A DNA stretch of 64,000 nucleotides. Source: Streptococcus cristatus AS 1.3089 (GTDB taxonomy: Bacteria; Bacillota; Bacilli; Lactobacillales; Streptococcaceae). The notes under the pieces are model-generated. The model made no database searches. It was not told where the DNA came from and was given only the letters and a program-made list of their open reading frames with translations. A program made the translations under genes and the position numbers. Shown here piece after piece: positions 1 through 64,000 of the stretch. The DNA lies in NCBI RefSeq assembly GCF_000385925.1, contig NC_021175.1, positions 751,501 to 815,500 on the forward strand, given 5' to 3'. The number at the start of each line of letters is the position of its first letter. Positions within the stretch are counted from its first letter, which is position 1.

Positions 1-115
1 TTCTGAATTTTAAGTGGAAATAGGAGCTTACTTATTAAGAGTATTTCATAACCGAACTCTGCAACATTTTCACGAATGCTAAAAAGAATTATTGTATCTT
101 ACGAAAGGAGGCGCT

Positions 116-1378
116 ATGACCTCAACACAAGAATTATTTGAAATTGTTAAAAAGTCAAAAAAATCAATCAACACAGCTACAACTGCTGAGAAAAATCATG
201 CTTTGGAAGAAATGGCAAAGCAGCTCTGGCTTTCTCGTGCTGACATTTTAGAAGCCAATGAATTGGATATGGCAGCGGCTAAAGGTAAAATCTCAGATGT
301 AATGCTGGATCGTCTCTATCTGGATGAGGAGCGGATTGCTGCCATGGCAAAGGGTATTCGTCAGCTGATTGACTTAGAGGATCCTGTAGGGCAAGTCTTG
401 GAAAGGACTGAGCTTGAGAACGGCCTCGTCATCAGCAAAAAGCGGGTGGCTATGGGCGTGATTGGGATTATCTACGAAAGCCGGCCTAATGTAACCTCTG
501 ATGCTGCTGCTCTAGCTCTAAAAAGTGGTAGCGCAGTCGTCCTCAGAAGTGGTAAGGATGCTTATCAGACAGCGCTAGCTATTGTCACAGCTTTGAAAGA
601 AGGCTTGGCTCAGACCAAGATTTCACCGGATTGTATCCAGTTGGTTTCTGATACTAGTCGGGCTTCCGCTCAGGCCATGATGAAGGCCAAGGGCTATCTG
701 GATTTGCTCATTCCTCGTGGTGGTGCGGGACTGATTCAGGCGGTCGTGGAAAATGCTACCGTGCCAGTTATCGAGACAGGTACCGGAATTGTCCATGTCT
801 ATGTAGATAAGGATGCTGATCAAGGCAAGGCTTTGGCGATTATTGAGAATGCTAAGACCAGTCGCCCTTCTGTCTGCAATGCTATGGAAGTACTACTGGT
901 TCATGAAGCGATTGCAGCTGACTTTTTGCCACGTTTGCAGAAGATCTTGGTGACTGATCGTGATGCTGCGCAAGAAAACCCTGTTGAATTACGGTTGGAT
1001 GAGAAAGCAGCTAAGTATATCTCGGGCTCGCAAGCTAAATCGGAAGATTTTGATACCGAATTTTTGGATTACGTCTTAGCGGTCAAGCTGGTTTCTTCTC
1101 TGGAAGAAGCGGTGGAGCATATCGAAGCCCACAGCACCCATCACTCGGATGCCATTGTGACGGAGAATGAAGCAGCGGTAGCTTACTTCACAGAGCAGGT
1201 GGATAGCGCAGCAGTTTATGTCAATGCCTCAACCCGCTTTACAGATGGCGGTCAATTTGGCCTTGGCTGCGAAATGGGGATTTCTACTCAAAAACTACAT
1301 GCCAGAGGTCCCATGGGACTGAAAGAGCTGACCAGCTATAAATACGTCATCCAAGGGACTGGTCAAGTGAGGAAATAA
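116..1378 (+). CDS. proA: Gamma-glutamyl phosphate reductase (ProA)
   Basis: Second step of proline synthesis: NADPH-dependent reduction of glutamyl-5-phosphate to glutamate-5-semialdehyde, in the cytoplasm. The 420-residue protein has the aldehyde-dehydrogenase fold of the family. Conserved blocks are the [17 protein letters not shown] segment and the catalytic cysteine in [11 protein letters not shown] (about Cys254). The start is the ATG at 116, behind AAAGGAGG at 104-111; a longer TTG start at 92 has no such site. proC overlaps its stop codon by one base, so the two are co-translated. proB would be expected upstream, but bases 1-115 hold no recognisable coding end. Confidence 0.96.
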
Positions 1379-2181
1379 TGATGAAAATTGGATTTATTGG
1401 TCTGGGAAATATGGGCGGCAGTCTTGCTCGCCTAGTTGCCCAAGTTGAAAGATATAGCAGCGAATTACTCCTAGCTAATCGCAGTCGTGACAAGGCTGAA
1501 AAGCTTGCTGCAGAAGTTGGTGGTCAGCCGGTCAGCAATGAAGAAGTTTTTGCCCAGGCAGAGGTGATTATTCTGGGTATCAAACCAGCTCAGTTTGAGG
1601 GTTTACTGGCTGACTATCAGGAAGTTCTAGAAGAACGGGAGTCTCTTCTGCTGGTTTCGATGGCTGCAGGCCTGTCCTTGGAAAGATTGGAAAAAATGAC
1701 ACCTAGTCACCATCGTTGGATTCGGATGATGCCTAATACACCCGTAGTCGTAGGTGAGGGTGTTATTAGCTATGCCTTATCCCAGCAAGCACATCAAGAG
1801 GACGAAGCCTTGTTCCGTGAACTTCTTTCTTCTGCTGGTCTTTTGGTCAAACTTGATGAAAAGCAGTTGGATGCGGCGACAGCTCTTGCTGGCTGTGGAC
1901 CAGCTTTCGTCTATCTTTTTATAGAGGCTTTAGCGGATGCAGGTGTCCGAGCAGGACTCAGTCGCGATATATCGCTGCAGCTAGCTAATCAGACACTTTT
2001 AGGCGCTGCTAAGCTGAGTCAGATCAGTGGCCAACATCCTGCCCAGCTCAAAGATCAGGTCTGCAGTCCGGCCGGTTCGACCATCGTCGGGGTAGCTAGT
2101 CTGGAAGAAAATGCCTTTCGAGGAACAGTCATGGATGCCGTTCAAGCTGCCTACAAGAGGACGCAGGAGTTGGGGAAATAA
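1378..2181 (+). CDS. proC: Pyrroline-5-carboxylate reductase (ProC)
   Basis: Last step of proline synthesis: NAD(P)H reduction of 1-pyrroline-5-carboxylate to L-proline. The 267-residue protein opens with a Rossmann glycine motif (GFIGLGNMGGS). It carries the family block MPNTPVVVGEGV and the C-terminal signature near CSPAGSTIVGVASLEE. The ATG at 1378 overlaps the proA stop (TAATG); a second ATG follows at 1381 and either could be used. Together with proA it forms the proline operon. No simple terminator lies directly behind it; the next hairpin block is the repeat that starts about 150 bases downstream. Confidence 0.96.
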   Translation: MMKIGFIGLGNMGGSLARLVAQVERYSSELLLANRSRDKAEKLAAEVGGQPVSNEEVFAQAEVIILGIKPAQFEGLLADYQEVLEERESLLLVSMAAGLSLERLEKMTPSHHRWIRMMPNTPVVVGEGVISYALSQQAHQEDEALFRELLSSAGLLVKLDEKQLDAATALAGCGPAFVYLFIEALADAGVRAGLSRDISLQLANQTLLGAAKLSQISGQHPAQLKDQVCSPAGSTIVGVASLEENAFRGTVMDAVQAAYKRTQELGK

Positions 2182-2330
2182 AGAATCTACCGACTTTGAG
2201 CTGCTTCCTTAAGGCTGGAAGTAAAAAATCTAACTTTCCTGGGCAGGTCTTAGCGTAAACTAGGGAATAGTAAGGGAAAGATGTCGTTCTAGAAGATTAT
2301 GGATAAAGTAGTGAAATTACCTGAACAAGC

Positions 2331-2505
2331 GAGAGTGGGATAGAAATCGGTAATTCGTTAGAATTCGATTTCATCGTCCCACCTCCGCACAGTTGAGTAG
2401 GGCTGTAAAAGCTGATGAAATCAGCGTAGTAGAGCCCACTCAACCACTGCGTCTTGCTCGACAATCCAAAGACAATTGAGAGGCTAGAACTTTTGTCCTA
2501 GCCTC
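2331..2505 (+). repeat. 175-bp intergenic repeat, copy 1
   Basis: One of four copies of the same ~175-bp sequence in this window (others at 16861, 23571 and 27427). It begins GAGAGTGGGA and ends with a near-inverted CCTAGCCTC, so the ends are imperfect inverted repeats. Three hairpins can be drawn. The first pairs GTGGGA..TCCCAC with nested GAAATCG..CGATTTC and AATTC..GAATT. The second pairs GTTGAGT..ACTCAAC with nested GCTGAT..ATCAGC. The third pairs GAGGCTAG..CTAGCCTC. No protein is encoded. It looks like a small non-autonomous mobile element or a domesticated terminator module between proC and the DUF2130 gene. Confidence 0.85.
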
Positions 2506-2511
2506 GTTTTT
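2480..2511 (+). terminator. Rho-independent terminator inside repeat copy 1
   Basis: GAGGCTAG (2480-2487) pairs with CTAGCCTC (2498-2505) and is followed by GTTTTT. It forms the right end of the repeat and would end the proAC transcript. Confidence 0.7.
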
Positions 2512-2527
2512 CATCTAAAGGGAAGAA

Positions 2528-2536
2528 TGGTATAAT
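2528..2536 (+). promoter_or_regulatory. Extended -10 promoter for the DUF2130 gene
   Basis: TGGTATAAT is a perfect extended -10 element, 32 bases before the ATG at 2568. A weak -35 (TTTTCA, 2508-2513) lies 17 bases upstream, directly next to the end of the repeat. Confidence 0.6.
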
Positions 2537-2567
2537 GAAGTAGATAAAAATTTTGAATGAGGTAGCC

Positions 2568-3839
2568 ATGAATGAAATCAAATGCCCCAACTGTGGGGAG
2601 GTTTTTACAGTTAATGAGAGTCAGTACAGTGAGCTTTTGTCGCAGGTGCGGACAGCGGAGTTTGACAAGGAAATCCATGCTCGGATTGAGCAGGAGCTGG
2701 CTTTAGCAGAGCAAAAATCCCAGAATGCCCAACAAGTCCTCCTATCGCAAAAAGAACAGGAAATTAGCAAGCTTCAAAGTCAAATTGCTCAGTTTGAGAC
2801 CCAGCAGGAGTTGGCTAAGAAAGAGGCGGAGCAGGCAGCCAGTCTTCAGTTACAAGAAAAAGACAAGGAAGTCCAGCAACTAGAAAATAAGCTGACAACT
2901 CTGCGCTTAGAGCATGAAAATCAACTTCAAAAGACCCTGTCTGCGTTGGAAAAAGAGCGAGACGAGGTTAAGAACCAGCTAGTCTTGCAAGAAAAGGAAG
3001 CGGCTCTGGCTCAGACCTCGCTCAAAGAGCGCTATGAGGTAGAGCTGCGGCAGAAAGACGAGACCATAGAGTTCTACAAGGATTTCAAGGCCAAGCAGTC
3101 CACTAAGATGATTGGTGAGAGTTTGGAACAGCACTGTGAGTACGAGTTTAACAAGAATCGTATGGCCATGTTTCCACGAGCGGAGTTTGGCAAGGACAAT
3201 GATGCCAGAACAGGCAGCAAGGGTGACTACATTTACCGTGAGGTGGATGAAAATGGTATAGAAATCCTCTCCATCATGTTTGAGATGAAAAATGAAGGCG
3301 ATGAGACGGCGACCAAGAAGAAAAACGAGCATTTCTTCAAAGAGCTGGATAAGGATCGGCGGGAGAAAGGCTGTGAGTATGCCATTCTAGTGACACTTCT
3401 TGAGGCTGACAGCGAGCTCTACAATTCGGGTATTGTCGATGTGTCATATGCCTATGAGAAGATGTATGTTATCCGGCCTCAGTTCTTCCTACCCATGATT
3501 ACCCTCCTGCGTAATGCTGCGCTTAACTCGCTCCAGTACAAGCAGGAACTAGCCTTGGTGCGGGAACAGAATATTGATATTACACATTTTGAGGAAGATT
3601 TGGATGCCTTTAAAGTAGCTTTCGCCAAGAACTATCAGTCTGCTTCGACCAACTTTGGCAAGGCCATCGAGGAGATTGACAAGGCCATCCGTCGAATGGA
3701 AGAAATCAAGAAATTCCTGACGACCTCTGAAAACCAGCTGCGCTTAGCAAACAACAAACTGGACGATGTCTCTGTCAAGAAACTGACGCGCAAAAATCCA
3801 ACCATGAAAGCTAAGTTTGAAGCACTTAAGAGAGAATGA
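2568..3839 (+). CDS. DUF2130 domain-containing coiled-coil protein
   Basis: A 423-residue protein of the DUF2130 family, whose biochemical role is not established. The N-terminus has a zinc-ribbon-like IKCPNCGEVF motif with only one CxxC pair. Residues ~30-190 are Glu/Gln/Lys-rich heptads, clearly coiled coil. Residues ~195-390 form the DUF2130 core (GESLEQHCEYEFN, GSKGDYIYRE, EMKNEGDETATKKKNEHF). The acidic/Lys pattern EMKNE recalls restriction-endonuclease-like folds, but that is only a suggestion. The ATG at 2568 follows a GAGG site; an in-frame TTG at 2553 is less likely. The last 77 bases are duplicated at 7047-7123, on the far side of the SIR2 gene. Confidence 0.85.
   Translation: MNEIKCPNCGEVFTVNESQYSELLSQVRTAEFDKEIHARIEQELALAEQKSQNAQQVLLSQKEQEISKLQSQIAQFETQQELAKKEAEQAASLQLQEKDKEVQQLENKLTTLRLEHENQLQKTLSALEKERDEVKNQLVLQEKEAALAQTSLKERYEVELRQKDETIEFYKDFKAKQSTKMIGESLEQHCEYEFNKNRMAMFPRAEFGKDNDARTGSKGDYIYREVDENGIEILSIMFEMKNEGDETATKKKNEHFFKELDKDRREKGCEYAILVTLLEADSELYNSGIVDVSYAYEKMYVIRPQFFLPMITLLRNAALNSLQYKQELALVREQNIDITHFEEDLDAFKVAFAKNYQSASTNFGKAIEEIDKAIRRMEEIKKFLTTSENQLRLANNKLDDVSVKKLTRKNPTMKAKFEALKRE
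3763..3839 (+). repeat. 77-bp direct repeat, left copy (3' end of DUF2130 gene)
   Basis: This stretch, encoding the last ~25 residues (DVSVKKLTRKNPTMKAKFEALK...) and the stop of the DUF2130 gene, recurs at 7047-7123 with about eight base differences. The two copies bracket the AT-rich SIR2 gene, as target-site or homology repeats bracket an inserted segment. Confidence 0.85.
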
Positions 3840-3850
3840 GGTTAGAATTT

Positions 3851-6800
3851 ATGGAAAATACTATATATTATGAAAAGCTAGTAAATGATTTGACGGAAGC
3901 TATAAACCAACAAAAATTAGTTATTTTTGTTGGTGCTGGAGTTTCTATTTCACAAGGATATCCCAACTAGAATAATTATATAGAACATCTTATTAAATAT
4001 TGGCAGGGGCAGGTTTTAGCCGAAAGTAGTGAAAAAAAACTTGGCAGAGAACACCATTTGATTTTTGATTTAATTAGTAAATCTGATATTACTAATAAAC
4101 GCAAAGTTGATTTAGTTAACTATGAATTAAAAAATGTTTTTGGTGAAGACTTTGAAAAAAGACGGTTAGACTTTGAAAAAGGGTATTTCAAGAATTTACT
4201 TCCATATTCGTTGATTAATCAGACATTGGAATCTTTAGCAAGCCTAAACGCAATATTTATAACTTCAAATTATGATTATGAGATTGAAAACCATGCTAGA
4301 CGTTTAAAAAATACTGTAATAACAATCAATGATTTAAATGAATTTAAGAATAGTAAAAAAGGTAAGTTAAAACTTGGAGATGTTCTACATATTCATGGTA
4401 CCCCTGATTGTGACGTTAAGTATTTTGTTAGTTCATCAGCAGATTATTCAAAAGTGTATTTGAGAGATAGGAATAATTTTGATGGTTTAGTAAGTTGGTT
4501 TGAGGAGGCAAAACCAACAGTACTATTTATTGGTGCTGGTCTTGAAGAAGATGAAATTTTATCATTACTTCGTGAAGGTAGTCATAATTATGCATTAATG
4601 AAATCAGAACATACAGGTAACCCAAAAGTTGATGAGCATTATAAAAAAATTGCTGAAGATTTTTTTTAATTCAGAAAATCATACTCAGATTATATGGTAC
4701 GGAAATGAGTTTAGTGACTTGCCAAATTTTATCAAAAAACTTGTTTCAAGTATTGATAAAAAATTAGGAACACACGAGTTTTACAAAGAGTGGAATAATC
4801 TTTTAAATCCCTCATTAAAACAAGAAGATTACAATAAATCATTAGATAGCATTTGTGGTGATTTTAAGTATCTTAATTCTCTTTTGGATAAAGTTATTGA
4901 AAATAATAATGATACTCTAAATGAATTATTGTTGAGCGGTGTATTACAGGGAGAAACTATAAAGGCAATTGAGTCAAGCTCATTCTCTATATTTTGGAAG
5001 TTTATTGTTAAAAATATTGAAAAGTTAAGTAATAATGATTGGAAAAGTATCTATGATATTATTTCTAAAGGAAATCAAAGTTGTTTTATAAATGATTTGT
5101 ACATTATCTATAAGAAAGCTAAGGAAGAGAAAATTTTCGACAGTAAGCAATTAAATGAACTGAGAAGAATTATTGCAAAAGATAGTAATGTTATTAACTC
5201 CAGTTTTAATCAAGATAAAACTCTTTTGGGATACTGGTTTGTAGATACTTTTGTACAACAGAATAGCTATTTATATATTGAAGATGAGAGCAAGATAACA
5301 ATCAACCTTGTACCAGAGTGTATTGAAAGATTGACTGAAATTTTTAATGCATCATCAATTTTTCGTTACTATACTTTAAAAGAAATCTTAGAACACAATA
5401 ACATTGAATTATTGTATAAACTTATAAAATCAAAAAAATTGTTAGTAGAAGGTAAAGAATTTTTAGAAGGTGTTCCTGAAAAATTATTAAGTACTAGATT
5501 GGTTCAAAGGCTACTTGTTCAAATTGACAATGAAGATGGTTTAAATTTGAAGCTAGTAACTAAATTAATAAATAATATTGATTTTTCTGACATCCACTTT
5601 GGAGAAGAATTAAATGCATTTATTCATAAACACAAAAGAATTATTATAACTGAAAATTTAGAAATTCCAGAGGAGCCTTATCGAAATTGGATATCTTCGA
5701 TGGAGGGAGGCTTTGTTTCACAGTTTTCATTTTTAACTCAAGAAAATCTTGTAGAGTATGATGGACCTAAATTATTAAAGGTATTAGTTAACGCAAAAAA
5801 TGAACAAAAAGGTTCTTCGTTTTTGAAGAAAAGACTATAAGCGAAACTGAAGATTTCTTGATTAGTGTTTTAAAAGAATCAAATGAACTATCTAGAAAAG
5901 TTTCTAATTTGCTAGAAAATCATATTGAAGATTTATATCTAAAATATAAGAGACTTTATGTAGAAATTATCACTACTTCCGAAATGGAGGCAGAATTAAG
6001 AAATTTCGTTAGGGAAAAATATTTAGAAAAATTTAATTGTGAGAGTTTTGATGAAAGTGATCGAAAATTCTTTAAATACTATATAACACAACAAAATGAT
6101 GAAGAATTAATTTTTGAAAAATTACTTAGTATTGATGTAAATAAACTTTCGGCTTTAAGAGATGACAATGAGCAATTAGATATGTTTCACTATATAAATA
6201 GTGAAATGGGATTATATTTGCAATGTTTGATATCATTATTTGATAATCACTCAAATTATAAACCTGGAATTATTCAGAAAATAGATTCTATAGAGGATCC
6301 TGAGTATAAAGAACTTTCTCAAGGCATTTTGTTAAATGAATACGATCCTAAAACAATTAATGTAACCTATCATACATTTTTAGGGTTTAGCTACTCTCAT
6401 AAGGTGATTTATGCAAAGGTTGCAAATATATTCAAGGGTGTTGTTGAAAATATTTTAAAAGAAAACATTAAAGACAATCAAATTCTTGATAGAGTTTATC
6501 TAGTTGCTTTAGAGAGTGTAGATCCAACTATTGATTCATTTTCTTTATCAAAGAATAACTTTAGTCAAATGATAAACATCATTTTTACATCAGAGTATGA
6601 ATTTAGATATTCTAAACAATGGTTACAAGAATTGTTCAAACACGACTCAACAGCAAACTACTTAGAAACAATTTCTAATTTATTTTATAGAGATAATCTT
6701 AATAAAGATAGACTAGCTTTGTTTATTAAGGAGTTCAATGATTTTATATCCAAATATAAATATAAATTATCTTTACGTATGATTAGTTATATTCTAAAAC

Positions 6801-7027
6801 AAGAAGATTCTAAAAAATTCGATTTGATTAAAAATTATTTTTTTGTGTTACTTGAGAATGATAAATTAGAAAATGATCTTTTCTATTTAGAGACTATAAA
6901 AAATATTCTTCCTTTGTTGTCTTTAGAAGAGAGAATTAATGTATTACAAAATATTCAAAAACAGAAAAATTGTCCTCCACCAGAGATTGAGGAGCTGCAA
7001 AGAATTGTTAATGACTTAAATTCATAA
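3851..7027 (+). pseudogene. SIR2-domain large defence-type protein, broken by one stop and two frameshifts
   Basis: Read through its lesions, this is one ~1059-codon gene. The first ~300 residues have all the hallmarks of a SIR2-like NAD-binding/hydrolase domain: FVGAGVSIS, FITSNYDYEIEN, LHIHGTPD and LFIGAGLEEDEI. The remaining ~750 residues are helix-rich with no motif I recognise, an architecture like the defence-associated sirtuins (DSR1/DSR2), which deplete NAD on phage infection. Lesions: an in-frame TAG at 3968-3970, where SGYPNW-type homologues would have Trp; a T8 tract at 4662-4669, where T7 would keep frame; and a T5 tract at 5820-5824, where T6 would restore it. The base composition is far more AT-rich than the flanking genes. 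No promoter of its own was recognised. The DSR identification is inference from architecture. Confidence 0.8.
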
Positions 7028-7040
7028 GTTATAATATAAT
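7005..7040 (+). promoter_or_regulatory. Possible promoter for the GNAT-truB pair
   Basis: Two overlapping TATAAT boxes (7030-7035 and 7035-7040) follow TTGTTA at 7005-7010. The spacing (19 or 24) is longer than ideal. It lies just before the duplicated DUF2130 tail. Confidence 0.35.
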
Positions 7041-7046
7041 GATTGA

Positions 7047-7123
7047 ACGATGTCTCTGTCAAAAAACTGACGCGCAAAAATCCTACTATGAAAGCTAAGT
7101 TTGAGGCACTTAAAGGAAAATAA
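7047..7123 (+). repeat. 77-bp direct repeat, right copy (DUF2130 3' remnant)
   Basis: A start-less fragment that in frame would encode NDVSVKKLTRKNPTMKAK... and a TAA at 7121-7123. It matches the end of the DUF2130 gene at 3763-3839 apart from about eight bases. It directly precedes the GNAT gene and probably marks the right border of the inserted SIR2 segment. Confidence 0.85.
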
Positions 7124-7124
7124 T

Positions 7125-7571
7125 ATGACTGTCAAGATTCGAAAGGTAAATGAGACGGACATGGAGAAACTTCTTCCTCTCTATGAAGCCTTAGGCTATC
7201 CAGTAGATAAAGATGAACTGCAAAGTAGGCTTAAGAATATTCTTGCTAATCCAGCTTACGGTTGCTTGGTTGCTGAGAAAGAATCTCAGCTTCTTGGATT
7301 TATCGGCTATGTCAAGCTTCAGTTTTTTGAGACAAGCGACTCATATTATAGGATTTTGGCACTGTCAGTCAGCCCAACTGCTAGACGGGAAGGAGTTGCG
7401 ACAGCGCTTATGGATAAAGTAAAGAAGTTGGCGACAGAGAATGGTGCCAAGGCATTGGCTTTGAACAGTAGCCTGACGGATGTTAGACAGGCTGCTTATC
7501 AATTTTACGAAAACTATGGCTTTGAGAAAGTAACAACTGGTTTTGCAATGAATTTAGAAAATAATGAGTAA
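7125..7571 (+). CDS. GNAT family N-acetyltransferase
   Basis: A 148-residue single-domain GNAT acetyltransferase, predicted to transfer an acetyl group from acetyl-CoA to an unknown substrate. Visible motifs are the central LALSVSPTARREGVATALMDKV acetyl-CoA loop (R/Q-x-x-G-x-A type) and the C-terminal AAYQFYENYGFEKV block. The start is the ATG at 7125, with AAAGGA eight bases upstream; the longer reading from 7101 lies inside the duplicated DUF2130 tail and is rejected. truB follows after three bases, so they probably share a transcript. Confidence 0.88.
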   Translation: MTVKIRKVNETDMEKLLPLYEALGYPVDKDELQSRLKNILANPAYGCLVAEKESQLLGFIGYVKLQFFETSDSYYRILALSVSPTARREGVATALMDKVKKLATENGAKALALNSSLTDVRQAAYQFYENYGFEKVTTGFAMNLENNE

Positions 7572-7574
7572 AGA

Positions 7575-8453
7575 ATGAACGGAATTATCAACTTAAGAAA
7601 AGAAGCGGGCATGACCTCGCATGATGCGGTATTTAAGCTGCGCAAGATTTTAGGAACGAAGAAAATTGGCCACGGGGGTACCTTGGATCCAGATGTAGTC
7701 GGGGTACTTCCGATTGCTGTGGGCAAGGCGACGCGCTTAGTCGAGTTCATGCAGGAGGAAGGCAAAGTTTACGAAGGTGAAATTACTCTGGGCTGCTCAA
7801 CAACGACAGAGGATGCTAGTGGAGACGTCCTTGAGCGGACGCCAGTGACGGAACTTTTAGAAGAGGCTCTCATCGATCAAGTGATGGAGTCCATGACTGG
7901 TGAGATTCGCCAGACTCCGCCCATGTACTCTGCAGTCAAGGTAAATGGCCGCAAGCTTTATGAGTATGCAAGAGCGGGTCAAGAAGTGGAGCGGCCAGAG
8001 CGGCAGGTTACCATCTATAGTTTCGAGCGTACCAGTCCGATTTCCTATGAAGATGAACAAGCCCGTTTTCGCTTTCGAGTCAAGTGCAGCAAGGGGACCT
8101 ATGTCCGAACTCTGTCTGTTGATTTAGGAGCTAAGCTGGGCTTTGCCAGTCACATGTCCCAGCTAACAAGGACTTCTTCAGCAGGTATGAGCTTGGATGA
8201 TGCTTTGACCTTGGATGAAATAGCGGAGCGAGTATCAACGGAGGATTTCTCCTTTCTACAGCCTCTGGAGTTGGGGACAGGTGATCTACCAAAGATTGAA
8301 CTAACGGAAGAACAGCTCGAAGAAGTGCGCCACGGTCGTTTTATTCTCATTGAAAATGCCGAGAATATCTTAGCAGCTTTTCATAAAGGCAAGCTCATTG
8401 CCATTTTAGAGAAAAGAGAAGAATATTACAAACCTAAAAAAGTTTTTCTTTGA
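7575..8453 (+). CDS. truB: tRNA pseudouridine-55 synthase (TruB)
   Basis: Converts U55 of the tRNA T-loop to pseudouridine. The 292-residue protein starts with the typical [19 protein letters not shown]. It contains [15 protein letters not shown], whose aspartate (Asp38) is the family nucleophile. [16 protein letters not shown] is the second conserved block, and a C-terminal extension follows. It begins three bases behind the GNAT gene and ends in a clear terminator. Confidence 0.96.
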
Positions 8454-8472
8454 TGGTATATAGCATATTAGC

Positions 8473-8500
8473 ATCCTGAAATATATTTTCAGGATTTTTA
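8473..8500 (+). terminator. Terminator after truB
   Basis: ATCCTGAAA (8473-8481) pairs with TTTCAGGAT (8487-8495) and runs into a T tract. Confidence 0.8.
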
Positions 8501-8664
8501 TATAACTTGAAGAATCAAATAAATATTGAAGTTAAAAATGGACAGAAATTTTGTCTCAAAAGGCATAGAAGACGCTTGTATATCTTAGTACATGTTTTGA
8601 AATAAGAATACTCCAAATTTAGGCATTTTGGTAAAAATGATAGAGAAAAAACAGGGGATTATCA

Positions 8665-8693
8665 TTGCTTAAATCCTACTTATATGGTACACT
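8665..8693 (+). promoter_or_regulatory. Promoter of the collagen-like adhesin gene
   Basis: TTGCTT (8665-8670), a 17-base spacer and TACACT (8688-8693), with a TGG extension before the -10. It is followed by a short leader and AAGGAGGG before the ATG at 8737. The rest of 8501-8736 is AT-rich and shows nothing else I recognise. Confidence 0.55.
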
Positions 8694-8736
8694 TGGGAGA
8701 GTGACAATTTTAGAATAATAAGGAGGGTTCCAATAC

Positions 8737-11700
8737 ATGGGACAAGACTGGAAGAAGATAGAAAGGCAACGTTTTACGATTCGTAAGACGAGAGCATGGG
8801 GAGCATGTTCTGTTTTTCTAGGATCAAGTATTTTCTTTCTAGGAGGGGGAGTTGCAAGTGCACAAGAAGTTAGTCCTTCTGCACAAGACCAAGCACCTCA
8901 AGTAGCAGAAGCTGCTAGAGTTTCAGATGAAAAAGAGTCTGAGAAACCGGCAACTGAAGCGCAAGCCGAGCCTGAAAAGAATGCTGCGTCAGTAAGTGCA
9001 GGTGTTCAAGCAACTGAAGCTAAGGAACAAGCTGCGCCTAGCACTGAAGAAGTAGCTAAAGCAGAAGAAGCAGCTGTTTCAAAAGACGAAAAGTCAGAAG
9101 AAACAAGTGCTCCGAAAGAAGCTAAAGCAGAAGAAAAGGCTGAGCCAAAAGAAGAGAAAATAGAAGCAAAAACAGCAAGTTCTGAAACTAATGCAGCCAC
9201 ACAACCTAAGCGTTCAGGCACATCAGGATTCAGAAGTGTTAGTGGTACATCAGGATTCCGAAATACTGGTGCTGCTCGCCAAGGATCTGACTATACTGTT
9301 ACTCAAGATGGTAATCTAGCTACAGTTCAAGCTAATGCCTTGAAAACTCAGCTGGATAGAGCAGCGTCAGAGAACTTGCCAGTTACACCGAACCAGCTTA
9401 GAAATTTTGGAACCGCAACAACTGACGAAGAAAGACGCAGATTAGAACGTCAAGCAGCTGATCTTCAAAATGCTGAAGCTCAGGCAATGAATAAAAAAAT
9501 CTCTGATTACTTGACGGCTAAACAAAGAGCTCAACAATTAACAGGTAGAGAAGGAAGCTTGCAACAAATTGCTCCTCAAAACCTCGTTTTCTCTGATGAG
9601 CCAAATGCAACAGCTAAGATTAGGCTGGCACAAGGAGACTGGTTTGTCAAAGACAGTACGCTCACATCTCGAAATCAATATGTTCGTGAAGCTTTGGATA
9701 GTCGAAGCTACAGTGAGTGGCGAGACGGGACAACTACTCAACCGAATGCAGTTATCACTAGAGCCGATACAAGCCAACCGGCAGCAGAGCGAATCATCAA
9801 GGATCAAACAGATGCTTACTACATGGTTCATACGCAAGTTGGTAGAACTACAACAGTAGAGTACACCTTGCACAACTCATTTGCAGGTGGTCGACCTATT
9901 ACGAAAGCTATTGCTAGATATACGCCTAAGAAGAGTTCTGCTTATGATGATAGTATGGTCATGGCTATCCATAAAGACCCAACTATGACAGTTTGGAATG
10001 GATCCAGCTATGATCGTAAAGGAACTGGTAACCAATTGCATATGGAATGGGAATTCTATTATGCGGATGGCACCAAGGTAGACTTTGGCAGAACACCAGG
10101 TGTTGTTTCTTTCGCTTCACGTAACCACCACGGGAATGATATTTACGCTGAAATTTATGGTAATTTGAGCTCAAATATGCAGAATGTACAAATTGTAGGT
10201 TCTTCTATCGTTCCACAGGCAAATGGTTGGTACTATGCAAATGGTAAGAACAACTCTTATAAAGGCCAAACTGAATATCAATGGGACCAACAAGGTAATC
10301 CAAATGAATTCTGGGGAGCGGGTGCTGCAAAAGTTACAAGTGGTACATCATTGAGCTTTGATATTGCTACCACTAACCCTGGTCAGCACTGGCCACGTCC
10401 AATTCGCCAATGGTTCTCATTTAATACCAACGTAAAAGCGAATAACGTCGTAACTAACCCTAATTTGACTTATACTCCTGCAGCATATGTCAATGAAGTT
10501 CCAGCACCAGAACCAGAAAAATCTTATGACAGATTTGTCATGGATATTCCACATAATGTCAGAGTCGTAGATTATGAGAATGCCACTCCAGATCAAAAAC
10601 GCGCCTTTGATAATCAAACTGGTTCTCAGATTGTTTACCAACAAGGTAAAGACGGACAGGTTATTGTTGTAGGACCAAAACCAGAAAACCTAAATGACGT
10701 ACCAAATCCTAAGTTTACAGCTCAAGAACTTGAGACACTTAAAAATGGTGGAACTGTAAGAGGATTTAAAGGACACAATTACGTTGATCCTGTAGATACC
10801 ATCATGGTTGTCAAACGTAATGCGGGACCAACTGGGCCTAAGGGTGATAAAGGCGCAACTGGAGCCACAGGTGCAACCGGTGCAGCAGGACCAAAAGGCG
10901 ATAAAGGCGCAACTGGAGCAACTGGAGCCACCGGTGCAGCAGGACCAAAAGGTGATAAGGGTGCTACAGGCGCTACAGGAGCCACCGGTGCAGCAGGACC
11001 AAAAGGTGATAAGGGTGCTACAGGCGCAACTGGAGCGACCGGCGCAGCAGGCCCGAAAGGTGACAAAGGCGCAACTGGCGCTACAGGCGCGACCGGCGCA
11101 GCAGGACCAAAAGGCGATAAGGGCGCAACAGGTGCTACAGGCGCGACCGGAGCTAAAGGTGAAGATGGTAAGCCATCATTGGCTCAAGTCGTAGACAACA
11201 ACGACGGCACACATACTGTTAAAGTTGGTCTTGATAAGAACGGCAACGGCCAGCTCGATCCAGACGAAGTAACCTCATCTACAATCGTCAAGGACGGTAA
11301 GGATGGTAAGTCTCCACTAGCTAAAGTAGTCGATAACAACAATGGTACCCATACTGTTCAAGTCGGTCTTGATAAGAACGGTAATGGCGAGTTGGATCCA
11401 GATGAAGTGACATCTTCAACTATCATCAAAGATGGTAAGGATGGAAAAGCTGGTGCTACAGGCGCGACCGGAGCTAAAGGTGAAGATGGCAAGCCATCAT
11501 TGGCGCAAGTCGTAGACAATAACGACGGTACTCATACTGTTAAAGTCGGTCTTGATAAGAACGGCAACGGTCAGTTGGATCCAGATGAAGTAACCTCATC
11601 TACCATCGTCAAAGACGGTAAGGATGGTAAGTCTCCACTAGCTAAAGTTGTCGATAATAACAACGGTACCCACACAGTTCAAGTCGGTCTTGATAAGAAC

Positions 11701-14700
11701 GGTAATGGCGAGCTTGATCCAGATGAAGTGACATCTTCAACAATCATCAAAGATGGTAAGGATGGAAAAGCTGGTGCCACTGGTGCCACTGGAGCTAAGG
11801 GTGATAAAGGTGAAACCGGAGCAACAGGTGCTACCGGAGCTACAGGCGCGACCGGAGCTAAAGGTGAAGATGGTAAGCCGTCATTGGCTCAAGTCGTAGA
11901 CAACAACGACGGTACTCACACTGTTAAAGTTGGTCTTGATAAGAACGGCAATGGTCAGTTGGATCCAGATGAAGTAACATCATCTACTATCGTTAAAGAC
12001 GGAAAAGATGGTAAATCTCCATTAGCTAAAGTAGTCGATAATAACAACGGTACCCACACAGTTCAAGTCGGTCTCGATAAGAACGGTAATGGTGAACTTG
12101 ATCCAGACGAAGTAACATCTTCAACTATCATCAAAGATGGTAAGGATGGAAAAGCTGGTGCAACTGGCGCCACAGGAGCAACCGGAGCTAAGGGTGATAG
12201 AGGTGAAACTGGAGCCACCGGCGCAACTGGTGCCAAAGGTGAAGATGGCAAGCCGTCATTGGCGCAAGTCGTAGACAACAACGACGGTACTCACACTGTT
12301 AAAGTTGGTCTTGATAAGAACAATAACGGCCAGCTCGATCCAGACGAAGTAACCTCATCTACCATCGTTAAAGACGGTAAGGATGGTAAATCTCCACTAG
12401 CTAAAGTTGTCGATAACAATAACGGTACTCATACTGTTCAAGTCGGTCTCGATAAGAACGGAAATGGTGAGCTTGATCCAGACGAAGTAACATCATCTAC
12501 AATCATCAAAGATGGTAAGGATGGAAAAGCTGGTGCTACAGGTGCTACAGGCGCGACCGGAGCTAAAGGCGAAGATGGTAAGCCATCATTGGCGCAAGTC
12601 GTAGACAACAACGACGGTACGCATACTGTTAAAGTTGGTCTTGATAAGAACGGCAACGGTCAGTTGGATCCAGACGAAGTGACATCTTCAACAATCATCA
12701 AAGATGGCAAGGATGGAAAAGCTGGTGCAACTGGTGCCACAGGAGCTACAGGGGCAAAAGGAGCAGATGGTAAGCCATCATTGGCTCAAGTCGTAGACAA
12801 CAACGACGGCACACATACTGTTAAAGTCGGACTTGATAATAACGGCAACGGTCAGTTGGATCCAGATGAAGTAACTTCTTCAACCATCGTTAAAGACGGA
12901 AAAGATGGTAAATCTCCATTGGCTAAGGTTGTTGACAACAATAATGGCACACACACAGTTCAAGTCGGTCTTGATAAGAATGGTAACGGTGAGCTTGATC
13001 CAGATGAAGTGACATCTTCAACTATCATCAAAGATGGTAAGGATGGAAAAGCTGGTGCCACAGGAGCAACCGGAGCTAAGGGTGATAAAGGTGAAACCGG
13101 AGCTACAGGCGCGACCGGAGCTAAAGGCGATAAAGGTGAAACTGGAGCTACAGGCGCAACAGGTGCCAAAGGTGAAGATGGTAAGCCATCATTAGCCCAA
13201 GTCGTAGACAATAACGATGGCACTCATACTGTTAAAGTCGGTCTCGACAAGAACGGCAATGGCCAGTTGGATCCAGATGAAGTAACATCATCTACTATCA
13301 TTAAAGACGGTAAGGATGGTAAGTCTCCACTAGCTAAAGTTGTCGATAATAACAACGGTACTCACACTGTTAAAGTTGGTCTTGATAAGAACGGCAACGG
13401 TCAGTTGGATCCAGACGAAGTAACATCTTCAACAATCATCAAAGATGGAAAAGCTGGCGCAACTGGGGCCAATGGAGCTAAGGGTGATAAAGGTGAAACC
13501 GGAGCTACAGGCGCAACAGGAGCTACAGGAGCGACCGGAGCGACCGGAGACAAAAGGTGAAGATGGTAAGCCGTCATTGGCTCAAGTCGTAGACAACAAC
13601 GATGGCACTCATACTGTTAAAGTTGGTCTTGATAAGAACGGCAATGGCCAGTTGGATCCAGATGAAGTAACATCATCTACTATCGTTAAAGACGGTAAGG
13701 ATGGTAAATCTCCATTAGCTAAAGTTGTCGATAACAACAATGGTACCCACACAGTTCAAGTCGGTCTCGATAAGAACGGTAATGGTGAACTTGATCCAGA
13801 CGAAGTAACATCTTCAACAATCATCAAAGATGGTAAGGATGGAAAAGCTGGCGCAACAGGTGCAACAGGTGCCAAAGGTGAAGATGGTAAGCCATCATTG
13901 ACTAAGGTTGTAGACAATAACGACGGCACCCATACTGTTCAAGTCGGTCTTGATAAGAACGGTAATGGTCAGTTGGATTCAGATGAAGTAACCTCATCTA
14001 CCATCGTTAAAGACGGTGCAACTGGTGCTACAGGTGCAACTGGTGCGGATGGTAAAGATGGTAAATCATCATTAACGGAAGTAGTTGATAACCACGACGG
14101 TACTCATACTGTTAAGGTTGGTATCGATAAGAACGGCGACGGTAAACTTGATCCAAGTGAAGTAACGTCAACGACTATCGTTAAAGACGGCGCAACTGGT
14201 GCTACAGGCGCAACCGGAGCGGATGGTAAGCCATCATTGGCTAAGGTTGTAGACAATAACGATGGCACTCACACTGTTCAAGTCGGACTCGATAAGAACA
14301 ATAACGGTCAGTTGGATCCGGACGAAGTAACATCTTCAACTATCATCAAAGATGGTAAGGATGGTAAAGCTGGCGCAACCGGTGCTACAGGAGCGACCGG
14401 AGCTAAGGGCGATAAAGGTGAAGATGGTAAATCATCATTAACTGAAGTAGTTGATAACCACGACGGTACTCATACTGTTAAAATTGGAATCGATAAGAAT
14501 GGTGATGGTAAACTTGATCCAAGCGAAGTGACTTCAACAACGATCGTTAAAGATGGTGCAACTGGTGCTACAGGAGCGACCGGTGCAACTGGTGCAACTG
14601 GTGCGGATGGTAAAGATGGTAAATCATCATTAACTGAAGTAGTTAACAACAACGACGGTACGCATACTGTTAAGGTCGGTCTTGATAAGAACAGCGACGG

Positions 14701-15537
14701 TAAACTTGATCCAAGTGAAGTAACCTCAACGACTATCGTCAAAGACGGAAAAGATGGTAAGACACCATTGGCTGAAGTAGTTGACAATCAAAATGGAACA
14801 CACACCATTAAGATCGGATTTGATACAAATGGCAATGGTAAGCTTGATCCAGAAGAAGTAACCTCTGCTACAATCGTCAAAGATGGAAAAGACGGAAAAG
14901 ATGGTAAGGACGGCAAAGACGGAAAAGATGGTCAAAGCTCTCTTGTAACTATCGTTGAAAATGGAGATGGCACTGTTACTATTCTTGTTGGAATTGATAA
15001 GAATAATAATGGTAAGGTTGATCCTGATGAAGTAACATCTTCTACAATTATCAGAAATGGTAAAGATGGCAAGGATGGTAAAGACGGCAAAGATGGCAAA
15101 GACGGAAAAGATGGTAAAGATGGAAAAGATGGTAAGGACGGTAAAGATGGCAAGGGTGTAACCGGTCCAACTGGTCCAACCGGTCCAACCGGTCCAACTG
15201 GTCCAACTGGCCCAACCGGTCCTACAGGTCCAACCGGCCCAACTGGTCCAACCGGTCCAACTGGTCCAACCGGCCAACCGGTCCAACCGGCCCAACAAAA
15301 CCAGTAGTTCCAACTGGTCCTACTAAACCAATAAAACCAGTAGTTCCAACCGATCCAACAGTTCCGGCTAAGCCAACAAAACCTGCAGGAACAACCAAAG
15401 TAGTAGCTAAGTCAGGAACACTTCCTAATACTGGTGACAATAGCAACCCTGAAGTAGGTGTTGTGGGTGCAGGCCTTCTATCTGCTGCACTTCTAGCTGC
15501 CTTAGGTGTTTCTAAGCGAAAAGAAGAAGAACTCTAA
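8737..15537 (+). pseudogene. Giant LPXTG collagen-like adhesin with GbpC-like head, split by two frameshifts
   Basis: Read across its lesions this is a ~2267-codon surface protein. Parts in order: a YSIRK-like long signal peptide ([20 protein letters not shown], cleavage after VASA); an Ala/Glu/Lys-rich stretch; a GbpC/Spa-like head at ~280-620 ([22 protein letters not shown]); then from ~690 collagen-like G-x-y blocks ([13 protein letters not shown]) alternating with about 22 copies of a ~45-residue module holding a [14 protein letters not shown]-hand-like loop; a GKD run; a GPT run; and LPNTG (15421-15435) with a hydrophobic helix and KRKEEEL tail. A +1 shift at AAAA (13552-13555) ends the first frame at 13560. 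A missing C near 15273-15275 ends the second at 15307. The third frame, which equals the first, carries the anchor. As written, neither long product is wall-anchored. Confidence 0.85.
10831..15291 (+). repeat. Coding tandem repeats: collagen-like triplets alternating with EF-hand-like modules
   Basis: About 4.4 kb of repeats inside the adhesin gene. Two module types mostly alternate ([20 protein letters not shown]... and [19 protein letters not shown]...), each ending in [10 protein letters not shown]. They are separated by GATGAT-type collagen triplets, then pure GKD and GPT triplets near the end. The modules differ mainly at synonymous sites, which suggests repeated duplication and recombination. 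Residues D1, N3, N5, G6, D9 and E12 of the loop match the EF-hand calcium consensus. Confidence 0.85.
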
Positions 15538-15584
15538 GATATTCCCTTTGTAAACTTTAAGGAATATCAAGTTTAGAGTAAAAC

Positions 15585-15626
15585 AGAGGCTATTAGAATT
15601 GTAAATTCTATTAGCCTCTAGTTTTG
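15585..15626 (+). terminator. Terminator after the collagen-like gene
   Basis: AGAGGCTA plus TAGAATT pairs with AATTCTA plus TAGCCTCT around a GTA loop, followed by AGTTTTGTT. A smaller GATATTCC..GGAATATC hairpin lies just upstream at the stop codon. Confidence 0.75.
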
Positions 15627-15652
15627 TTGTATTAATGTTTTGGAGGAATTGA

Positions 15653-16801
15653 ATGTCATCAATTGTATTGAATATGATTGTAAAAAATGAAGCCCATATA
15701 ATTTTGGAAACGCTCCAAAATTTAGTCAATTCGATTACTTTTGACTACTGGGTCATTTCTGACACTGGATCCACAGATGGAACGGAAAACCTCATTTTGA
15801 ACTTTTTTAGTGAAGTTGGGATTCCGGGAGAGTTGTATAAAGATGAATGGCAGAACTTTGCGCACAATAGAAATGTTGCCTTAGACCATGCAAGAGGAAA
15901 GGGAGACTATGTTCTTACCTTTGATGCAGATGACAGGATTGAAGGGAATTTAAAAATTTCTACTGATCTGGAAGCAGATGCCTATTATCTTAATTTTTCA
16001 GATGAGAGCGGAACTCTTTCATTTCGTCGCGTAGCCATTTTTAAAAATAGGCCAGAAGTCTATTGGCGAGGGGTCGTGCATGAATTTATTGAATTGCCTG
16101 AGGGTGCCACTTATGGAAATCTTGTCGGACCTTATTCAGTCATTGCAAGAACTAGAGGTGCACGAAGCCTAGACGGTGCTAAATATTTTAATGATGCAAC
16201 TTTACTTGCAAATGCTGTTCATAATAACCAAGACCCTGATTTAGAGCCTAGATATACTTTTTACTGCGGGAGATCATACCGTGGTGCAGGCTTAAATCAC
16301 GAGGCGCTTCCTTGGTTCAAAAAGCGGGCAGATATGACGGATGGATGGTCAGAGGAAGCTTATTATTCTTGTCTAGAAATAGCACAAATTTATGAAAATG
16401 AAGGGAAAGCTTTTGAAGGTCGAGAGTATTTGGAAAAAGCTATCCAGATCAATCCTAATCGTGCTGAAGCATGGTCTGAATTAGCTAAATTGTATAGAGA
16501 AAAATGCCAGCATCACATTGCTTTTGCCTATGCTTACATGGCTAAGGATTTAGAATTAAATCCGGATAGTCTATTTAGCTGGGAGACGGTTTATGATTAT
16601 TGGATTCCATTTGAATTGTTAGAGAATGGTGTCAAGATAGGGAATTTTGAAGTTGCCTACCAAGGATTCAGAGCCTTAATTCTGGCAGGAGAAGCCGATA
16701 CTTATAAAAATTATTATGAATACTTGCCTCAATTTGAACAATATCTAGATAATGAGATTATTGAGAAGATTATAGAAGTAATCAACGGTACAGAAGCTTA
16801 A
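15653..16801 (+). CDS. Family 2 glycosyltransferase with C-terminal TPR-like repeats
   Basis: A 382-residue cytoplasmic enzyme. Residues ~5-100 show a GT-A/GT2 fold: MIVKNEA nucleotide-binding start, ISDTGSTDGT, and a FDADDRI metal-binding motif (DxD type). Residues ~190-310 carry two or three TPR-like helical hairpins (AYYSCLEIAQIYENEGK, EYLEKAIQINPNRAEAW). Donor and acceptor are not known. The start at 15653 is preceded by TTGGAGG. It stands alone directly behind the collagen-like adhesin. Comparable enzymes sit beside collagen-like glycoproteins in other Firmicutes, so modification of that adhesin is a reasonable inference. Confidence 0.85.
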   Translation: MSSIVLNMIVKNEAHIILETLQNLVNSITFDYWVISDTGSTDGTENLILNFFSEVGIPGELYKDEWQNFAHNRNVALDHARGKGDYVLTFDADDRIEGNLKISTDLEADAYYLNFSDESGTLSFRRVAIFKNRPEVYWRGVVHEFIELPEGATYGNLVGPYSVIARTRGARSLDGAKYFNDATLLANAVHNNQDPDLEPRYTFYCGRSYRGAGLNHEALPWFKKRADMTDGWSEEAYYSCLEIAQIYENEGKAFEGREYLEKAIQINPNRAEAWSELAKLYREKCQHHIAFAYAYMAKDLELNPDSLFSWETVYDYWIPFELLENGVKIGNFEVAYQGFRALILAGEADTYKNYYEYLPQFEQYLDNEIIEKIIEVINGTEA

Positions 16802-16860
16802 AAGTAGCAATGCTAGGTAGACTTTTGTCGATTAGAGTGGCTAGATACAGCCTAAACTTT

Positions 16861-17035
16861 GAGAGTGGGACAGAAATCGGTAATTCGTTAGAATTCGATT
16901 TCGTCGTCTCACCTCCGCACAGTTGAGTAGGGCTGTAAAAGCTGATGAAATCAGCGTAGTAGAGCCCACTCAACCACTGCGTCTTGCTCGACAATCCAAA
17001 GACAATTGAGAGGCTAGGACTTTTGTCCCAGTCTC
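16861..17035 (+). repeat. 175-bp intergenic repeat, copy 2
   Basis: Nearly identical to copy 1, running from GAGAGTGGGACAG to TTTTGTCCCAGTCTC. The terminal 12 bases at each end are inverted repeats of each other (GAGAGTGGGACA / GAGACTGGGACA). It lies between the convergent glycosyltransferase and pepT genes, where it could act as a bidirectional terminator. Confidence 0.85.
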
Positions 17036-17086
17036 ATTTGTTTTGGAGAAGTTGCTATTAGCCTAGTTCTTAGTTTTGAAAGGCAG

Positions 17087-17126
17087 AAAAAAATCAGAAA
17101 TTCATAAGGAATTTCTGATTTTTTTA
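17087..17126. terminator. Bidirectional terminator before pepT stop
   Basis: AAATCAGAAATTC pairs perfectly with GAATTTCTGATTT around ATAAG. A runs on the left and T runs on the right let it work from both strands. It mainly serves pepT. Confidence 0.85.
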
Positions 17127-17127
17127 T

Positions 17128-18351
17128 TTACTCTTGATAGGAAACAATGCCGATGATGGTATCGACAGCGCGTTCCATGGTTTCTAGGCTGACATATTCG
17201 AAACGGCCATGCATGTTTTCACCGCCAGCAAAGAGGTTAGGTGTCGGGATTCCCATAAAGGAAATTTTTGAGCCATCAGTACCGCCACGGATCGGCTCGA
17301 TAATCGGCTGGATGTCCAGACTTTCCATGACTGCTTTGGCGATATTGATCGGTGTCATGTCCTTTTCAATGACCTGCTTCATGTTGTAATACTGGTCTTT
17401 GAGGGTCAAGATGACGCGCTCGCTGCCCAGCTCTTGGTTCATTTTATCAGCAATAGCCTGCATAGCAGCTTTGCGATTTTCAAAAGCCTCTGTCTCAAAG
17501 TCACGAACAATGTAGCTGGCTTGTGCTTCCTCGACTGTACCGGTCAGGTTCATCAGGTGGTAGAAGCCTTGGTAGCCCTCAGTCTTCTCTGGTCGGTCGG
17601 CTTCTGGCAGCTGGTTATGGAAGTCAATAGCCAGCTGGAGAGCATTGACCATCTGGTCTTTAGCAGTTCCCGGATGGACATTGCGGCCTTGGAAGGTCAA
17701 TTCTGCCCCAGCAGCGCTAAAGGTTTCGTACTGGAGTTCTCCTAGAGGGCCGCCATCTACTGTGTAGGCGAAGTCTACATCAAAGTCTTCTGCGTCAAAC
17801 TTATCAGCACCGATACCGATTTCTTCGTCTGGACCAAAGCCAACTCGGATTTCTCCATGCTTGATTTCTGGATGGGCAGACAGGTATTCGATAGCCGTCA
17901 TGATTTCAGCAATACCTGACTTGTCGTCTGCTCCCAAAAGGGTTGTGCCGTCAGTCGTAATCAGGGTTTGGCCCTTGTATTTATGGAGACTGGCGAAGTC
18001 TGCAGGATCTAAGTTAAAGCCAGATTGCCCCAGCGGAATCACACCGCCGTCATAATTCTCAATGACCTGCGGCTGGATGTTTTCTGCGTTGAAATCTGCT
18101 GTATCCATGTGGGAAATAAAGCCAATTTTGCGAGTAAAGCTTGGGTCGTTGGCTGGTAGAGTTCCAATCGCAAAGCCATTTGGTAGGTAGTAGACATTTT
18201 CCAAGCCAACTCGCTTCATTTCAGGAATGAGGACATTGTTAGCAAAGTCGACCTGACTCTGGGTGCTGGGTGTAGTAGTAGATGTTTCGTCTGAGCGTGT
18301 GTTGACCTTGACATAGGTTAGGAAACGATCTAAAAGATTAGGGTATTTCAT
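17128..18351 (-). CDS. pepT: Peptidase T (tripeptidase)
   Basis: A zinc aminotripeptidase of family M20B that removes the N-terminal residue from tripeptides in the cytoplasm. The 407-residue length is standard. Metal and catalytic motifs seen are SHMDTADF (His and Asp), [19 protein letters not shown] (catalytic Glu pair), TVDGG, and a C-terminal [16 protein letters not shown] block with [11 protein letters not shown] (His). An AAGGAG site lies just upstream of the ATG at 18351. It is monocistronic, convergent with the glycosyltransferase. Confidence 0.96.
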
Positions 18352-18381
18352 AAAAGCTCCTTGTTTTTATAGATTAAGTCT

Positions 18382-18390
18382 ATTTTAGCA
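18382..18390 (-). promoter_or_regulatory. Extended -10 promoter of pepT
   Basis: On the minus strand TGCTAAAAT lies about 30 bases before the pepT ATG. No convincing -35 was seen. Confidence 0.4.
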
Positions 18391-18583
18391 CAATCTTGAA
18401 CAAAAGACATCCGTAAGTCAACAATTCTCTAGTTGAAAAGTCTTGGAAGATGGTCATAGTGGAAATAGCTGAAAATAAAATTTGTAAGAGTAGACAATAG
18501 AAAATTTTTGCAAGCTATTAATATAAAATTGTTGAGAAAAGCAGTGGCAAATATGCTAGAGGAGTATGTTAAGAGAAATTTTG

Positions 18584-18592
18584 TGATATAAT
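18584..18592 (+). promoter_or_regulatory. Extended -10 promoter of cutC
   Basis: TGATATAAT is a perfect extended -10, about 40 bases before the cutC ATG. The -35 region is weak. Confidence 0.55.
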
Positions 18593-18632
18593 AAAAAGTA
18601 GAAAATCAATATAGTAAATAAGAGGTAGTGCC

Positions 18633-19265
18633 ATGATTTATGAATTTTGTGCTGAGAATGTCACCTTGCTAGATAAGGCTTTAAAGGCTGGAGCGAAGCG
18701 GGTTGAGCTGTGTGACAACCTATCAGTTGGTGGAACAACGCCTAGCTACGGTGTCATTGAGGCTGCAGTACGAATAGTTCAGCCTTATGATGCGACTGTG
18801 ATGACCATGATTCGGCCTCGCGGTGGGAATTTTGTCTATTCAGATATGGAAATCGAGATAATGCTCTCGGACATTCAGAAGGCACGTGAGGCGGGGAGCC
18901 ATGGCCTTGTTTTTGGTGTTTTAACGGAAAATAATGAGATTGATTATCCTAAGATGGAGCGACTGCTTGAAGCGGCTCGGGGGCTGGATGTGGTCTTCCA
19001 TATGGCTTTTGATGCGATTCCTGCTGAATATCAGTTTGGAGAGTTAGACTGGCTGGTTGAACATGGAGTGAAGCGGATTTTGACTCATGGCGGGCCAGCG
19101 TCAGAGTCCATTCTAGAGCATTTGGCTTGGCTGGATGAATTGATTGAGCATGCGGCAGGGCGGATAGAAATTTTACCTGGTGGTGGAATCAACCTGGAAA
19201 ATCGTGCTGAGATTGCTGACACTTTGGGTGTTGATCAATTGCACGGCACCAAAGTAGTATTTTAG
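18633..19265 (+). CDS. cutC: CutC family copper homeostasis protein
   Basis: A 210-residue TIM-barrel protein of the CutC family, linked to copper tolerance and Cu(I) binding; its molecular activity is still unclear. Family blocks visible are ELCDNLSVGGTTPS, MIRPRGGNFVYS, VFGVLTENNEID, FHMAFD, RILTHGG and ILPGGGIN. It ends in the usual HGTKVVF-type tail. AAGAGGTAG precedes the ATG. The next gene starts 11 bases after its stop, so the two form an operon. Confidence 0.94.
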   Translation: MIYEFCAENVTLLDKALKAGAKRVELCDNLSVGGTTPSYGVIEAAVRIVQPYDATVMTMIRPRGGNFVYSDMEIEIMLSDIQKAREAGSHGLVFGVLTENNEIDYPKMERLLEAARGLDVVFHMAFDAIPAEYQFGELDWLVEHGVKRILTHGGPASESILEHLAWLDELIEHAAGRIEILPGGGINLENRAEIADTLGVDQLHGTKVVF

Positions 19266-19276
19266 CAGGCAAGTTC

Positions 19277-19948
19277 ATGTTGGATTTATTTGAAAAATAC
19301 AGGTTGAAGGAAGAAAATTTGCTGGATTATGGCTTTGTCAGGTCTGGTGCAGAATACAGCTATTCGACCAAGATTATGGCAGGCGACTTCCAGATAGATG
19401 TGCTAATTTCCGATGGAGAGCTGGATTTTCAGGTGCTTGACTTGGACACAGGTGACGAATACCGACAAGTCAAGATGGAAAGTATGGCTGGAGAATTTGT
19501 CGATCAAGTCAGGGCGGCCTGTCAGGAGCTTTTGCTGCACATTCGGCAGCATTGCTTTGAGGAAGTAGGCTTTCTTTATGAGCAAAGTCAGCGACTGAGC
19601 ACTTATGTTGCGGCTACTTATCAGGGACAGTTGGAGTATCTCTGGGAGAATTCTTCTCGTAAAAGTACTAATGGGGCCGCTGTTTTTCGCCATCAGGATA
19701 GCAAGAAATGGTACGGAGCTTTTTTGACGACCGACTGGTCCAAGTTTGAGAAGGAACGCAGTGGTCTGATTGAGGTCCTAAATGTCAAGAATGACCGAGT
19801 TGCGGAACTTATTCAGCAAAAAGGGATTTATCCCGCCTTTCATATGAATAAAAAATACTGGCTCAGCCTGCCCTTGGATGGAACATTGTCGGATCAGCAC
19901 CTTTTTGATTTGCTGGATATCAGCTTTGTCCTGACCAAGAAAAAGTGA
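19277..19948 (+). CDS. MmcQ/YjbR family protein
   Basis: A 223-residue protein. Residues ~110-220 match the YjbR/MmcQ (CyaY-like fold) domain: YLWENSSRKSTNGAAVFRH, KWYGAFLTTDW, EVLNVK and GIYPAFHMNKKYWLSL. The N-terminal ~100 residues, rich in Asp/Glu with LLDYGFVRSGAEYSYS, form a second domain that often accompanies it. Some relatives are listed as DNA-binding, but no activity is firmly known. It shares a transcript with cutC. Confidence 0.8.
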   Translation: MLDLFEKYRLKEENLLDYGFVRSGAEYSYSTKIMAGDFQIDVLISDGELDFQVLDLDTGDEYRQVKMESMAGEFVDQVRAACQELLLHIRQHCFEEVGFLYEQSQRLSTYVAATYQGQLEYLWENSSRKSTNGAAVFRHQDSKKWYGAFLTTDWSKFEKERSGLIEVLNVKNDRVAELIQQKGIYPAFHMNKKYWLSLPLDGTLSDQHLFDLLDISFVLTKKK

Positions 19949-19987
19949 TCTTGGTTTGCCTGAGTTTCATTTTCAGATGAAATAACG

Positions 19988-20035
19988 TATAATAGAGATA
20001 GCGAGAAACGGACAGTCGGATTAGGGGCTGTCCGT
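19988..20035 (+). promoter_or_regulatory. Promoter and leader hairpin of the ABC exporter operon
   Basis: TATAAT at 19988-19993 is followed 14 bases later by ACGGACAG (20008-20015) paired with CTGTCCGT (20028-20035), an 8-bp perfect stem, then CCTTTGTTT. This could be an attenuator or mRNA-stability hairpin before the exporter genes. No good -35 was found. Confidence 0.45.
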
Positions 20036-20060
20036 CCTTTGTTTGAAATGAGGAAACGAA

Positions 20061-21809
20061 ATGAATCTTATCAGAAAACTGGACTGGTTTTTTAAACTGG
20101 AGAAGCGACGTTATATGATTGGCATCTTGGCCTTGTCTCTGGTCAGTGTTTTTAATCTGATTCCACCACGAGTCATTGGGCAGGTTATAGACAGGATTGC
20201 TGGGCGGAGTCTGACTGCTGGAGAACTCGCTTATAATCTTCTCCTTTTGATTTCGTCCGCTTTTATCATGTATGGTTTGCGGTATGTCTGGCGGCTCTAT
20301 ATCTTTGGCACAGCAAATAATCTGGGACGCATCTTACGCTTTCGGCTTTTTGAGCATTTTACGCAAATGCCGCCAAGTTTTTATCAAAAATACCGAACGG
20401 GTGACCTCATGGCTCATGCGACCAATGATATCAATGCGGTAGTCAGCGTGGCTGGCGGTGGCGTTATGTCTGCAGTAGATGCTTCTATTACGGCCTTGGT
20501 AACTCTCATCACCATGTTTTTGGTCTTGGACTGGCGGCTGACCCTGATTGCCATTCTCCCTCTGCCCTTTCTGTCCTGGGGGACCAGTTTGATTGGTCGG
20601 AAGAATCACGAGAGCTTTAAAGCGGCTCAGGAGGCTTTTTCTGATCTCAACAATAAAGTTCAGGAAAGCGTAGCGGGGATTAAAGTAACTAAGTCCTTTG
20701 GATATCAGGATGCGGAGACTCAGTCCTTTGCAGCAATCAACCAAGAAGTCTACCAAAAGAACATCTTGGCTGCTAAGTATAATTCTCTGTTTGACCCCAT
20801 GGTGCTGATTTTTGTCGGCTTATCCTATGTTCTGACCCTGATTTTCGGAGGAATGTTTATCTCCCAAGGTCAATTTACAGTCGGTGAGCTGGTTACCTTT
20901 ATGACTTATCTGGATATGCTGGTTTGGCCACTACAGGCAATGGGTTACCTAGTGAATATCAGCCAGAGGGGAGCCGTTTCCTATGAACGGATTGAGAACT
21001 TGCTGGCTGAGGAGTCGGATGTCGAGGAAGCCCAGCAGCCACTTGCCAGCATTCAAAATGGTCGACTGGACTATGAGATAGATTACTTTGCTTATGAGAA
21101 CGAAGTGACGTTGAAGGATATTCACTTTACATTAGAAAAAGGGCAGACCTTGGGGATTGTTGGGCCGACTGGATCTGGGAAGACCACCTTGCTACGCCTT
21201 TTGCTGCGGGAGCAGGATATTCAGCAAGGAGCAATTTATCTGAATGGGCACGATATCCGAGAGTATGCTCTTAAGGATCTGCGAAGTCTGATCGGCTATG
21301 TGCCTCAGGATCAGATTCTCTTTGCCCTGTCCATTCGGGACAATATCCGCTTTGCCAATCCACAACTGTCAGATGAGCAAGTCATCCGAGCAGCCCGGCT
21401 TTGTGGTGTTTATGAGGATATTAAGGCTATGCCGGATGGTTTGGATACGCTGCTTGGTGAGCGGGGCGTCTCGCTTTCTGGTGGTCAAAAGCAGCGTTTG
21501 GCTATGAGCAGAGCCCTCATCACCAATCCAGAAATTTTGATTTTGGATGATTCCTTGTCAGCAGTGGATGCCAAGACCGAGCATGTGATTTTAGAAAATC
21601 TCAAGCAGGAACGAGCTGGCAAGACGACCATTATCACTGCCCATCGTCTGTCAGCCATTGTCCATGCGGATTTGATTTTAGTGCTGGAGAATGGTCGTAT
21701 CAAGGAGCGAGGCAATCACCAAGAACTTCTGGCAGCACAGGGCTGGTATGCCCAAACCTATCAAAATCAGCAGCTATATGAACGCTTTAAGGAGGAGTCT
21801 GCAAAATGA
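20061..21809 (+). CDS. Heterodimeric multidrug-type ABC exporter, subunit 1 (degenerate ATPase)
   Basis: A 582-residue half-transporter with six membrane helices in residues ~1-320 and one nucleotide-binding domain after ~340. Walker A is GPTGSGKTT and the signature is LSGGQKQR. Walker B reads ILILDDSLSAVD, with Asp in place of the catalytic Glu. Its partner has the complementary pattern, as in LmrC/LmrD-, TM287/288- and PatA/PatB-type exporters that have one active ATP site. The substrate cannot be read from sequence. The stop overlaps the next start by four bases (ATGA). Confidence 0.92.
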   Translation: MNLIRKLDWFFKLEKRRYMIGILALSLVSVFNLIPPRVIGQVIDRIAGRSLTAGELAYNLLLLISSAFIMYGLRYVWRLYIFGTANNLGRILRFRLFEHFTQMPPSFYQKYRTGDLMAHATNDINAVVSVAGGGVMSAVDASITALVTLITMFLVLDWRLTLIAILPLPFLSWGTSLIGRKNHESFKAAQEAFSDLNNKVQESVAGIKVTKSFGYQDAETQSFAAINQEVYQKNILAAKYNSLFDPMVLIFVGLSYVLTLIFGGMFISQGQFTVGELVTFMTYLDMLVWPLQAMGYLVNISQRGAVSYERIENLLAEESDVEEAQQPLASIQNGRLDYEIDYFAYENEVTLKDIHFTLEKGQTLGIVGPTGSGKTTLLRLLLREQDIQQGAIYLNGHDIREYALKDLRSLIGYVPQDQILFALSIRDNIRFANPQLSDEQVIRAARLCGVYEDIKAMPDGLDTLLGERGVSLSGGQKQRLAMSRALITNPEILILDDSLSAVDAKTEHVILENLKQERAGKTTIITAHRLSAIVHADLILVLENGRIKERGNHQELLAAQGWYAQTYQNQQLYERFKEESAK

Positions 21810-23545
21810 CAAAACAATCAACTTTTAGACGCCTCCTAGGTTATATGTGGCGCTACAAATGGATTAGCCTGCTGGCTCTAGCTTTTATTTTTGCGACAAC
21901 CTTGGTGACAACGGCCTTGCCGCTCTTGGCTCGTTCTTATATTGACCAGTTTGTCAGCCGAGAGGCAGCCACAAATGGGCTCTATCTGCTGGGGATTTAC
22001 TATGGACTCTTTCTTTTGCGGGTGCTCCTTACTTTTCTGGGGCAATATGCCTTTGCACGAGTGGCTTACAGCATTGTTCGTGATCTTCGGCAGGAAACTT
22101 TTGCGAATATGCAGCAATTAGGCATGGCTTATTTTGATCAGACTGCAGCAGGGGCTATCGTTTCTCGCTTGACCAATGACACTCAGTCAGTGGCTGATAT
22201 GTTTAGTAGTATTTTTTCAAATTTTCTCAGCTCCATGCTTATCTTGGTGGTGACAATCGTAACTATGCTGGCTCTGAATTGGCGGCTGACTCTGCTGATT
22301 GTCCTCTTTTTGCCTATCATGCTTGGTTCGATTATCCTGTATCAGCGGCTGTCCAATCGCTTGCTCAAGCAAGTCCGAGCTAAACTGAGTGACCTCAACG
22401 TCAAACTTTCTGAGAGCATTGAAGGGATGCGGATCATCCAAGCTTTCGGCCAGGAAAAGCGGTTAATAGAAGAATTTGAAGCAATCAATAGAGAACACCT
22501 AGACTTTAGCAATCGCTATCTGAACGTGAACAGCCTCTTTCTGCGCCCTGCCATGTCCTTGCTGAAAATCTTGGCTTATGCTCTTATTCTGACTTATTTT
22601 GGTTTGAGCTGGCAAGTAGCTGGAGTGACTGCGGGTATCATGTATGCCTTTATCCAGTATGTCAACCAGCTTTTCAATCCCTTGATCGATGTCATGCAAA
22701 ATTACTCAGTTCTTCAGACATCGATGGTGGCTGCGGAGCGTGTTTTTGAACTGATGGATCGTCGAGACTTTGAGCCTGAGCAAGCAGAAGAAGGACCTGA
22801 GATTCAGGCAGACAATATTGACTTTCAGCATGTGAGCTTTTCCTATGACGGAAAGAGAGAGATTCTAAAGGACATTTCCTTTAGTGTCAAGCAAGGTGAG
22901 ACGATTGCCTTTGTCGGATCAACGGGTTCGGGCAAATCCTCCATTATTAATCTTTTCCTGCGCTTTTATGAATTTGAGAAAGGCAAGATTCTTATTGATG
23001 GCAGAGACATCAGAGACTACAGTCAAGCAGAGTTACGACGGAATATTGGTCTTGTTTTGCAGGATCCCTTCCTCTACCATGGCACCATTGTCTCCAATAT
23101 CCGCATGTATCAGGAGAGTCTCTCACAAGCAGAGGTCGAAGAAGCAGCTCGCTTTGTCGATGCCCATGACTTTATCAGCCAGCTAGCTCAGGGCTATGAT
23201 AGTCCGGTTACTGAGCGTGGCTCCACCTTTTCTAGTGGCCAACGACAGCTTTTGGCCTTTGCCAGAACCATCGCAACCAAGCCTAAAATCTTGATTTTGG
23301 ACGAAGCCACTGCCAATATCGATTCGGAAACTGAGGAGCTGATCCAATATTCTCTCTGGAAAATGCGGCAGGGCAGAACGACTATTGCCATTGCCCATCG
23401 GCTGTCTACGATTCAGGATGCCAATTGCATCTACGTTTTAGATAAAGGGCGCATCATTGAGTCTGGTAGCCATGAAGAGCTTCTAGCACAAAATGGGACG
23501 TATAAGAAAATGTATCAGCTGCAGGCTGGGATGTTGGATGCCTGA
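21806..23545 (+). CDS. Heterodimeric multidrug-type ABC exporter, subunit 2 (catalytic ATPase)
   Basis: A 579-residue partner with six N-terminal membrane helices and a C-terminal ATPase. Walker A is GSTGSGKSS and Walker B is ILILDEATANID, with the catalytic Glu intact. Its signature is degraded to FSSGQRQ. Paired with subunit 1, this predicts one complete ATP site built from this Walker A/B and the partner's LSGGQ. The gene is translationally coupled to subunit 1 and followed by repeat copy 3, which can supply the terminator. Confidence 0.92.
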   Translation: MTKQSTFRRLLGYMWRYKWISLLALAFIFATTLVTTALPLLARSYIDQFVSREAATNGLYLLGIYYGLFLLRVLLTFLGQYAFARVAYSIVRDLRQETFANMQQLGMAYFDQTAAGAIVSRLTNDTQSVADMFSSIFSNFLSSMLILVVTIVTMLALNWRLTLLIVLFLPIMLGSIILYQRLSNRLLKQVRAKLSDLNVKLSESIEGMRIIQAFGQEKRLIEEFEAINREHLDFSNRYLNVNSLFLRPAMSLLKILAYALILTYFGLSWQVAGVTAGIMYAFIQYVNQLFNPLIDVMQNYSVLQTSMVAAERVFELMDRRDFEPEQAEEGPEIQADNIDFQHVSFSYDGKREILKDISFSVKQGETIAFVGSTGSGKSSIINLFLRFYEFEKGKILIDGRDIRDYSQAELRRNIGLVLQDPFLYHGTIVSNIRMYQESLSQAEVEEAARFVDAHDFISQLAQGYDSPVTERGSTFSSGQRQLLAFARTIATKPKILILDEATANIDSETEELIQYSLWKMRQGRTTIAIAHRLSTIQDANCIYVLDKGRIIESGSHEELLAQNGTYKKMYQLQAGMLDA

Positions 23546-23570
23546 TAAACAAGGAGAAATTCAAAGAAAA

Positions 23571-23732
23571 GAGGCTGGGACAAAAGTCCTAGCCTCTCAA
23601 TTGTCGATCAAGACGCAGTGGTTGAGTGGGCTCTACTACGCTGATTTCATCAGTTTTTACAGCCCTACTCAACTGTGCGGAGGTGGGACGACGAAATCAA
23701 ATTCTAACGAATTACCGATTTCTGTCCCCCTC
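23571..23732 (-). repeat. 175-bp intergenic repeat, copy 3 (internal deletion)
   Basis: Same family as copy 1, in reverse orientation. It is ~12 bases shorter because a segment between two TTGTC motifs is missing, as by a slippage deletion. It sits between the convergent exporter and MocR genes. Both outer ends run into T-rich or A-rich tracts, so each strand sees a hairpin plus U tract. Its first ~20 bases (minus strand) encode the last residues (GDRNR) and the stop of the MocR-type gene. Confidence 0.85.
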
Positions 23733-25010
23733 TTTTTTTAGATAGTCTTTAAATTTTTCCAGATTTTCTTTTAAATCATCAAACTGTAGCTTAGCGTAGT
23801 GGTAGGGGCAGGTCTGAATGTAGCTGCTTTCAAAAAAGTCCAGCGGCAGCTTGCTGTGTTTGAGGGAGCTGACTGAGGGGAGGGATTGGAGGTCAAAAAT
23901 CACGCCATCTGTTGTCAACTGGTGGGGCAGAGGGAAATTAATAGAGTCCAAGAGGAATCGTGCCTTATTTTTTTCAGTTTCCAGTCGGTTAAGTAAGCCT
24001 AGACGATTCTTTTCAAACATCAGATTGTCAATGTAAAGGGAGAGAGCCTTTTGCATAATGAGGTTGCTGTCGTAGTCAACCGCTATTTTATAGGACAGAA
24101 AGGTTTCTCGAATCTGAGGTGGTAGAGCCAAGGCCGTGATGCGGAGGGCAGGAAAGAGACTGGTAGAAAAAGACTTGATATAGAGGACATGCTGACTATT
24201 ATCTAGATAGTAAAAAGGCAGTTCTCGCTTGCTATCAAAGTCGGCCAGATAGTCGTCTTCAACGATATAGACATCATAACGTTCAGCAAGGGCAAGGATT
24301 TCTTCCTTTTCCTGACGGCTGTAGGAATGTCCTAGTGGATAGTGAAAACGGGGAATCGTATAGAAAAACTTGATCCGCCTTGTCTGAAAAATCCTCTCTA
24401 ACTCTTTCAGGTCAATCCCAGTCGGTTTACGTTCAATGGTCTCATAAGACAGTTTCTGATTTAGCAGTAAATCATTGATCCGATGATAGGTGGGCTGCTC
24501 AACCAGAATGGTCTCTTTACCATTGGGGAAATCAATCTGGGAGAGAATGTAGAGGGCTTGTTGGGTACCGGAAGTCAGAATCAGATTGTCTGCAGAAGTG
24601 TAGACTGCGGAGTCCAAGAGCAAGCGCTGAACTGACTGTCGCAGCTCCTCCAGTCCTTCTTGCTGAGAGTAGTAGTTGAAAAGATAGTTTTCTCGACCAA
24701 TCAGCGTTTCATTGACACAAATGCGAAAGTCCTCATAGGCTTGGTGGCGGTCGTCTGTCACAGCAAGCTCAATATCTTCCTTTTTGTTTTGGTCATTTTC
24801 CAAGACATAGTAGCCGCTCTTAGGCACGGCATAGATGTACTTCTGATAACGAAGCTCAATCAGAGCCTTCTGGGCAGTATCCTTGCTGCAATGGTAGCGG
24901 TCTGCCAGCTTGCGGACGGAGGGAACCTTTTGCCCTCTAGTAAGTCTTCCCTTGTCAATGTCCCTAATAATTTTATCCATGATGATTTGGTATTTAGGTT
25001 TTTCTGCCAT
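23712..25010 (-). CDS. MocR-type transcriptional regulator (GntR HTH plus aminotransferase domain)
   Basis: A 432-residue chimeric regulator. Residues ~5-75 form a GntR winged helix (GQKVPSVRKLADRYHCSKDTAQKAL). Residues ~100-430 form a fold-type I aminotransferase domain that binds PLP; the likely Schiff-base lysine is in YIKSFSTSL and the cofactor Asp region is VEDDYLADF. MocR proteins sense PLP or amino-compound ligands. The target is unknown, with no obvious divergent partner gene here. The last five residues and stop are encoded within repeat copy 3, so the native C-terminus has probably been replaced. Confidence 0.9.
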   Translation of the reverse strand: MAEKPKYQIIMDKIIRDIDKGRLTRGQKVPSVRKLADRYHCSKDTAQKALIELRYQKYIYAVPKSGYYVLENDQNKKEDIELAVTDDRHQAYEDFRICVNETLIGRENYLFNYYSQQEGLEELRQSVQRLLLDSAVYTSADNLILTSGTQQALYILSQIDFPNGKETILVEQPTYHRINDLLLNQKLSYETIERKPTGIDLKELERIFQTRRIKFFYTIPRFHYPLGHSYSRQEKEEILALAERYDVYIVEDDYLADFDSKRELPFYYLDNSQHVLYIKSFSTSLFPALRITALALPPQIRETFLSYKIAVDYDSNLIMQKALSLYIDNLMFEKNRLGLLNRLETEKNKARFLLDSINFPLPHQLTTDGVIFDLQSLPSVSSLKHSKLPLDFFESSYIQTCPYHYAKLQFDDLKENLEKFKDYLKKEGDRNR

Positions 25011-25090
25011 TCTGTCCCCCTACAGATTTCTTTCTCTTATTTTACCCTATTTCTAGGAAGTTGACAAAGTTTCTTGTTCATCCAAAATAT

Positions 25091-25124
25091 AAAAACCAGC
25101 CTTGAATTTTCTTCAAAACTGGTT
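25091..25124 (-). terminator. Terminator after niaR
   Basis: On the minus strand AACCAGTTTTGAA pairs imperfectly with TTCAAGGCTGGTT, followed by TTTATATTTT. Confidence 0.7.
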
Positions 25125-25148
25125 CAATATAGAATAATATCCTTGTGC

Positions 25149-25661
25149 TTATTCTTGCAGAAAGCCCAGTGTAGCTAAGGCTTCCTCGATATAGTCTAAG
25201 TCCTGCTGAGAATCTGCCTCGATTAAATGGTAATGAATTCCATTTGTTAGCTCGGATAAGGCACGAAAATCGCTCTCTGAAATTTGCTCTAAAAATTGTT
25301 GCACATCGCGGCGGCAGGTCAATTTCAGATAGGTCTGGATTTCCCCATAGACTGGATGTTCAATCATGATATTTTGCACTCGTCCACCATTATCAACGAT
25401 GGCCAAAAGTTCGGCTTCAATATCGTCCGCCTTGTGTTTGAGTTTAAAAAGTCTGTGAAAATGAGCGGGCTGATTGCTTTCTTTATAGAGATAGCCCCTA
25501 TTGGTACTGATAATGGGAGTGCCATCGGCTCGCAGTAGGGCAATATCCTGAACGATAATCTGACGAGTGACATGAAATTGTTCCGCCAAAAATTGTCCAT
25601 TTAAAGGTTGTCGAGCTTCTTTTAAAAGCTCTAATAAATCATTTCTTCGTTTTTTTGTCAT
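25149..25661 (-). CDS. niaR: NiaR-type niacin-responsive repressor (HTH_11 + 3H domain)
   Basis: A 170-residue regulator. An N-terminal winged helix (RRNDLLELLKEARQPLNGQFLAEQ) is followed by a 3H domain with spaced histidines (AHFHRLFKLKHKA, IEHPVYGEI, GIHYHLIEA) that bind metal and nicotinic acid. NiaR represses NAD precursor uptake and synthesis genes. The adjacent upstream gene is the niacin transporter component, as in other streptococci. The ATG at 25661 is preferred over an in-frame TTG at 25679. Confidence 0.88.
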   Translation of the reverse strand: MTKKRRNDLLELLKEARQPLNGQFLAEQFHVTRQIIVQDIALLRADGTPIISTNRGYLYKESNQPAHFHRLFKLKHKADDIEAELLAIVDNGGRVQNIMIEHPVYGEIQTYLKLTCRRDVQQFLEQISESDFRALSELTNGIHYHLIEADSQQDLDYIEEALATLGFLQE

Positions 25662-25699
25662 AACTTCATTGTAAATCAAATCTCTAGAAGATTCAAGGT

Positions 25700-26224
25700 T
25701 TAGCGAATCTTTTTCAGAGCCTGATAGACAATTTTTGCAATGACAAAGTCAACCATACTGTGAATGATTGTTCCAAATCCAACCAAACCGAATAAGATGT
25801 AGAAGGCATTAGCTGGATAGGCTGTCGTTGTGTAAAAGAGAATGCAGACCACTACCTCGCCAAAGGCATGAATCAAGGCCAGGACGAAATTAAAAATCCA
25901 AATCTTTTTCTGACTATCCAGTGTTTCAGGATGCTTTTGCAGGTAAAGAGCACCGATAGTCCCGAAGAGCAGGTGAGACAGGGCTCTCAGGGTGATGATG
26001 AAAGGAAGACCGGACATGGCAAATCCGATGGTAGAGCCGAGAACGACAATTACTGTCATGAGTGGTGAGATGAACATGGCCAGAAAGATTGCAACGTGGC
26101 TGGCTAAAGTGAAGGAAGCTGGCGGAATGACAATCTTGATCGGCATAACCAGTGGGATAACGATGGCTAGGGCAGTCAAAAAAGCGGTCAGTGTCATAAA
26201 CTGATTTTTAGATTTTGGTTTCAT
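25700..26224 (-). CDS. niaX: Niacin ECF transporter substrate-binding component (NiaX)
   Basis: A 174-residue integral membrane S component with about six hydrophobic helices, including ALAIVIPLVMPIKIVIPPASFT and ASHVAIFLAMFISP. It would bind nicotinic acid and share the ECF ATPase/transmembrane module encoded elsewhere. It forms an operon with niaR (38-base gap). AAAAGGAGATT is the ribosome site. Assignment rests on S-component features plus the NiaR partner. Confidence 0.86.
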   Translation of the reverse strand: MKPKSKNQFMTLTAFLTALAIVIPLVMPIKIVIPPASFTLASHVAIFLAMFISPLMTVIVVLGSTIGFAMSGLPFIITLRALSHLLFGTIGALYLQKHPETLDSQKKIWIFNFVLALIHAFGEVVVCILFYTTTAYPANAFYILFGLVGFGTIIHSMVDFVIAKIVYQALKKIR

Positions 26225-26244
26225 AATAATCTCCTTTTATCTAC

Positions 26245-26288
26245 TGTATATACACTAGAATAGTACATTGTTTTGTCATAAAAGTCAA
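26245..26288 (-). promoter_or_regulatory. niaX-niaR promoter with candidate NiaR operator
   Basis: On the minus strand TTGACT (26283-26288), a 17-base spacer and TACTAT (26260-26265) make a good promoter. The perfect 10-bp palindrome TGTATATACA (26245-26254) overlaps the expected transcription start and is a plausible repressor site. That NiaR binds it is inference. Confidence 0.65.
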
Positions 26289-26325
26289 GAAAGTTTTTTG
26301 AAATAGGATGATTTTCTGGACTTAT

Positions 26326-26354
26326 TTGTCAAATAAGATAAAATATCGTATAAT
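26326..26354 (+). promoter_or_regulatory. Promoter of the PhnA-like gene
   Basis: TTGTCA (26326-26331), a 17-base spacer and a consensus TATAAT (26349-26354). It diverges from the niaX promoter. Confidence 0.75.
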
Positions 26355-26375
26355 AAGACGGTAAAATATGGATCT

Positions 26376-26403
26376 CATTCAGATTCTGTTCTTTTTCTGA
26401 ATG
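26376..26403 (+). promoter_or_regulatory. Leader hairpin upstream of the PhnA-like gene
   Basis: CATTCAGA (26376-26383) pairs with TCTGAATG (26396-26403) in the 5' leader, 12 bases after the expected start site. Its role is unknown. Confidence 0.45.
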
Positions 26404-26432
26404 TCTATCCGTCTATAAGGAGAAATGATTTA

Positions 26433-26771
26433 ATGAATAATTTGCCAAATTGCCCAAAATGTAACTCAGAATACGTTTATGAAGACGGTGTCCTCTTGGT
26501 TTGCCCAGAATGTGCCTACGAATGGGATCCAGCAGAAGTTGCAGCAGGAGAAGCTGGTCCGGTGGCTATTGATGCGAACGGGAACCAGTTGGCCGATGGA
26601 GATACAGTTACCTTAATCAAGGACTTGAAAGTCAAAGGTGCCCCTAAGGATCTCAAACAAGGAACGCGCGTGAAAAATATCCGCATCGTCGAAGGCGACC
26701 ACAATATTGACTGTAAGATTGACGGATTTGGTGCTATGAAGCTCAAGTCAGAATTTGTCAAGAAAATCTGA
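26433..26771 (+). CDS. PhnA/YjdM family zinc-ribbon protein
   Basis: A 112-residue protein. An N-terminal zinc ribbon ([21 protein letters not shown]) is followed by a PhnA domain ([24 protein letters not shown]...[23 protein letters not shown]). The family was named from alkylphosphonate operons in E. coli but occurs widely without phosphonate genes, as here, and its function is not settled. It has its own strong promoter and AAGGAG site. The membrane-protein gene starts eight bases after it. Confidence 0.92.
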
Positions 26772-26779
26772 GAAGCGCT

Positions 26780-27409
26780 ATGAATAAAAAAATAATTCTT
26801 TCTTATCGCCTTCTTCTTCTGGTTTTGGCTTTTGTCGGAGTCTATCTGGAAATTGCTAAACTTGGCGTGGGAATGCTGATGTACTACACGGTCTTGTCTA
26901 ATCTTCTGGTTCTGTTATTTACCGCCTATCTTGTTTTTAGGATGTGGACGGACAATAACTGGGAGTGTCCCAAACTGTTGCGCGTGAAGGGCGGCGTGAC
27001 CATGTGTATCATGATTACCTGCGTCGTCTATCACTTGCTCCTAGCTCCGATTGCGACAGATTTTTATCGTTTGGAAAATTTCCTTTGCCATTACATTGTG
27101 CCTCTCATGTTTTTCTTTGATACTCTTGTATTTGATAAAACTCGGCAGTATCGTTGGTTTGATCCCATTTCTTGGACAAGTGTTCCACTGATTTACATGA
27201 TTTTTGCCCTTATTAACGGTTTTTTCTTGAAAATTGATATTCCGAATGCCAAGGATAAACCCTTTCCCTACTTTTTCCTTAATGTCTATAAGCACGGTTG
27301 GCCTTATGTCATAAAGATGTGCTTGATTATCTTTGTGGCTTATCTAGTCTTTGGTTATATTTTCTACGGAATCAAATCTATCTTATTTTCAAAGAAGCAG
27401 AAAGCTTAG
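26780..27409 (+). CDS. Pr6Pr family (FAR-17a/AIG1-like) membrane protein
   Basis: A 209-residue protein with about six membrane helices. Its pattern of conserved polar residues fits the Pr6Pr / FAR-17a/AIG1-like group: YYTVLSNLL, VYHLLLAP, NFLCHYIVPLMFFFDTLVF, PYFFLNVYKHGWPYV. No enzymatic role is proven for the bacterial members. It follows the PhnA-like gene closely and is ended by repeat copy 4. Confidence 0.8.
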   Translation: MNKKIILSYRLLLLVLAFVGVYLEIAKLGVGMLMYYTVLSNLLVLLFTAYLVFRMWTDNNWECPKLLRVKGGVTMCIMITCVVYHLLLAPIATDFYRLENFLCHYIVPLMFFFDTLVFDKTRQYRWFDPISWTSVPLIYMIFALINGFFLKIDIPNAKDKPFPYFFLNVYKHGWPYVIKMCLIIFVAYLVFGYIFYGIKSILFSKKQKA

Positions 27410-27426
27410 ATAGTTATATAGAAGAT

Positions 27427-27601
27427 GAGAGTGGAACAAAAGTCCTAGCATATCAATTGTCTTTGGATCGTCGAGCAAAACGCAGTGGTTGAGTGGGCTC
27501 TACTACGCTGATTTCATCAGCTTTTACAGCCCTACTCAACTGTGCGGAGGTGGGACGACGAAATCGAATTCTAACGAATTACCGATTTCTGTCCCACTCT
27601 C
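27427..27601 (-). repeat. 175-bp intergenic repeat, copy 4
   Basis: Full-length copy in reverse orientation, ending TTTCTGTCCCACTCTC followed by ATTTTG. Its plus-strand end forms the GTGGGAC..GTCCCAC hairpin and would terminate the transcript of the upstream membrane-protein gene ahead of the pyr promoter. Confidence 0.85.
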
Positions 27602-27652
27602 ATTTTGTTGAAAAAAGATGACGCTTTATCATGAAAAAAGTTTATTTTTTTC

Positions 27653-27681
27653 TTGAAATGGAATTAAAATTGTGGTATAGT
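27653..27681 (+). promoter_or_regulatory. Promoter of the pyr operon
   Basis: TTGAAA (27653-27658), a 17-base spacer and TATAGT (27676-27681) with a TGG extension. Confidence 0.75.
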
Positions 27682-27695
27682 TATAAACAATTAAA

Positions 27696-27824
27696 TAGTC
27701 CTTTAATTCTATCCAGAGAGATAGGCAAGGAGCAAAGTAAAAATGATAGGTAGAGTGTGACAAGTGCGTCTTGTTTCAACCTGTCTCTATTTTCTGAGGT
27801 CTCCTTGTAAAAGGAGGCTTTTTT
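27696..27824 (+). promoter_or_regulatory. PyrR-controlled attenuator leader
   Basis: The leader carries the PyrR-binding hairpin CTATC-CAGAGA-GATAG (27709-27724), with the conserved CAGAGA loop. It ends in a terminator in which CTCCTT (27801-27806) pairs with AAGGAG (27811-27816) before a T tract. By the known mechanism, UMP-bound PyrR favours the terminator and shuts off the operon. Confidence 0.82.
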
Positions 27825-27844
27825 AATGTTTTTAGGAGGTTTAG

Positions 27845-28372
27845 ATGAAGACAAAGGAAGTTGTCGATGATATCACCATGAATCGTGCCATCACGCGGAT
27901 CACCTATGAAATCATCGAGCGCAACAAGGATTTAAGCCAAATCGTTTTGGCAGGCATTAAGACCAGAGGGGTTTTCATTGCCAAGCGGATTCAGCAAAGA
28001 CTGGCTCAGCTAGAGAAAATTGAGATTCCAGTTTGTGAAGTGGATACAAAGCCCTTCCGAGACGACATCAAGGTCAAGGAAGACACGACAGTGATTCCAG
28101 TTGAGATTACTGACCGCGAAGTGATTCTTGTCGACGATGTACTCTATACAGGCCGAACCATCCGTGCAGCCATTGATAATCTGGTCAGTCATGGGCGGCC
28201 GTCACGTGTCAGCCTCGCTGTTCTAGTGGACCGTGGGCACCGTGAGCTGCCGATTCGAGCAGACTATGTTGGCAAAAATATTCCAACGAGCCGCCGAGAA
28301 GAGATTATTGTTGAAATGACTGAAAAAGATGGTCAGGACCGAGTTCTGATCGTAGAGGAGGAGACAAGATGA
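27845..28372 (+). CDS. pyrR: Pyrimidine operon attenuator / uracil phosphoribosyltransferase (PyrR)
   Basis: A 175-residue RNA-binding regulator that senses UMP and attenuates pyr transcription, with side uracil phosphoribosyltransferase activity. The PRPP-binding motif [19 protein letters not shown] is intact, as are [11 protein letters not shown] and [25 protein letters not shown] precedes the ATG. It is the first gene behind the attenuator described at 27696-27824. Its stop overlaps the permease start by four bases. Confidence 0.97.
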
Positions 28373-29649
28373 GTCAAGAAGTTAAATACGATGTCCATGA
28401 TATGCCAAAACCTGGTTTACTCTTAGGACTTTCATTCCAGCATTTATTCGCCATGTTTGGTGCAACGGTGTTGGTTCCGATTCTGGTGGGAATTGACCCA
28501 GCGGTAGCCCTGTTTTCAAGTGGTTTAGGAACGCTGGCCCACTTAACAGTGACCAAGTACAAAATCCCCGCTTATATGGGTTCCAGCTTTGCTTATATCG
28601 CTGCCATGCAAATCCTAATGAAAACAGATGGGATTGCTGCGGTTGCGCAAGGTGCTATCACGGGTGGTCTAGTCTACTTTATCGTGGCCCTCATTGTGAA
28701 ATTCGCAGGTAACGCCTGGATTGATAAGATTTTGCCACCGGTAGTAGTAGGGCCTATCATCATGGTGATTGGTCTGAGTCTAGCGGGTACAGCCGTTGGC
28801 GATGTGATGTATAAGACTGTTGGAGACCAGAAGGTTTACGATATCACCTACTTTGCTATCGGGATGGTAACCCTCCTCTGTGTCATTCTATTTAACATCT
28901 ACGGTAAGAAAATCGTTGGTATTATTCCGGTACTGCTGGGCTTGATTGTTGGCTATATCTTCGCTCTGATCGTCGGAGCAGTGACAGGTCAGGAGATTAT
29001 CTCTTTTGCTAACGTGACAAAAGCTTCTTGGTTCCATGTTCCGCCGATGAATCTTCCGTTTATAGATTATGATTTTAAATTGTATCCAAGTGCAATCCTA
29101 ACAATGGCACCGATTGCCTTTGTAACGATGACAGAGCACTTTGGGCATGTAATGGTACTGAACAGCTTAACAGGCAAAGATTTCTTTAAAGAGCCTGGTT
29201 TGGATAAGACTTTAGCTGGAGATGGTCTGGCACAGGTTATCGCGGGTATCTTTGGTGCTCCGCCAGTGACTAGCTACGGTGAAAATATCGGGGTGATGGC
29301 GCTCAATAAAATCTACAGTGTTTATGTAATTGCTGGTGCTGCTGTATTGGCGATTATCATGAGTTTTGTCGGAAAAGTGTCTGCCCTGCTCCAATCGATT
29401 CCAAGTCCAGTTTTGGGAGGCATTTCCATCGCCCTCTTCGGAGTAATTGCTTCCAGCGGTTTGAAAATTCTGATTGAAGCGCAAACCAATTTTGACAACA
29501 AAAAGAACCTGCTGATTGCCAGTGTCATTCTGGTATCTGGTATCGGTGGTCTGACCCTGCAACTATCAGGTTTGCAAATTTCAGGGGTTGCTCTATCAAC
29601 TGTTCTGGGAATTGCTCTCTACCTCATCCTGCCAGAACCTAAAAATTAG
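28369..29649 (+). CDS. Uracil permease (NCS2/UraA type)
   Basis: A 426-residue NCS2 nucleobase transporter (UraA/PyrP type), expected to import uracil with protons. It has about 14 hydrophobic segments. Family blocks include [23 protein letters not shown], the substrate-site region [19 protein letters not shown], and [29 protein letters not shown] overlap with pyrR places it in the PyrR-controlled operon, coupling salvage to synthesis. Confidence 0.95.
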
Positions 29650-29705
29650 GCTGACGAGATTGCTACATTTGTCCAAAGTTTTTAATATAAAAGGAGTATA
29701 ACATC

Positions 29706-30623
29706 ATGTCATCAAATCAAATCGCACTTAAAAATCTTGTATCTATGGAACACCTTACGAACGAAGAAGTAATGGCTTTGATCAAGCGTGGAATTGAATT
29801 TAAAAACGGCGCAAAGGTCCAGTATGATGAGCAGCATATCATTTCGAATCTTTTCTTTGAACCTTCGACTCGGACTCACAAGGCTTTTGAAGTAGCTGAA
29901 TTAAAACTTGGGTGTGACCTGCTTGACTTTGATGTCAAGACAAGCTCAGTCAATAAGGGAGAAACCTTGTATGACACGATTTTGACTATGTCAGCTCTCG
30001 GTGTTGATGTCTGTGTTATCCGTCACCCCGAGGTGGACTACTATAAAGAATTGGTCGAGAGCCCAACGATTACAACTTCCATCGTAAATGGTGGTGATGG
30101 TTCTGGTCAGCACCCAAGCCAAAGTTTACTTGACTTGATGACAATTTACCAAGAATTCGGTCATTTCGATGGTTTGAAAGTAGCTATCGCTGGTGACCTT
30201 GATCACTCACGTGTAGCCAAGTCTAATATGCAAATCTTGAAACGTCTTGGCGCTGAGCTCTTCTTTGCTGGTCCAGATGAGTGGAGAAGTGCGGAATTTG
30301 CTGATTATGGTAAGTTCGTAACCATTGATGAAGTGATTGACCAAGTGGACGTGATGATGTTCCTTCGTGTGCAGCATGAGCGCCATGACTACAACTCTAT
30401 TTTCTCTAAGGAAAATTATCATAAACTTCATGGGTTGACGCAAGAGCGCTATGATCGTATGAAGGATACCGCTATCCTGATGCACCCAGCGCCTGTCAAT
30501 CGCGATGTAGAAATTGCGGACCATTTGGTTGAAGCTCCAAAATCTCGGATTGTAGAACAAATGACAAATGGCGTCTTTGTCAGAATGGCTATCATTGAGG
30601 CTGTTCTCAAAGGACGAAATTAA
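29706..30623 (+). CDS. pyrB: Aspartate carbamoyltransferase catalytic chain (PyrB)
   Basis: Condenses carbamoyl phosphate with aspartate, the committed step of pyrimidine synthesis. The 305-residue chain has the carbamoyl-phosphate motif FEPSTRT, the [11 protein letters not shown] block, and [12 protein letters not shown] near the C-terminus. An AAAAGGAG site lies upstream. It is third in the pyr operon. Unlike many streptococcal operons, carA/carB do not follow: a terminator comes directly behind it. Confidence 0.97.
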
Positions 30624-30638
30624 TCTCAAATGTAGCTT

Positions 30639-30683
30639 GGGAGTAGGATTGGACTCTAGAAGGGTCTGCCTATTCCTTTTTTA
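30639..30683 (+). terminator. Terminator after pyrB
   Basis: GGAGTAGG (30639-30646) pairs with CCTATTCC (one G-U pair), with an inner partial stem, then TTTTTT. Confidence 0.7.
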
Positions 30684-30720
30684 AACTTAATCTTAAAGAC
30701 TTATAAAAAACAAATGTTAA

Positions 30721-30769
30721 AATCAAAAGAACTACTCGAAATTATATTTTCTGAGTAGTTCTTTTGATT
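30721..30769. terminator. Bidirectional terminator between pyrB and the ECF gene
   Basis: A 17-bp perfect stem: 30721-30737 pairs with 30753-30769 (CAAAAGAACTACTC / GAGTAGTTCTTTTG at its core). Its last base touches the stop codon of the minus-strand gene. Confidence 0.85.
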
Positions 30770-31335
30770 TATGCATTGCTGGATTTTGCAAAGATTCTTG
30801 GGATGACTTTTTTGAGTTGTGGGATGAAGACGAGACTGACCCCAATAACGATGAGTCGGTCTGCATAGTCGGTTAGAGCTTGGACGATGATGGTGCTGGT
30901 GACCAAATCTAAGCCTAAACCGTGTAAACCCTGAACGATAATACTAGAGCCGCTTGGGGTAATTCCTTTGAAGACAATGACGGTAATCAGAGAGGCCAAA
31001 GCAGTAGCTGGCAGGGAAACTAGAAATGTTTTCCAGAGAAGATTTAGTCTTGGTTTTGAATCAGAAGTGAAAAAGACTGAGACGAGCAGAGCCAAAAGAA
31101 TGGCTACTGGAGAGAAATAAATAGCAGAAATGTCTGTTGTAAAAGCGCTAATAAGAGCACTGGCAACCGCAGTTCCTACTCCGAAAATAGGTCCTAAAAC
31201 AAGGCTGGCTAATATCGTTCCAAACGTATCCAAATAAACAGGAAGTTTTAGAAAAAGTGCGATGTTGGCACCAACATAGTTTAGAGCGATGCAGATAGCT
31301 GTAAATGTAATGGTAAATGGTGATGTTTTTTTCAT
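30769..31335 (-). CDS. ECF transporter S component, probably queuosine-precursor uptake
   Basis: A 188-residue membrane protein with about six helices and the ECF S-component look: an N-terminal TFTAICIALNYVGANIALFLKLPVYLDTFGTILASLVLGPIFG stretch, typical of the ligand-binding L1 loop region. It would use the shared ECF module. It is encoded four bases after a nucleoside hydrolase, both behind a preQ1-I-like riboswitch. The substrate is therefore inferred to be preQ1, queuine or queuosine, as for QueT/QrtT proteins. Sequence alone does not prove the substrate. Confidence 0.8.
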   Translation of the reverse strand: MKKTSPFTITFTAICIALNYVGANIALFLKLPVYLDTFGTILASLVLGPIFGVGTAVASALISAFTTDISAIYFSPVAILLALLVSVFFTSDSKPRLNLLWKTFLVSLPATALASLITVIVFKGITPSGSSIIVQGLHGLGLDLVTSTIIVQALTDYADRLIVIGVSLVFIPQLKKVIPRIFAKSSNA

Positions 31336-31339
31336 AATC

Positions 31340-32317
31340 TTATCCTAAATTTAAAGTTTCTATATCTTGGCAGATGATTTCCTTTGAAATGTTGAGTATC
31401 ACGGAGAGAAAATCCTGAAAGAAGAGGTGGGTGTTTACTTGGGTCAGTACCTTGGCATTGACTTCCTTACCATAAAAATTATAGGCATCAACTAGCGTTT
31501 GTCCCACGGCAATGCCTTCCGTTGCGAGGTCTACGAAGGAGTCAAAGCCTTGACAAAGGTCTTCATGCAGGAAATGGGCAACAGCCAACGGATCGTTGAT
31601 GACACAGCCGATGATATGCTCATACTCCCAATGAAAATCCCAGTAAAAACGAGTGATTTTTCCGACAAAGTCAGCGACTTCAGGATTGATAAAACGCATA
31701 TATTCCAATAGATTAGGCGTCAAGACAATCTTTCGAGTGACATCTAGACCGACCATTTCAATCTTTTTTTCAAGTTTTTCGTAGGTTTCTTGGGCTGCAT
31801 GTGGATCGCACCAGTAGTTGTACTCCGCTACGGGTGAGCAGTTGCCATGCGATTTGTAGCTGCCTCCCATGCTGACAAATCGGTCTAGATGTTGCCCAAG
31901 GTTAGGATTTTTCCTAAGAGCCAAGGCAATATTGGTCAAAGGTCCTAGTGCGATGATAGAAGTATTCTTATTGGTTTGGAAGTAGTCTGCCAGAAAGTCA
32001 TAAGCAGCTTGTGGCTGGGCTTGGGTGGAACTGCTTCTTGTTATCCCGCTTTCCCCCAATCCATCCATGCCGTGGGTGTCCTGAGCAGAGACGAAGTCAC
32101 GAACCAATGGCTTGTCGGCTCCTACATAAACTGGAATATCTAGCCGATTCAGCCTTTCTAGGATTTTAAAGGCATTTTCAAGACCAAGTTCCACTGGGAC
32201 ATTTCCAGCAACTATGGTCAAAGCCATGACCTCTAAGTCAGGGTGTTGCAGGGCATAGAGCAGGGCTAGGCTGTCGTCTATGCCAGGATCGCAGTCAATA
32301 ATAACTTTTCTTTTCAT
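31340..32317 (-). CDS. IUNH-family nucleoside hydrolase, candidate queuosine hydrolase
   Basis: A 325-residue inosine-uridine-preferring nucleoside hydrolase fold protein that cleaves the N-glycosidic bond of a ribonucleoside. The calcium-binding signature IIDCDPGIDDSLAL is at the N-terminus, with IIALGPLTNIALAL, MGG, AEYNYWCDPHAA and a C-terminal INDPLAVAHFL (Asp ligand). The riboswitch upstream and the ECF S component downstream suggest that it releases queuine from queuosine (the QueK role) rather than handling common nucleosides. GGAGGACC precedes the ATG at 32317. Confidence 0.85.
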   Translation of the reverse strand: MKRKVIIDCDPGIDDSLALLYALQHPDLEVMALTIVAGNVPVELGLENAFKILERLNRLDIPVYVGADKPLVRDFVSAQDTHGMDGLGESGITRSSSTQAQPQAAYDFLADYFQTNKNTSIIALGPLTNIALALRKNPNLGQHLDRFVSMGGSYKSHGNCSPVAEYNYWCDPHAAQETYEKLEKKIEMVGLDVTRKIVLTPNLLEYMRFINPEVADFVGKITRFYWDFHWEYEHIIGCVINDPLAVAHFLHEDLCQGFDSFVDLATEGIAVGQTLVDAYNFYGKEVNAKVLTQVNTHLFFQDFLSVILNISKEIICQDIETLNLG

Positions 32318-32330
32318 AGGTCCTCCTTTT

Positions 32331-32366
32331 GAGAAATAAAATAAGGCTGAAACCTCCGTCTCAACC
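32331..32366 (-). terminator. Candidate riboswitch expression-platform terminator
   Basis: On the minus strand GGTTGA pairs with TTCAGCC (one G-U) around an ACGGAGG-type loop, then TTATTTTATTTCTC. It lies between the aptamer and the nucleoside hydrolase start and may be the switched terminator. Confidence 0.5.
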
Positions 32367-32443
32367 TCTCAGTTAGTTCTGCCAAAGCGGCAGGACACCA
32401 GAAAAAACTATGCGCAATTACATTACTTTAGAATATAAGGGTA

Positions 32444-32478
32444 CTTAGTTTTTTATACTGGGAAGTTTGCGAACCAGT
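32444..32478 (-). promoter_or_regulatory. preQ1-I-type riboswitch aptamer
   Basis: The minus strand reads ACTGG, a 12-base loop, CCAGT, then ATAAAAAACTAAG. This is the compact preQ1-I layout: a 5-bp P1, a 12-nt L1 opening with TTC and ending in C, and an A-rich tail identical to the Bacillus aptamer's ATAAAAAACTAA. The short pseudoknot stem P2 is less clear here, because the usual L1 G-A-U partner bases differ. It controls the nucleoside hydrolase and ECF genes. Confidence 0.75.
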
Positions 32479-32510
32479 CCAAAACAAGTGTTTTGAATTA
32501 TGCATTTACT

Positions 32511-32539
32511 ATCATAATGAAAAATCGCCTAAAAGTCAA
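32511..32539 (-). promoter_or_regulatory. Promoter of the riboswitch-controlled operon
   Basis: On the minus strand TTGACT (32534-32539), a 17-base spacer and TATGAT (32511-32516), placing the start about 25 bases before the aptamer. Confidence 0.7.
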
Positions 32540-32557
32540 TGGGAAGGGGGACAAGAA

Positions 32558-32586
32558 TAGTCAGTCTTTTGACTTTATGATATAAT
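32558..32586 (+). promoter_or_regulatory. Promoter of ridA
   Basis: Extended -10 TGATATAAT (TATAAT 32581-32586) with a weak TAGTCA -35 17 bases upstream. It diverges from the nucleoside hydrolase operon. Confidence 0.6.
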
Positions 32587-32616
32587 AAGTAAGATAAAAG
32601 AAATGAGGAGAATACA

Positions 32617-32997
32617 ATGGCAAAAATAGTACAAACAGATAAAGCACCAGCAGCAATCGGACCATACGTCCAAGGAAAAATCGTTGGCAACCTTTTATTT
32701 GCAAGTGGTCAGATTCCTTTGTCACCAGAGACAGGAGAAATTGTAGGTGCAACGATTGAAGAGCAGACTCAGCAGGTTTTGAAAAATGTAGGAGCCATTT
32801 TAGAAGCAGCTGGAACAGATTTTGACCATGTGGTCAAGGCAACCTGCTTCCTAAGTGATATCAATGATTTTGTTCCATTTAATGAAGTCTACAAAACAGC
32901 CTTTAAGAGCGAGTTTCCAGCTCGTTCGGCAGTAGAAGTGGCTCGCTTACCTCGTGATGTTAAAATCGAAATTGAAGTCATTGCCGAGATTGTGTAA
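32617..32997 (+). CDS. ridA: RidA family reactive intermediate deaminase
   Basis: A 126-residue trimeric YjgF/YER057c/UK114 protein that hydrolyses reactive 2-aminoacrylate and related enamines and imines to keto acids and ammonia, protecting PLP enzymes. Typical blocks are AIGPYVQGKIVGNLLFASGQIPL and VVKATCFLSDINDF. The substrate-binding arginine is in FPARSAVEVARLPRD. It is monocistronic, with TGAGGAG upstream and a terminator just downstream. Confidence 0.94.
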   Translation: MAKIVQTDKAPAAIGPYVQGKIVGNLLFASGQIPLSPETGEIVGATIEEQTQQVLKNVGAILEAAGTDFDHVVKATCFLSDINDFVPFNEVYKTAFKSEFPARSAVEVARLPRDVKIEIEVIAEIV

Positions 32998-33006
32998 TAA
33001 ATGCTT

Positions 33007-33034
33007 GGGGCTGGGAAGTTTCCCATCCCTTTTT
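33007..33034 (+). terminator. Terminator after ridA
   Basis: GGG and TGGGAA pair with TTTCCCA and CCC, then TTTTT. Confidence 0.75.
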
Positions 33035-33065
33035 AGAAATAAAATGTTAGACGAAGGGAGAAAGA

Positions 33066-33956
33066 ATGGCTGAACACAAGATTCAATTAGTGATTGTGAC
33101 AGGAATGAGCGGTGCTGGAAAGACAGTTGCTATCCAGTCTTTTGAGGATTTGGGCTATTTTACCATTGATAATATGCCACCGACTCTAGTACCAAAGTTT
33201 TTGCAGCTGGTCGAAGGAACCACTGACAATGACAAACTGGCTCTGGTTGTTGATATGCGGAGTCGTTCCTTCTTTTTGGAGATTCAGGATATTCTGGATG
33301 AGCTGGAAAGAAGTACGGAAATTGATTTTAAAATTCTATTTTTGGATGCGGCTGATAAGGAATTGGTGGCTCGCTATAAAGAAACCCGACGAAGTCATCC
33401 CTTGGCAGCTGACGGGCGGATTTTAGATGGAATAAAGCTGGAGCGTGAACTCTTGGCGCCTCTGAAGAACCTCAGTCAAAATGTCGTTGATACAACGGAT
33501 TTGACGCCACGGGAGCTTAGAAAAACGATTTCTGAACAGTTTTCCAATCAAGATGAAATGCACAGTTTCCGCATTGAGGTTATGAGTTTTGGTTTCAAAT
33601 ACGGCTTGCCTCTGGATGCAGACTTGGTCTTTGATGTGCGTTTCCTGCCAAATCCCTACTATAAACCTGAGCTGCGTAATCAAACAGGATTGGACAAGGA
33701 TGTCTTTGACTATGTCATGAACCATGCGGAGTCTGAAGAATTTTACCAGCATTTACTGGGTCTGATTGAGCCGATTTTGCCGGGCTATCAAAAGGAAGGC
33801 AAGTCCGTACTGACCATCGCGGTCGGCTGCACGGGCGGACAGCACCGTAGCGTAGCCTTTGCGCAACGTTTGGCGGATGATTTAGCAAAAAACTGGCCAG
33901 TCAATGCCAGCCATCGCGACAAAAATCGTCGGAAGGAAACGGTGAACCGCTCATGA
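33066..33956 (+). CDS. rapZ: RapZ/YvcJ family nucleotide-binding protein
   Basis: A 296-residue P-loop protein of the RapZ/YvcJ family. The Walker A motif GMSGAGKT is at residues 13-20. The C-terminal block [16 protein letters not shown] is the conserved RapZ domain. E. coli RapZ is an RNase E adapter for glmS sRNAs; in Firmicutes YvcJ hydrolyses GTP/ATP and influences competence and envelope metabolism. It is first in the conserved rapZ-yvcK-whiA operon, overlapping yvcK by four bases. GAAGGGAG is the ribosome site. Confidence 0.95.
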
Positions 33957-34930
33957 GAAAACCAAGAATCACAGTCATTGGTGGCGGCACAGGAATCTCA
34001 GTTATCTTGGACAGTCTGCGGAAAAAAGAAGTGGAAATCACAGCCATTGTCACAGTAGCAGATGACGGCGGCAGTTCTGGAGAGCTGCGGAAAAATATCC
34101 AACAGCTGACTCCTCCGGGTGATTTGCGAAATGTTTTAGTAGCCATGTCTGACATGCCAAAGTTTTATGAGAAGGTCTTCCAGTATCGCTTTGCCGAAGG
34201 AGACGGTGTTTTGGCAGGTCATCCTCTGGGGAACCTGATTATTGCAGGCATTTCCGAAATGCAGGGCTCTACCTATAACGCCATGCAGCTTCTGACCAAG
34301 TTTTTCCATACAACAGGTAAAATCTACCCCTCAAGCGACACTCCGCTGACTTTGCATGCTGTGTTTACAGATGGAACGGAAGTTGTCGGTGAGAGCAATC
34401 TAGCTAGTAAGGCTGGTATGATTGAGCGGGTCTATGTGACCAATACCTATGATGATGAAAAGCCTGTTGCCAGTAGAAAGGTGGTCCAGAGTATTTTGGA
34501 TAGCGACATGGTGGTACTGGGGCCGGGTTCCCTTTTCACCTCCATCTTGCCAAATCTCGTGATTGAGGAAATTGGTCAAGCCCTCTTAGAGACCAAGGCA
34601 GAAGTGGCCTATGTCTGCAACATTATGACTCAACGCGGCGAAACCGAGCACTTTTCAGACAGCGACCATGTTCAAGTCTTGCATCGTCATCTGGGCAAAA
34701 AGTTCATTGATACTGTCTTGGTCAATATAGAACCGGTCCCGCGCGAGTATATGAATAGCAATAAATTTGATGAATATTTAGTTCAGGTTGATCATAATTT
34801 TCGAGGGCTGCAGGAGCAAGTTCCACGAGTCATTTCCTCGAATTTTCTTCGTTTGGAAAATGGCGGAGCTTTCCATGACGGAGAGTTGCTTGTTGACGAA
34901 TTGATGCAGATTATACAGGTGCGCAAATGA
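33953..34930 (+). CDS. yvcK: YvcK family gluconeogenesis/cell-wall factor
   Basis: A 325-residue CofD-like Rossmann protein. In Firmicutes YvcK binds UDP-GlcNAc-type sugars and supports growth on gluconeogenic carbon and cell-shape control. Hallmarks are [37 protein letters not shown] and [13 protein letters not shown]. It overlaps both neighbours by four bases (ATGA), so translation is tightly coupled in the rapZ-yvcK-whiA operon. Confidence 0.95.
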
Positions 34931-35838
34931 GTTTTACAGTGAAGGTAAAAGAAGAGCTTTTAAGCTTATCTGTAAAAGACAAAAACGAGTTGGCTGCCAT
35001 CATCAAGATGGCTGGTAGCTTGGGAATTTCTTCGTCTGGCCTTACCTTATCCATTTCAACAGAAAATGCTAAGATTGCCCGCCATCTCTATGAGCTGTTG
35101 TTGGAGCTTTATCAGGTCAAGTCAGAAATTCGCCACCATCAGAAGACCAATCTGCGCAAGAATCGCGTTTATACAGTATTTCTGGATCAGAAAGTTGAAG
35201 AAATCCTTTCTGATCTGCACTTGGCTGACTCCTTTTTTGGTATCGAGGCAGGGATTGACAAGGCTATTCTGTCAGATGACGAAGCCAGTCGCTCCTATCT
35301 GAGGGGAGCCTTTCTTGCTAGTGGTAGTATGCGGGAGCCAGACTCGGGCAAGTACCAGCTGGAAATACTGTCCGTTTATCTGGATCATGCTGAGGACTTG
35401 GCTGCCTTGATGCGGCGTTTTCTGCTGGATGCCAAGACCATTGAGCGCAAGAAGGGGGCTGTTACTTATCTGCAGAGAGCTGAGGACATCATGGATTTTC
35501 TCATTGTCATCGGTGCTATGGAAGCCATGGCTGAGTTTGAATCTCTTAAGCTCATGCGGGAAGCGCGCAATGACCTCAATCGCGCCAATAATGCGGAGAC
35601 AGCGAACATCGCTCGCACGGTCACAGCCAGTATGAAAACCATCAACAATATTGCCAAAATCAGCGATAATATCGGCATTGAGAGTTTACCTGTAGACCTG
35701 CAGGAGGTTGCTCAACTTCGTATCCAGCATCCGGACTATTCGATCCAGCAGCTAGCTGATAGTCTGAGCCGGCCTCTAACTAAGAGCGGTGTCAATCATC
35801 GCTTGAGAAAGATCAATAAAATCGCAGATGAATTATAA
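34927..35838 (+). CDS. whiA: WhiA DNA-binding protein
   Basis: A 303-residue protein with an N-terminal LAGLIDADG-endonuclease-like fold lacking catalytic acidic pairs and a C-terminal helix-turn-helix ([35 protein letters not shown]). WhiA affects cell division and chromosome segregation in Gram-positives and is a sporulation regulator in actinomycetes. It is last in the rapZ-yvcK-whiA operon and is closed by a strong terminator directly at the stop. Confidence 0.95.
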
Positions 35839-35839
35839 A

Positions 35840-35873
35840 AGCTGCTGAGCTTAAGCTCGGCAGCTGTTTTTTA
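35840..35873 (+). terminator. Terminator after whiA
   Basis: AGCTGCTGAGC (35840-35850) pairs with GCTCGGCAGCT around TTAA (one G-U), then GTTTTTTAT. It also overlaps the end of the convergent gene. Confidence 0.9.
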
Positions 35874-36839
35874 TAGGCTTGTAGAATGTTTGGGTTGGAC
35901 TTTTTGATCAGGATAAATATGGTTAATGGCATTGTTGACAGCAGTAGGTGCCTCACCGTGCCCAGTCGCAATTAGGTCAATTTTCCCCTCGTAGCTACAG
36001 CAGTCTCCGGCTGCATAGATACCTGGTACGGAAGTTTCCTGCTTGCTGTTGACCAAAATCTTGTGACGGTTGAGCTCCAAGCCCCAATCTTTGAGATTGC
36101 CGACAGAAGATTTAAAACCGTAGTTAACAAAGAGATGATCCAGAGGCAGAAGCTGGCTTTCTTCTCCTTTGACTTTAATGATTTCCAAGTGGGTTATCTT
36201 GCCGTTTTCGCCGACCAAGCGACTAGGAACAAACGGTGTCTTAATTTCAACGCTAGAAGCCTTGAGTTCTTCCACACTATGCTCTAAAGCCCGAAAGTTG
36301 TCCCGACGATGAACCAGACTGGTTTCTGCAATCTTTTCAAAAGCTAGCGCCCAGTCAACAGCCGAGTCGCCGCCACCCAGAACAACAACCTTTTTGCCAG
36401 CGTACTGGCTGATGTTTGAAACGTGATAGTGGAGGTTGCTGTAGGCTTCAGCATCGTCTAGCTCCAAGGCCCTCGGTTTGAAGGCGCCGCCTCCCATGGC
36501 GATAATAATGGTTTTGGTCTGATGCTGGGCTTTAGAAGTCGTAATGGTGAAGCCATCATCAGATTTGACGATATCCAGCACTGTTTCATTGAGGCAAATC
36601 TCAGTCTGGAAAGTTTCCAGCTGCTCAATCAGACGCTGAGTCAATTCTTCGCCAGTCAAATTAGTAAAGCCCGGCACATCCAGAATCTTCTTCTCTGGGT
36701 AGAGAATGGCCGGCTGACCGCCCAGCTGAGGCAGAGAATCAATGATTTTCACCTTGGCTTGGCGCAAATGAGCGTAAAAAGCTGCGAATAGGCCAACTGG
36801 ACCGCCGCCGACAATCGTAATATCATACAGTTCAGACAT
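35871..36839 (-). CDS. Ferredoxin/flavodoxin-NADP+ reductase, thioredoxin-reductase-like type
   Basis: A 322-residue FAD enzyme of the TrxR-like FNR group (YumC type), which passes electrons between NADPH and ferredoxin or flavodoxin. The FAD motif is ITIVGGGPVGLFAAFYA. The NADP motif is VVLGGGDSAVDWAL, and AAGDCCSYEGKIDLIATGHGEAP closes the FAD site. The redox CxxC of true thioredoxin reductases is absent. The start is MSELYD at 36839, with GAGGGA upstream; the longer reading to 36968 is rejected, as its extra 43 residues are unlike the family and overlap the next gene's 3' end. Confidence 0.92.
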   Translation of the reverse strand: MSELYDITIVGGGPVGLFAAFYAHLRQAKVKIIDSLPQLGGQPAILYPEKKILDVPGFTNLTGEELTQRLIEQLETFQTEICLNETVLDIVKSDDGFTITTSKAQHQTKTIIIAMGGGAFKPRALELDDAEAYSNLHYHVSNISQYAGKKVVVLGGGDSAVDWALAFEKIAETSLVHRRDNFRALEHSVEELKASSVEIKTPFVPSRLVGENGKITHLEIIKVKGEESQLLPLDHLFVNYGFKSSVGNLKDWGLELNRHKILVNSKQETSVPGIYAAGDCCSYEGKIDLIATGHGEAPTAVNNAINHIYPDQKVQPKHSTSL

Positions 36840-36873
36840 AATTTCCCTCAATCTTTTAAAATAAACTAGGATT

Positions 36874-36903
36874 ATTGTATCACAAAAATAGGTTGAAATG
36901 TAA
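36874..36903 (-). promoter_or_regulatory. Promoter of the ferredoxin-NADP reductase gene
   Basis: On the minus strand TTACAT (36898-36903), an 18-base spacer and TACAAT (36874-36879) with a TGA extension. Confidence 0.55.
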
Positions 36904-36924
36904 TTAAATTTTTGTAGGTATTGT

Positions 36925-36947
36925 AAAAGCCCCATCAGGGGCTTAAC
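36925..36947 (-). terminator. Terminator after the RclA/Har-like gene
   Basis: On the minus strand AAGCCCC, loop TGAT, GGGGCTTTT, just behind the stop of the disulfide reductase gene. Confidence 0.75.
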
Positions 36948-36948
36948 A

Positions 36949-38265
36949 TTAGATAGCAAATAAATCATTGAGGTTTTCAGCCAGCGTTGGGTGGGTGAAG
37001 ATTTGCTTGCTCAAGTAGGTATAAGGAATCTTATTATCCATGGCTACAGTCAGGATATTGATAATTTCCTGAGCCCCTGCTGAGAAGATTGTTGCCCCAA
37101 CAATTTCCTTGGTCTCTGTGTTGACAACGGCCTTGAAGGCACCGCGTAAGTCAGCATTGACATGTCCGCGAGGCATTGCTGCGACTGGAATCTCCTTAAC
37201 TGCAATCGGCAGTCCTTGCTCTTTGGCTTCCTTTTCGGTCAATCCGATTTGAGCCAAAGGCGGTGTGATGAACATGCTGGTAGGGACGTTTTTACGGTCT
37301 TCCAGTGTGTAGCTTCCGTCACCAGCCAGATAGCTATAAAGGATACGGAAGTCATCCAGTGAGATATAAGTGAACTGCAGACCGCCATTGACATCACCCG
37401 CTGCAAAAACTCCAGGTACAGATGTTTCCAAGTGTTTATTGACCTTAATAGCGCCGCGCTCTGTCAGCTCGATATCTGTATTTTCCAACTGCAGTGGCTC
37501 AACATTCGGCTTACGGCCAGTAGCATAGAGCAGGGCATCAAAGCGGAATTCTCCATCCTCTGTCACAACCACAACTTCATCACCATCATTTTTAATCTGC
37601 TTGGTTTGTACATTTTGCAGGAGCTGGATTCCGTCTTCTTCCATGTATTGCTTAGCTAGAGCAGCGATAGAAGGCTCTACTCGAGGGAGAAAGAGCGGAG
37701 CAGCATCTAGCACAGTCACCTGACTGCCCAATTTGTTGTAGAGTCCAGCGAATTCTAGGCCGATGTTACCACCACCCAGGACTCCCAAGCGTTTAGGAAG
37801 TTCTTTCAGATTTTGGATGCCAGTTGAGTCATAGACGTGCTCGGTTTCAGTCAGTCCTGGAATTGGTAGGACGTTGGAAACAGCACCAGTATTGATGACA
37901 ATAGTCTCAGCAGTCAGTTCCTCTTTTTCATCGCCAGCTGTGATTTCGATGACCTTATTTGAAAGGAAATGAGCTTCTGCATCAATGATGTCGACGCCAG
38001 CGCCACTGATTGCTGCGTAGTTCTTCCCGTTGAGACGGCTGGTTACAGCGTTCTTTTCAGCCATGACTTGGTCGAAAGCCAGGCCTTTTTCAGCTGCGAC
38101 AAGCAGGGTCTTGGTTGGGATACAGGCGATATTGATACAGGTTCCCCCATACATAGCCTTGCTTCGCTCAATCAAAGCAACTTTTTTTCCTTGGGACGCC
38201 ATTTTGGCTGCCAATGTTTTACCGGCCTTACCAAAGCCGATGACAATTAAATCATAGGTTAACAT
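36949..38265 (-). CDS. RclA/Har-like pyridine nucleotide-disulfide oxidoreductase
   Basis: A 438-residue FAD/NAD(P)H disulfide reductase. The FAD motif IVIGFGKAGKTLA is followed by the redox pair in GGTCINIACIPT (Cys43, Cys48). The NAD motif is GVLGGGNIGLEFA, and the C-terminal dimerisation domain carries HPTLAENLNDL. These features fit the RclA/Har group, whose members in E. coli and S. pneumoniae reduce hypothiocyanous acid, the lactoperoxidase oxidant of saliva. Mercuric reductase is less likely because the extra C-terminal cysteines are missing. GGAGGT precedes the ATG. Confidence 0.88.
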   Translation of the reverse strand: MLTYDLIVIGFGKAGKTLAAKMASQGKKVALIERSKAMYGGTCINIACIPTKTLLVAAEKGLAFDQVMAEKNAVTSRLNGKNYAAISGAGVDIIDAEAHFLSNKVIEITAGDEKEELTAETIVINTGAVSNVLPIPGLTETEHVYDSTGIQNLKELPKRLGVLGGGNIGLEFAGLYNKLGSQVTVLDAAPLFLPRVEPSIAALAKQYMEEDGIQLLQNVQTKQIKNDGDEVVVVTEDGEFRFDALLYATGRKPNVEPLQLENTDIELTERGAIKVNKHLETSVPGVFAAGDVNGGLQFTYISLDDFRILYSYLAGDGSYTLEDRKNVPTSMFITPPLAQIGLTEKEAKEQGLPIAVKEIPVAAMPRGHVNADLRGAFKAVVNTETKEIVGATIFSAGAQEIINILTVAMDNKIPYTYLSKQIFTHPTLAENLNDLFAI

Positions 38266-38289
38266 AATTTACCTCCATTTTTCAAAAAG

Positions 38290-38298
38290 ATTGTATCA
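38290..38298 (-). promoter_or_regulatory. Extended -10 promoter of the RclA/Har-like gene
   Basis: TGATACAAT on the minus strand, about 25 bases before the ATG; the -35 is poor. Confidence 0.4.
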
Positions 38299-38415
38299 TA
38301 TCTAGTCGGAAAATGCTGAATTTTGCTACGCCTATTTTAAAAATGCAGTTTAGAGCATTTTAATACACTTTGTCCATTTTATTGGAACCAAATTTTAGCG
38401 CTTTTTCTTGCTCTA

Positions 38416-38424
38416 TGTTATACT
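38416..38424 (+). promoter_or_regulatory. Extended -10 promoter of the DUF1304 gene
   Basis: TGTTATACT, about 34 bases before the ATG at 38458; no clear -35. Confidence 0.4.
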
Positions 38425-38457
38425 TGATCCGTCATAGATTTCTATAAGGAGAAGGAA

Positions 38458-38814
38458 ATGTCTATTTTTACACTGATTTTGGCAAGTTTGGTTGCCTTGG
38501 AATTTTTCTATATTATGTACTTAGAGACCATCGCAACGACTTCAGCTACGACAGCACGGGTCTTTGGTATGTCTCAAGAGGAGTTGGAGCAAAAGTCGGT
38601 CAATACCCTTTTCAAAAACCAAGGAGTTTATAATGGTCTGCTGGGGATTTTGGTTTTAATTGCGACCTTTGTGCAGCCTAATCCAGTTTGGCTGGGAATT
38701 TTTATGGTTTATATCATCTTGGTAGCGGCTTACGGTGCAGTTACCAGTGACCCAAAAATCCTGTTCAAGCAGGGTGGTTTGGCAATGTTGACTCTGCTGA
38801 GTTTATTTTTCTAA
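38458..38814 (+). CDS. DUF1304 domain membrane protein
   Basis: A 118-residue protein with four predicted membrane helices. It carries the DUF1304 pattern: LEFFYIMYLETI near the N-terminus, FKNQGVYNGLLG in the middle, and AAYGAVTSDPKILFKQGGLA at the end. No function is known for the family. AAGGAGAAGG is the ribosome site. It is monocistronic, with a terminator four bases after the stop, and divergent from the RclA/Har-like gene. Confidence 0.9.
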   Translation: MSIFTLILASLVALEFFYIMYLETIATTSATTARVFGMSQEELEQKSVNTLFKNQGVYNGLLGILVLIATFVQPNPVWLGIFMVYIILVAAYGAVTSDPKILFKQGGLAMLTLLSLFF

Positions 38815-38818
38815 AAAG

Positions 38819-38851
38819 GAGCGGGAAATAGCGATTTCCAGCTCTTTTTTT
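38819..38851 (+). terminator. Terminator after the DUF1304 gene
   Basis: GAGC and GGAAAT pair with ATTTCC and GCTC around AGCG, then seven T. Confidence 0.85.
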
Positions 38852-38926
38852 ACATAATGATTGACTTTTTTATTAGACATATGTAGAATAAAATTAGAAG
38901 AAGACTTTAGAAAGTATGGAAATATA

Positions 38927-39304
38927 ATGAATCATTCAATTAAACGTTTACCAGATGGTGAATTTGCCATCTTAAAGATTATTTGGCATTTGCCAAGTCC
39001 AACGACTTCTGCTCAAATTATGGAAAAGCTGGGTGAAGATAACCATTGGAAGCCTCAGACCTTGTTGACAGTCTTAGCTCGCTTGACGGAAAAGGGTTTC
39101 TTAGAAAGTGTTCGAAAGGGGCGTGAAAGGCAGTACACGGCCTTAATTTCAGAAGATGAGTACCTAGAGGTAGAAACGTCAGACTTTTTGAAGCGCTATA
39201 GCGGACATTCCATGGGTGGCTTTGTCAAGACTCTCTTTTCGTCCAATTCTTTTTCAGAAAATGAGCTGGATGAGCTACGCAATTTACTGAATCAGAAAGA
39301 GTAA
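38927..39304 (+). CDS. BlaI/MecI/CopY family transcriptional repressor
   Basis: A 125-residue winged-helix repressor. The DNA-binding part is LPDGEFAILKIIWHLPSPTTSAQIMEKL...WKPQTLLTVLARLTEKGFL, followed by an SDFLKRYSGHSMGGFVKTLF dimerisation region. Members pair with a BlaR1/MecR1-type M56 metalloprotease that cleaves them on signal. Here the next gene is the damaged remnant of such a partner, so the circuit is probably uncoupled. The start is the ATG at 38927; the longer reading from 38861 lacks the family's N-terminus. Confidence 0.9.
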   Translation: MNHSIKRLPDGEFAILKIIWHLPSPTTSAQIMEKLGEDNHWKPQTLLTVLARLTEKGFLESVRKGRERQYTALISEDEYLEVETSDFLKRYSGHSMGGFVKTLFSSNSFSENELDELRNLLNQKE

Positions 39305-39319
39305 GATGAGGTAGCAGCC

Positions 39320-40074
39320 ATGAAACAGTTCCTTTTGTCTTTCCTCTTAACCAGTCTATCAACGTCGATCTTGGTTCTGCTGCTGAGCCTGCTTTTGTAG
39401 CTCTTAAGACCAAAATTTCAGTCAAGGTCAAGTATTTTATCTGGTTTTTAATCTTGCTGAGTTTTCTGTTCCCATTCCGTCCCCAGTTCGGTTCTGGCTT
39501 TATTCGTCTGAGTACTGGCGGAACTGTTCAGACAGCCGTTAGAGCTAGCCAGACAGGAGGAGGGCAAGTTGCCTCTCAAGTGACCGAAAAAGCGAGCCAG
39601 GCTAATCTCTGGGAGTCTTTTCTAGGTCTGCCTTGGTTTGAAATATTCTTTGTTATCTGGCTGCTTGGTTGTGCATTTAACCTAGGTAAGTATGCCTATT
39701 CTTATATCCGTTTCAAAAGGATGTTGCAACGTTGGGGGACAGAGGTTGCGGACGAAGAAACTTTATTCCAGTTGCATTTGATCAAAGAAAAGATGGGATT
39801 TAGTTCGGTTAGTCAAACCAGACGTTATGTCCAAATTCAGTTTCCAGCTGAATTATACTATGAAGTCCTTTTTGAAGCAATCTTTGAAACAGCCTGCAAA
39901 AGCTTTGAGTTGACCTCTGTCCAGTCAGTTGACAATAAGTTTATCAAGTTGGACTACGTGGTTGATTTGAAACCAGATGTAAGCGACCAGCGCCTCATCC
40001 AACGCTTCTTACGCTATGAGAAGATTAAGAATATTTCCTTCTCGAAAGAAGCCAAAAAACGAAAGACCTTGTAA
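39320..40074 (+). pseudogene. BlaR1/M56-type sensor remnant, frameshifted and fused to a DUF4956-like C-terminus
   Basis: The ATG at 39320 starts MKQFLLSFLLTSLSTSILVLLLS, a membrane helix, and reaches a TAG at 39398. One base upstream of it appears lost, since the adjacent frame continues as ALKTKISVKVKYFIWFLILLSFLFPFRPQ, typical of M56 sensor membrane domains. After a third helix (FEIFFVIWLLGCAFNLGKYAYSY) and the LQRWGTEVADEETLFQLHLIKEKMG linker, the expected HEXXH protease domain is missing. From about 39815 the sequence changes to YVQIQFPAELYYEVLFEAIFE...LDYVVDLKP, which resembles the soluble end of DUF4956 proteins. An internal deletion has joined two unrelated genes. Confidence 0.75.
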
Positions 40075-40099
40075 GGTAGAAAACAGTCGTTTTGAATAA

Positions 40100-40140
40100 C
40101 TTGCATCCCAAAAGTTATCTTTTGGGATGCAAGTGTTTTG
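40100..40140 (+). terminator. Terminator after the BlaR1 chimera
   Basis: A 15-bp perfect stem CTTGCATCCCAAAAG / CTTTTGGGATGCAAG with loop TTAT, then TGTTTTG. Confidence 0.85.
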
Positions 40141-40171
40141 TTGATTGATTTAGCTGTAATCTCTCTAAAAA

Positions 40172-40180
40172 TGGTATAAT
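40172..40180 (+). promoter_or_regulatory. Extended -10 promoter of the methyltransferase gene
   Basis: TGGTATAAT, 30 bases before the GTG at 40210. Confidence 0.55.
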
Positions 40181-40209
40181 GTAGCTATCCAGAAGTGGAG
40201 GATTGAAGA

Positions 40210-40827
40210 GTGCTTCATATAATAATTATCATTTCTATCATACTTTTATTACTCATGTTTCATTCTTTGATTCAGCAATCAAAGAACCCTTCAGGTTTTC
40301 TAGGAAAATGAATGATGAAATTGTGGAATCGAGCCTATATCCCCATGTTTGTATGGGCAATTCGTCATCTGGATAGGACATTTTACCCTGTAATCTTAGA
40401 TGTAGGAGTTGAAAATGGTCGTTCAACCATTCTACTGAAAGAAACCTTTCCGCGAAGTACTGTAACTGGAATCGATATTTCAGATACTGCAATAGCTCAA
40501 GCCAAACAGATAGGAATGGTCAATCTAAATTTTGAACGAAGAGACGTTAGAGAGACAGGCTTTTCTGATGAAAGTTTTGATTTGATTACAGCTTTTCAAA
40601 CACATTTTTATTGGCAAGACCTAGATGCTTCTTTTATAGAGCTTCGAAGGATACTCAAATCAGACGGGATGCTCTTACTAGCTTGTGAATATAACAAGCT
40701 ATCTTATTTTTTACCGAAATTTCAAAGAGAAGAAGTATTTAAACGATTCTTGTTATCAATAGGTTTTGAGCTCGTAACAAGTCAAAGAAGGGGATCGTGG
40801 ATCCTTTATAAAATTGTTAAAAACTAA
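40210..40827 (+). pseudogene. Class I SAM-dependent methyltransferase with in-frame TGA
   Basis: A GTG at 40210 behind GGAGG opens a membrane-helix N-terminus (LHIIIIISIILLLLMFHS, then IQQSKNPSGFLGK). It hits TGA at 40309-40311, immediately followed by ATGATG in the same frame. The remaining 171 residues are a class I methyltransferase: DVGVENGRSTILL (motif I, with Glu where the family has Gly), TGIDISDTAIAQAKQ, DLITAFQTHFYW and ILKSDGMLLLACE. Related streptococcal proteins run straight through this point, so the TGA probably replaced a sense codon, perhaps Trp. Reinitiation at 40312 could still yield the catalytic part, without the membrane anchor. Confidence 0.75.
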
Positions 40828-40840
40828 TGGAGGTACAATC

Positions 40841-41464
40841 ATGAAACAATTATTTTTATGTTCATATTTTGCTGGTGTCAAGGATCTTTTTAGTGATTAT
40901 GCAAAGGAAAAGAATTTAGAAAAAAAGGTTTTATTTATTCCTACCGCTGGGAACAAAGAGGACTATACTGCCTATATCGATGAGGCTCAGCAAGCATTCA
41001 GAGATTTAGGCTTTGAGATAGAGATTCTGGATATTGCTTCTTGTGATCGAGAAATCGCGCAGGCAAAGATTTTCCAAAGTAAGATTCTTTATGTCTCAGG
41101 CGGAAATACATTTTATTTATTGCAAGAATTAAATAAAAAGCAACTCCTACCTCTTATCAAAGAACAAATACGAGATGGGTTGGTTTATGTGGGAGAATCA
41201 GCAGGGGCTATTATTACAGCCAAGGATATTGACTACAATAAACTCATGGACGACAAGACGGTAGCGACAGAGTTATTTGATACAGCAGGATTGGGTGAAG
41301 TAAATTTTTATATCCTTCCACATTATGGTGAGGAGCCTTTTACTGATAGTAGTCAGAAGACCTTTGAAATGTATAAAAATCAGTTCAGTTTAATGCTAAT
41401 AAACAATTCCCAAGCCGTAATTGTAAATGGTGAAGAAAGAGAAGTCGTTTCTGAACAGACTTAA
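40841..41464 (+). CDS. Peptidase E-like protein (family S51)
   Basis: A 207-residue protein of the S51/class-I glutamine-amidotransferase-like fold; peptidase E hydrolyses Asp-Xaa dipeptides. The nucleophile elbow GESAGA places Ser at residue 120. SGGNTFYLLQEL and LPHYGEEPF (His) complete the active-site region. The start at 40841 follows GGAGGT. It lies just behind the methyltransferase gene and probably shares its transcript. Confidence 0.85.
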   Translation: MKQLFLCSYFAGVKDLFSDYAKEKNLEKKVLFIPTAGNKEDYTAYIDEAQQAFRDLGFEIEILDIASCDREIAQAKIFQSKILYVSGGNTFYLLQELNKKQLLPLIKEQIRDGLVYVGESAGAIITAKDIDYNKLMDDKTVATELFDTAGLGEVNFYILPHYGEEPFTDSSQKTFEMYKNQFSLMLINNSQAVIVNGEEREVVSEQT

Positions 41465-41588
41465 AATAAATTTCTTTTTGCTATTATGATGTTCATTCTA
41501 ATAATTTGTTGCTTTTAAAAAAGAAAGTGAAGATAATATAAGTTTATGGCAGGTAAGTGTCTAGAGTTTTGAGGTAGATAAAAAATAA

Positions 41589-41618
41589 AAAGTTGTTGAG
41601 TAGTCAACAGCTTTTTTT
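41589..41618 (+). terminator. Terminator or attenuator after the peptidase E-like gene
   Basis: AGTTGTTGA (41591-41599) pairs with TCAACAGCT around GTAG, then TTTTTTT. It stands 20 bases before the next gene's start, so an attenuator role is possible. Confidence 0.7.
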
Positions 41619-41637
41619 GTGTTTTTGGGAGGTATAT

Positions 41638-42006
41638 GTGTCAGATAATATTGAAATTATTATGAATATTGATACGTTAGAAATTTTTGATGTTATAGAT
41701 CTTGATAAGAGCGAAGATATAGTAGATTTTATTCCTGAAGAAAATTCTGATGTGAACGTATCTCAATATGATTACCTTGATAGAGTTTGGCTTGGAAATG
41801 GCTATTATTATAAACCTTCTAGTGTTATCTGGGAGATTACGAAAGATGATGTCATTCATCAACTAAAGCCTAGAAATAAACATGGCACTTATCCGTACTC
41901 CAGAACAGCAAGAGATAGGACTTGGGGTCAATCTAGTCAATTGACTCAGGATGAAGCCTTGTGGTTGACTCTAGAGTTTAATCCAGAATTGATGGAATAT
42001 GTCTGA
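41638..42006 (+). CDS. Hypothetical acidic protein
   Basis: A 122-residue soluble acidic protein that I do not recognise. The start is GTG at 41638, with GGGAGGT seven bases upstream; an earlier in-frame ATG at 41593 sits inside the terminator stem and lacks a site. The N-terminal half is Asp/Glu-rich (IFDVIDLDKSEDIVDFIPEE). The C-terminal half is aromatic and basic (GNGYYYKPSSVIWEITKDD, YPYSRTARDRTWGQSSQLT). It is first of three small closely spaced genes. Size and charge recall immunity proteins of toxin systems, but no toxin is visible. Confidence 0.65.
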   Translation: MSDNIEIIMNIDTLEIFDVIDLDKSEDIVDFIPEENSDVNVSQYDYLDRVWLGNGYYYKPSSVIWEITKDDVIHQLKPRNKHGTYPYSRTARDRTWGQSSQLTQDEALWLTLEFNPELMEYV

Positions 42007-42019
42007 AAGGAAATAAGGA

Positions 42020-42316
42020 ATGTTTGGCAAGAAAGTATTGGTGGCATGCTATATTTATAGCTTTGATTATTCAAAAGAATCACTAGAACTTAATGAATTG
42101 ATGTTTAGGAGTGTCCCAGTAAAAAAACGCTGGGGAAAGTATTTTTTACTTAGTCTTGGTGATCGTGAAGATTTCGGTTTATCTGTATCAAAAAATGATT
42201 TTGAAAAAGTCTTGAATAAAGGTTGTTATTATATCGTATTTTTTGAAAATCATTCTAGACAAAACCCATTTAAAGCTTGGAGATTATTCAATAAATACTT
42301 ACAGAATGAGGAATAG
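42020..42316 (+). CDS. Hypothetical protein
   Basis: A 98-residue basic protein of unknown function, 13 bases after the previous gene with GAAAGGAAATAAGG as ribosome site. It has mixed alpha/beta character (KKVLVACYIYSFDY, FLLSLGDREDFGLSVSKNDFEKVL, CYYIVFFENHS) and no transmembrane segment or known motif. The AT-rich composition suggests acquisition. Confidence 0.6.
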   Translation: MFGKKVLVACYIYSFDYSKESLELNELMFRSVPVKKRWGKYFLLSLGDREDFGLSVSKNDFEKVLNKGCYYIVFFENHSRQNPFKAWRLFNKYLQNEE

Positions 42317-42333
42317 AGGGGTTAATTAAGCAA

Positions 42334-42717
42334 ATGAATATATCAGAGTATTTTTTAAAAAACACCAATTCATATGAATTAGTAAAAACTAAATCATATG
42401 AATTGACGGCCATTATTTTCGGCAGTCCCTCAACACCTTTCAAGACGGAATTTGGGACATCAATGTTTGATGATTATTTTAAAAATGGACAGCAGTTCTA
42501 TAAAAACATCTTATACTACTGTGCCTGTGAAACCCTCAGAAATAATCGGAAATTACAAGAATTAACAAAAAAAGATACTCTTATCAATGAAAAAGATGGT
42601 GAGTTATGGATGGCTATACCAAAAGAAGTTACAGATACGATTATTGAATTCTATGATTATCTGATTTCTAATGACGAAAGACTAAAAAATGATCGTCTAA
42701 GTTGTAAAACTAGATAA
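42334..42717 (+). CDS. Hypothetical protein
   Basis: A 127-residue soluble protein of unknown function. It contains a possible beta start (YELTAIIFGSPSTPFKTEFGTSMFDDYF), a helical middle (FYKNILYYCACETLRNNRKLQEL) and a charged C-terminal helix. It is third in the small cluster and followed by the first gene of the conjugative element 35 bases later. Whether it belongs to the chromosome or the element cannot be decided here. Confidence 0.6.
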   Translation: MNISEYFLKNTNSYELVKTKSYELTAIIFGSPSTPFKTEFGTSMFDDYFKNGQQFYKNILYYCACETLRNNRKLQELTKKDTLINEKDGELWMAIPKEVTDTIIEFYDYLISNDERLKNDRLSCKTR

Positions 42718-42752
42718 AGGACTGTCAACTGTTCAAAAAGAAAGGATTACTT

Positions 42753-42944
42753 ATGAAACATCACCAAACAAAGGTCTCAAGGTTGACTAGAGACGTAATG
42801 ATTTTAGATTTGATGAATACAATGGGATGGACTAGAAGCCGTGCTATTGCAGCTATTGCAGCTATTGAAGAGTTAGAGCAAACTCATCTTGTTTATTTTC
42901 CTGAAGCTGGTGGCTTGAGGTTACAAGTTGTAGGAGGATACTAA
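42753..42944 (+). CDS. Small helical protein preceding the replication initiator
   Basis: A 63-residue protein, predicted helical (VSRLTRDVMILDLMNTMGWTRSRAIAAIAAIEELEQTHLVYFPE) and possibly a small winged or ribbon DNA-binding protein. A 9-bp tandem repeat (GCTATTGCA) encodes the IAAIAAI run. Its stop overlaps the RepA start by one base, so it is coupled to the replication gene. Similar small genes precede RepA in streptococcal ICEs; the function is not known. Confidence 0.65.
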   Translation: MKHHQTKVSRLTRDVMILDLMNTMGWTRSRAIAAIAAIEELEQTHLVYFPEAGGLRLQVVGGY

Positions 42945-44068
42945 TGGCAGATATCACGATTGATCAACTAGCTACTTTAACTTTTTATCAAATTCCAGAA
43001 ATCTTTTTCACTCGTATTCAACACAATGAGAACGGCTATGTCAAATTGACTAGTTCCTACACGAGTCTTTCATCTGATGCCAAGTTAGCTTATGGGGCTC
43101 TCTATAATCGTTGTAAATTAAGTATCAGTTCATTCCAGAAGGGGAATAGAGATTACGTTGATGAAAACGGAGCGGTCTTTCTAATTTTTACAGTTTCTGA
43201 CTTGATGTTACTACTTGATAAGGGAAAGATGAAGGTTACTAAGATCAAGAAAGAACTGCAAGAACATGGTCTCTTACGGGAAGTTAGGCAGGGACTCAAT
43301 AAACCAAATAGACTTTATCTTCAGCTAGTAGATGCTAATTTAGAAATAGTGGAGCACTATTCAGCTGATGGTGAGTTACTGAAGAGGGTTAATGCTTTTG
43401 GTAAAGTTCTCTATGAAAAAGTACCCCAAAGCATTGGTAATAGCGAAAGTATCAAAAATGGACGTCCGCAAAATGGACTTCAAAACGTCCACGAAGCGGA
43501 CGGAATAAATACAGAGAGGAGTCAGACAGAGTCCTCATACGATACTAATCGATACGAGGGCGAGTCATCTTTATCTGGTTTATCAATTTCTGAAGCATTT
43601 AAAATGGGGCAACATGGTTTTCTTTCTCCTAAACTAGTTCAGAAACTCAGTTTATTTGGAAAAGATGCAAAAATTCTTGAAAATAAAATCTATCAAGCAA
43701 AACGTCAAGTTGAGAAAAATTACAACAACCTCTTAGCTGATCAGGAAATTTATGGAGAGGTTTGGCTACAGGATCTTGAACGTGAGCTTGATAAATTGAT
43801 TTTCAAAATCAAAACAGGAGAGGCTGAAGGAAAACCAATCCAGAATGTCCCAGCATACTTTTACAAAATGATGATTCGTTTTTGGAAAATGGTTCTACTC
43901 ATCGAAAAAGAACAGGGCTTTATGGAGGTATCAGGACAAAGTGAGTACGCTAGAAAATTCCCTGATGAGTGTCCTAGTCTGATTGCACGTTATTATCCAG
44001 ACAAACTATCAGAGATGAAACTGAATAAATATCTAGCTGAGTTGTCTAAGGACACAACAACATGTTAA
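42944..44068 (+). CDS. Replication initiator protein A (RepA_N family)
   Basis: A 374-residue protein whose first ~130 residues match the RepA N-terminal domain of Firmicute plasmids and ICEs (FYQIPEIFFTRIQH, YTSLSSDAKLAYGALYNRCKLS, LLDKGKMKVTKIKKELQEHGLL, a winged-helix DNA-binding unit). The C-terminal part is a variable helical segment (YFYKMMIRFWKMVLLIEKEQ). It would start replication of the excised circular element. GGAGGATAC lies before the ATG, overlapping the previous stop. It is one of the main reasons for calling this region a conjugative element. Confidence 0.85.
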   Translation: MADITIDQLATLTFYQIPEIFFTRIQHNENGYVKLTSSYTSLSSDAKLAYGALYNRCKLSISSFQKGNRDYVDENGAVFLIFTVSDLMLLLDKGKMKVTKIKKELQEHGLLREVRQGLNKPNRLYLQLVDANLEIVEHYSADGELLKRVNAFGKVLYEKVPQSIGNSESIKNGRPQNGLQNVHEADGINTERSQTESSYDTNRYEGESSLSGLSISEAFKMGQHGFLSPKLVQKLSLFGKDAKILENKIYQAKRQVEKNYNNLLADQEIYGEVWLQDLERELDKLIFKIKTGEAEGKPIQNVPAYFYKMMIRFWKMVLLIEKEQGFMEVSGQSEYARKFPDECPSLIARYYPDKLSEMKLNKYLAELSKDTTTC

Positions 44069-44087
44069 AAGAAAGAGAGTTAATTTT

Positions 44088-44183
44088 ATGGGATTGTTTA
44101 AGCTAGGGTTAATGATTATATTCGTCATCTGTTTATTATTGCTTCTTTGGTTGTGCTATTGGAGAAATTATAAAGGAAGCTGA
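44088..44183 (+). CDS. Single-pass membrane microprotein
   Basis: A 31-residue ORF: MGLFKLGLMIIFVICLLLLLW followed by a short basic tail (CYWRNYKGS). GAAAGAGAG stands upstream of the ATG. One hydrophobic helix covers most of it. Such peptides are common in conjugative elements; no function can be assigned. Confidence 0.5.
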   Translation: MGLFKLGLMIIFVICLLLLLWLCYWRNYKGS

Positions 44184-44539
44184 TACTGCTTCTTTGCTGG
44201 ATGATGAAGAAAGATCCGAATCGGAATAAATTTAGTAGAGTTGAACTCATATTGACCTGAGCAAGTCGTTAAACTACTTATGTTCTTTGAAAATTGAATA
44301 CCCCCACTGTCCCGATTAGCGCAGTCTAGGCATAAAAAGAAGAATAGGGGCGGTGTGTAACTAGAAAGTATATCTAGTGCTGACTGCATCATGGAAAGTC
44401 ACGGTTGACTTGTCCCGTAAGACGAAAGAGTTTGCGATTCCTAAACTATAAATCGTGCGCAAAAAACACAGTAGAGATGCTACGGCATCAACTCGGCATG
44501 GCTGTAAATCAGCCTTTGATTCAAATAAAGGAGGACAAG
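44184..44539 (+). other. Non-coding region with several hairpins, possible structured leader or transfer/replication origin
   Basis: A 356-base gap without a credible gene. Visible structures: ACTAGA/TCTAGT (44360-44378); GATGC-TACG-GCATC (44476-44489), a very stable UACG tetraloop hairpin; and GGCTG-TAAAT-CAGCC (44500-44514). The last lies just before the AAGGAGG site of the next gene. A CCCCC (44300-44304) and GGGG (44347-44350) pair flanks ~40 bases and recalls, weakly, the C-run/G-run arms of ICE transfer origins. Which of these matter is unknown. Confidence 0.45.
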
Positions 44540-44857
44540 ATGGATCAAATAAAATCAACTAGTGAGGTCACACTCACTGATTTAAGACGACTAGGTTTAC
44601 AAGGTGATGCAACTGCACGCCTCGTAAGTGGTGAAGAAGTTAAGTTAACCAGTAAGCATGGTTTAATTCCTAAAAAAGGTTATGTGGCAGGAAAACTTCA
44701 ACCAGTTGAAATGGTTGCGGAATACTCAAAAATTTATAATGAAATCCGGACAATCAAACGTGGTGATGTTTTAGTTGCTAGACGAATCAAACAGGGAAAT
44801 AAAACAATCTTGCAGCTAACTGGTAAAGGCTATCATCGACCTATCGTTAAAACTTAA
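44540..44857 (+). CDS. Hypothetical ICE-associated small basic protein
   Basis: A 105-residue basic protein. The start is the ATG at 44540 behind AAGGAGG; the longer reading from 44405 runs through the hairpin leader and is rejected. Beta-rich segments (ATARLVSGEEVKLTSKHGLIPKKGYVAGKLQPVEM, RGDVLVARRIKQGNKTILQLTGKGYH) suggest a small barrel or nucleic-acid-binding fold, but no family is recognised. Its stop lies in the stem of a terminator. Confidence 0.65.
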   Translation: MDQIKSTSEVTLTDLRRLGLQGDATARLVSGEEVKLTSKHGLIPKKGYVAGKLQPVEMVAEYSKIYNEIRTIKRGDVLVARRIKQGNKTILQLTGKGYHRPIVKT

Positions 44858-44885
44858 CAGATAGAGTCCTCATCTATCTGTTTTA
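44856..44885 (+). terminator. Terminator after the small basic protein gene
   Basis: AACAGATAG (44856-44864) pairs perfectly with CTATCTGTT (44874-44882), then TTTAG. Confidence 0.75.
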
Positions 44886-44949
44886 GGGAGCAAGGAAATG
44901 CTTCTTTGTTGCTGAAAGCAGATAGGTGATGTTATGAAAAGGAGAAGAA

Positions 44950-45090
44950 ATGAGTATTGTCCAACTAATATTTTCAGTTATTCTTCTAGTATCGGTTATT
45001 CTGGTCTATGTGACTTTTGCATTGATGCGAGTGTCCGGTGATATTTCACGAGAACTAGAAGACTATTCACACAAGCAATATTTTAAGTAA
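44950..45090 (+). CDS. Single-pass membrane small protein
   Basis: A 46-residue ORF starting MSIVQLIFSVILLVSVILVYV, one strong hydrophobic helix, then a soluble tail (RVSGDISRELEDYSHKQYFK). AAGGAGAAG precedes the ATG. It lies 20 bases before the surface-exclusion gene. The function is unknown. Confidence 0.6.
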   Translation: MSIVQLIFSVILLVSVILVYVTFALMRVSGDISRELEDYSHKQYFK

Positions 45091-45110
45091 TTATCAAAAA
45101 GGAGAACAAA

Positions 45111-47717
45111 ATGGAAATCATGAATGAAGTTAAGAAAGTTGTATTAGCTGGTGCAATTTTAACAGGAGCTGTTAGTGTAGCTAATCAAGCCCTTGCGGAA
45201 GAGGTGAAACCTTTAGAGCCAATATCAGCTAGTGAACAGAAGGCAGTTGAAAAACATTCCGAAGTAACTGCTACTGATGTGGCTATCTCACAAGCGCAAG
45301 TTGATAAGGCGGACTCAGCTGTTAAATTCCAAGAGGAAATCACAAATGCAGCTCAGGCAGAGGTGACTTCTGCTGAAAACACAGTCAAGGAAATCAAAGA
45401 AGCGGTTACTCAGGCAGAGGAAGCCGTTAAGGAAGCTACTCCTGAAAATATCCAGCAGGCAAAAGATAGTGTAGCCGCAAAAGAGGGTGCTCAGAAGCAA
45501 GCTCAAGATGATTTGAAAACTGCGGAAGCTACACAAAAACAAGCTGAAAAAAGTGTGACTGGTCAGGAAGCGAAAGTTACCGAAGCTACAAGCAAGCTGG
45601 CTAACAAAGAGGGAGAAGTGACAGATGCAGAGCAGGTCGTAGCTGAAAAGCAGGCTATTCTTGATGGAACAGGAGTTGCAGACGTTGTTGCCAAAGCTGA
45701 AACTGCTAAACGTAACTTAGAAGCCAGCAAAGAGGCAGTTTCACAGGCTCAAACAGAATTAACGACTGCCAAACAAGCTGATGCTCGACGTGTTTCCGAA
45801 TTGGAACGTGCTGAAAGCGAGGTAAGAGCTACAGAAGCAGATAAGCTGACGAAAGAACAGACATTAGCTCAGGCAACTGCACAGGCGGATCAAACTGAAG
45901 CTCAGTATCAAGCTGCTAAAGAGAAGCTATCTAAGGCTCAAAGTCTGCTGGATAGCTTGAAAACTGGCTCTATCACCTATCCTGATGGATATGCTGAAGC
46001 TTTAAAAGCCTACTTCAACAATCCCACAGAAGAAAACTCAAACAAACTGCAACAAATTGCCAAGAAAGGCATGATTGCTGCTGGCTTTGGCTCGCCTGAT
46101 GGAGGTAAGACTTATTATAGCAATCCAGCTTCTCCATTTAAACCAAGCGAAGCTGATAAGAAGGTGCTGATTTCCGATGTCAATAATTTATCATCCGAGG
46201 TTCAGGAAGCATTGGCTGCATTTAATACACAACTGATCAATGATTTCCGTCGGTTGATGGGGACGGATGATATTCCAGTCCTGGTCAATCGAGATATGCA
46301 AAAGGTTGCTCAGAAAGCGACTCAGCTGTCTACTAATCAATACGGACATGATCAGGATGCTTTAAATACTGCCGCTAAAGAAGTCGGACTGGTTCAAGGG
46401 AACCAAGGTTTGCTCTCGGAGAATATTGGGTATCAAAGCCCGAGTGATGTAGTGACACTAGCTGATCTGAAACAACAAGCTTACAATAATCTGGTTATGA
46501 TGATGTTTTACGATAAGCATGCTGATTGGGGTCATGCCCTAAACTTTGCAGGTCTGGATCGTGAGTCAGTAGTGTTGCAGTATATTGGTGTAGCAACCCG
46601 GAAGCTAGATCGTGGGTTAATGGCTATGCACTATGTGGGTACCGATGCCAAAACGATTGATTTGCTGAAAAATCGTCTGCATCAGGATGTTAAAGTTGAC
46701 ACTAAGAACAACGTGCCTAGCATCGAGGATCAAATTAAAGCTGCTCAAAAGTCTCTAGCACAAGCACAGACAAGCTTTACTGCTGCAAAGGGTGCTAATG
46801 AGGCAACACAAGCTAAAAAGGCACAAGCCCAGACAACCTACGAAGAGGCAAAATCTTTTGCTGAAAAAGCAGTAGCTCAGCGTGCTGCTATTCAAAACAC
46901 AGCCTTAAAAACACCTGAAGCGGAATTAAAATTAGCTCAGGCAGAAGCAGAACTGACAAAAGCTGACTCAGAAAATAAAAATGCTCAAGCAGGGTTGGCT
47001 CAACTGAATGCGGATGTTCAGGCTAAAAGGAAAGTACTTGAGGCAGCAAAAGAAAAGTTGGCCGAAAAACAAGCTGAACGGGAAACATTGAATGAAGCTC
47101 TAATGGCTGAAAAAACAGTATTGGCAAGGAAACAAGCTGAGCTTGTTAGAACGAAAGAAGTCGTTACTAATCATCAAAAAGCACTCGAAAAAGCTCAAAA
47201 GGACTTGAAAGCATCAAAAGAACGGGTAGAAATCTTGCAGAATGCACCTGAAATTTTAGAAAAGGCAAAAACAGCCCTTGCGAGTGCTCAAGAAGTACTG
47301 AATGAAAAGAAATCAGCGCTTGAAGTAGCACAAGCCAAACTAGAAGGTGCAAAAGCAGTTCAAAGCAAAGTAGTTGCAGCTCACAAAGAGTTGGTATCTG
47401 CTTATCGTACATATCTGGAGGCAAAGCTAGAAGCGGAGCATCAAGAAAAACTAGCTGCCCAAAAGGCACGTATTGAGCAAGCTGGAGGAAATCCGGTTGC
47501 AGTGGTTCAAAATGGCAAGATTGTGAAGTATGTGCAAAGACAAGCAAATAATCAGACAACGAAAGTTACTAATCCGGTTTATCAAGCTCCTGCTGTGTCT
47601 GGATCAACTGGCTTGCCTAAAACAGGTGAAGAACTTTCAAGCCTTGGGCTGTTTGGTGTAGTAACTATTTCACTTTTAACTTTGTTGCGAATCAAACGAA
47701 AATCTGAAGTAAATTAA
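45111..47717 (+). CDS. PrgA-type surface exclusion protein (SEC10/PgrA), LPXTG-anchored
   Basis: An 868-residue wall protein that by family reduces mating into cells already carrying the element. A signal peptide (LAGAILTGAVSVANQALA) is followed by long Ala/Glu/Lys coiled coil to ~300. A CAP-like domain follows at ~370-510 (FNTQLINDFRRLMGTDDIPVLVNRDMQKVA..HDQDA..SENIGYQS), then a second coiled coil to ~820, and LPKTG with helix and RIKRKSEVN tail. This matches PrgA of pCF10 in layout. AAGGAG precedes the ATG. A terminator follows, so the next surface gene may have its own promoter. Confidence 0.88.
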   Translation: MEIMNEVKKVVLAGAILTGAVSVANQALAEEVKPLEPISASEQKAVEKHSEVTATDVAISQAQVDKADSAVKFQEEITNAAQAEVTSAENTVKEIKEAVTQAEEAVKEATPENIQQAKDSVAAKEGAQKQAQDDLKTAEATQKQAEKSVTGQEAKVTEATSKLANKEGEVTDAEQVVAEKQAILDGTGVADVVAKAETAKRNLEASKEAVSQAQTELTTAKQADARRVSELERAESEVRATEADKLTKEQTLAQATAQADQTEAQYQAAKEKLSKAQSLLDSLKTGSITYPDGYAEALKAYFNNPTEENSNKLQQIAKKGMIAAGFGSPDGGKTYYSNPASPFKPSEADKKVLISDVNNLSSEVQEALAAFNTQLINDFRRLMGTDDIPVLVNRDMQKVAQKATQLSTNQYGHDQDALNTAAKEVGLVQGNQGLLSENIGYQSPSDVVTLADLKQQAYNNLVMMMFYDKHADWGHALNFAGLDRESVVLQYIGVATRKLDRGLMAMHYVGTDAKTIDLLKNRLHQDVKVDTKNNVPSIEDQIKAAQKSLAQAQTSFTAAKGANEATQAKKAQAQTTYEEAKSFAEKAVAQRAAIQNTALKTPEAELKLAQAEAELTKADSENKNAQAGLAQLNADVQAKRKVLEAAKEKLAEKQAERETLNEALMAEKTVLARKQAELVRTKEVVTNHQKALEKAQKDLKASKERVEILQNAPEILEKAKTALASAQEVLNEKKSALEVAQAKLEGAKAVQSKVVAAHKELVSAYRTYLEAKLEAEHQEKLAAQKARIEQAGGNPVAVVQNGKIVKYVQRQANNQTTKVTNPVYQAPAVSGSTGLPKTGEELSSLGLFGVVTISLLTLLRIKRKSEVN

Positions 47718-47727
47718 TTTGGCTAAA

Positions 47728-47755
47728 GTCATCAAGGTTTCTTGGTGGCTTTTTA
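47728..47755 (+). terminator. Terminator after the surface exclusion gene
   Basis: GTCATCAAG pairs with CTTGGTGGC (G-U pairs), then TTTTTAA. Confidence 0.65.
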
Positions 47756-47861
47756 ATTGGAAAGAGGAAGAAATGAAAATTGTACGTTTTAGGGCGAGAG
47801 CTCCTTAATTATATGTCGAAAGATGCTAAAACTAGAATTTAATCAATAGAAAGGTGACACT

Positions 47862-49710
47862 ATGAAAAATACATTCAGCTATAGAAAGTATGGTAAAAAT
47901 CTATGCTCTGTAGCACTAGGGCTAATTGTAATTGCTACAGTTGGTTTGGGAATGGTTAAAGCAGATGAATCTAAAAATAATTCTTCGGATAAGTCAGCTG
48001 TGACCGCAAAAACTGATCAGAAGAGTACCGAATCCTCGAAGTCTGATGATCGAAAGCCAGAGCTTAATAAGTCTGATAAATTCAAGGATTTGGAAAAGAC
48101 TAAAATCGCAATCGAGAAAGTCAAGAAAGACGCTCCTAAGATCAAAAATCCTAATCCAGATGCTACGGATCCCAAACAACCGGAATTTAATCCAGAAGTA
48201 AAAACTACTGAGAATACAGTAGAAAATGGAGTAGATAAAACAGGGAGCAACGAGCTGAATTTTAAAGCTCAAGCGCCTACTAATACTAAGACTGAAAGTA
48301 CTGTAGCTCCGCTTACCGTAGACCATGTTTACGATGGTTCTAGTTCGTATGCTGGTAAGTTAAAAGACTCTCTACGTTTGAGTAAGAAGATTATTGAGGC
48401 TAACAGTCCTGAAGGGCAAAGTAGAAGAAATGGATAAGTCTTTCGCAGAATGGGCTAAGGGAAGAGCGAAGACATTTATGTCAGTCGTTAATCGTAACCA
48501 GGTTACTGATAACGACACTAACTCTAATCGCTCACTAGAACAGATGCGAGAGTTGGGACATCCAAACATCTACGATATGACTGGTAAAGATCCTAAAGTC
48601 GTAGATGCTGAGGTAGTTAAACAGTTCTTAGAAACGGCCACTGAAAAGGTGAAAGTAACCAAAGGAGAAGATCAAACAGCTAAGATCACTATTGGTGGTG
48701 CAGGAATCGAAGTCACAAAGGCTACTTTGAAAGGTAAAAATGTAAATGAGGAATTAGCCGTCAAAGATGGTAAGGTGGATTTCTCTAAAAAGGTTCCAGA
48801 TGGGGACTATACAATTTCATATAATTTTACTGGTGTAGGCACAGTCACTGCTTCTGTCTTACTGGATGGGAAAGAAGCAGCTAAGAAAATGGACTCTCTC
48901 AAAAATGAAGGTGGAGCTGTGACAGCTGATTTTCGAACAGTAGATGGGAAAGAAATCCCTGGAAAAAGTAATGTCACGATTTCTGAAGCAGGAAAGGAAA
49001 TTGGCAATGATTGGCAAGCTCCTGAGGCTCAGAAGGAGCTGACGGTAGACGGAGATACTTATATTCTCACTGGAAAACCAGAAGCAGAGGCTGGTAAAGT
49101 CACAAAAGATACGGTGACACTGCACTATATCTATGAGAAAAAGCCGGATGCTAAAAAGGTTTATTCTTTAAAATTCAAGGTTCTGAATGCTTTAACGAAT
49201 GAACAGATTGATCAGGATATTCTTGTGACTAAGGGATTTTCCGGAGATGTTTATGAAATTAAGCCTCCAACTGTTGATGGATTTGAGGTTACTCTCAAAG
49301 AAGGCGAAGAGAAAGGGAAGTTTGCAGAAAATGACCTTTTGCTGACTTACTTGGCGCATGAAAAGGGAGAGGAAGTCAAAGCTATCTTCGTCAATGAAAA
49401 AGGGGAGGAAGTTAAGAAGTCTGAGATTGTTTCTAAGGCTGGTGCCCTCGTAGGTAAAGATTGGGCATTTGCTTCTGATATTGACACAGAACTTACTGTT
49501 AAAGATACGACCTATGTCTTGAAGGCAGTCCCAGAAAAATTGGAAGGAAAGGTTTCTTCTGATAAACAGACACTCAAGTTTATTTATAAGGAAAAAGAGA
49601 AGCCTACTGATCCAAAGAAACCAGAAGAAAAACCAGCTGAACCGAAGAAAGAAGAGCCTAAGACATTGCCTAAAACAAGTGCAGTTAAGGCTTCTTCTGT
49701 TGCAAAATAG
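47862..49710 (+). pseudogene. Secreted surface protein with MucBP-like domains, frameshifted and lacking a full wall anchor
   Basis: The frame from 47862 encodes a signal peptide (YRKYGKNLCSVALGLIVIATVGLGMVKA) and a Lys/Ser-rich spacer, and stops at 48437. A +1 base in GGG (48414-48416; GG would keep frame) separates it from the rest, which runs to 49710. That part contains DKSFAEWAKGRAKTFMSVV and two or three MucBP-like beta modules (VTADFRTVDGKEIPGKSNV, VKAIFVNEKGEEVKKSE). It ends KTLPKTSAVKASSVAK: an LPKTS remnant with neither hydrophobic helix nor basic tail. It stands between the PrgA- and PrgB-type genes, the position of a PrgC-type protein. Confidence 0.75.
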
Positions 49711-49723
49711 AAAAGGAGAATGA

Positions 49724-52700
49724 ATGAAATCAAATCTTGATACAAAGGCCTACGGGTCTATCAGAAAAACAAAACGTTGGGGAACCTGTGGTGTGATTCT
49801 TGGTCTAGCTGCTCTGATGGGAACGGCTCAGATTGCGCAGGCAGATGAGGTGACAGATGCAACACCAGCAGCCGTTGCCAATACCGCATCTAACTTGAAA
49901 GACTCACAGTCAGCGCCAACAGCTGAAAATCAAGCTGCTATCCAGCAAGCAAATCAAGCAGAAGGTTCTGTTTCCTTGTCTAACAACACAGGAACTCTTG
50001 AGGAGGCAGTAGCTAAAGCTCAAGCAGAAGGTGTCAACGTGGTAAAAGATGCCACAGTGGATAAAGGAGTAACAACGAATCTTGAAGCGACGCAGCAAGC
50101 TCAATCTGAAATTGCAGCAGCTCAAAACGAGCAGAAGAAGCAGATTGATCAAACGACTTCTGATTATGTGAGTCAAAAAAAGAAACAAAAACAGGTAGCT
50201 GATACAGCTATTGCTAATAATAATGCAATCAGAGCTGAGAACCAAGCGCTTCAGGCTGCGTATGAACAAGCGAATGATGCAGCTGAAAAGACTCAGGAAG
50301 AATTAAAGAAGACCAAGGAAGCGGTGAAAAAGGAATTCCCAGATGCTAAAATCACCGAAACAACGAAAAGCATTACGGTAGATCCAAATTCCAAGGCTTC
50401 TTATGATCAATATAAGCAGGCCGTGGCCGCTGTCCAAAATGCCAATCAACAAGCTGTTGCAGACCATGCTGCTAAGGTGAAGAAGGATGCTCAGGAACTT
50501 GCCGAACGCAATAAAAAAGCAGAGCAAAAGCTGCTTGATAAAAACAAAGAAATTGAGGCTGAAAATCAAAAAATCATAGATGACCAGAAACGCTATGAGA
50601 AAGAATTAGCTGAGGCTGAAAAGAATAAGGCGAAGGATGGATATGCAACTGAAGTTATCAAAAAATTCTTGATTTTTGGCCGTGAAAATACGAAGAATGC
50701 TAGACTGGTTAGTGTTTCAGGTGTGGAATATGCATCGATTAAGAAAGTAGATTCCTTGCCTGGTGACTGGACTAAACAACTTCGTCAAAATTGGGATAGC
50801 TCAATTACTAGCGATCCTTCTGAGGCTAGACGAGCTGGGAATGGGCAGATCTATGGTCGTATTCCAAGTGGTGGAACTGCTGTAGCTAGGTACGAAGGGC
50901 TAGACGCTTCTTATGACGGCAAAAAAATAGTAGCTGTGGAATATCGCTATACACCAAAATCTCCGTACAAAGTCAATGCACACTTTGAAAATGACCCTAT
51001 TCGGACTATTTCAATCGGTCATGATCAAGTAGATAAAGATATAGAAGTTGAGATGGAAGTCCGTTATTATGGTGAGGATGGGAAAGAAATTCTTCCTGAG
51101 AAAGGGAAACCATTTACGTTCTCTGCTGCTTCCATGAATTCCTATGGTGAGGGAACTAGTCACGTTGAGTTTGTCCGTTTGTCATCGGGAAATAAATTTA
51201 TTCCAATTAATGGCAGCTACGTTAAGCAGCACGGAGATTTGTTGTACTCGAAAACAAACTTGGAGGACGGAACGGTTGGAGCATGGGATTCTTCCGAAAG
51301 TCCTAGAGCTTATATTGGCGCAGGGATTATCTCTACCGAAGGACGTATTAAATTTTCATTTGGGGTGAAAGTAAATGGTCAAAATGGTACACCCTCAGAG
51401 TGGTTTGCATTTAATACAGACTTTGCGACTACAACAGTAACTCCGCCAAGTCCAAACAAAGTGAGACCGACTCCTCCATTTACTCCGGAAACTCCAAAAC
51501 CTTCTGAGTTGAATTTGCAGACGGTTGCTTTGCCTCCTAAGCCACAGCCTAAACCGGAAGAAAAGGTTCCAGGAAAGCCACAGCCGCCAACGGTACATTA
51601 CAACGACTACAAGTTGTCAGCGCAACCACAGATTAAAAAATCTGTCCAGAATGCGGATGGTGTGGATGTTGATGGGAAATATGTGGCTAAGAATAGCCTA
51701 AATAAGTGGATTCTCAACGTAGAAGCTCTTCCTGCTGGTCGCCCTAAGACGACTAGTCTGATGGCGGTTGATCCTACTCCAAGTGGCTTTAAACCTGAAG
51801 TCGATCTGATCAAGAAGGACAATCCAAATTGGGATATTGCTTTTGATCAAAACAATAAACTCACCCTTAAAGCAACAGAACCTTTGCTGAAGGCGGTTAA
51901 TGGGGATCTAAGTAAGGCTTATAAGATCGCTCCATTTGTTTATTGGGGAAGACCGCAGAATGATGCGGCCGACTATGTAAACGGCTTTGAGCTGGTAGTA
52001 AATGGCGGGAAGGATGAGGGCGGTTATACTCGCAAGAGTAATATCGTTAAAATCTCAACACCAGGGAAAAAGAATCCAGACCCTAATAATCCAAACGATC
52101 CGAAGAATCCAGATCCGACTAAGCCAAATACTCCCAAGGATCCAAACCGTACCGCAATTCAACCTGAAAAGCATAATTATAATGCCGAAGGTAAAATCGT
52201 AGATGGAAAGGCTATGGCTCCTGAAGCGACCAATCACTATGTGTCTAAAATGACTAACCTTCCATACAAGGGAGATCAGTCAGCTAAGGAAGCGATTCAA
52301 CGTGGCTTTGGTTTCATTGAGGATTATCCGGATGAGGCGGTAACTCCACTGGAAGGCCAATTCAAGGTTCGGGATGCTGAAGGAAAGGAAGTAAATGGGC
52401 TTAAAATGTACCATGTGCTTTCTAAAGATTCTTTGACTGGTTCACTGAATAAGATGGTAGAAGATTCTGGTATTTCTCCAACAGGAGCTTTCTATATGTG
52501 GGTGGCTGAGAAGCCGGAAGAATTCTATCAGGCCTATGTTAAGAAAGGGATGGATTTGTACTTCCATACCCCGATGAGAAATAAAGCTGGTTTTACTGGC
52601 GAGTACAAAAACCAGGTGCATCAGATCCAGTTCGGAAATGGTTACTATTCGAATATCGTTAAGAACCATGTTTCTATTCCAAAACCAGACAAGGTTAATA

Positions 52701-53407
52701 AGGATAAGGCTGGTACGGTGATCAATGGCAAGACCTTGACTCCAGACACCGTTAACTACTATGAAGTGAAGCTGGACTACTCTAAATATAAGGGAATTGA
52801 GCCGGATAAGGCCTTTATCAAAAAAGGTTTCTTCGGGGTGGATGACTTCCCAGAAGAAGCACTGGACATTGATCAGTCAGGAATTCAGATGCTGGATGAA
52901 GACGGAAAAGAAGTTAAAGGACTTTCTTCTAAGATCTACTCTAGCCTGGCAGAAGCACCAGAAGAGGTTCAAAAAGCATTTAAAGCTAAGAACAAATCTC
53001 CGAAGGGTGCCATTCAAGTCTTTAGCGCAGATGATCCGGAAGCTTTCTTTGAATCTTATGTTAAGACTGGAAAGGTCATTACCTTACGAGTTCCAATGAA
53101 GATCAAGAAAGAGTTTGCGGAAAAAGGTGGCGAGTATCAGAATACAGCTTATCAGATTGATTTTGGTCAGCTGTATGAAACACCAACGATCATTAATCAG
53201 GTTCCAAAACCAAATCCAGAACCAAAACCGGAACCAAAACCGGAACCAAAAACTCCTGAAGGTCGTCCTCAACAACCAATTGTTACGACAGAACGGAGCT
53301 TGCCAGCAACAGGGGAACACGCTTCTGCAGAATTGCTGCTGGCTGGTTTGGCAATGGCTGGTGCTGCTGGCTTAGTCTATGGCAAACGTAAGAAAAAAGA
53401 GGCTTAG
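49724..53407 (+). CDS. Antigen I/II family (PrgB/SspB-like) adhesin, LPXTG-anchored
   Basis: A 1227-residue wall adhesin. Parts in order: a long signal peptide (YGSIRKTKRWGTCGVILGLAALMG, cleavage near AQA); a helical A region to ~310 rich in Ala/Lys/Gln (one or two degenerate repeats instead of the usual three); a GbpC/V-like head ~320-580 (VAVEYRYTPKSPY, VEMEVRYYGEDGKE, WFAFNTDF); a Pro-rich linker; two or three C-terminal beta domains with paired blocks (GKIVDGKAMAPEATNHYVSKM, GTVINGKTLTPDTVNYYEVKL); and LPATG with helix and KRKKKEA tail. In pCF10-type elements the PrgB relative mediates mating aggregation. In oral streptococci such proteins bind salivary glycoproteins and other bacteria. 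Confidence 0.9.
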   Translation: MKSNLDTKAYGSIRKTKRWGTCGVILGLAALMGTAQIAQADEVTDATPAAVANTASNLKDSQSAPTAENQAAIQQANQAEGSVSLSNNTGTLEEAVAKAQAEGVNVVKDATVDKGVTTNLEATQQAQSEIAAAQNEQKKQIDQTTSDYVSQKKKQKQVADTAIANNNAIRAENQALQAAYEQANDAAEKTQEELKKTKEAVKKEFPDAKITETTKSITVDPNSKASYDQYKQAVAAVQNANQQAVADHAAKVKKDAQELAERNKKAEQKLLDKNKEIEAENQKIIDDQKRYEKELAEAEKNKAKDGYATEVIKKFLIFGRENTKNARLVSVSGVEYASIKKVDSLPGDWTKQLRQNWDSSITSDPSEARRAGNGQIYGRIPSGGTAVARYEGLDASYDGKKIVAVEYRYTPKSPYKVNAHFENDPIRTISIGHDQVDKDIEVEMEVRYYGEDGKEILPEKGKPFTFSAASMNSYGEGTSHVEFVRLSSGNKFIPINGSYVKQHGDLLYSKTNLEDGTVGAWDSSESPRAYIGAGIISTEGRIKFSFGVKVNGQNGTPSEWFAFNTDFATTTVTPPSPNKVRPTPPFTPETPKPSELNLQTVALPPKPQPKPEEKVPGKPQPPTVHYNDYKLSAQPQIKKSVQNADGVDVDGKYVAKNSLNKWILNVEALPAGRPKTTSLMAVDPTPSGFKPEVDLIKKDNPNWDIAFDQNNKLTLKATEPLLKAVNGDLSKAYKIAPFVYWGRPQNDAADYVNGFELVVNGGKDEGGYTRKSNIVKISTPGKKNPDPNNPNDPKNPDPTKPNTPKDPNRTAIQPEKHNYNAEGKIVDGKAMAPEATNHYVSKMTNLPYKGDQSAKEAIQRGFGFIEDYPDEAVTPLEGQFKVRDAEGKEVNGLKMYHVLSKDSLTGSLNKMVEDSGISPTGAFYMWVAEKPEEFYQAYVKKGMDLYFHTPMRNKAGFTGEYKNQVHQIQFGNGYYSNIVKNHVSIPKPDKVNKDKAGTVINGKTLTPDTVNYYEVKLDYSKYKGIEPDKAFIKKGFFGVDDFPEEALDIDQSGIQMLDEDGKEVKGLSSKIYSSLAEAPEEVQKAFKAKNKSPKGAIQVFSADDPEAFFESYVKTGKVITLRVPMKIKKEFAEKGGEYQNTAYQIDFGQLYETPTIINQVPKPNPEPKPEPKPEPKTPEGRPQQPIVTTERSLPATGEHASAELLLAGLAMAGAAGLVYGKRKKKEA

Positions 53408-53441
53408 AAAGCTTTAAGCTCCTTTAAATTAATCTATTTTA

Positions 53442-53450
53442 TGGTATAAT
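53442..53450 (+). promoter_or_regulatory. Extended -10 promoter of the transfer operon
   Basis: TGGTATAAT, 28 bases before the ATG at 53478. The -35 (CTTTAA) is weak. It may drive the whole type IV secretion operon. Confidence 0.55.
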
Positions 53451-53477
53451 AACGGTAAATCGTGAAGGAGAAGCATT

Positions 53478-53891
53478 ATGAAATTTGGGAGTGATTTTTC
53501 TTGGTTATGGGCTGCTATTTTTAAAATCTTTACGGCTCCCTTCTACTTGGTTCTTTGGTGTATCAATGTTGTGAAATCTGTTATCGGAATGTTTATTTTC
53601 TGGATTATCGCAAAGATCTGTGTGACAATCGTATTGATTGGGGGATTAGCGATCATACATCATCTATTCAAATTTCCAAGTGAAAATATTATTGATAATA
53701 TTTTTGGATGGTTTACGCCCAATATATTAGGAATGTCTCATAATTCGCTTGTTACTTCTGGTCAAATAATTGATGCGCCAACAGGATCAGGCATCTTTTT
53801 CCCATATCCACACATTGAGGTTCCGATTATAATTGTGCTATCCCTTCTAGTAGCGACTCTCCGGACGATTTATCGTGAGGAATTTGATTGA
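53478..53891 (+). CDS. Membrane protein at head of the transfer operon
   Basis: A 137-residue protein with three or four hydrophobic helices (WLWAAIFKIFTAPFYLVLWCINVV, MFIFWIIAKICVTIVLIGGLAII, VPIIIVLSLLVATL) and a loop around SENIIDNIFGWFTPNILG. I recognise no family. AAGGAGAAG precedes the ATG. It is the first gene behind the operon promoter and is followed by a hairpin that may attenuate transcription into the PrgF-like gene. Confidence 0.7.
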   Translation: MKFGSDFSWLWAAIFKIFTAPFYLVLWCINVVKSVIGMFIFWIIAKICVTIVLIGGLAIIHHLFKFPSENIIDNIFGWFTPNILGMSHNSLVTSGQIIDAPTGSGIFFPYPHIEVPIIIVLSLLVATLRTIYREEFD

Positions 53892-53917
53892 CTTTAAAAA
53901 TAGAAAGGAATTGTGTT

Positions 53918-53951
53918 AAGCGCTGTAGAAGTTCTACAGTGCTTTTTGTTT
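53918..53951 (+). terminator. Terminator or attenuator in front of the prgF-like gene
   Basis: AGCGCTGTAGA pairs with TCTACAGTGCT (one mismatch) around AGT, then TTTTTGTTTT. Confidence 0.7.
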
Positions 53952-53984
53952 TGAAAAATAGAAAATACATGAGGTAAAATAAAA

Positions 53985-54211
53985 ATGGAAATTATTACAA
54001 AATTATTACTGGTCTAGGTGTAGTCGGAACAATTACAGGTCTTATTTGGATTTGGAATGGTTCAGTTGACTTTATTCAAGGAAGAAAGAATAAAGACAAG
54101 CAACGTCAAGACGATGGATCAGATTCCATGACGAATGGGACATTCTTGGCCGTTGCTTCTGCAGGGATTGCGGCCGCAATTGTTGCAGCCTTGTCTCAGT
54201 TAAAATTTTAG
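53985..54211 (+). pseudogene. PrgF-like small conjugation membrane protein, disrupted by an 11-bp tandem duplication
   Basis: The ATG at 53985, ten bases behind GAGG, gives only MEIITKLLLV before a TAG. Bases 53989-53999 (AAATTATTACA) are immediately repeated as AAATTATTAC at 54000-54009. Removing one 11-base unit restores an open frame MEIITGLGVVGTITGLIWIWNGSVDFIQGRKNKDK... to the stop at 54209. The ~72-residue product has two hydrophobic helices, the second TFLAVASAGIAAAIVAALSQL, like the PrgF/pilin-like subunits of Gram-positive type IV systems. No ATG, GTG or TTG start exists in the long frame. Confidence 0.75.
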
Positions 54212-54220
54212 GAGTGGCCT

Positions 54221-54970
54221 ATGAATTTAAACATCGGAGAGCTAACTAGTTCTCTTGCCAATTACAGTTCTGGTACTAACCAAGCTGTAACGATGATGGC
54301 CGATGCTGTCCGACCTATTGGGTATATCCTTCTAGGTCTTTTTTTCTGGTTTGAAATGGCATCTTGGTCACAAATGGTAAAGACAAGAGGCGGTGCTCTG
54401 ACTCAAAAGATTTGGTTAGAAGCCTTGATGAAGTATCTATTTGCTTTCATCTTGATTACAGCCTCATCGCAGATATGTGATGCCATTCTGGAGTTGCTTA
54501 ATATTGTGGTCAAAGTGATTGCACATGTATCACCTGCAGTCAAAACGACTATTGATTCTAATATTTCTGGTGGAAAGGGAATCTTCGAAAAGACTATCAT
54601 CACTATAGTAGGAAAAGCTGCAAGTGGAGTAGCCAATATTGTACTCGGTATTATTGTATTCTTGCGTTACTTAGATCTCTACCAGCTCAAAGCTCTTGCT
54701 CCGTTACTGGTCTCTTTCTTTATGATGGATTCCTTACGATCGATAACGATCAACTTCCTGAAGTATTTTGCAGCATCAGCCTTTATTGGAGTTATTTTGA
54801 TCGTTGTTTCAGTCGTGTATGATTCGATTGTGGCAACAGATCTTCTTAAGGTAACAACTGCAGATAGTGGTACTTGGGGGACAGCTTTTGCTTCGATTGC
54901 TAAGGCAGTGATCTATATCTTTGTCATGGTTGGGACTGGCCGAAAAGCTAAGCAGCTTTTAGGGGTGTAG
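54221..54970 (+). CDS. VirB6/PrgH-like polytopic conjugation protein
   Basis: A 249-residue protein with about five membrane helices (PIGYILLGLFFWFEMASW, WLEALMKYLFAFILITASSQICDAILELLNIVV, GVANIVLGIIVFLRYLDL, FLKYFAASAFIGVILIVVSVVYDSI, VIYIFVMVGTG). It fits the TrbL/VirB6-type channel component, PrgH in pCF10. AGGAGTGG precedes the ATG. It lies between the PrgF- and PrgI-like genes, as expected. Confidence 0.82.
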   Translation: MNLNIGELTSSLANYSSGTNQAVTMMADAVRPIGYILLGLFFWFEMASWSQMVKTRGGALTQKIWLEALMKYLFAFILITASSQICDAILELLNIVVKVIAHVSPAVKTTIDSNISGGKGIFEKTIITIVGKAASGVANIVLGIIVFLRYLDLYQLKALAPLLVSFFMMDSLRSITINFLKYFAASAFIGVILIVVSVVYDSIVATDLLKVTTADSGTWGTAFASIAKAVIYIFVMVGTGRKAKQLLGV

Positions 54971-55020
54971 GACATGTTGGCTATGAAAATGCTACGGCCG
55001 TTTGATGGAAAGGAAAATAG

Positions 55021-55395
55021 TTGAAAAAAATTGGCTCAGAATTTTTAAGAGAATTTGAAACAGAAGATAGACCAATTCTATTCGGTCTAACCGCTAGAAT
55101 GATAGTCTTCTATTTGTGTTTAGTAATAGCTGTCGCAGGAACAGTTGCTATATATTTTCTTGGTTTACCTGATTGGTACATTTATCTTTGGGATGCTCTA
55201 TTTGTGGTTCCTGGGGCAATGTACGGTATGGGAATGACCAAGCGAATGCGGATTAAAGAAAAAATCAATTTCTTTTTCCGAATTCAGACTCGAAACTACG
55301 AAACTAACTTTGGAAAGGTAGGAATTTATACAAAAGATGAGTTTATTCAAAAGCAAAAGAGAAAAACTAGAAATCGCAGAAAAGAAAAAAATTGA
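55021..55395 (+). CDS. PrgI family conjugation membrane protein
   Basis: A 124-residue PrgI family protein, a small inner-membrane partner of the VirB4 ATPase. It shows FETEDRPILFGLTARMIVFYLCLVIAVAGTVA, a second helix around YIYLWDALFVVPGAMYGMGM, then a basic tail. The start is TTG at 55021 behind AAAGGAAAA; no better start exists. The last 59 bases overlap the VirB4 gene in another frame, a strong sign of coupled translation. Confidence 0.88.
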   Translation: MKKIGSEFLREFETEDRPILFGLTARMIVFYLCLVIAVAGTVAIYFLGLPDWYIYLWDALFVVPGAMYGMGMTKRMRIKEKINFFFRIQTRNYETNFGKVGIYTKDEFIQKQKRKTRNRRKEKN

Positions 55396-57700
55396 ACGTT
55401 TGCGCCGTCAAATGAAACCGACTACGCAAAATACGCTCAATTATACTACGCTGCATGAAGACGGACTGATGCACATTGCTCGTGAGAAGTATTCTCGCAG
55501 CTTTAAGCTGGGAGATGCCTCTTACTCGACAGCTCAACAAGATGAAAAAGAGGGAATCATCGATACAACGATGGATGCTCTTAATTTATTGGATGAAGGC
55601 AGTAACTATCAGCTCTTGGTGATTAATCGCCGAGTGTCTGATAATTCCTTACAAAATATCTTGTTTGAAGAAACGGACGATAACTTTAACGATTATCGTG
55701 AAGAGCTGAACGATATGATCAAGGAACGGTTTACGACGCACGCAAATAATTTTGAGGTGCATAAGTATATAACTATCTCAACAAATGCTGATGACCGTAA
55801 GCAAGCTCAGTTGTTGCTGCAAGATATTGGGGTGGCTTTAGGGACTCAGTTTCAAGAGTCGGATATTAGTTTTGGTGAGATGGACGGATTAGATCGACTG
55901 AAAGTCTTTTCTGAACTGTTACGAGATAACCCGTATGTCAATTTTGACTACAAAGAAATTGCTTTGAGCGGGCTATCAACTAAGTCTTTCGTCGCTCCGC
56001 ACAGAATTGAATTTCAGGAAAAACGAATGATGATGGATGACCGTTGGGTCAAGGTACTCTATGCGCAGCGTTATCCAAATTGGATGAGTGATCGTCTTAT
56101 TCGTGATTTGACGACACTGGGGTTGGAATTAGCTATTACTATCCATGCGGAACCCTACGAGAACGTCGAAATCTTAGGGAAGATTGATGATGCAGAGACA
56201 GATGCAGAAATCGGGAAACTTCGCTCTAAGCGGAAAGCTGCTCAATCCGGTATCTTTGACGATGCGGTGGTAGCTGGAGTTGACCAAGAAATCTCTGAAG
56301 CTACCAAGAAATGGAGAGATGAAATCACTGAGTACGATCAGAAAATCTTCTCTGGCTTGATTGCAGTTTACTTCAAGGCAGATAGCTTAGAAGAGCTGGA
56401 ACGTAACGAACAGAAGATCAAACGAGCTGGTCGGAAACTTGGTGTGGAGTTTGAAGATCTCTATTATTACCAGGAAGAGGCTTTGAATACGATTTTGCCT
56501 ATTGGAGAGTGCTTCCTGAACGTGAAGAAAAACTTCATGCGGAAAATGACTACGGCTAACATTGCGACTCAGGTACCCTTTACTAACGTAGACTTGAAGT
56601 CCGATAGTCCACTGGCTCGTTATTATGGTCAAAACCAGTTATCAAACAATATCATTACACTGGATCGAAAACGGGATCTGAACACGGGTTCTGGTGTTGT
56701 ATTAGGTTCTTCTGGATCTGGTAAATCCACAACAATCAAAGGTGGAGAAGTCATTCCAACCTTGTTAAAATATCCGGATGATCGAGTCATCATCGTAGAT
56801 CCAGAAGATGAATACTCGGATATTGGACGAGCTTTCGGCGCTCAGATGGTGGATATTTCGATTGGATCTAAAACTCATATCAATCTGTTGGATCTGCCAG
56901 ATCTGGATCAACTGGCCGAGGAAGACGATGATCCAATCGGGGACAAGGCAAACTTGTTAATGGGCTTGTTCGAATCCATTCTATCTGAAGTGACAGATGC
57001 TCAGATTGGGATTATTGACCGGGTAACTGGTCTGACTTATGAGCGGTACATGACAGAGGATTTCACACCAACTTTAAAAGAGTGGCACCAGGTCTTGAAG
57101 GAGCAACCGGAGGAAGAAGCTCAGGATTTGGCTCTGGCAGTGGAAACTTATACGAATGGCTCGCAAGACATTTTTGCTCATCATACTAATGTGGATTTGA
57201 ATCATCGCTTTGTTATCTTTAACCTGAAGAAATTGTCACATAAGCTGAAGCCTTTTGCTTTAATGGTTATTCAAGATTATATCTGGAATCAGATTGTCGA
57301 AAATCAAGGGAAATGTACCACTTGGGTTTACTTTGATGAAATGCAAATTCTATTTAAAAACAAGGCACAAGCAGATTTCTTTACTACATTGTATTCACGG
57401 ATTCGGAAATACGGTGCGATTCCAACTGGTATTACGCAGAACGTGGAAACGCTGGCTGCTGTGGAAGAAGGTCGGAAGTTGCTCTCTAACAGTGAGTTCA
57501 TGATTTTGCTTAAGCAAAAGCCTCAGGATTTAGCTATCTTAAAAGAAATTGTCAATCTGACGGATAAACAGATTCGCTATCTAGCTCGACCAAAAGCTAA
57601 GGGTACCGGTTTGATTGTAGCAGGGCCAGTTGTTGTTCCTTTTGAAAATCCAATTCCTAAGAATACCAAACTTTATGATTTAGTCGCAACGGACGCTTAG
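55337..57700 (+). CDS. VirB4/PrgJ-like conjugation ATPase
   Basis: A 787-residue cytoplasmic ATPase that powers substrate transfer through the type IV channel. Walker A is GSSGSGKST around residue 460, Walker B is TWVYFDEMQILF, and a C-terminal TGITQNVETLAAVEEGRKLLSNS motif follows. The N-terminal ~400 residues are the usual VirB4 domain that contacts membrane components. The start at 55337 lies inside prgI; the ribosome site is poor, as expected for coupling. The gene ends 10 bases before the PrgK-like gene. Confidence 0.93.
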   Translation: MSLFKSKREKLEIAEKKKIERLRRQMKPTTQNTLNYTTLHEDGLMHIAREKYSRSFKLGDASYSTAQQDEKEGIIDTTMDALNLLDEGSNYQLLVINRRVSDNSLQNILFEETDDNFNDYREELNDMIKERFTTHANNFEVHKYITISTNADDRKQAQLLLQDIGVALGTQFQESDISFGEMDGLDRLKVFSELLRDNPYVNFDYKEIALSGLSTKSFVAPHRIEFQEKRMMMDDRWVKVLYAQRYPNWMSDRLIRDLTTLGLELAITIHAEPYENVEILGKIDDAETDAEIGKLRSKRKAAQSGIFDDAVVAGVDQEISEATKKWRDEITEYDQKIFSGLIAVYFKADSLEELERNEQKIKRAGRKLGVEFEDLYYYQEEALNTILPIGECFLNVKKNFMRKMTTANIATQVPFTNVDLKSDSPLARYYGQNQLSNNIITLDRKRDLNTGSGVVLGSSGSGKSTTIKGGEVIPTLLKYPDDRVIIVDPEDEYSDIGRAFGAQMVDISIGSKTHINLLDLPDLDQLAEEDDDPIGDKANLLMGLFESILSEVTDAQIGIIDRVTGLTYERYMTEDFTPTLKEWHQVLKEQPEEEAQDLALAVETYTNGSQDIFAHHTNVDLNHRFVIFNLKKLSHKLKPFALMVIQDYIWNQIVENQGKCTTWVYFDEMQILFKNKAQADFFTTLYSRIRKYGAIPTGITQNVETLAAVEEGRKLLSNSEFMILLKQKPQDLAILKEIVNLTDKQIRYLARPKAKGTGLIVAGPVVVPFENPIPKNTKLYDLVATDA

Positions 57701-57710
57701 GAGGCTGATT

Positions 57711-60434
57711 ATGGATCAGGAAAAAGGCAGACCAAAGACAATCGGTCATAGGTTGGATCAGAAGCTGGAAACAGTCCGAAAGAATTATCGAACTGTAACA
57801 AAAGAAAGCGAAAAGCAGATGAGCAATCTTCAATCTCAGACCCGCTCTAAGCGCCAGTTGCTAAAAAAAAGTCGAAGTCAATTCCGGGCTTCTAAGGCTA
57901 AGGTCAAGAAAATCCAAAAAGAGTACAGGAATGTCCAGAGACAAGGAAAAGAGCTTGGCAAAGAAGGAAAGACGCTTCGTCCAGAGGATGCTAAGAAGCA
58001 GGATTTTCTCAAGCAAGAACTGGCTCAGGCAAAGCTAGAGAAAAAAGCTTTTAAGAAAACCTTTAAAGCTGCTCAAGAAGCTAATGGTGGTTCTCGGAAA
58101 AAGAAGCTTTTCCGAGCTGCTAAACAGGCTGTAGAACGTACTGCTAGTCAACAAGCCAGCTCTGCAGCGCATCAGGATGATACACTCTCAGATATAGCAC
58201 GAGCTAAGCATCAGTATCAGGATATCCAGATTCAGAGCAGGCGAGTTAAAACGATTGGTAAATACAGCAACAAACTTGTACAAGAAACAGTTAAGTCTAG
58301 CTATAGTCTTGGAAACAGACTCTACAATAAGACGAGGGGAAGAGGCTTTACTCGAACTCCAAAAGAGTTTTCTTGGGAAGGCAGGCTGGCTCGTCGTATT
58401 CAGGCTTACAAGAAACGCTTGGCTGGTTCTAAAACTAGTAAAGCTGTAAGGAAGGCTAGGAAAGCCTATCGTGTAGGCTCTAAACCGATTAAAGCAATCG
58501 TCAAAAATCCCTTTAGCTTAAAAGCTTATCTGATTGCTTTTGGTTTGCTTTTGTTTCTGGCCATACTTGGCATTGGAAGTTCAGGTATCACTCGTCAGGA
58601 TGAATTCGATATGAATGATACCTGGCTGTATTTTACGAAGCTGGACAGAGAAAAGTCCAATGATAAGGTTGATTATTGGACAAAGATTGATGATCCACTC
58701 TTGTACCTGAATTATAAGTATGATGAGATTACGGATAAGCTACAGATAGACGGCAATAAATATTTTTCAAAAAACACTCTAGGAAAAACGTATTTGGATG
58801 CTTTATGGAAGGATTTGAATGGAGATAAAGACAATCTTAAAACAATGGAAGAGCTTTACACCAAGAATAATCTTTATAAACTGGATAAGGATGAGCTAGA
58901 AGAATATAAACAACTCTTAGAAATTGCTAGAGATAGCGGAAAATATATGCTGCTGCAGGAGCTGGAGAATCCGTTTTATAAAGATGATCAGCCTGAAGCA
59001 CAGAATCCTATTCAGATTATTGAGCGCTTTGGGTACAAAAATAAAACGGAAGTCTTTAATGGTTCTGTTTTGCAAGCAACTGGTGGACAAACCTTACTTG
59101 CCGTTTTAGATGGAAAAGTGGAAGTCAAGGGAAACGATGTAGAAATCAGCGATCAGGATTCCAAGTTTCTGTATAAGGATGTAGACACGATTCGTTATAA
59201 AACAGGAGATCAAGTCAAGACTGGTGATATTATTGGGAAAGTATCTCCTAAAGGCAATCAAACCGTCTACTACCAAAAACTAGAACCTGATCGAGCTAAC
59301 CAGAAAGATAAAGACGGAAAGGTGAAGAAGAGCTGGACTTATGTCAATGTCGGATTTTACTTCCAGCATGTAGAATATACGCAAGCAACGTCGGTTGTTA
59401 GTGATATTGAAACATCTGGAGACAAAGGGAAGCGTGCTAGAGCCTTTGCGGATTTGATCAAAAAGAATATACCTGAGGCAACTGATGAAGGTATTGCAGC
59501 CGTGATGGGAGGCTTTGATATTGAAAGCTCCATCACTTTTAAACGCTATGAAACGGATTACTTGACGAATAACCAATTTGATAAGGTGGCAAAAGAGCCA
59601 ACAGCTGAAAACCTAGTTGGCAACTGGGGAGCTTTTCAGGCAATGTACCCGACTTTGCCTCTAAATGAAGGAGGCTACCTGGTCAATGGTTTGCACTATA
59701 TCGGGATTGGGATCGGTCAATTTACAGGGCCACGTGCCCTGGCATTATGGAACTTTGCCAAGGCTATGAATGGAGATATTTGGTCTGCAGAGGTTCAAAC
59801 CAAGTTCTTGCTGGAAGGTGATGATCCAACAAGAAGAGCAGCATTTAGAAGAGTTGTTACTTCGACTGGTTCTGTAGAAGCTCTCACAGAGGACTTTTTG
59901 AGCTCCTGGTTAGGAGTCCCAGGAAACAAGCTCTTAGAAAGGCAGTCTGCTGCACGGCAATGGCTGAATTTCTTGAAAAATAAGGGAGGTTCTACAGGAG
60001 TTTCTAGTAAACAAGTCCCAGCAGAATATAAAGATAAACTTCCTCATGGGCTACCTTCTGACCAAGCAATTTTACCTGGTCAAGGTTATCCAGGCAATGC
60101 GTATGCACTAGGAAACTGCACATGGTACGTCTACAATCGCTTTGCACAAATTGGGGTTCAACTATATCCTTATCTTGGTAATTCTAACCAATGGGTTGAT
60201 AGTGGTCGAGCTCAAGGATATGAAATTTCAACGACCCCTAAGCCAGGTTCTGCAGTTGTCTTTATGCCTGGTGTAGCAGGGGCTTCTCCAATCTATGGGC
60301 ATGTATCGTTTTGTGAATATGTCAATAGCGATGGTAGCTTCCTTGTTTCGGAAATGAACTATGGTGGTTTATATGTTATGAATTGGCGTACCTTAACACC
60401 ACAATCAGGTATCTATTTCGTTACGCCAAAATAA
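57711..60434 (+). CDS. PrgK-like cell-wall hydrolase of the conjugation machine
   Basis: A 907-residue protein. The basic N-terminus (~1-265) is followed by one membrane helix (AYLIAFGLLLFLAILGIG) and an external part with three modules: a LytM-like fold at ~440-560 lacking its metal ligands (VLDGKVEVKGNDVEISD, KTGDIIGKV); a lysozyme-like transglycosylase at ~580-760 (VMGGFDIESSITF, GIGIGQFTGPRALALWNF); and a C-terminal CHAP amidase with Cys in LGNCTWYVYNRF and His in YGHVSFCEY. This is the three-module layout of pCF10 PrgK, which opens peptidoglycan for the channel. Confidence 0.9.
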   Translation: MDQEKGRPKTIGHRLDQKLETVRKNYRTVTKESEKQMSNLQSQTRSKRQLLKKSRSQFRASKAKVKKIQKEYRNVQRQGKELGKEGKTLRPEDAKKQDFLKQELAQAKLEKKAFKKTFKAAQEANGGSRKKKLFRAAKQAVERTASQQASSAAHQDDTLSDIARAKHQYQDIQIQSRRVKTIGKYSNKLVQETVKSSYSLGNRLYNKTRGRGFTRTPKEFSWEGRLARRIQAYKKRLAGSKTSKAVRKARKAYRVGSKPIKAIVKNPFSLKAYLIAFGLLLFLAILGIGSSGITRQDEFDMNDTWLYFTKLDREKSNDKVDYWTKIDDPLLYLNYKYDEITDKLQIDGNKYFSKNTLGKTYLDALWKDLNGDKDNLKTMEELYTKNNLYKLDKDELEEYKQLLEIARDSGKYMLLQELENPFYKDDQPEAQNPIQIIERFGYKNKTEVFNGSVLQATGGQTLLAVLDGKVEVKGNDVEISDQDSKFLYKDVDTIRYKTGDQVKTGDIIGKVSPKGNQTVYYQKLEPDRANQKDKDGKVKKSWTYVNVGFYFQHVEYTQATSVVSDIETSGDKGKRARAFADLIKKNIPEATDEGIAAVMGGFDIESSITFKRYETDYLTNNQFDKVAKEPTAENLVGNWGAFQAMYPTLPLNEGGYLVNGLHYIGIGIGQFTGPRALALWNFAKAMNGDIWSAEVQTKFLLEGDDPTRRAAFRRVVTSTGSVEALTEDFLSSWLGVPGNKLLERQSAARQWLNFLKNKGGSTGVSSKQVPAEYKDKLPHGLPSDQAILPGQGYPGNAYALGNCTWYVYNRFAQIGVQLYPYLGNSNQWVDSGRAQGYEISTTPKPGSAVVFMPGVAGASPIYGHVSFCEYVNSDGSFLVSEMNYGGLYVMNWRTLTPQSGIYFVTPK

Positions 60435-60446
60435 GAAAGGAAAAGA

Positions 60447-61100
60447 ATGTATAATCAAAAGTTAATCAAAGTAACAAAGGTCATCCTTATAGGAGTCTGT
60501 GCCATTTTCTGTATTTTATTGGGCTATTCTGTTGCACAGGTGCAGCAGAATTTCACCCATAATGGCCAGAAGCAGGAACAGATAAAACAACATAAAAAAG
60601 AAAAGGAGCAGAAGCAAGCTTCTCTTTCTGAAAAACAAGTCAAAGATTTTCTAATCGCTTACTACACTAAAAAGGATTTGGAAGAGAACCGTCCACGATA
60701 TAAGCCTTTTATGACTGATTCAATGTATCAGGAGGCAGTCCAAGAAGAGGATAAGCCCGTCAATCAGACATATAAAGGCTATGTCGTCGATCAGGCTTTC
60801 GAATCTGCCTCTATCTATATTGATGTCGAGCACAAGGTGGCTTTGGCTCAAGTACAGTACACTAGTACAACTTTAACGGAAAAAGATAACCGAGATTCTA
60901 AAGGGCTTACCGGAACAACTAAAGTCACTATTCGGCTGACCTATGTAGAACAAGACGGGAAGCTTTTAATCAATAATATTGAGTCAATCGTATTGACTGA
61001 AGCCAGGGGGCAGGGGATTGGAACCTATACAGACACTAGCAGTTCTAGCTCCACTCCAGCTACCTCTTCTGAGAAAACAAGTTCGTCGAGTAGTCAATAA
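60447..61100 (+). CDS. PrgL-like conjugation protein
   Basis: A 217-residue bitopic protein. A short cytoplasmic start, one helix (VILIGVCAIFCILLGYSVAQV), a charged stalk, then an extracellular domain at ~75-185 with an NTF2/VirB8-like look (VKDFLIAYYTKKDLEENRPRYKPFMTDSMYQEAV...TYVEQDGKLLINNIESI), and a Ser/Thr-rich end. It takes the PrgL position, 12 bases after the PrgK-like gene, with GAAAGGAAAAG as ribosome site. Confidence 0.82.
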   Translation: MYNQKLIKVTKVILIGVCAIFCILLGYSVAQVQQNFTHNGQKQEQIKQHKKEKEQKQASLSEKQVKDFLIAYYTKKDLEENRPRYKPFMTDSMYQEAVQEEDKPVNQTYKGYVVDQAFESASIYIDVEHKVALAQVQYTSTTLTEKDNRDSKGLTGTTKVTIRLTYVEQDGKLLINNIESIVLTEARGQGIGTYTDTSSSSSTPATSSEKTSSSSSQ

Positions 61101-61110
61101 GGAGAATTAG

Positions 61111-61350
61111 ATGAATAAGAAAATAACTCAGTTAGAAAATAAGCTTGAGAAAATCAGAAAAGATAAAACCAAAGCGCAGCAACAGAAAGAAGAAGCGGAA
61201 AATAAAATAAAGAGCTGCCTAGCTCAGGAAAAGGATATAGAAGCTCAGCTATTCGTTGCTCTTTCAGAAGAAAGCGGCCTATCCTATCAGGAAATGAAGG
61301 AACTAATCCTTCCAGTACAATCAAATAATCAAGGAGAAAATCATGTATAA
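61111..61350 (+). CDS. Small coiled-coil protein of the transfer operon (PrgM position)
   Basis: A 79-residue charged protein, mostly coiled coil (ITQLENKLEKIRKDKTKAQQQKEEAENKI), with a C-terminal helix (SGLSYQEMKELILPVQSNN). By location it matches prgM of pCF10; similarity in sequence cannot be judged. AAGGAG precedes the ATG. Its last eight bases overlap the next start. Confidence 0.75.
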   Translation: MNKKITQLENKLEKIRKDKTKAQQQKEEAENKIKSCLAQEKDIEAQLFVALSEESGLSYQEMKELILPVQSNNQGENHV

Positions 61351-62215
61351 AATTATCAATCAACTGACTAAGCAAGAAGAAGACTTTGAGAATCGAGATG
61401 ATCTTCTTTCTAAACTTGAAATCATCAATGAGCGGATGAAGAGCAATAGAATCAGTGGAAGTTATCAGCTCTATTTTCTTACTACAGAAGGTGAAATCTT
61501 ACAGGAACTTACCCTAGATATGCCGTTTGTTGAGATCATTGATCAGTTGCTGGAAAATTTTGGCACAAGTGATAGGAAGAAAAAGAAAGGGCTACTTGAT
61601 TTTTTGGCGAGGCATAAAAACAAGTCCTCTAAGTCTAAGCAATACTTAGATCCAGAGGATGATAATAATGTAACAGCACAAGAAGCGGATCTTGAACGTG
61701 ATCGGATTGCCAAGTTGGTGACAGGCAAGTCGGAACTTGGAAAGCCTGAAACGAAAAGTGAAGATTCAGAAACTCCCTCTGAATGGACTACGGAACTTTT
61801 CAGTCGATTGGATGCTGAAGAAGAGGAACATCTACAAGGGCAGGCAAAAGTGTCTGAATCAGTACCTAAACAAGAAACCGTTCCAGTCGTTAAAAAGCCC
61901 GCTCAAGAAGAAGTATCAGAAATTCTTGATAGAAAAGAAGAAAAACACTCCTTTGAGCCAAGCTATGAAGTTTCTCATGTTGCTGCAGTTGATCTCACTT
62001 CTGAGGTTGTCGATAGTTTTGAAGTACAGACGATTGCCTATAAGCAATCAATCAAACAGCAGATCCAGTTTAATGAAAAATATATCAATGATGCTAATGA
62101 GGAGATTATAGCGTGTCAAAATAGGATCAATGAACTGCAGCAACAAATTCTTGCTAAGGAAGAACAAGCTGCTAAACTGAAGGATCTTTATTTCAAAATT
62201 GATGAGGTGAGCTAA
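61343..62215 (+). CDS. Transfer-operon cytoplasmic protein (PcfA position)
   Basis: A 290-residue protein with a folded N-terminus (~1-75, YKIINQLTKQEEDFENRDDLLSKL), a long acidic low-complexity middle, and a C-terminal coiled coil (FNEKYINDANEEIIACQNRINELQQQILAKEEQ). No catalytic motif is seen. The position between the PrgM- and PcfB-like genes suggests a PcfA-type accessory role. It overlaps its upstream neighbour by eight bases and ends one base before pcfB. Confidence 0.72.
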   Translation: MYKIINQLTKQEEDFENRDDLLSKLEIINERMKSNRISGSYQLYFLTTEGEILQELTLDMPFVEIIDQLLENFGTSDRKKKKGLLDFLARHKNKSSKSKQYLDPEDDNNVTAQEADLERDRIAKLVTGKSELGKPETKSEDSETPSEWTTELFSRLDAEEEEHLQGQAKVSESVPKQETVPVVKKPAQEEVSEILDRKEEKHSFEPSYEVSHVAAVDLTSEVVDSFEVQTIAYKQSIKQQIQFNEKYINDANEEIIACQNRINELQQQILAKEEQAAKLKDLYFKIDEVS

Positions 62216-62216
62216 A

Positions 62217-62765
62217 ATGGAACAAGAACAAGTGGTAGCCCAGTTAGGACGGGCAACTCTTGTGACAGGAGAGGTGCTTTTAAAGGGTCTCTTCCTGGTA
62301 TGCTCTAAAGCAGTGGAGATCTACCAGTTCAAAGGTGAAAATACCCACTTTACCGGTGAGGCAGACTGGAATAAATTCATGGCAACAGCGGATACCAAAG
62401 AAGTCCAGCAATTACTACAAAATGAAGTCAATCTCGAGGCGGTTCGCAAAGAACTCGGCCAATACGGGATTGGCTTTTCTTTTTATACCCACCCGGACGG
62501 TAAGACAACCCTTGCTTTCAACGCAAAAGACAAGGGGGTAGTGGAGCAAGCTTTTAAGGATGTCCTAGAAGGCATCACAAGAGATCCAAAAGGCTTCAAT
62601 GAGCGGAACCTTAAAAACGGGAAAACCAGCTCATTTGAAGAGAAAATGAAGCATTTTAAAGCGGTGGAACAAGAGAAAATTCGTTCTCTGCAGGTGAAGA
62701 TTCATACCAAGGAATTTGTCCTTCCAGAAAACATTGAACCCCATATTGGAGGAAAAGTGAAGTGA
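62217..62765 (+). CDS. PcfB family protein (DUF3801)
   Basis: A 182-residue PcfB/DUF3801 protein (VTGEVLLKGLFLVCSKAVEIYQF, EADWNKFMATADTKEVQQLLQNEVNLEAVRKELGQYGIGFSFY, FEEKMKHFKAVEQEKIRSL). PcfB helps deliver DNA-processing proteins to the coupling protein PcfC in pCF10. It overlaps the next gene by four bases (GTGA), consistent with the two working together. Confidence 0.86.
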   Translation: MEQEQVVAQLGRATLVTGEVLLKGLFLVCSKAVEIYQFKGENTHFTGEADWNKFMATADTKEVQQLLQNEVNLEAVRKELGQYGIGFSFYTHPDGKTTLAFNAKDKGVVEQAFKDVLEGITRDPKGFNERNLKNGKTSSFEEKMKHFKAVEQEKIRSLQVKIHTKEFVLPENIEPHIGGKVK

Positions 62766-64000
62766 TTACAGAAAAGAAGAAACGGCGATTTAGACCGTAT
62801 TTGTTATTAGGAATTGGATTATTCTATCTTTTTCATTGGCTGTTTAAACTGTGGCTGTTAGCACCAGATACAGATTCAGTAACGGATGTATTTGGTCTTG
62901 GAAAGCTTAACTGGATGAGCGATCATTTAGGAGATAAAGCCTGGTTTGATTTTCAATTCACTCCAGGTTCTTTGTTGGCCGGTCTAGGTGGTTTTTTGAT
63001 TGCTTTTCTACTGTATTTGAGGGTATCTGATACAGGCACGTACAGGTATGGGGAGGAGCATGGGTCGGCACGTTTTGCGACGAAAGACGAATTGATGCGC
63101 TTCCGAGACGCAGAGCCTGAAAAGAATATGATCTTTACACAGAATAGCCAGATGGGACTATTTAATAGCCGCTTGAGCTATGAAAATCAGATTAATAAGA
63201 ATGTCTTAGTTTATGGAGGTACCGGGGATTCAAAGACTCGAAGCGCTGTTAAACCGAATATTTTACAAGGGAACTCTAGCTTTGTGACGACAGATACCAA
63301 AGGGATTTTGATTCATGAAACGGGAAAATCCCTTGTAGAAAAAGGATATAAGATAAAAATCTTTGATTTAATTACTTTCCTGAATTCAGACGGCTTTAAT
63401 GTATTCAAATATATCCATAATGAAATGGATATAGACCGAGTATCAGAGGCCATTACAGAGTCGCTAAACAGAAATGGTCATGAAAGTGATCCTTTCTGGC
63501 CGGCGGCCAATAAGCTTCTGATGCGTTCTTTAATCAGCTATCTCTATTTTGATAGCCAGTTAGATCACTATATGCCAAACCTGGGGCAGGTTACGGATAT
63601 GATTCGAGAATTGAGACGAAATCATCCGGACGCAGAGAGTCCGGTTGAATTGATGTTTGAAGATTTGGAAAGAAGATGGCCGGGGAATTATGCCTGCAGA
63701 CAATGGGCTTTATTTAATAAAAACTTTGACGGCCAGACACGAGCTTCCGTCTATGCTATTTTTGCGACCACTTTCTCGGTATTTGATCATGAACAGCTGA
63801 GAAAGATTATTGAAAAAGACACGCTGGAGATTGAAAAATGGAATATAGAAAAGACTGCTGTTTTCATTCATATTCCAGAAGTAGATCCTGCCTACCAGTT
63901 CTTGTCAGCGTTGCTATTTAGTACACTCTTTGATGTGATGATGAAGACTGCAGATGCCATCTTGCTAGGTGAGCATCCAACAAAGACTAAGAAAGACTTA
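62762..64000 (+). CDS. VirD4/PcfC-type coupling protein, partial (3' end beyond window)
   Basis: The first 413 residues of a type IV coupling protein, open to the last base. A GTG start at 62762 overlaps the pcfB stop, behind GGAGGA. Two N-terminal membrane helices (YLLLGIGLFYLFHWLF; FTPGSLLAGLGGFLIAFLLYL) precede the ATPase domain (EEHGSARFATKDEL, FVTTDTKGILIHETG). The P-loop at residues 152-159 reads GGTGDSKT, with Ser where a Gly normally precedes the Lys. The protein would recruit the relaxosome to the channel. Confidence 0.88.
   Translation, partial: MITEKKKRRFRPYLLLGIGLFYLFHWLFKLWLLAPDTDSVTDVFGLGKLNWMSDHLGDKAWFDFQFTPGSLLAGLGGFLIAFLLYLRVSDTGTYRYGEEHGSARFATKDELMRFRDAEPEKNMIFTQNSQMGLFNSRLSYENQINKNVLVYGGTGDSKTRSAVKPNILQGNSSFVTTDTKGILIHETGKSLVEKGYKIKIFDLITFLNSDGFNVFKYIHNEMDIDRVSEAITESLNRNGHESDPFWPAANKLLMRSLISYLYFDSQLDHYMPNLGQVTDMIRELRRNHPDAESPVELMFEDLERRWPGNYACRQWALFNKNFDGQTRASVYAIFATTFSVFDHEQLRKIIEKDTLEIEKWNIEKTAVFIHIPEVDPAYQFLSALLFSTLFDVMMKTADAILLGEHPTKTKKDL

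Follow-up and report, generated by a model that had tools for sequence, protein, structure and literature searches.

A broken SIR2 gene behind DUF2130 in Streptococcus cristatus: probably a recently inactivated, horizontally acquired DSR-like gene

The locus

The window analysed here is a stretch of 64,000 nucleotides from one strain, Streptococcus cristatus AS 1.3089, whose genome is a single 2.14-Mb contig (99.99% complete), and all coordinates are positions in this window (Table 1). A gene for a SIR2 family protein, opened by an ATG and broken at three sites, begins 11 nt past the stop codon of a DUF2130 core gene. It is followed by a second copy of the DUF2130 3' end, a GNAT acetyltransferase gene, and a truB-like gene. 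Farther along, positions 42944-64000 resemble a conjugative element, with genes for a RepA_N protein (42944-44068), an antigen I/II-type adhesin (49724-53407), a TraG-like ATPase (55337-57700), and a CHAP/lysozyme protein (57711-60434).

Table 1. Features of the SIR2 locus in the window
Feature	Position	Strand	Evidence
DUF2130 gene, 428 aa, core gene directly upstream	2553-3839	+	PF09903, E 7.7e-88
Left copy of 78-bp direct repeat, DUF2130 3' end	3760-3837	+	Sequence comparison
SIR2 gene, ATG to gene end, broken at three sites	3851-7027	+	ORFs, translation, alignment of relative's protein
GAG motif, NAD site, codons 28-30	3932-3940	+	Invariant in alignment A2
In-frame TAG	3968-3970	+	Translation; single stop within first aligned piece
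Catalytic-type Asn codon, family N140	4268-4270	+	Invariant in A2; DSR2 N133, ThsA N113 (PMC11087589, in part)
Catalytic-type His codon, family H182	4394-4396	+	Invariant in A2; DSR2 H171, ThsA H153 (PMC11087589, in part)
T8 run, first frame change	4660-4667	+	Read from sequence
T5 run near second frame change	5820-5824	+	Sequence; frame shift between aligned pieces
Right copy of 78-bp repeat, 90% identical to left	7044-7121	+	Sequence comparison
GNAT acetyltransferase gene after insert	7125-7571	+	PF00583, E 1.1e-15
truB-like gene, usual next gene at empty sites	7575-8453	+	Same gene after DUF2130 in fetched genomes

A gene broken at three sites

A preliminary description had read the locus as one gene interrupted by an in-frame TAG and by two indels with opposite signs, and alignment of a relative's protein confirms this. 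Residues 1-272, 265-663, and 664-1059 of that protein match frames 1, 2, and 1 of the window, so the two frame changes are opposite in sign and cancel, and the first aligned piece contains one stop. The TAG and the T5 run lie where they had been placed; the T8 tract does exist at the first frame change, but at 4660-4667 rather than 4662-4669, and the first open piece closes with a stop at 4667-4669. This arrangement is more than chance, since three relatives in the same place are continuous (1061 aa) and the window piece 3971-4666 matches Pfam SIR2_2 (E 1.9e-9). Because continuous relatives exist, the family is real and the window copy is dead, and no working product is expected from it in this strain. 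The SIR2 domain had been described as complete, which was not borne out: the TAG lies between the GAG segment and the catalytic residues, and starts downstream of the TAG lack the GAG. The suggestion of a silenced defence-type gene is supported. Inactivation was apparently recent, since dN/dS on the window branch (0.26) resembles that of the intact copies L003 (0.20) and L004 (0.17) in a codon comparison of three pieces (1036 codons pooled), in which dS is high and the values are rough.

Could the gene instead be intact in the living strain and broken only by assembly or sequencing error? Homopolymers do occur at two of the three lesions, and a collagen-like gene (8737-15307) is also split over two frames, but the TAG is a substitution and not an indel, and the assembly is the nearly complete single contig noted above. 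Moreover, 33 other ORFs of the window (37,329 bp) are open despite 195 runs of at least 5 bases, 40 of at least 6, and one of at least 8, a partial check in that the frames were chosen as open and the collagen-like gene was left out. Error is thus an unlikely cause of the lesions, and only a small probability is assigned to it. The collagen-like gene, which encodes a repeat surface protein in two overlapping frames (8737-13560 and 13445-15307), is possibly a second broken gene in the window.

Slippage in T runs had also been proposed to switch the gene on and off, and a phase-variable defence gene might indeed display a pair of opposite frame changes located at T runs or close by, one of these runs being a T8. 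However, an in-frame TAG can neither arise nor revert by slippage, and switching would require joint reversion of the three lesions. In a phase-variable (contingency) gene, a conserved hypermutable repeat alone sets the on/off state, but the long T run is not conserved among the relatives looked at and the TAG is present as well. Since the T run is unconserved and the TAG is another kind of change, such a switch is very improbable, and recent inactivation is the preferred reading of the lesions.

Domain content and likely function

The N-terminal part of the protein bears the hallmarks of SIR2_2-type antiphage sirtuins: the GAG motif, the NAD-site Asn, and the catalytic-type His are all kept in the window, with the TAG in between. 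The spacing of N140 and H182 resembles that of N133/H171 in DSR2 and N113/H153 in ThsA, as numbered in the available portion of PMC11087589. In PADLOC, the window pieces match Dsr1 (1.3e-8) and ThsA (5.4e-7), both in the SIR2 part; L003 matches ThsA in the same part (E 7.8e-12), and the split SIR2 protein of L074 matches ThsA, Dsr1, and LmuA. A PDB profile search matched the SIR2 part to FAM118B (5e-7) and KomC (7e-6), and FAM118, ThsA, DSR1, and DSR2 are placed in one SIR2_2 subfamily in the accessible part of PMC12700824. Pfam SIR2_2 was found in L071, L073, and L074 as well as in the window piece. Two negative results count against the best explanation offered below: at E <= 0.1, SIR2_2 was missing from L003 and L069, and PADLOC returned no match for L073. 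PADLOC model PDLC04168, considered as a candidate for Dsr2, is GajA instead.

For the C-terminal portion of about 750 residues, nothing was found above the curated Pfam cut-off, in PADLOC (E <= 1), or in NCBIfam; its counterpart in the split form described below has one weak PHROGs match (0.025), to a family of unassigned function. The layout of a defence-type sirtuin, as first suggested, is supported.

The SIR2 part aligns with that of DSR1 (columns 11-246, E 8.7e-11), and both are large single proteins, but beyond the SIR2 part there is no alignment to the full-length, 1227-aa DSR1 (L102), and PADLOC Dsr1 matches reach model position 235 of 1227 at most; homology to DSR1 thus covers the SIR2 part and not the whole length. 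DSR2 likewise has an N-terminal SIR2 part with Asn and His, about 1000 aa, and a large C-terminal part (PMC11087589, in the portion available), but no Dsr2-named PADLOC match was obtained (the presence of a Dsr2 model in that library is uncertain) and the PDB profile search, read up to E 10, contained no DSR2 chain. The SIR2 part and NAD-site residues also match Thoeris ThsA, but the C-terminal part of the window family does not, and no TIR partner (ThsB) was recognised next to the window gene, whose neighbours are the DUF2130, GNAT, and truB genes. For the same reason the locus is not SIR2-HerA, as no HerA gene adjoins among the neighbours at 2553-3839 and 7125-8453; SIR2-HerA, a different system, is reported in S. 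thermophilus in the available text of PMC11514479.

Since similarity is confined to the SIR2 part and the C-terminal part is unmatched, the protein is likely to pair an NADase effector with a sensor of its own, in the manner of DSR2, whose NADase activity is released by a phage protein (PMC11087589 and the review PMC10952713, both as far as accessible). The N-terminal SIR2 part would act as the NADase, and the large C-terminal part fused to it most likely serves to detect a phage component; sensing would release the destruction of NAD+ and thereby stop phage growth. We infer NADase activity, defence, sensing, and expression for the SIR2 family.

Relatives of the SIR2 gene

A DNA search of 284 Streptococcus genomes with the SIR2 gene (E <= 0.001) gave matches in 14, eight of them short (27-52 bases), leaving a genuine gene in six: the window's genome, G212, G100, G041, G145, and G032. 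The genes of G212, G100, and G041 are the continuous, 1061-aa relatives in the same location. The copy in G145 has a large internal deletion, and that in G032 is continuous (1085 aa, TTG start) and distant from the DUF2130 gene of its genome. Across the order, 9 of 395 sampled genomes, including the window's, match at E <= 1e-10. Continuous relatives beyond Streptococcus were found in Enterococcus phoeniculicola, E. alcedinis, Lentilactobacillus laojiaonis, G391, G493, and G414, as well as on a plasmid of E. casseliflavus; altogether, continuous relatives span 1059-1105 aa in streptococci, enterococci, and lactobacilli. The relative in G379 is broken at several places and that in G302 is cut by a contig end. 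L071 and L073 are both continuous, with TTG and GTG starts. Plasmid matches came from two records, one of full length, and no relatives were found among phages and IMG/VR. In the E. casseliflavus plasmid (L091, 9295-13156), the SIR2 relative begins 1 nt past a recombinase gene.

A two-gene form, in which a SIR2 protein of 357-365 aa is encoded next to a partner of 762-763 aa, occurs in Enterococcus sp. DIV0660C, G533, and G489 (L074 7935-11286, L095 8806-12194, and L097 7947-11298), with gene ends that overlap slightly. In a SIR2-part tree with several long branches, these split forms cluster (support 96/94), and this natural division fits a modular protein.

The neighbours of some relatives suggest defence: a KAP-type NTPase (Pfam) adjoins L069, type I restriction-like genes lie beside L093, and OLD-like and reverse-transcriptase-like genes lie near L072, the last two sets read by eye. 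In addition, in L092 and L093, from different families, the SIR2 relative lies in the region following a gene identified by eye as sufB.

The proposal of an undescribed sirtuin family holds in part. No model tried covers the C-terminal part, and DSR1 does not align there, but a member has already been deposited as a 'SIR2 family protein'. Titles and abstracts of the literature on DSR proteins, DUF2130, and SIR2 in streptococci yielded nothing on the family or its location, which leaves absence unproven.

Location behind DUF2130

DUF2130 is present in 271 of the 284 Streptococcus genomes, and G212, G100, and G041 share the window's arrangement of DUF2130, SIR2 gene, and repeat; at loci with the insert behind DUF2130, the flanks score 72-116 against shuffle maxima of 26-27. 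The DUF2130 tail peptide was likewise found in 271 of 284 genomes, with two matches in four (G000, G041, G100, and G212), and these four of 271 are the ones with a full-length SIR2 gene there (the search used a 32-residue peptide at E 0.05, which short repeats would escape). With a second tail found in the four alone, a role for DUF2130 as a general hot spot for tail-flanked cargo is not supported.

Of 40 fetched genomes, 11 have an empty site, in which the DUF2130 stop is followed after 10-14 nt by truB; the 40 are a non-random set comprising 20 from the top of the DUF2130 match list and 20 chosen for convenient coordinates. Among the others, one (L061) has truB at position 0, 21 have different genes ahead of it, and seven yielded no truB. 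G024, the fetched genome nearest to the window by truB (93.9%), has an empty site. Together with its stop and its distance from the following gene, the right copy resembles the ancestral DUF2130-truB junction. Genes read by eye between DUF2130 and truB include GNAT, hydrolase, DUF438-like, and membrane protein genes and an AAA cluster; no integrase was recognised by eye among them in the 40 genomes, and two of three slot proteins queried had no Pfam match. In L134 and L140, from two species, a three-gene cluster (about 557, 242-266, and 362 aa) fills this slot, and in L134 its last gene encodes an AAA ATPase and its first has no Pfam match.

Relatives located away from DUF2130 have no such repeat, which counts against the best explanation. 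For example, flank scores for a tail repeat at L069, L071, L072, L073, L074, and L091 were 23-34 against shuffle maxima of 25-45, with L073 alone surpassing its maximum, by one point, and no tail-like stretch scoring above 30 was found in L069, L071-L074, L091-L093, L095, L097, or L098. A tail match in L094 (score 54) was dismissed as an insert repeat, being that genome's own DUF2130 gene.

Adjacency could alternatively reflect cooperation of SIR2 and DUF2130 as a two-gene system. The insert stands behind DUF2130 in the window's genome, G212, G100, G041, and G145, and G414, which belongs to another family, has a relative 104 nt past DUF2130, with no repeat. Nevertheless, DUF2130 occurs in 271 of 284 genomes against six of 284 for SIR2, and the remaining relatives looked at adjoin other genes, which makes cooperation improbable.

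Transfer between species

In three other species, the insert differs by 2% and the DUF2130 gene just upstream by 15-18%. Between L002 and L003, for example, identity is 97.1% for SIR2, 83.5% for DUF2130, and 81.2% for truB, and dS is 0.07, 2.28 (near saturation), and 1.18, respectively. A remnant in S. parasanguinis, compared over its first 161 codons, has a dS of 0.04-0.08 to both L002 and L003. By these divergences, the SIR2 gene has been transferred between species.

The edge on the DUF2130 side is sharp. In the three pairs among L002, L003, and L070, the final 400 nt of DUF2130 contain 59, 66, and 73 mismatches, against 9, 9, and 12 over the next 494 nt, and the last mismatch before the change-over lies at -9, -4, and -4 from the end of the DUF2130 stop, a precision that rests on two or so independent transfers with one genome per species. 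Divergence of 2% in the insert against 15-18% in DUF2130, with the change-over in the last 4-9 nt, suggests repeated and precise arrival of a single-gene cassette without an integrase of its own.

On the other side, the right copies of L002 and L003 have in common a 2-nt deletion that is absent from their own tails, and they match each other at 72/79, with the best tails found for each at 70/78 and 68/78; the shared deletion and mutual closeness indicate that the right copy moved together with the insert. In the window, the right copy has its best match among tails from the same clade (73/81; the window's own tail, 70/78), and matches the right copies of L002, L003, and L004 less well, at 57/70, 55/70, and 50/63. 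Being clade-like, it need not have been cassette-borne.

Mode of insertion

Taken as a whole, the window gene is probably a recently inactivated DSR-like gene that arrived horizontally as a single-gene insert behind the DUF2130 stop codon. An insert of roughly 3.3 kb, bearing at its far end a copy of about 78 bp of the DUF2130 3' end, would have come to lie directly behind that stop, where the SIR2 gene could be read from the DUF2130 transcript. The favoured route is single-crossover (Campbell-type) recombination between the tail copy and the host's own DUF2130 3' end, and the junction data fit such an insertion, near the stop, of a circle with one tail copy. With no integrase in the insert, RecA or a recombinase supplied from elsewhere would serve as catalyst.

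Streptococcal ICEs with a tyrosine integrase often target the 3' ends of housekeeping genes, are flanked by repeats of 12-54 bp, and encode the integrase (PMC4701971, in the portion available). The SIR2 insert shares with them the 3' end of a core gene as target and, as is typical of ICEs and IMEs, a direct repeat built from that exact 3' end, but it differs in having one gene, a 78-bp repeat, and no integrase or recombinase, as the SIR2 gene is alone in the inserts of the window, G212, G100, and G041. The available part of PMC4701971 does not name DUF2130 as a target gene. A classic integrase crossing 78 nt before the stop is unsupported for L002 and L003, since their left tails differ as their hosts do.

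A serious rival to the cassette model is plain recombination in the flanks by double crossover, for example in natural transformation, with the precise junction coincidental and the repeat left over from a single old insertion. The genus Streptococcus includes naturally competent species, the window's right copy is clade-like, and the tract has a blurred edge on the right (identity is 88-92% within the copy, 95% for roughly the first 120 nt of truB, and lower beyond). Homology-facilitated illegitimate recombination has, moreover, been described for three competent species (PMC3240628, as far as accessible). This route may well be the true one, if somewhat short of an even chance; weighing against it, the change-over in each of the three pairs examined is confined to the final 4-9 nt of DUF2130 and not elsewhere in its 1.3 kb. 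More tentatively still, the insert may be a minimal mobile defence element, consisting of the SIR2 gene and a 78-bp target mimic without an integrase, that enters by single crossover at the DUF2130 stop, with RecA or a recombinase borrowed from the host or from another element doing the work.

Implications

These comparisons add a SIR2-effector family whose C-terminal part lies outside every model tried and which is fused, or split in three genomes of the Enterococcus family. They point to a defence-type gene that moves across species to one chromosomal position with near base-pair precision and no evident recombinase, and the window copy indicates that loss can follow quickly once such a gene has arrived. 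If the insert is indeed a minimal mobile element, a core gene would serve as both landing site and expression platform in different streptococci.
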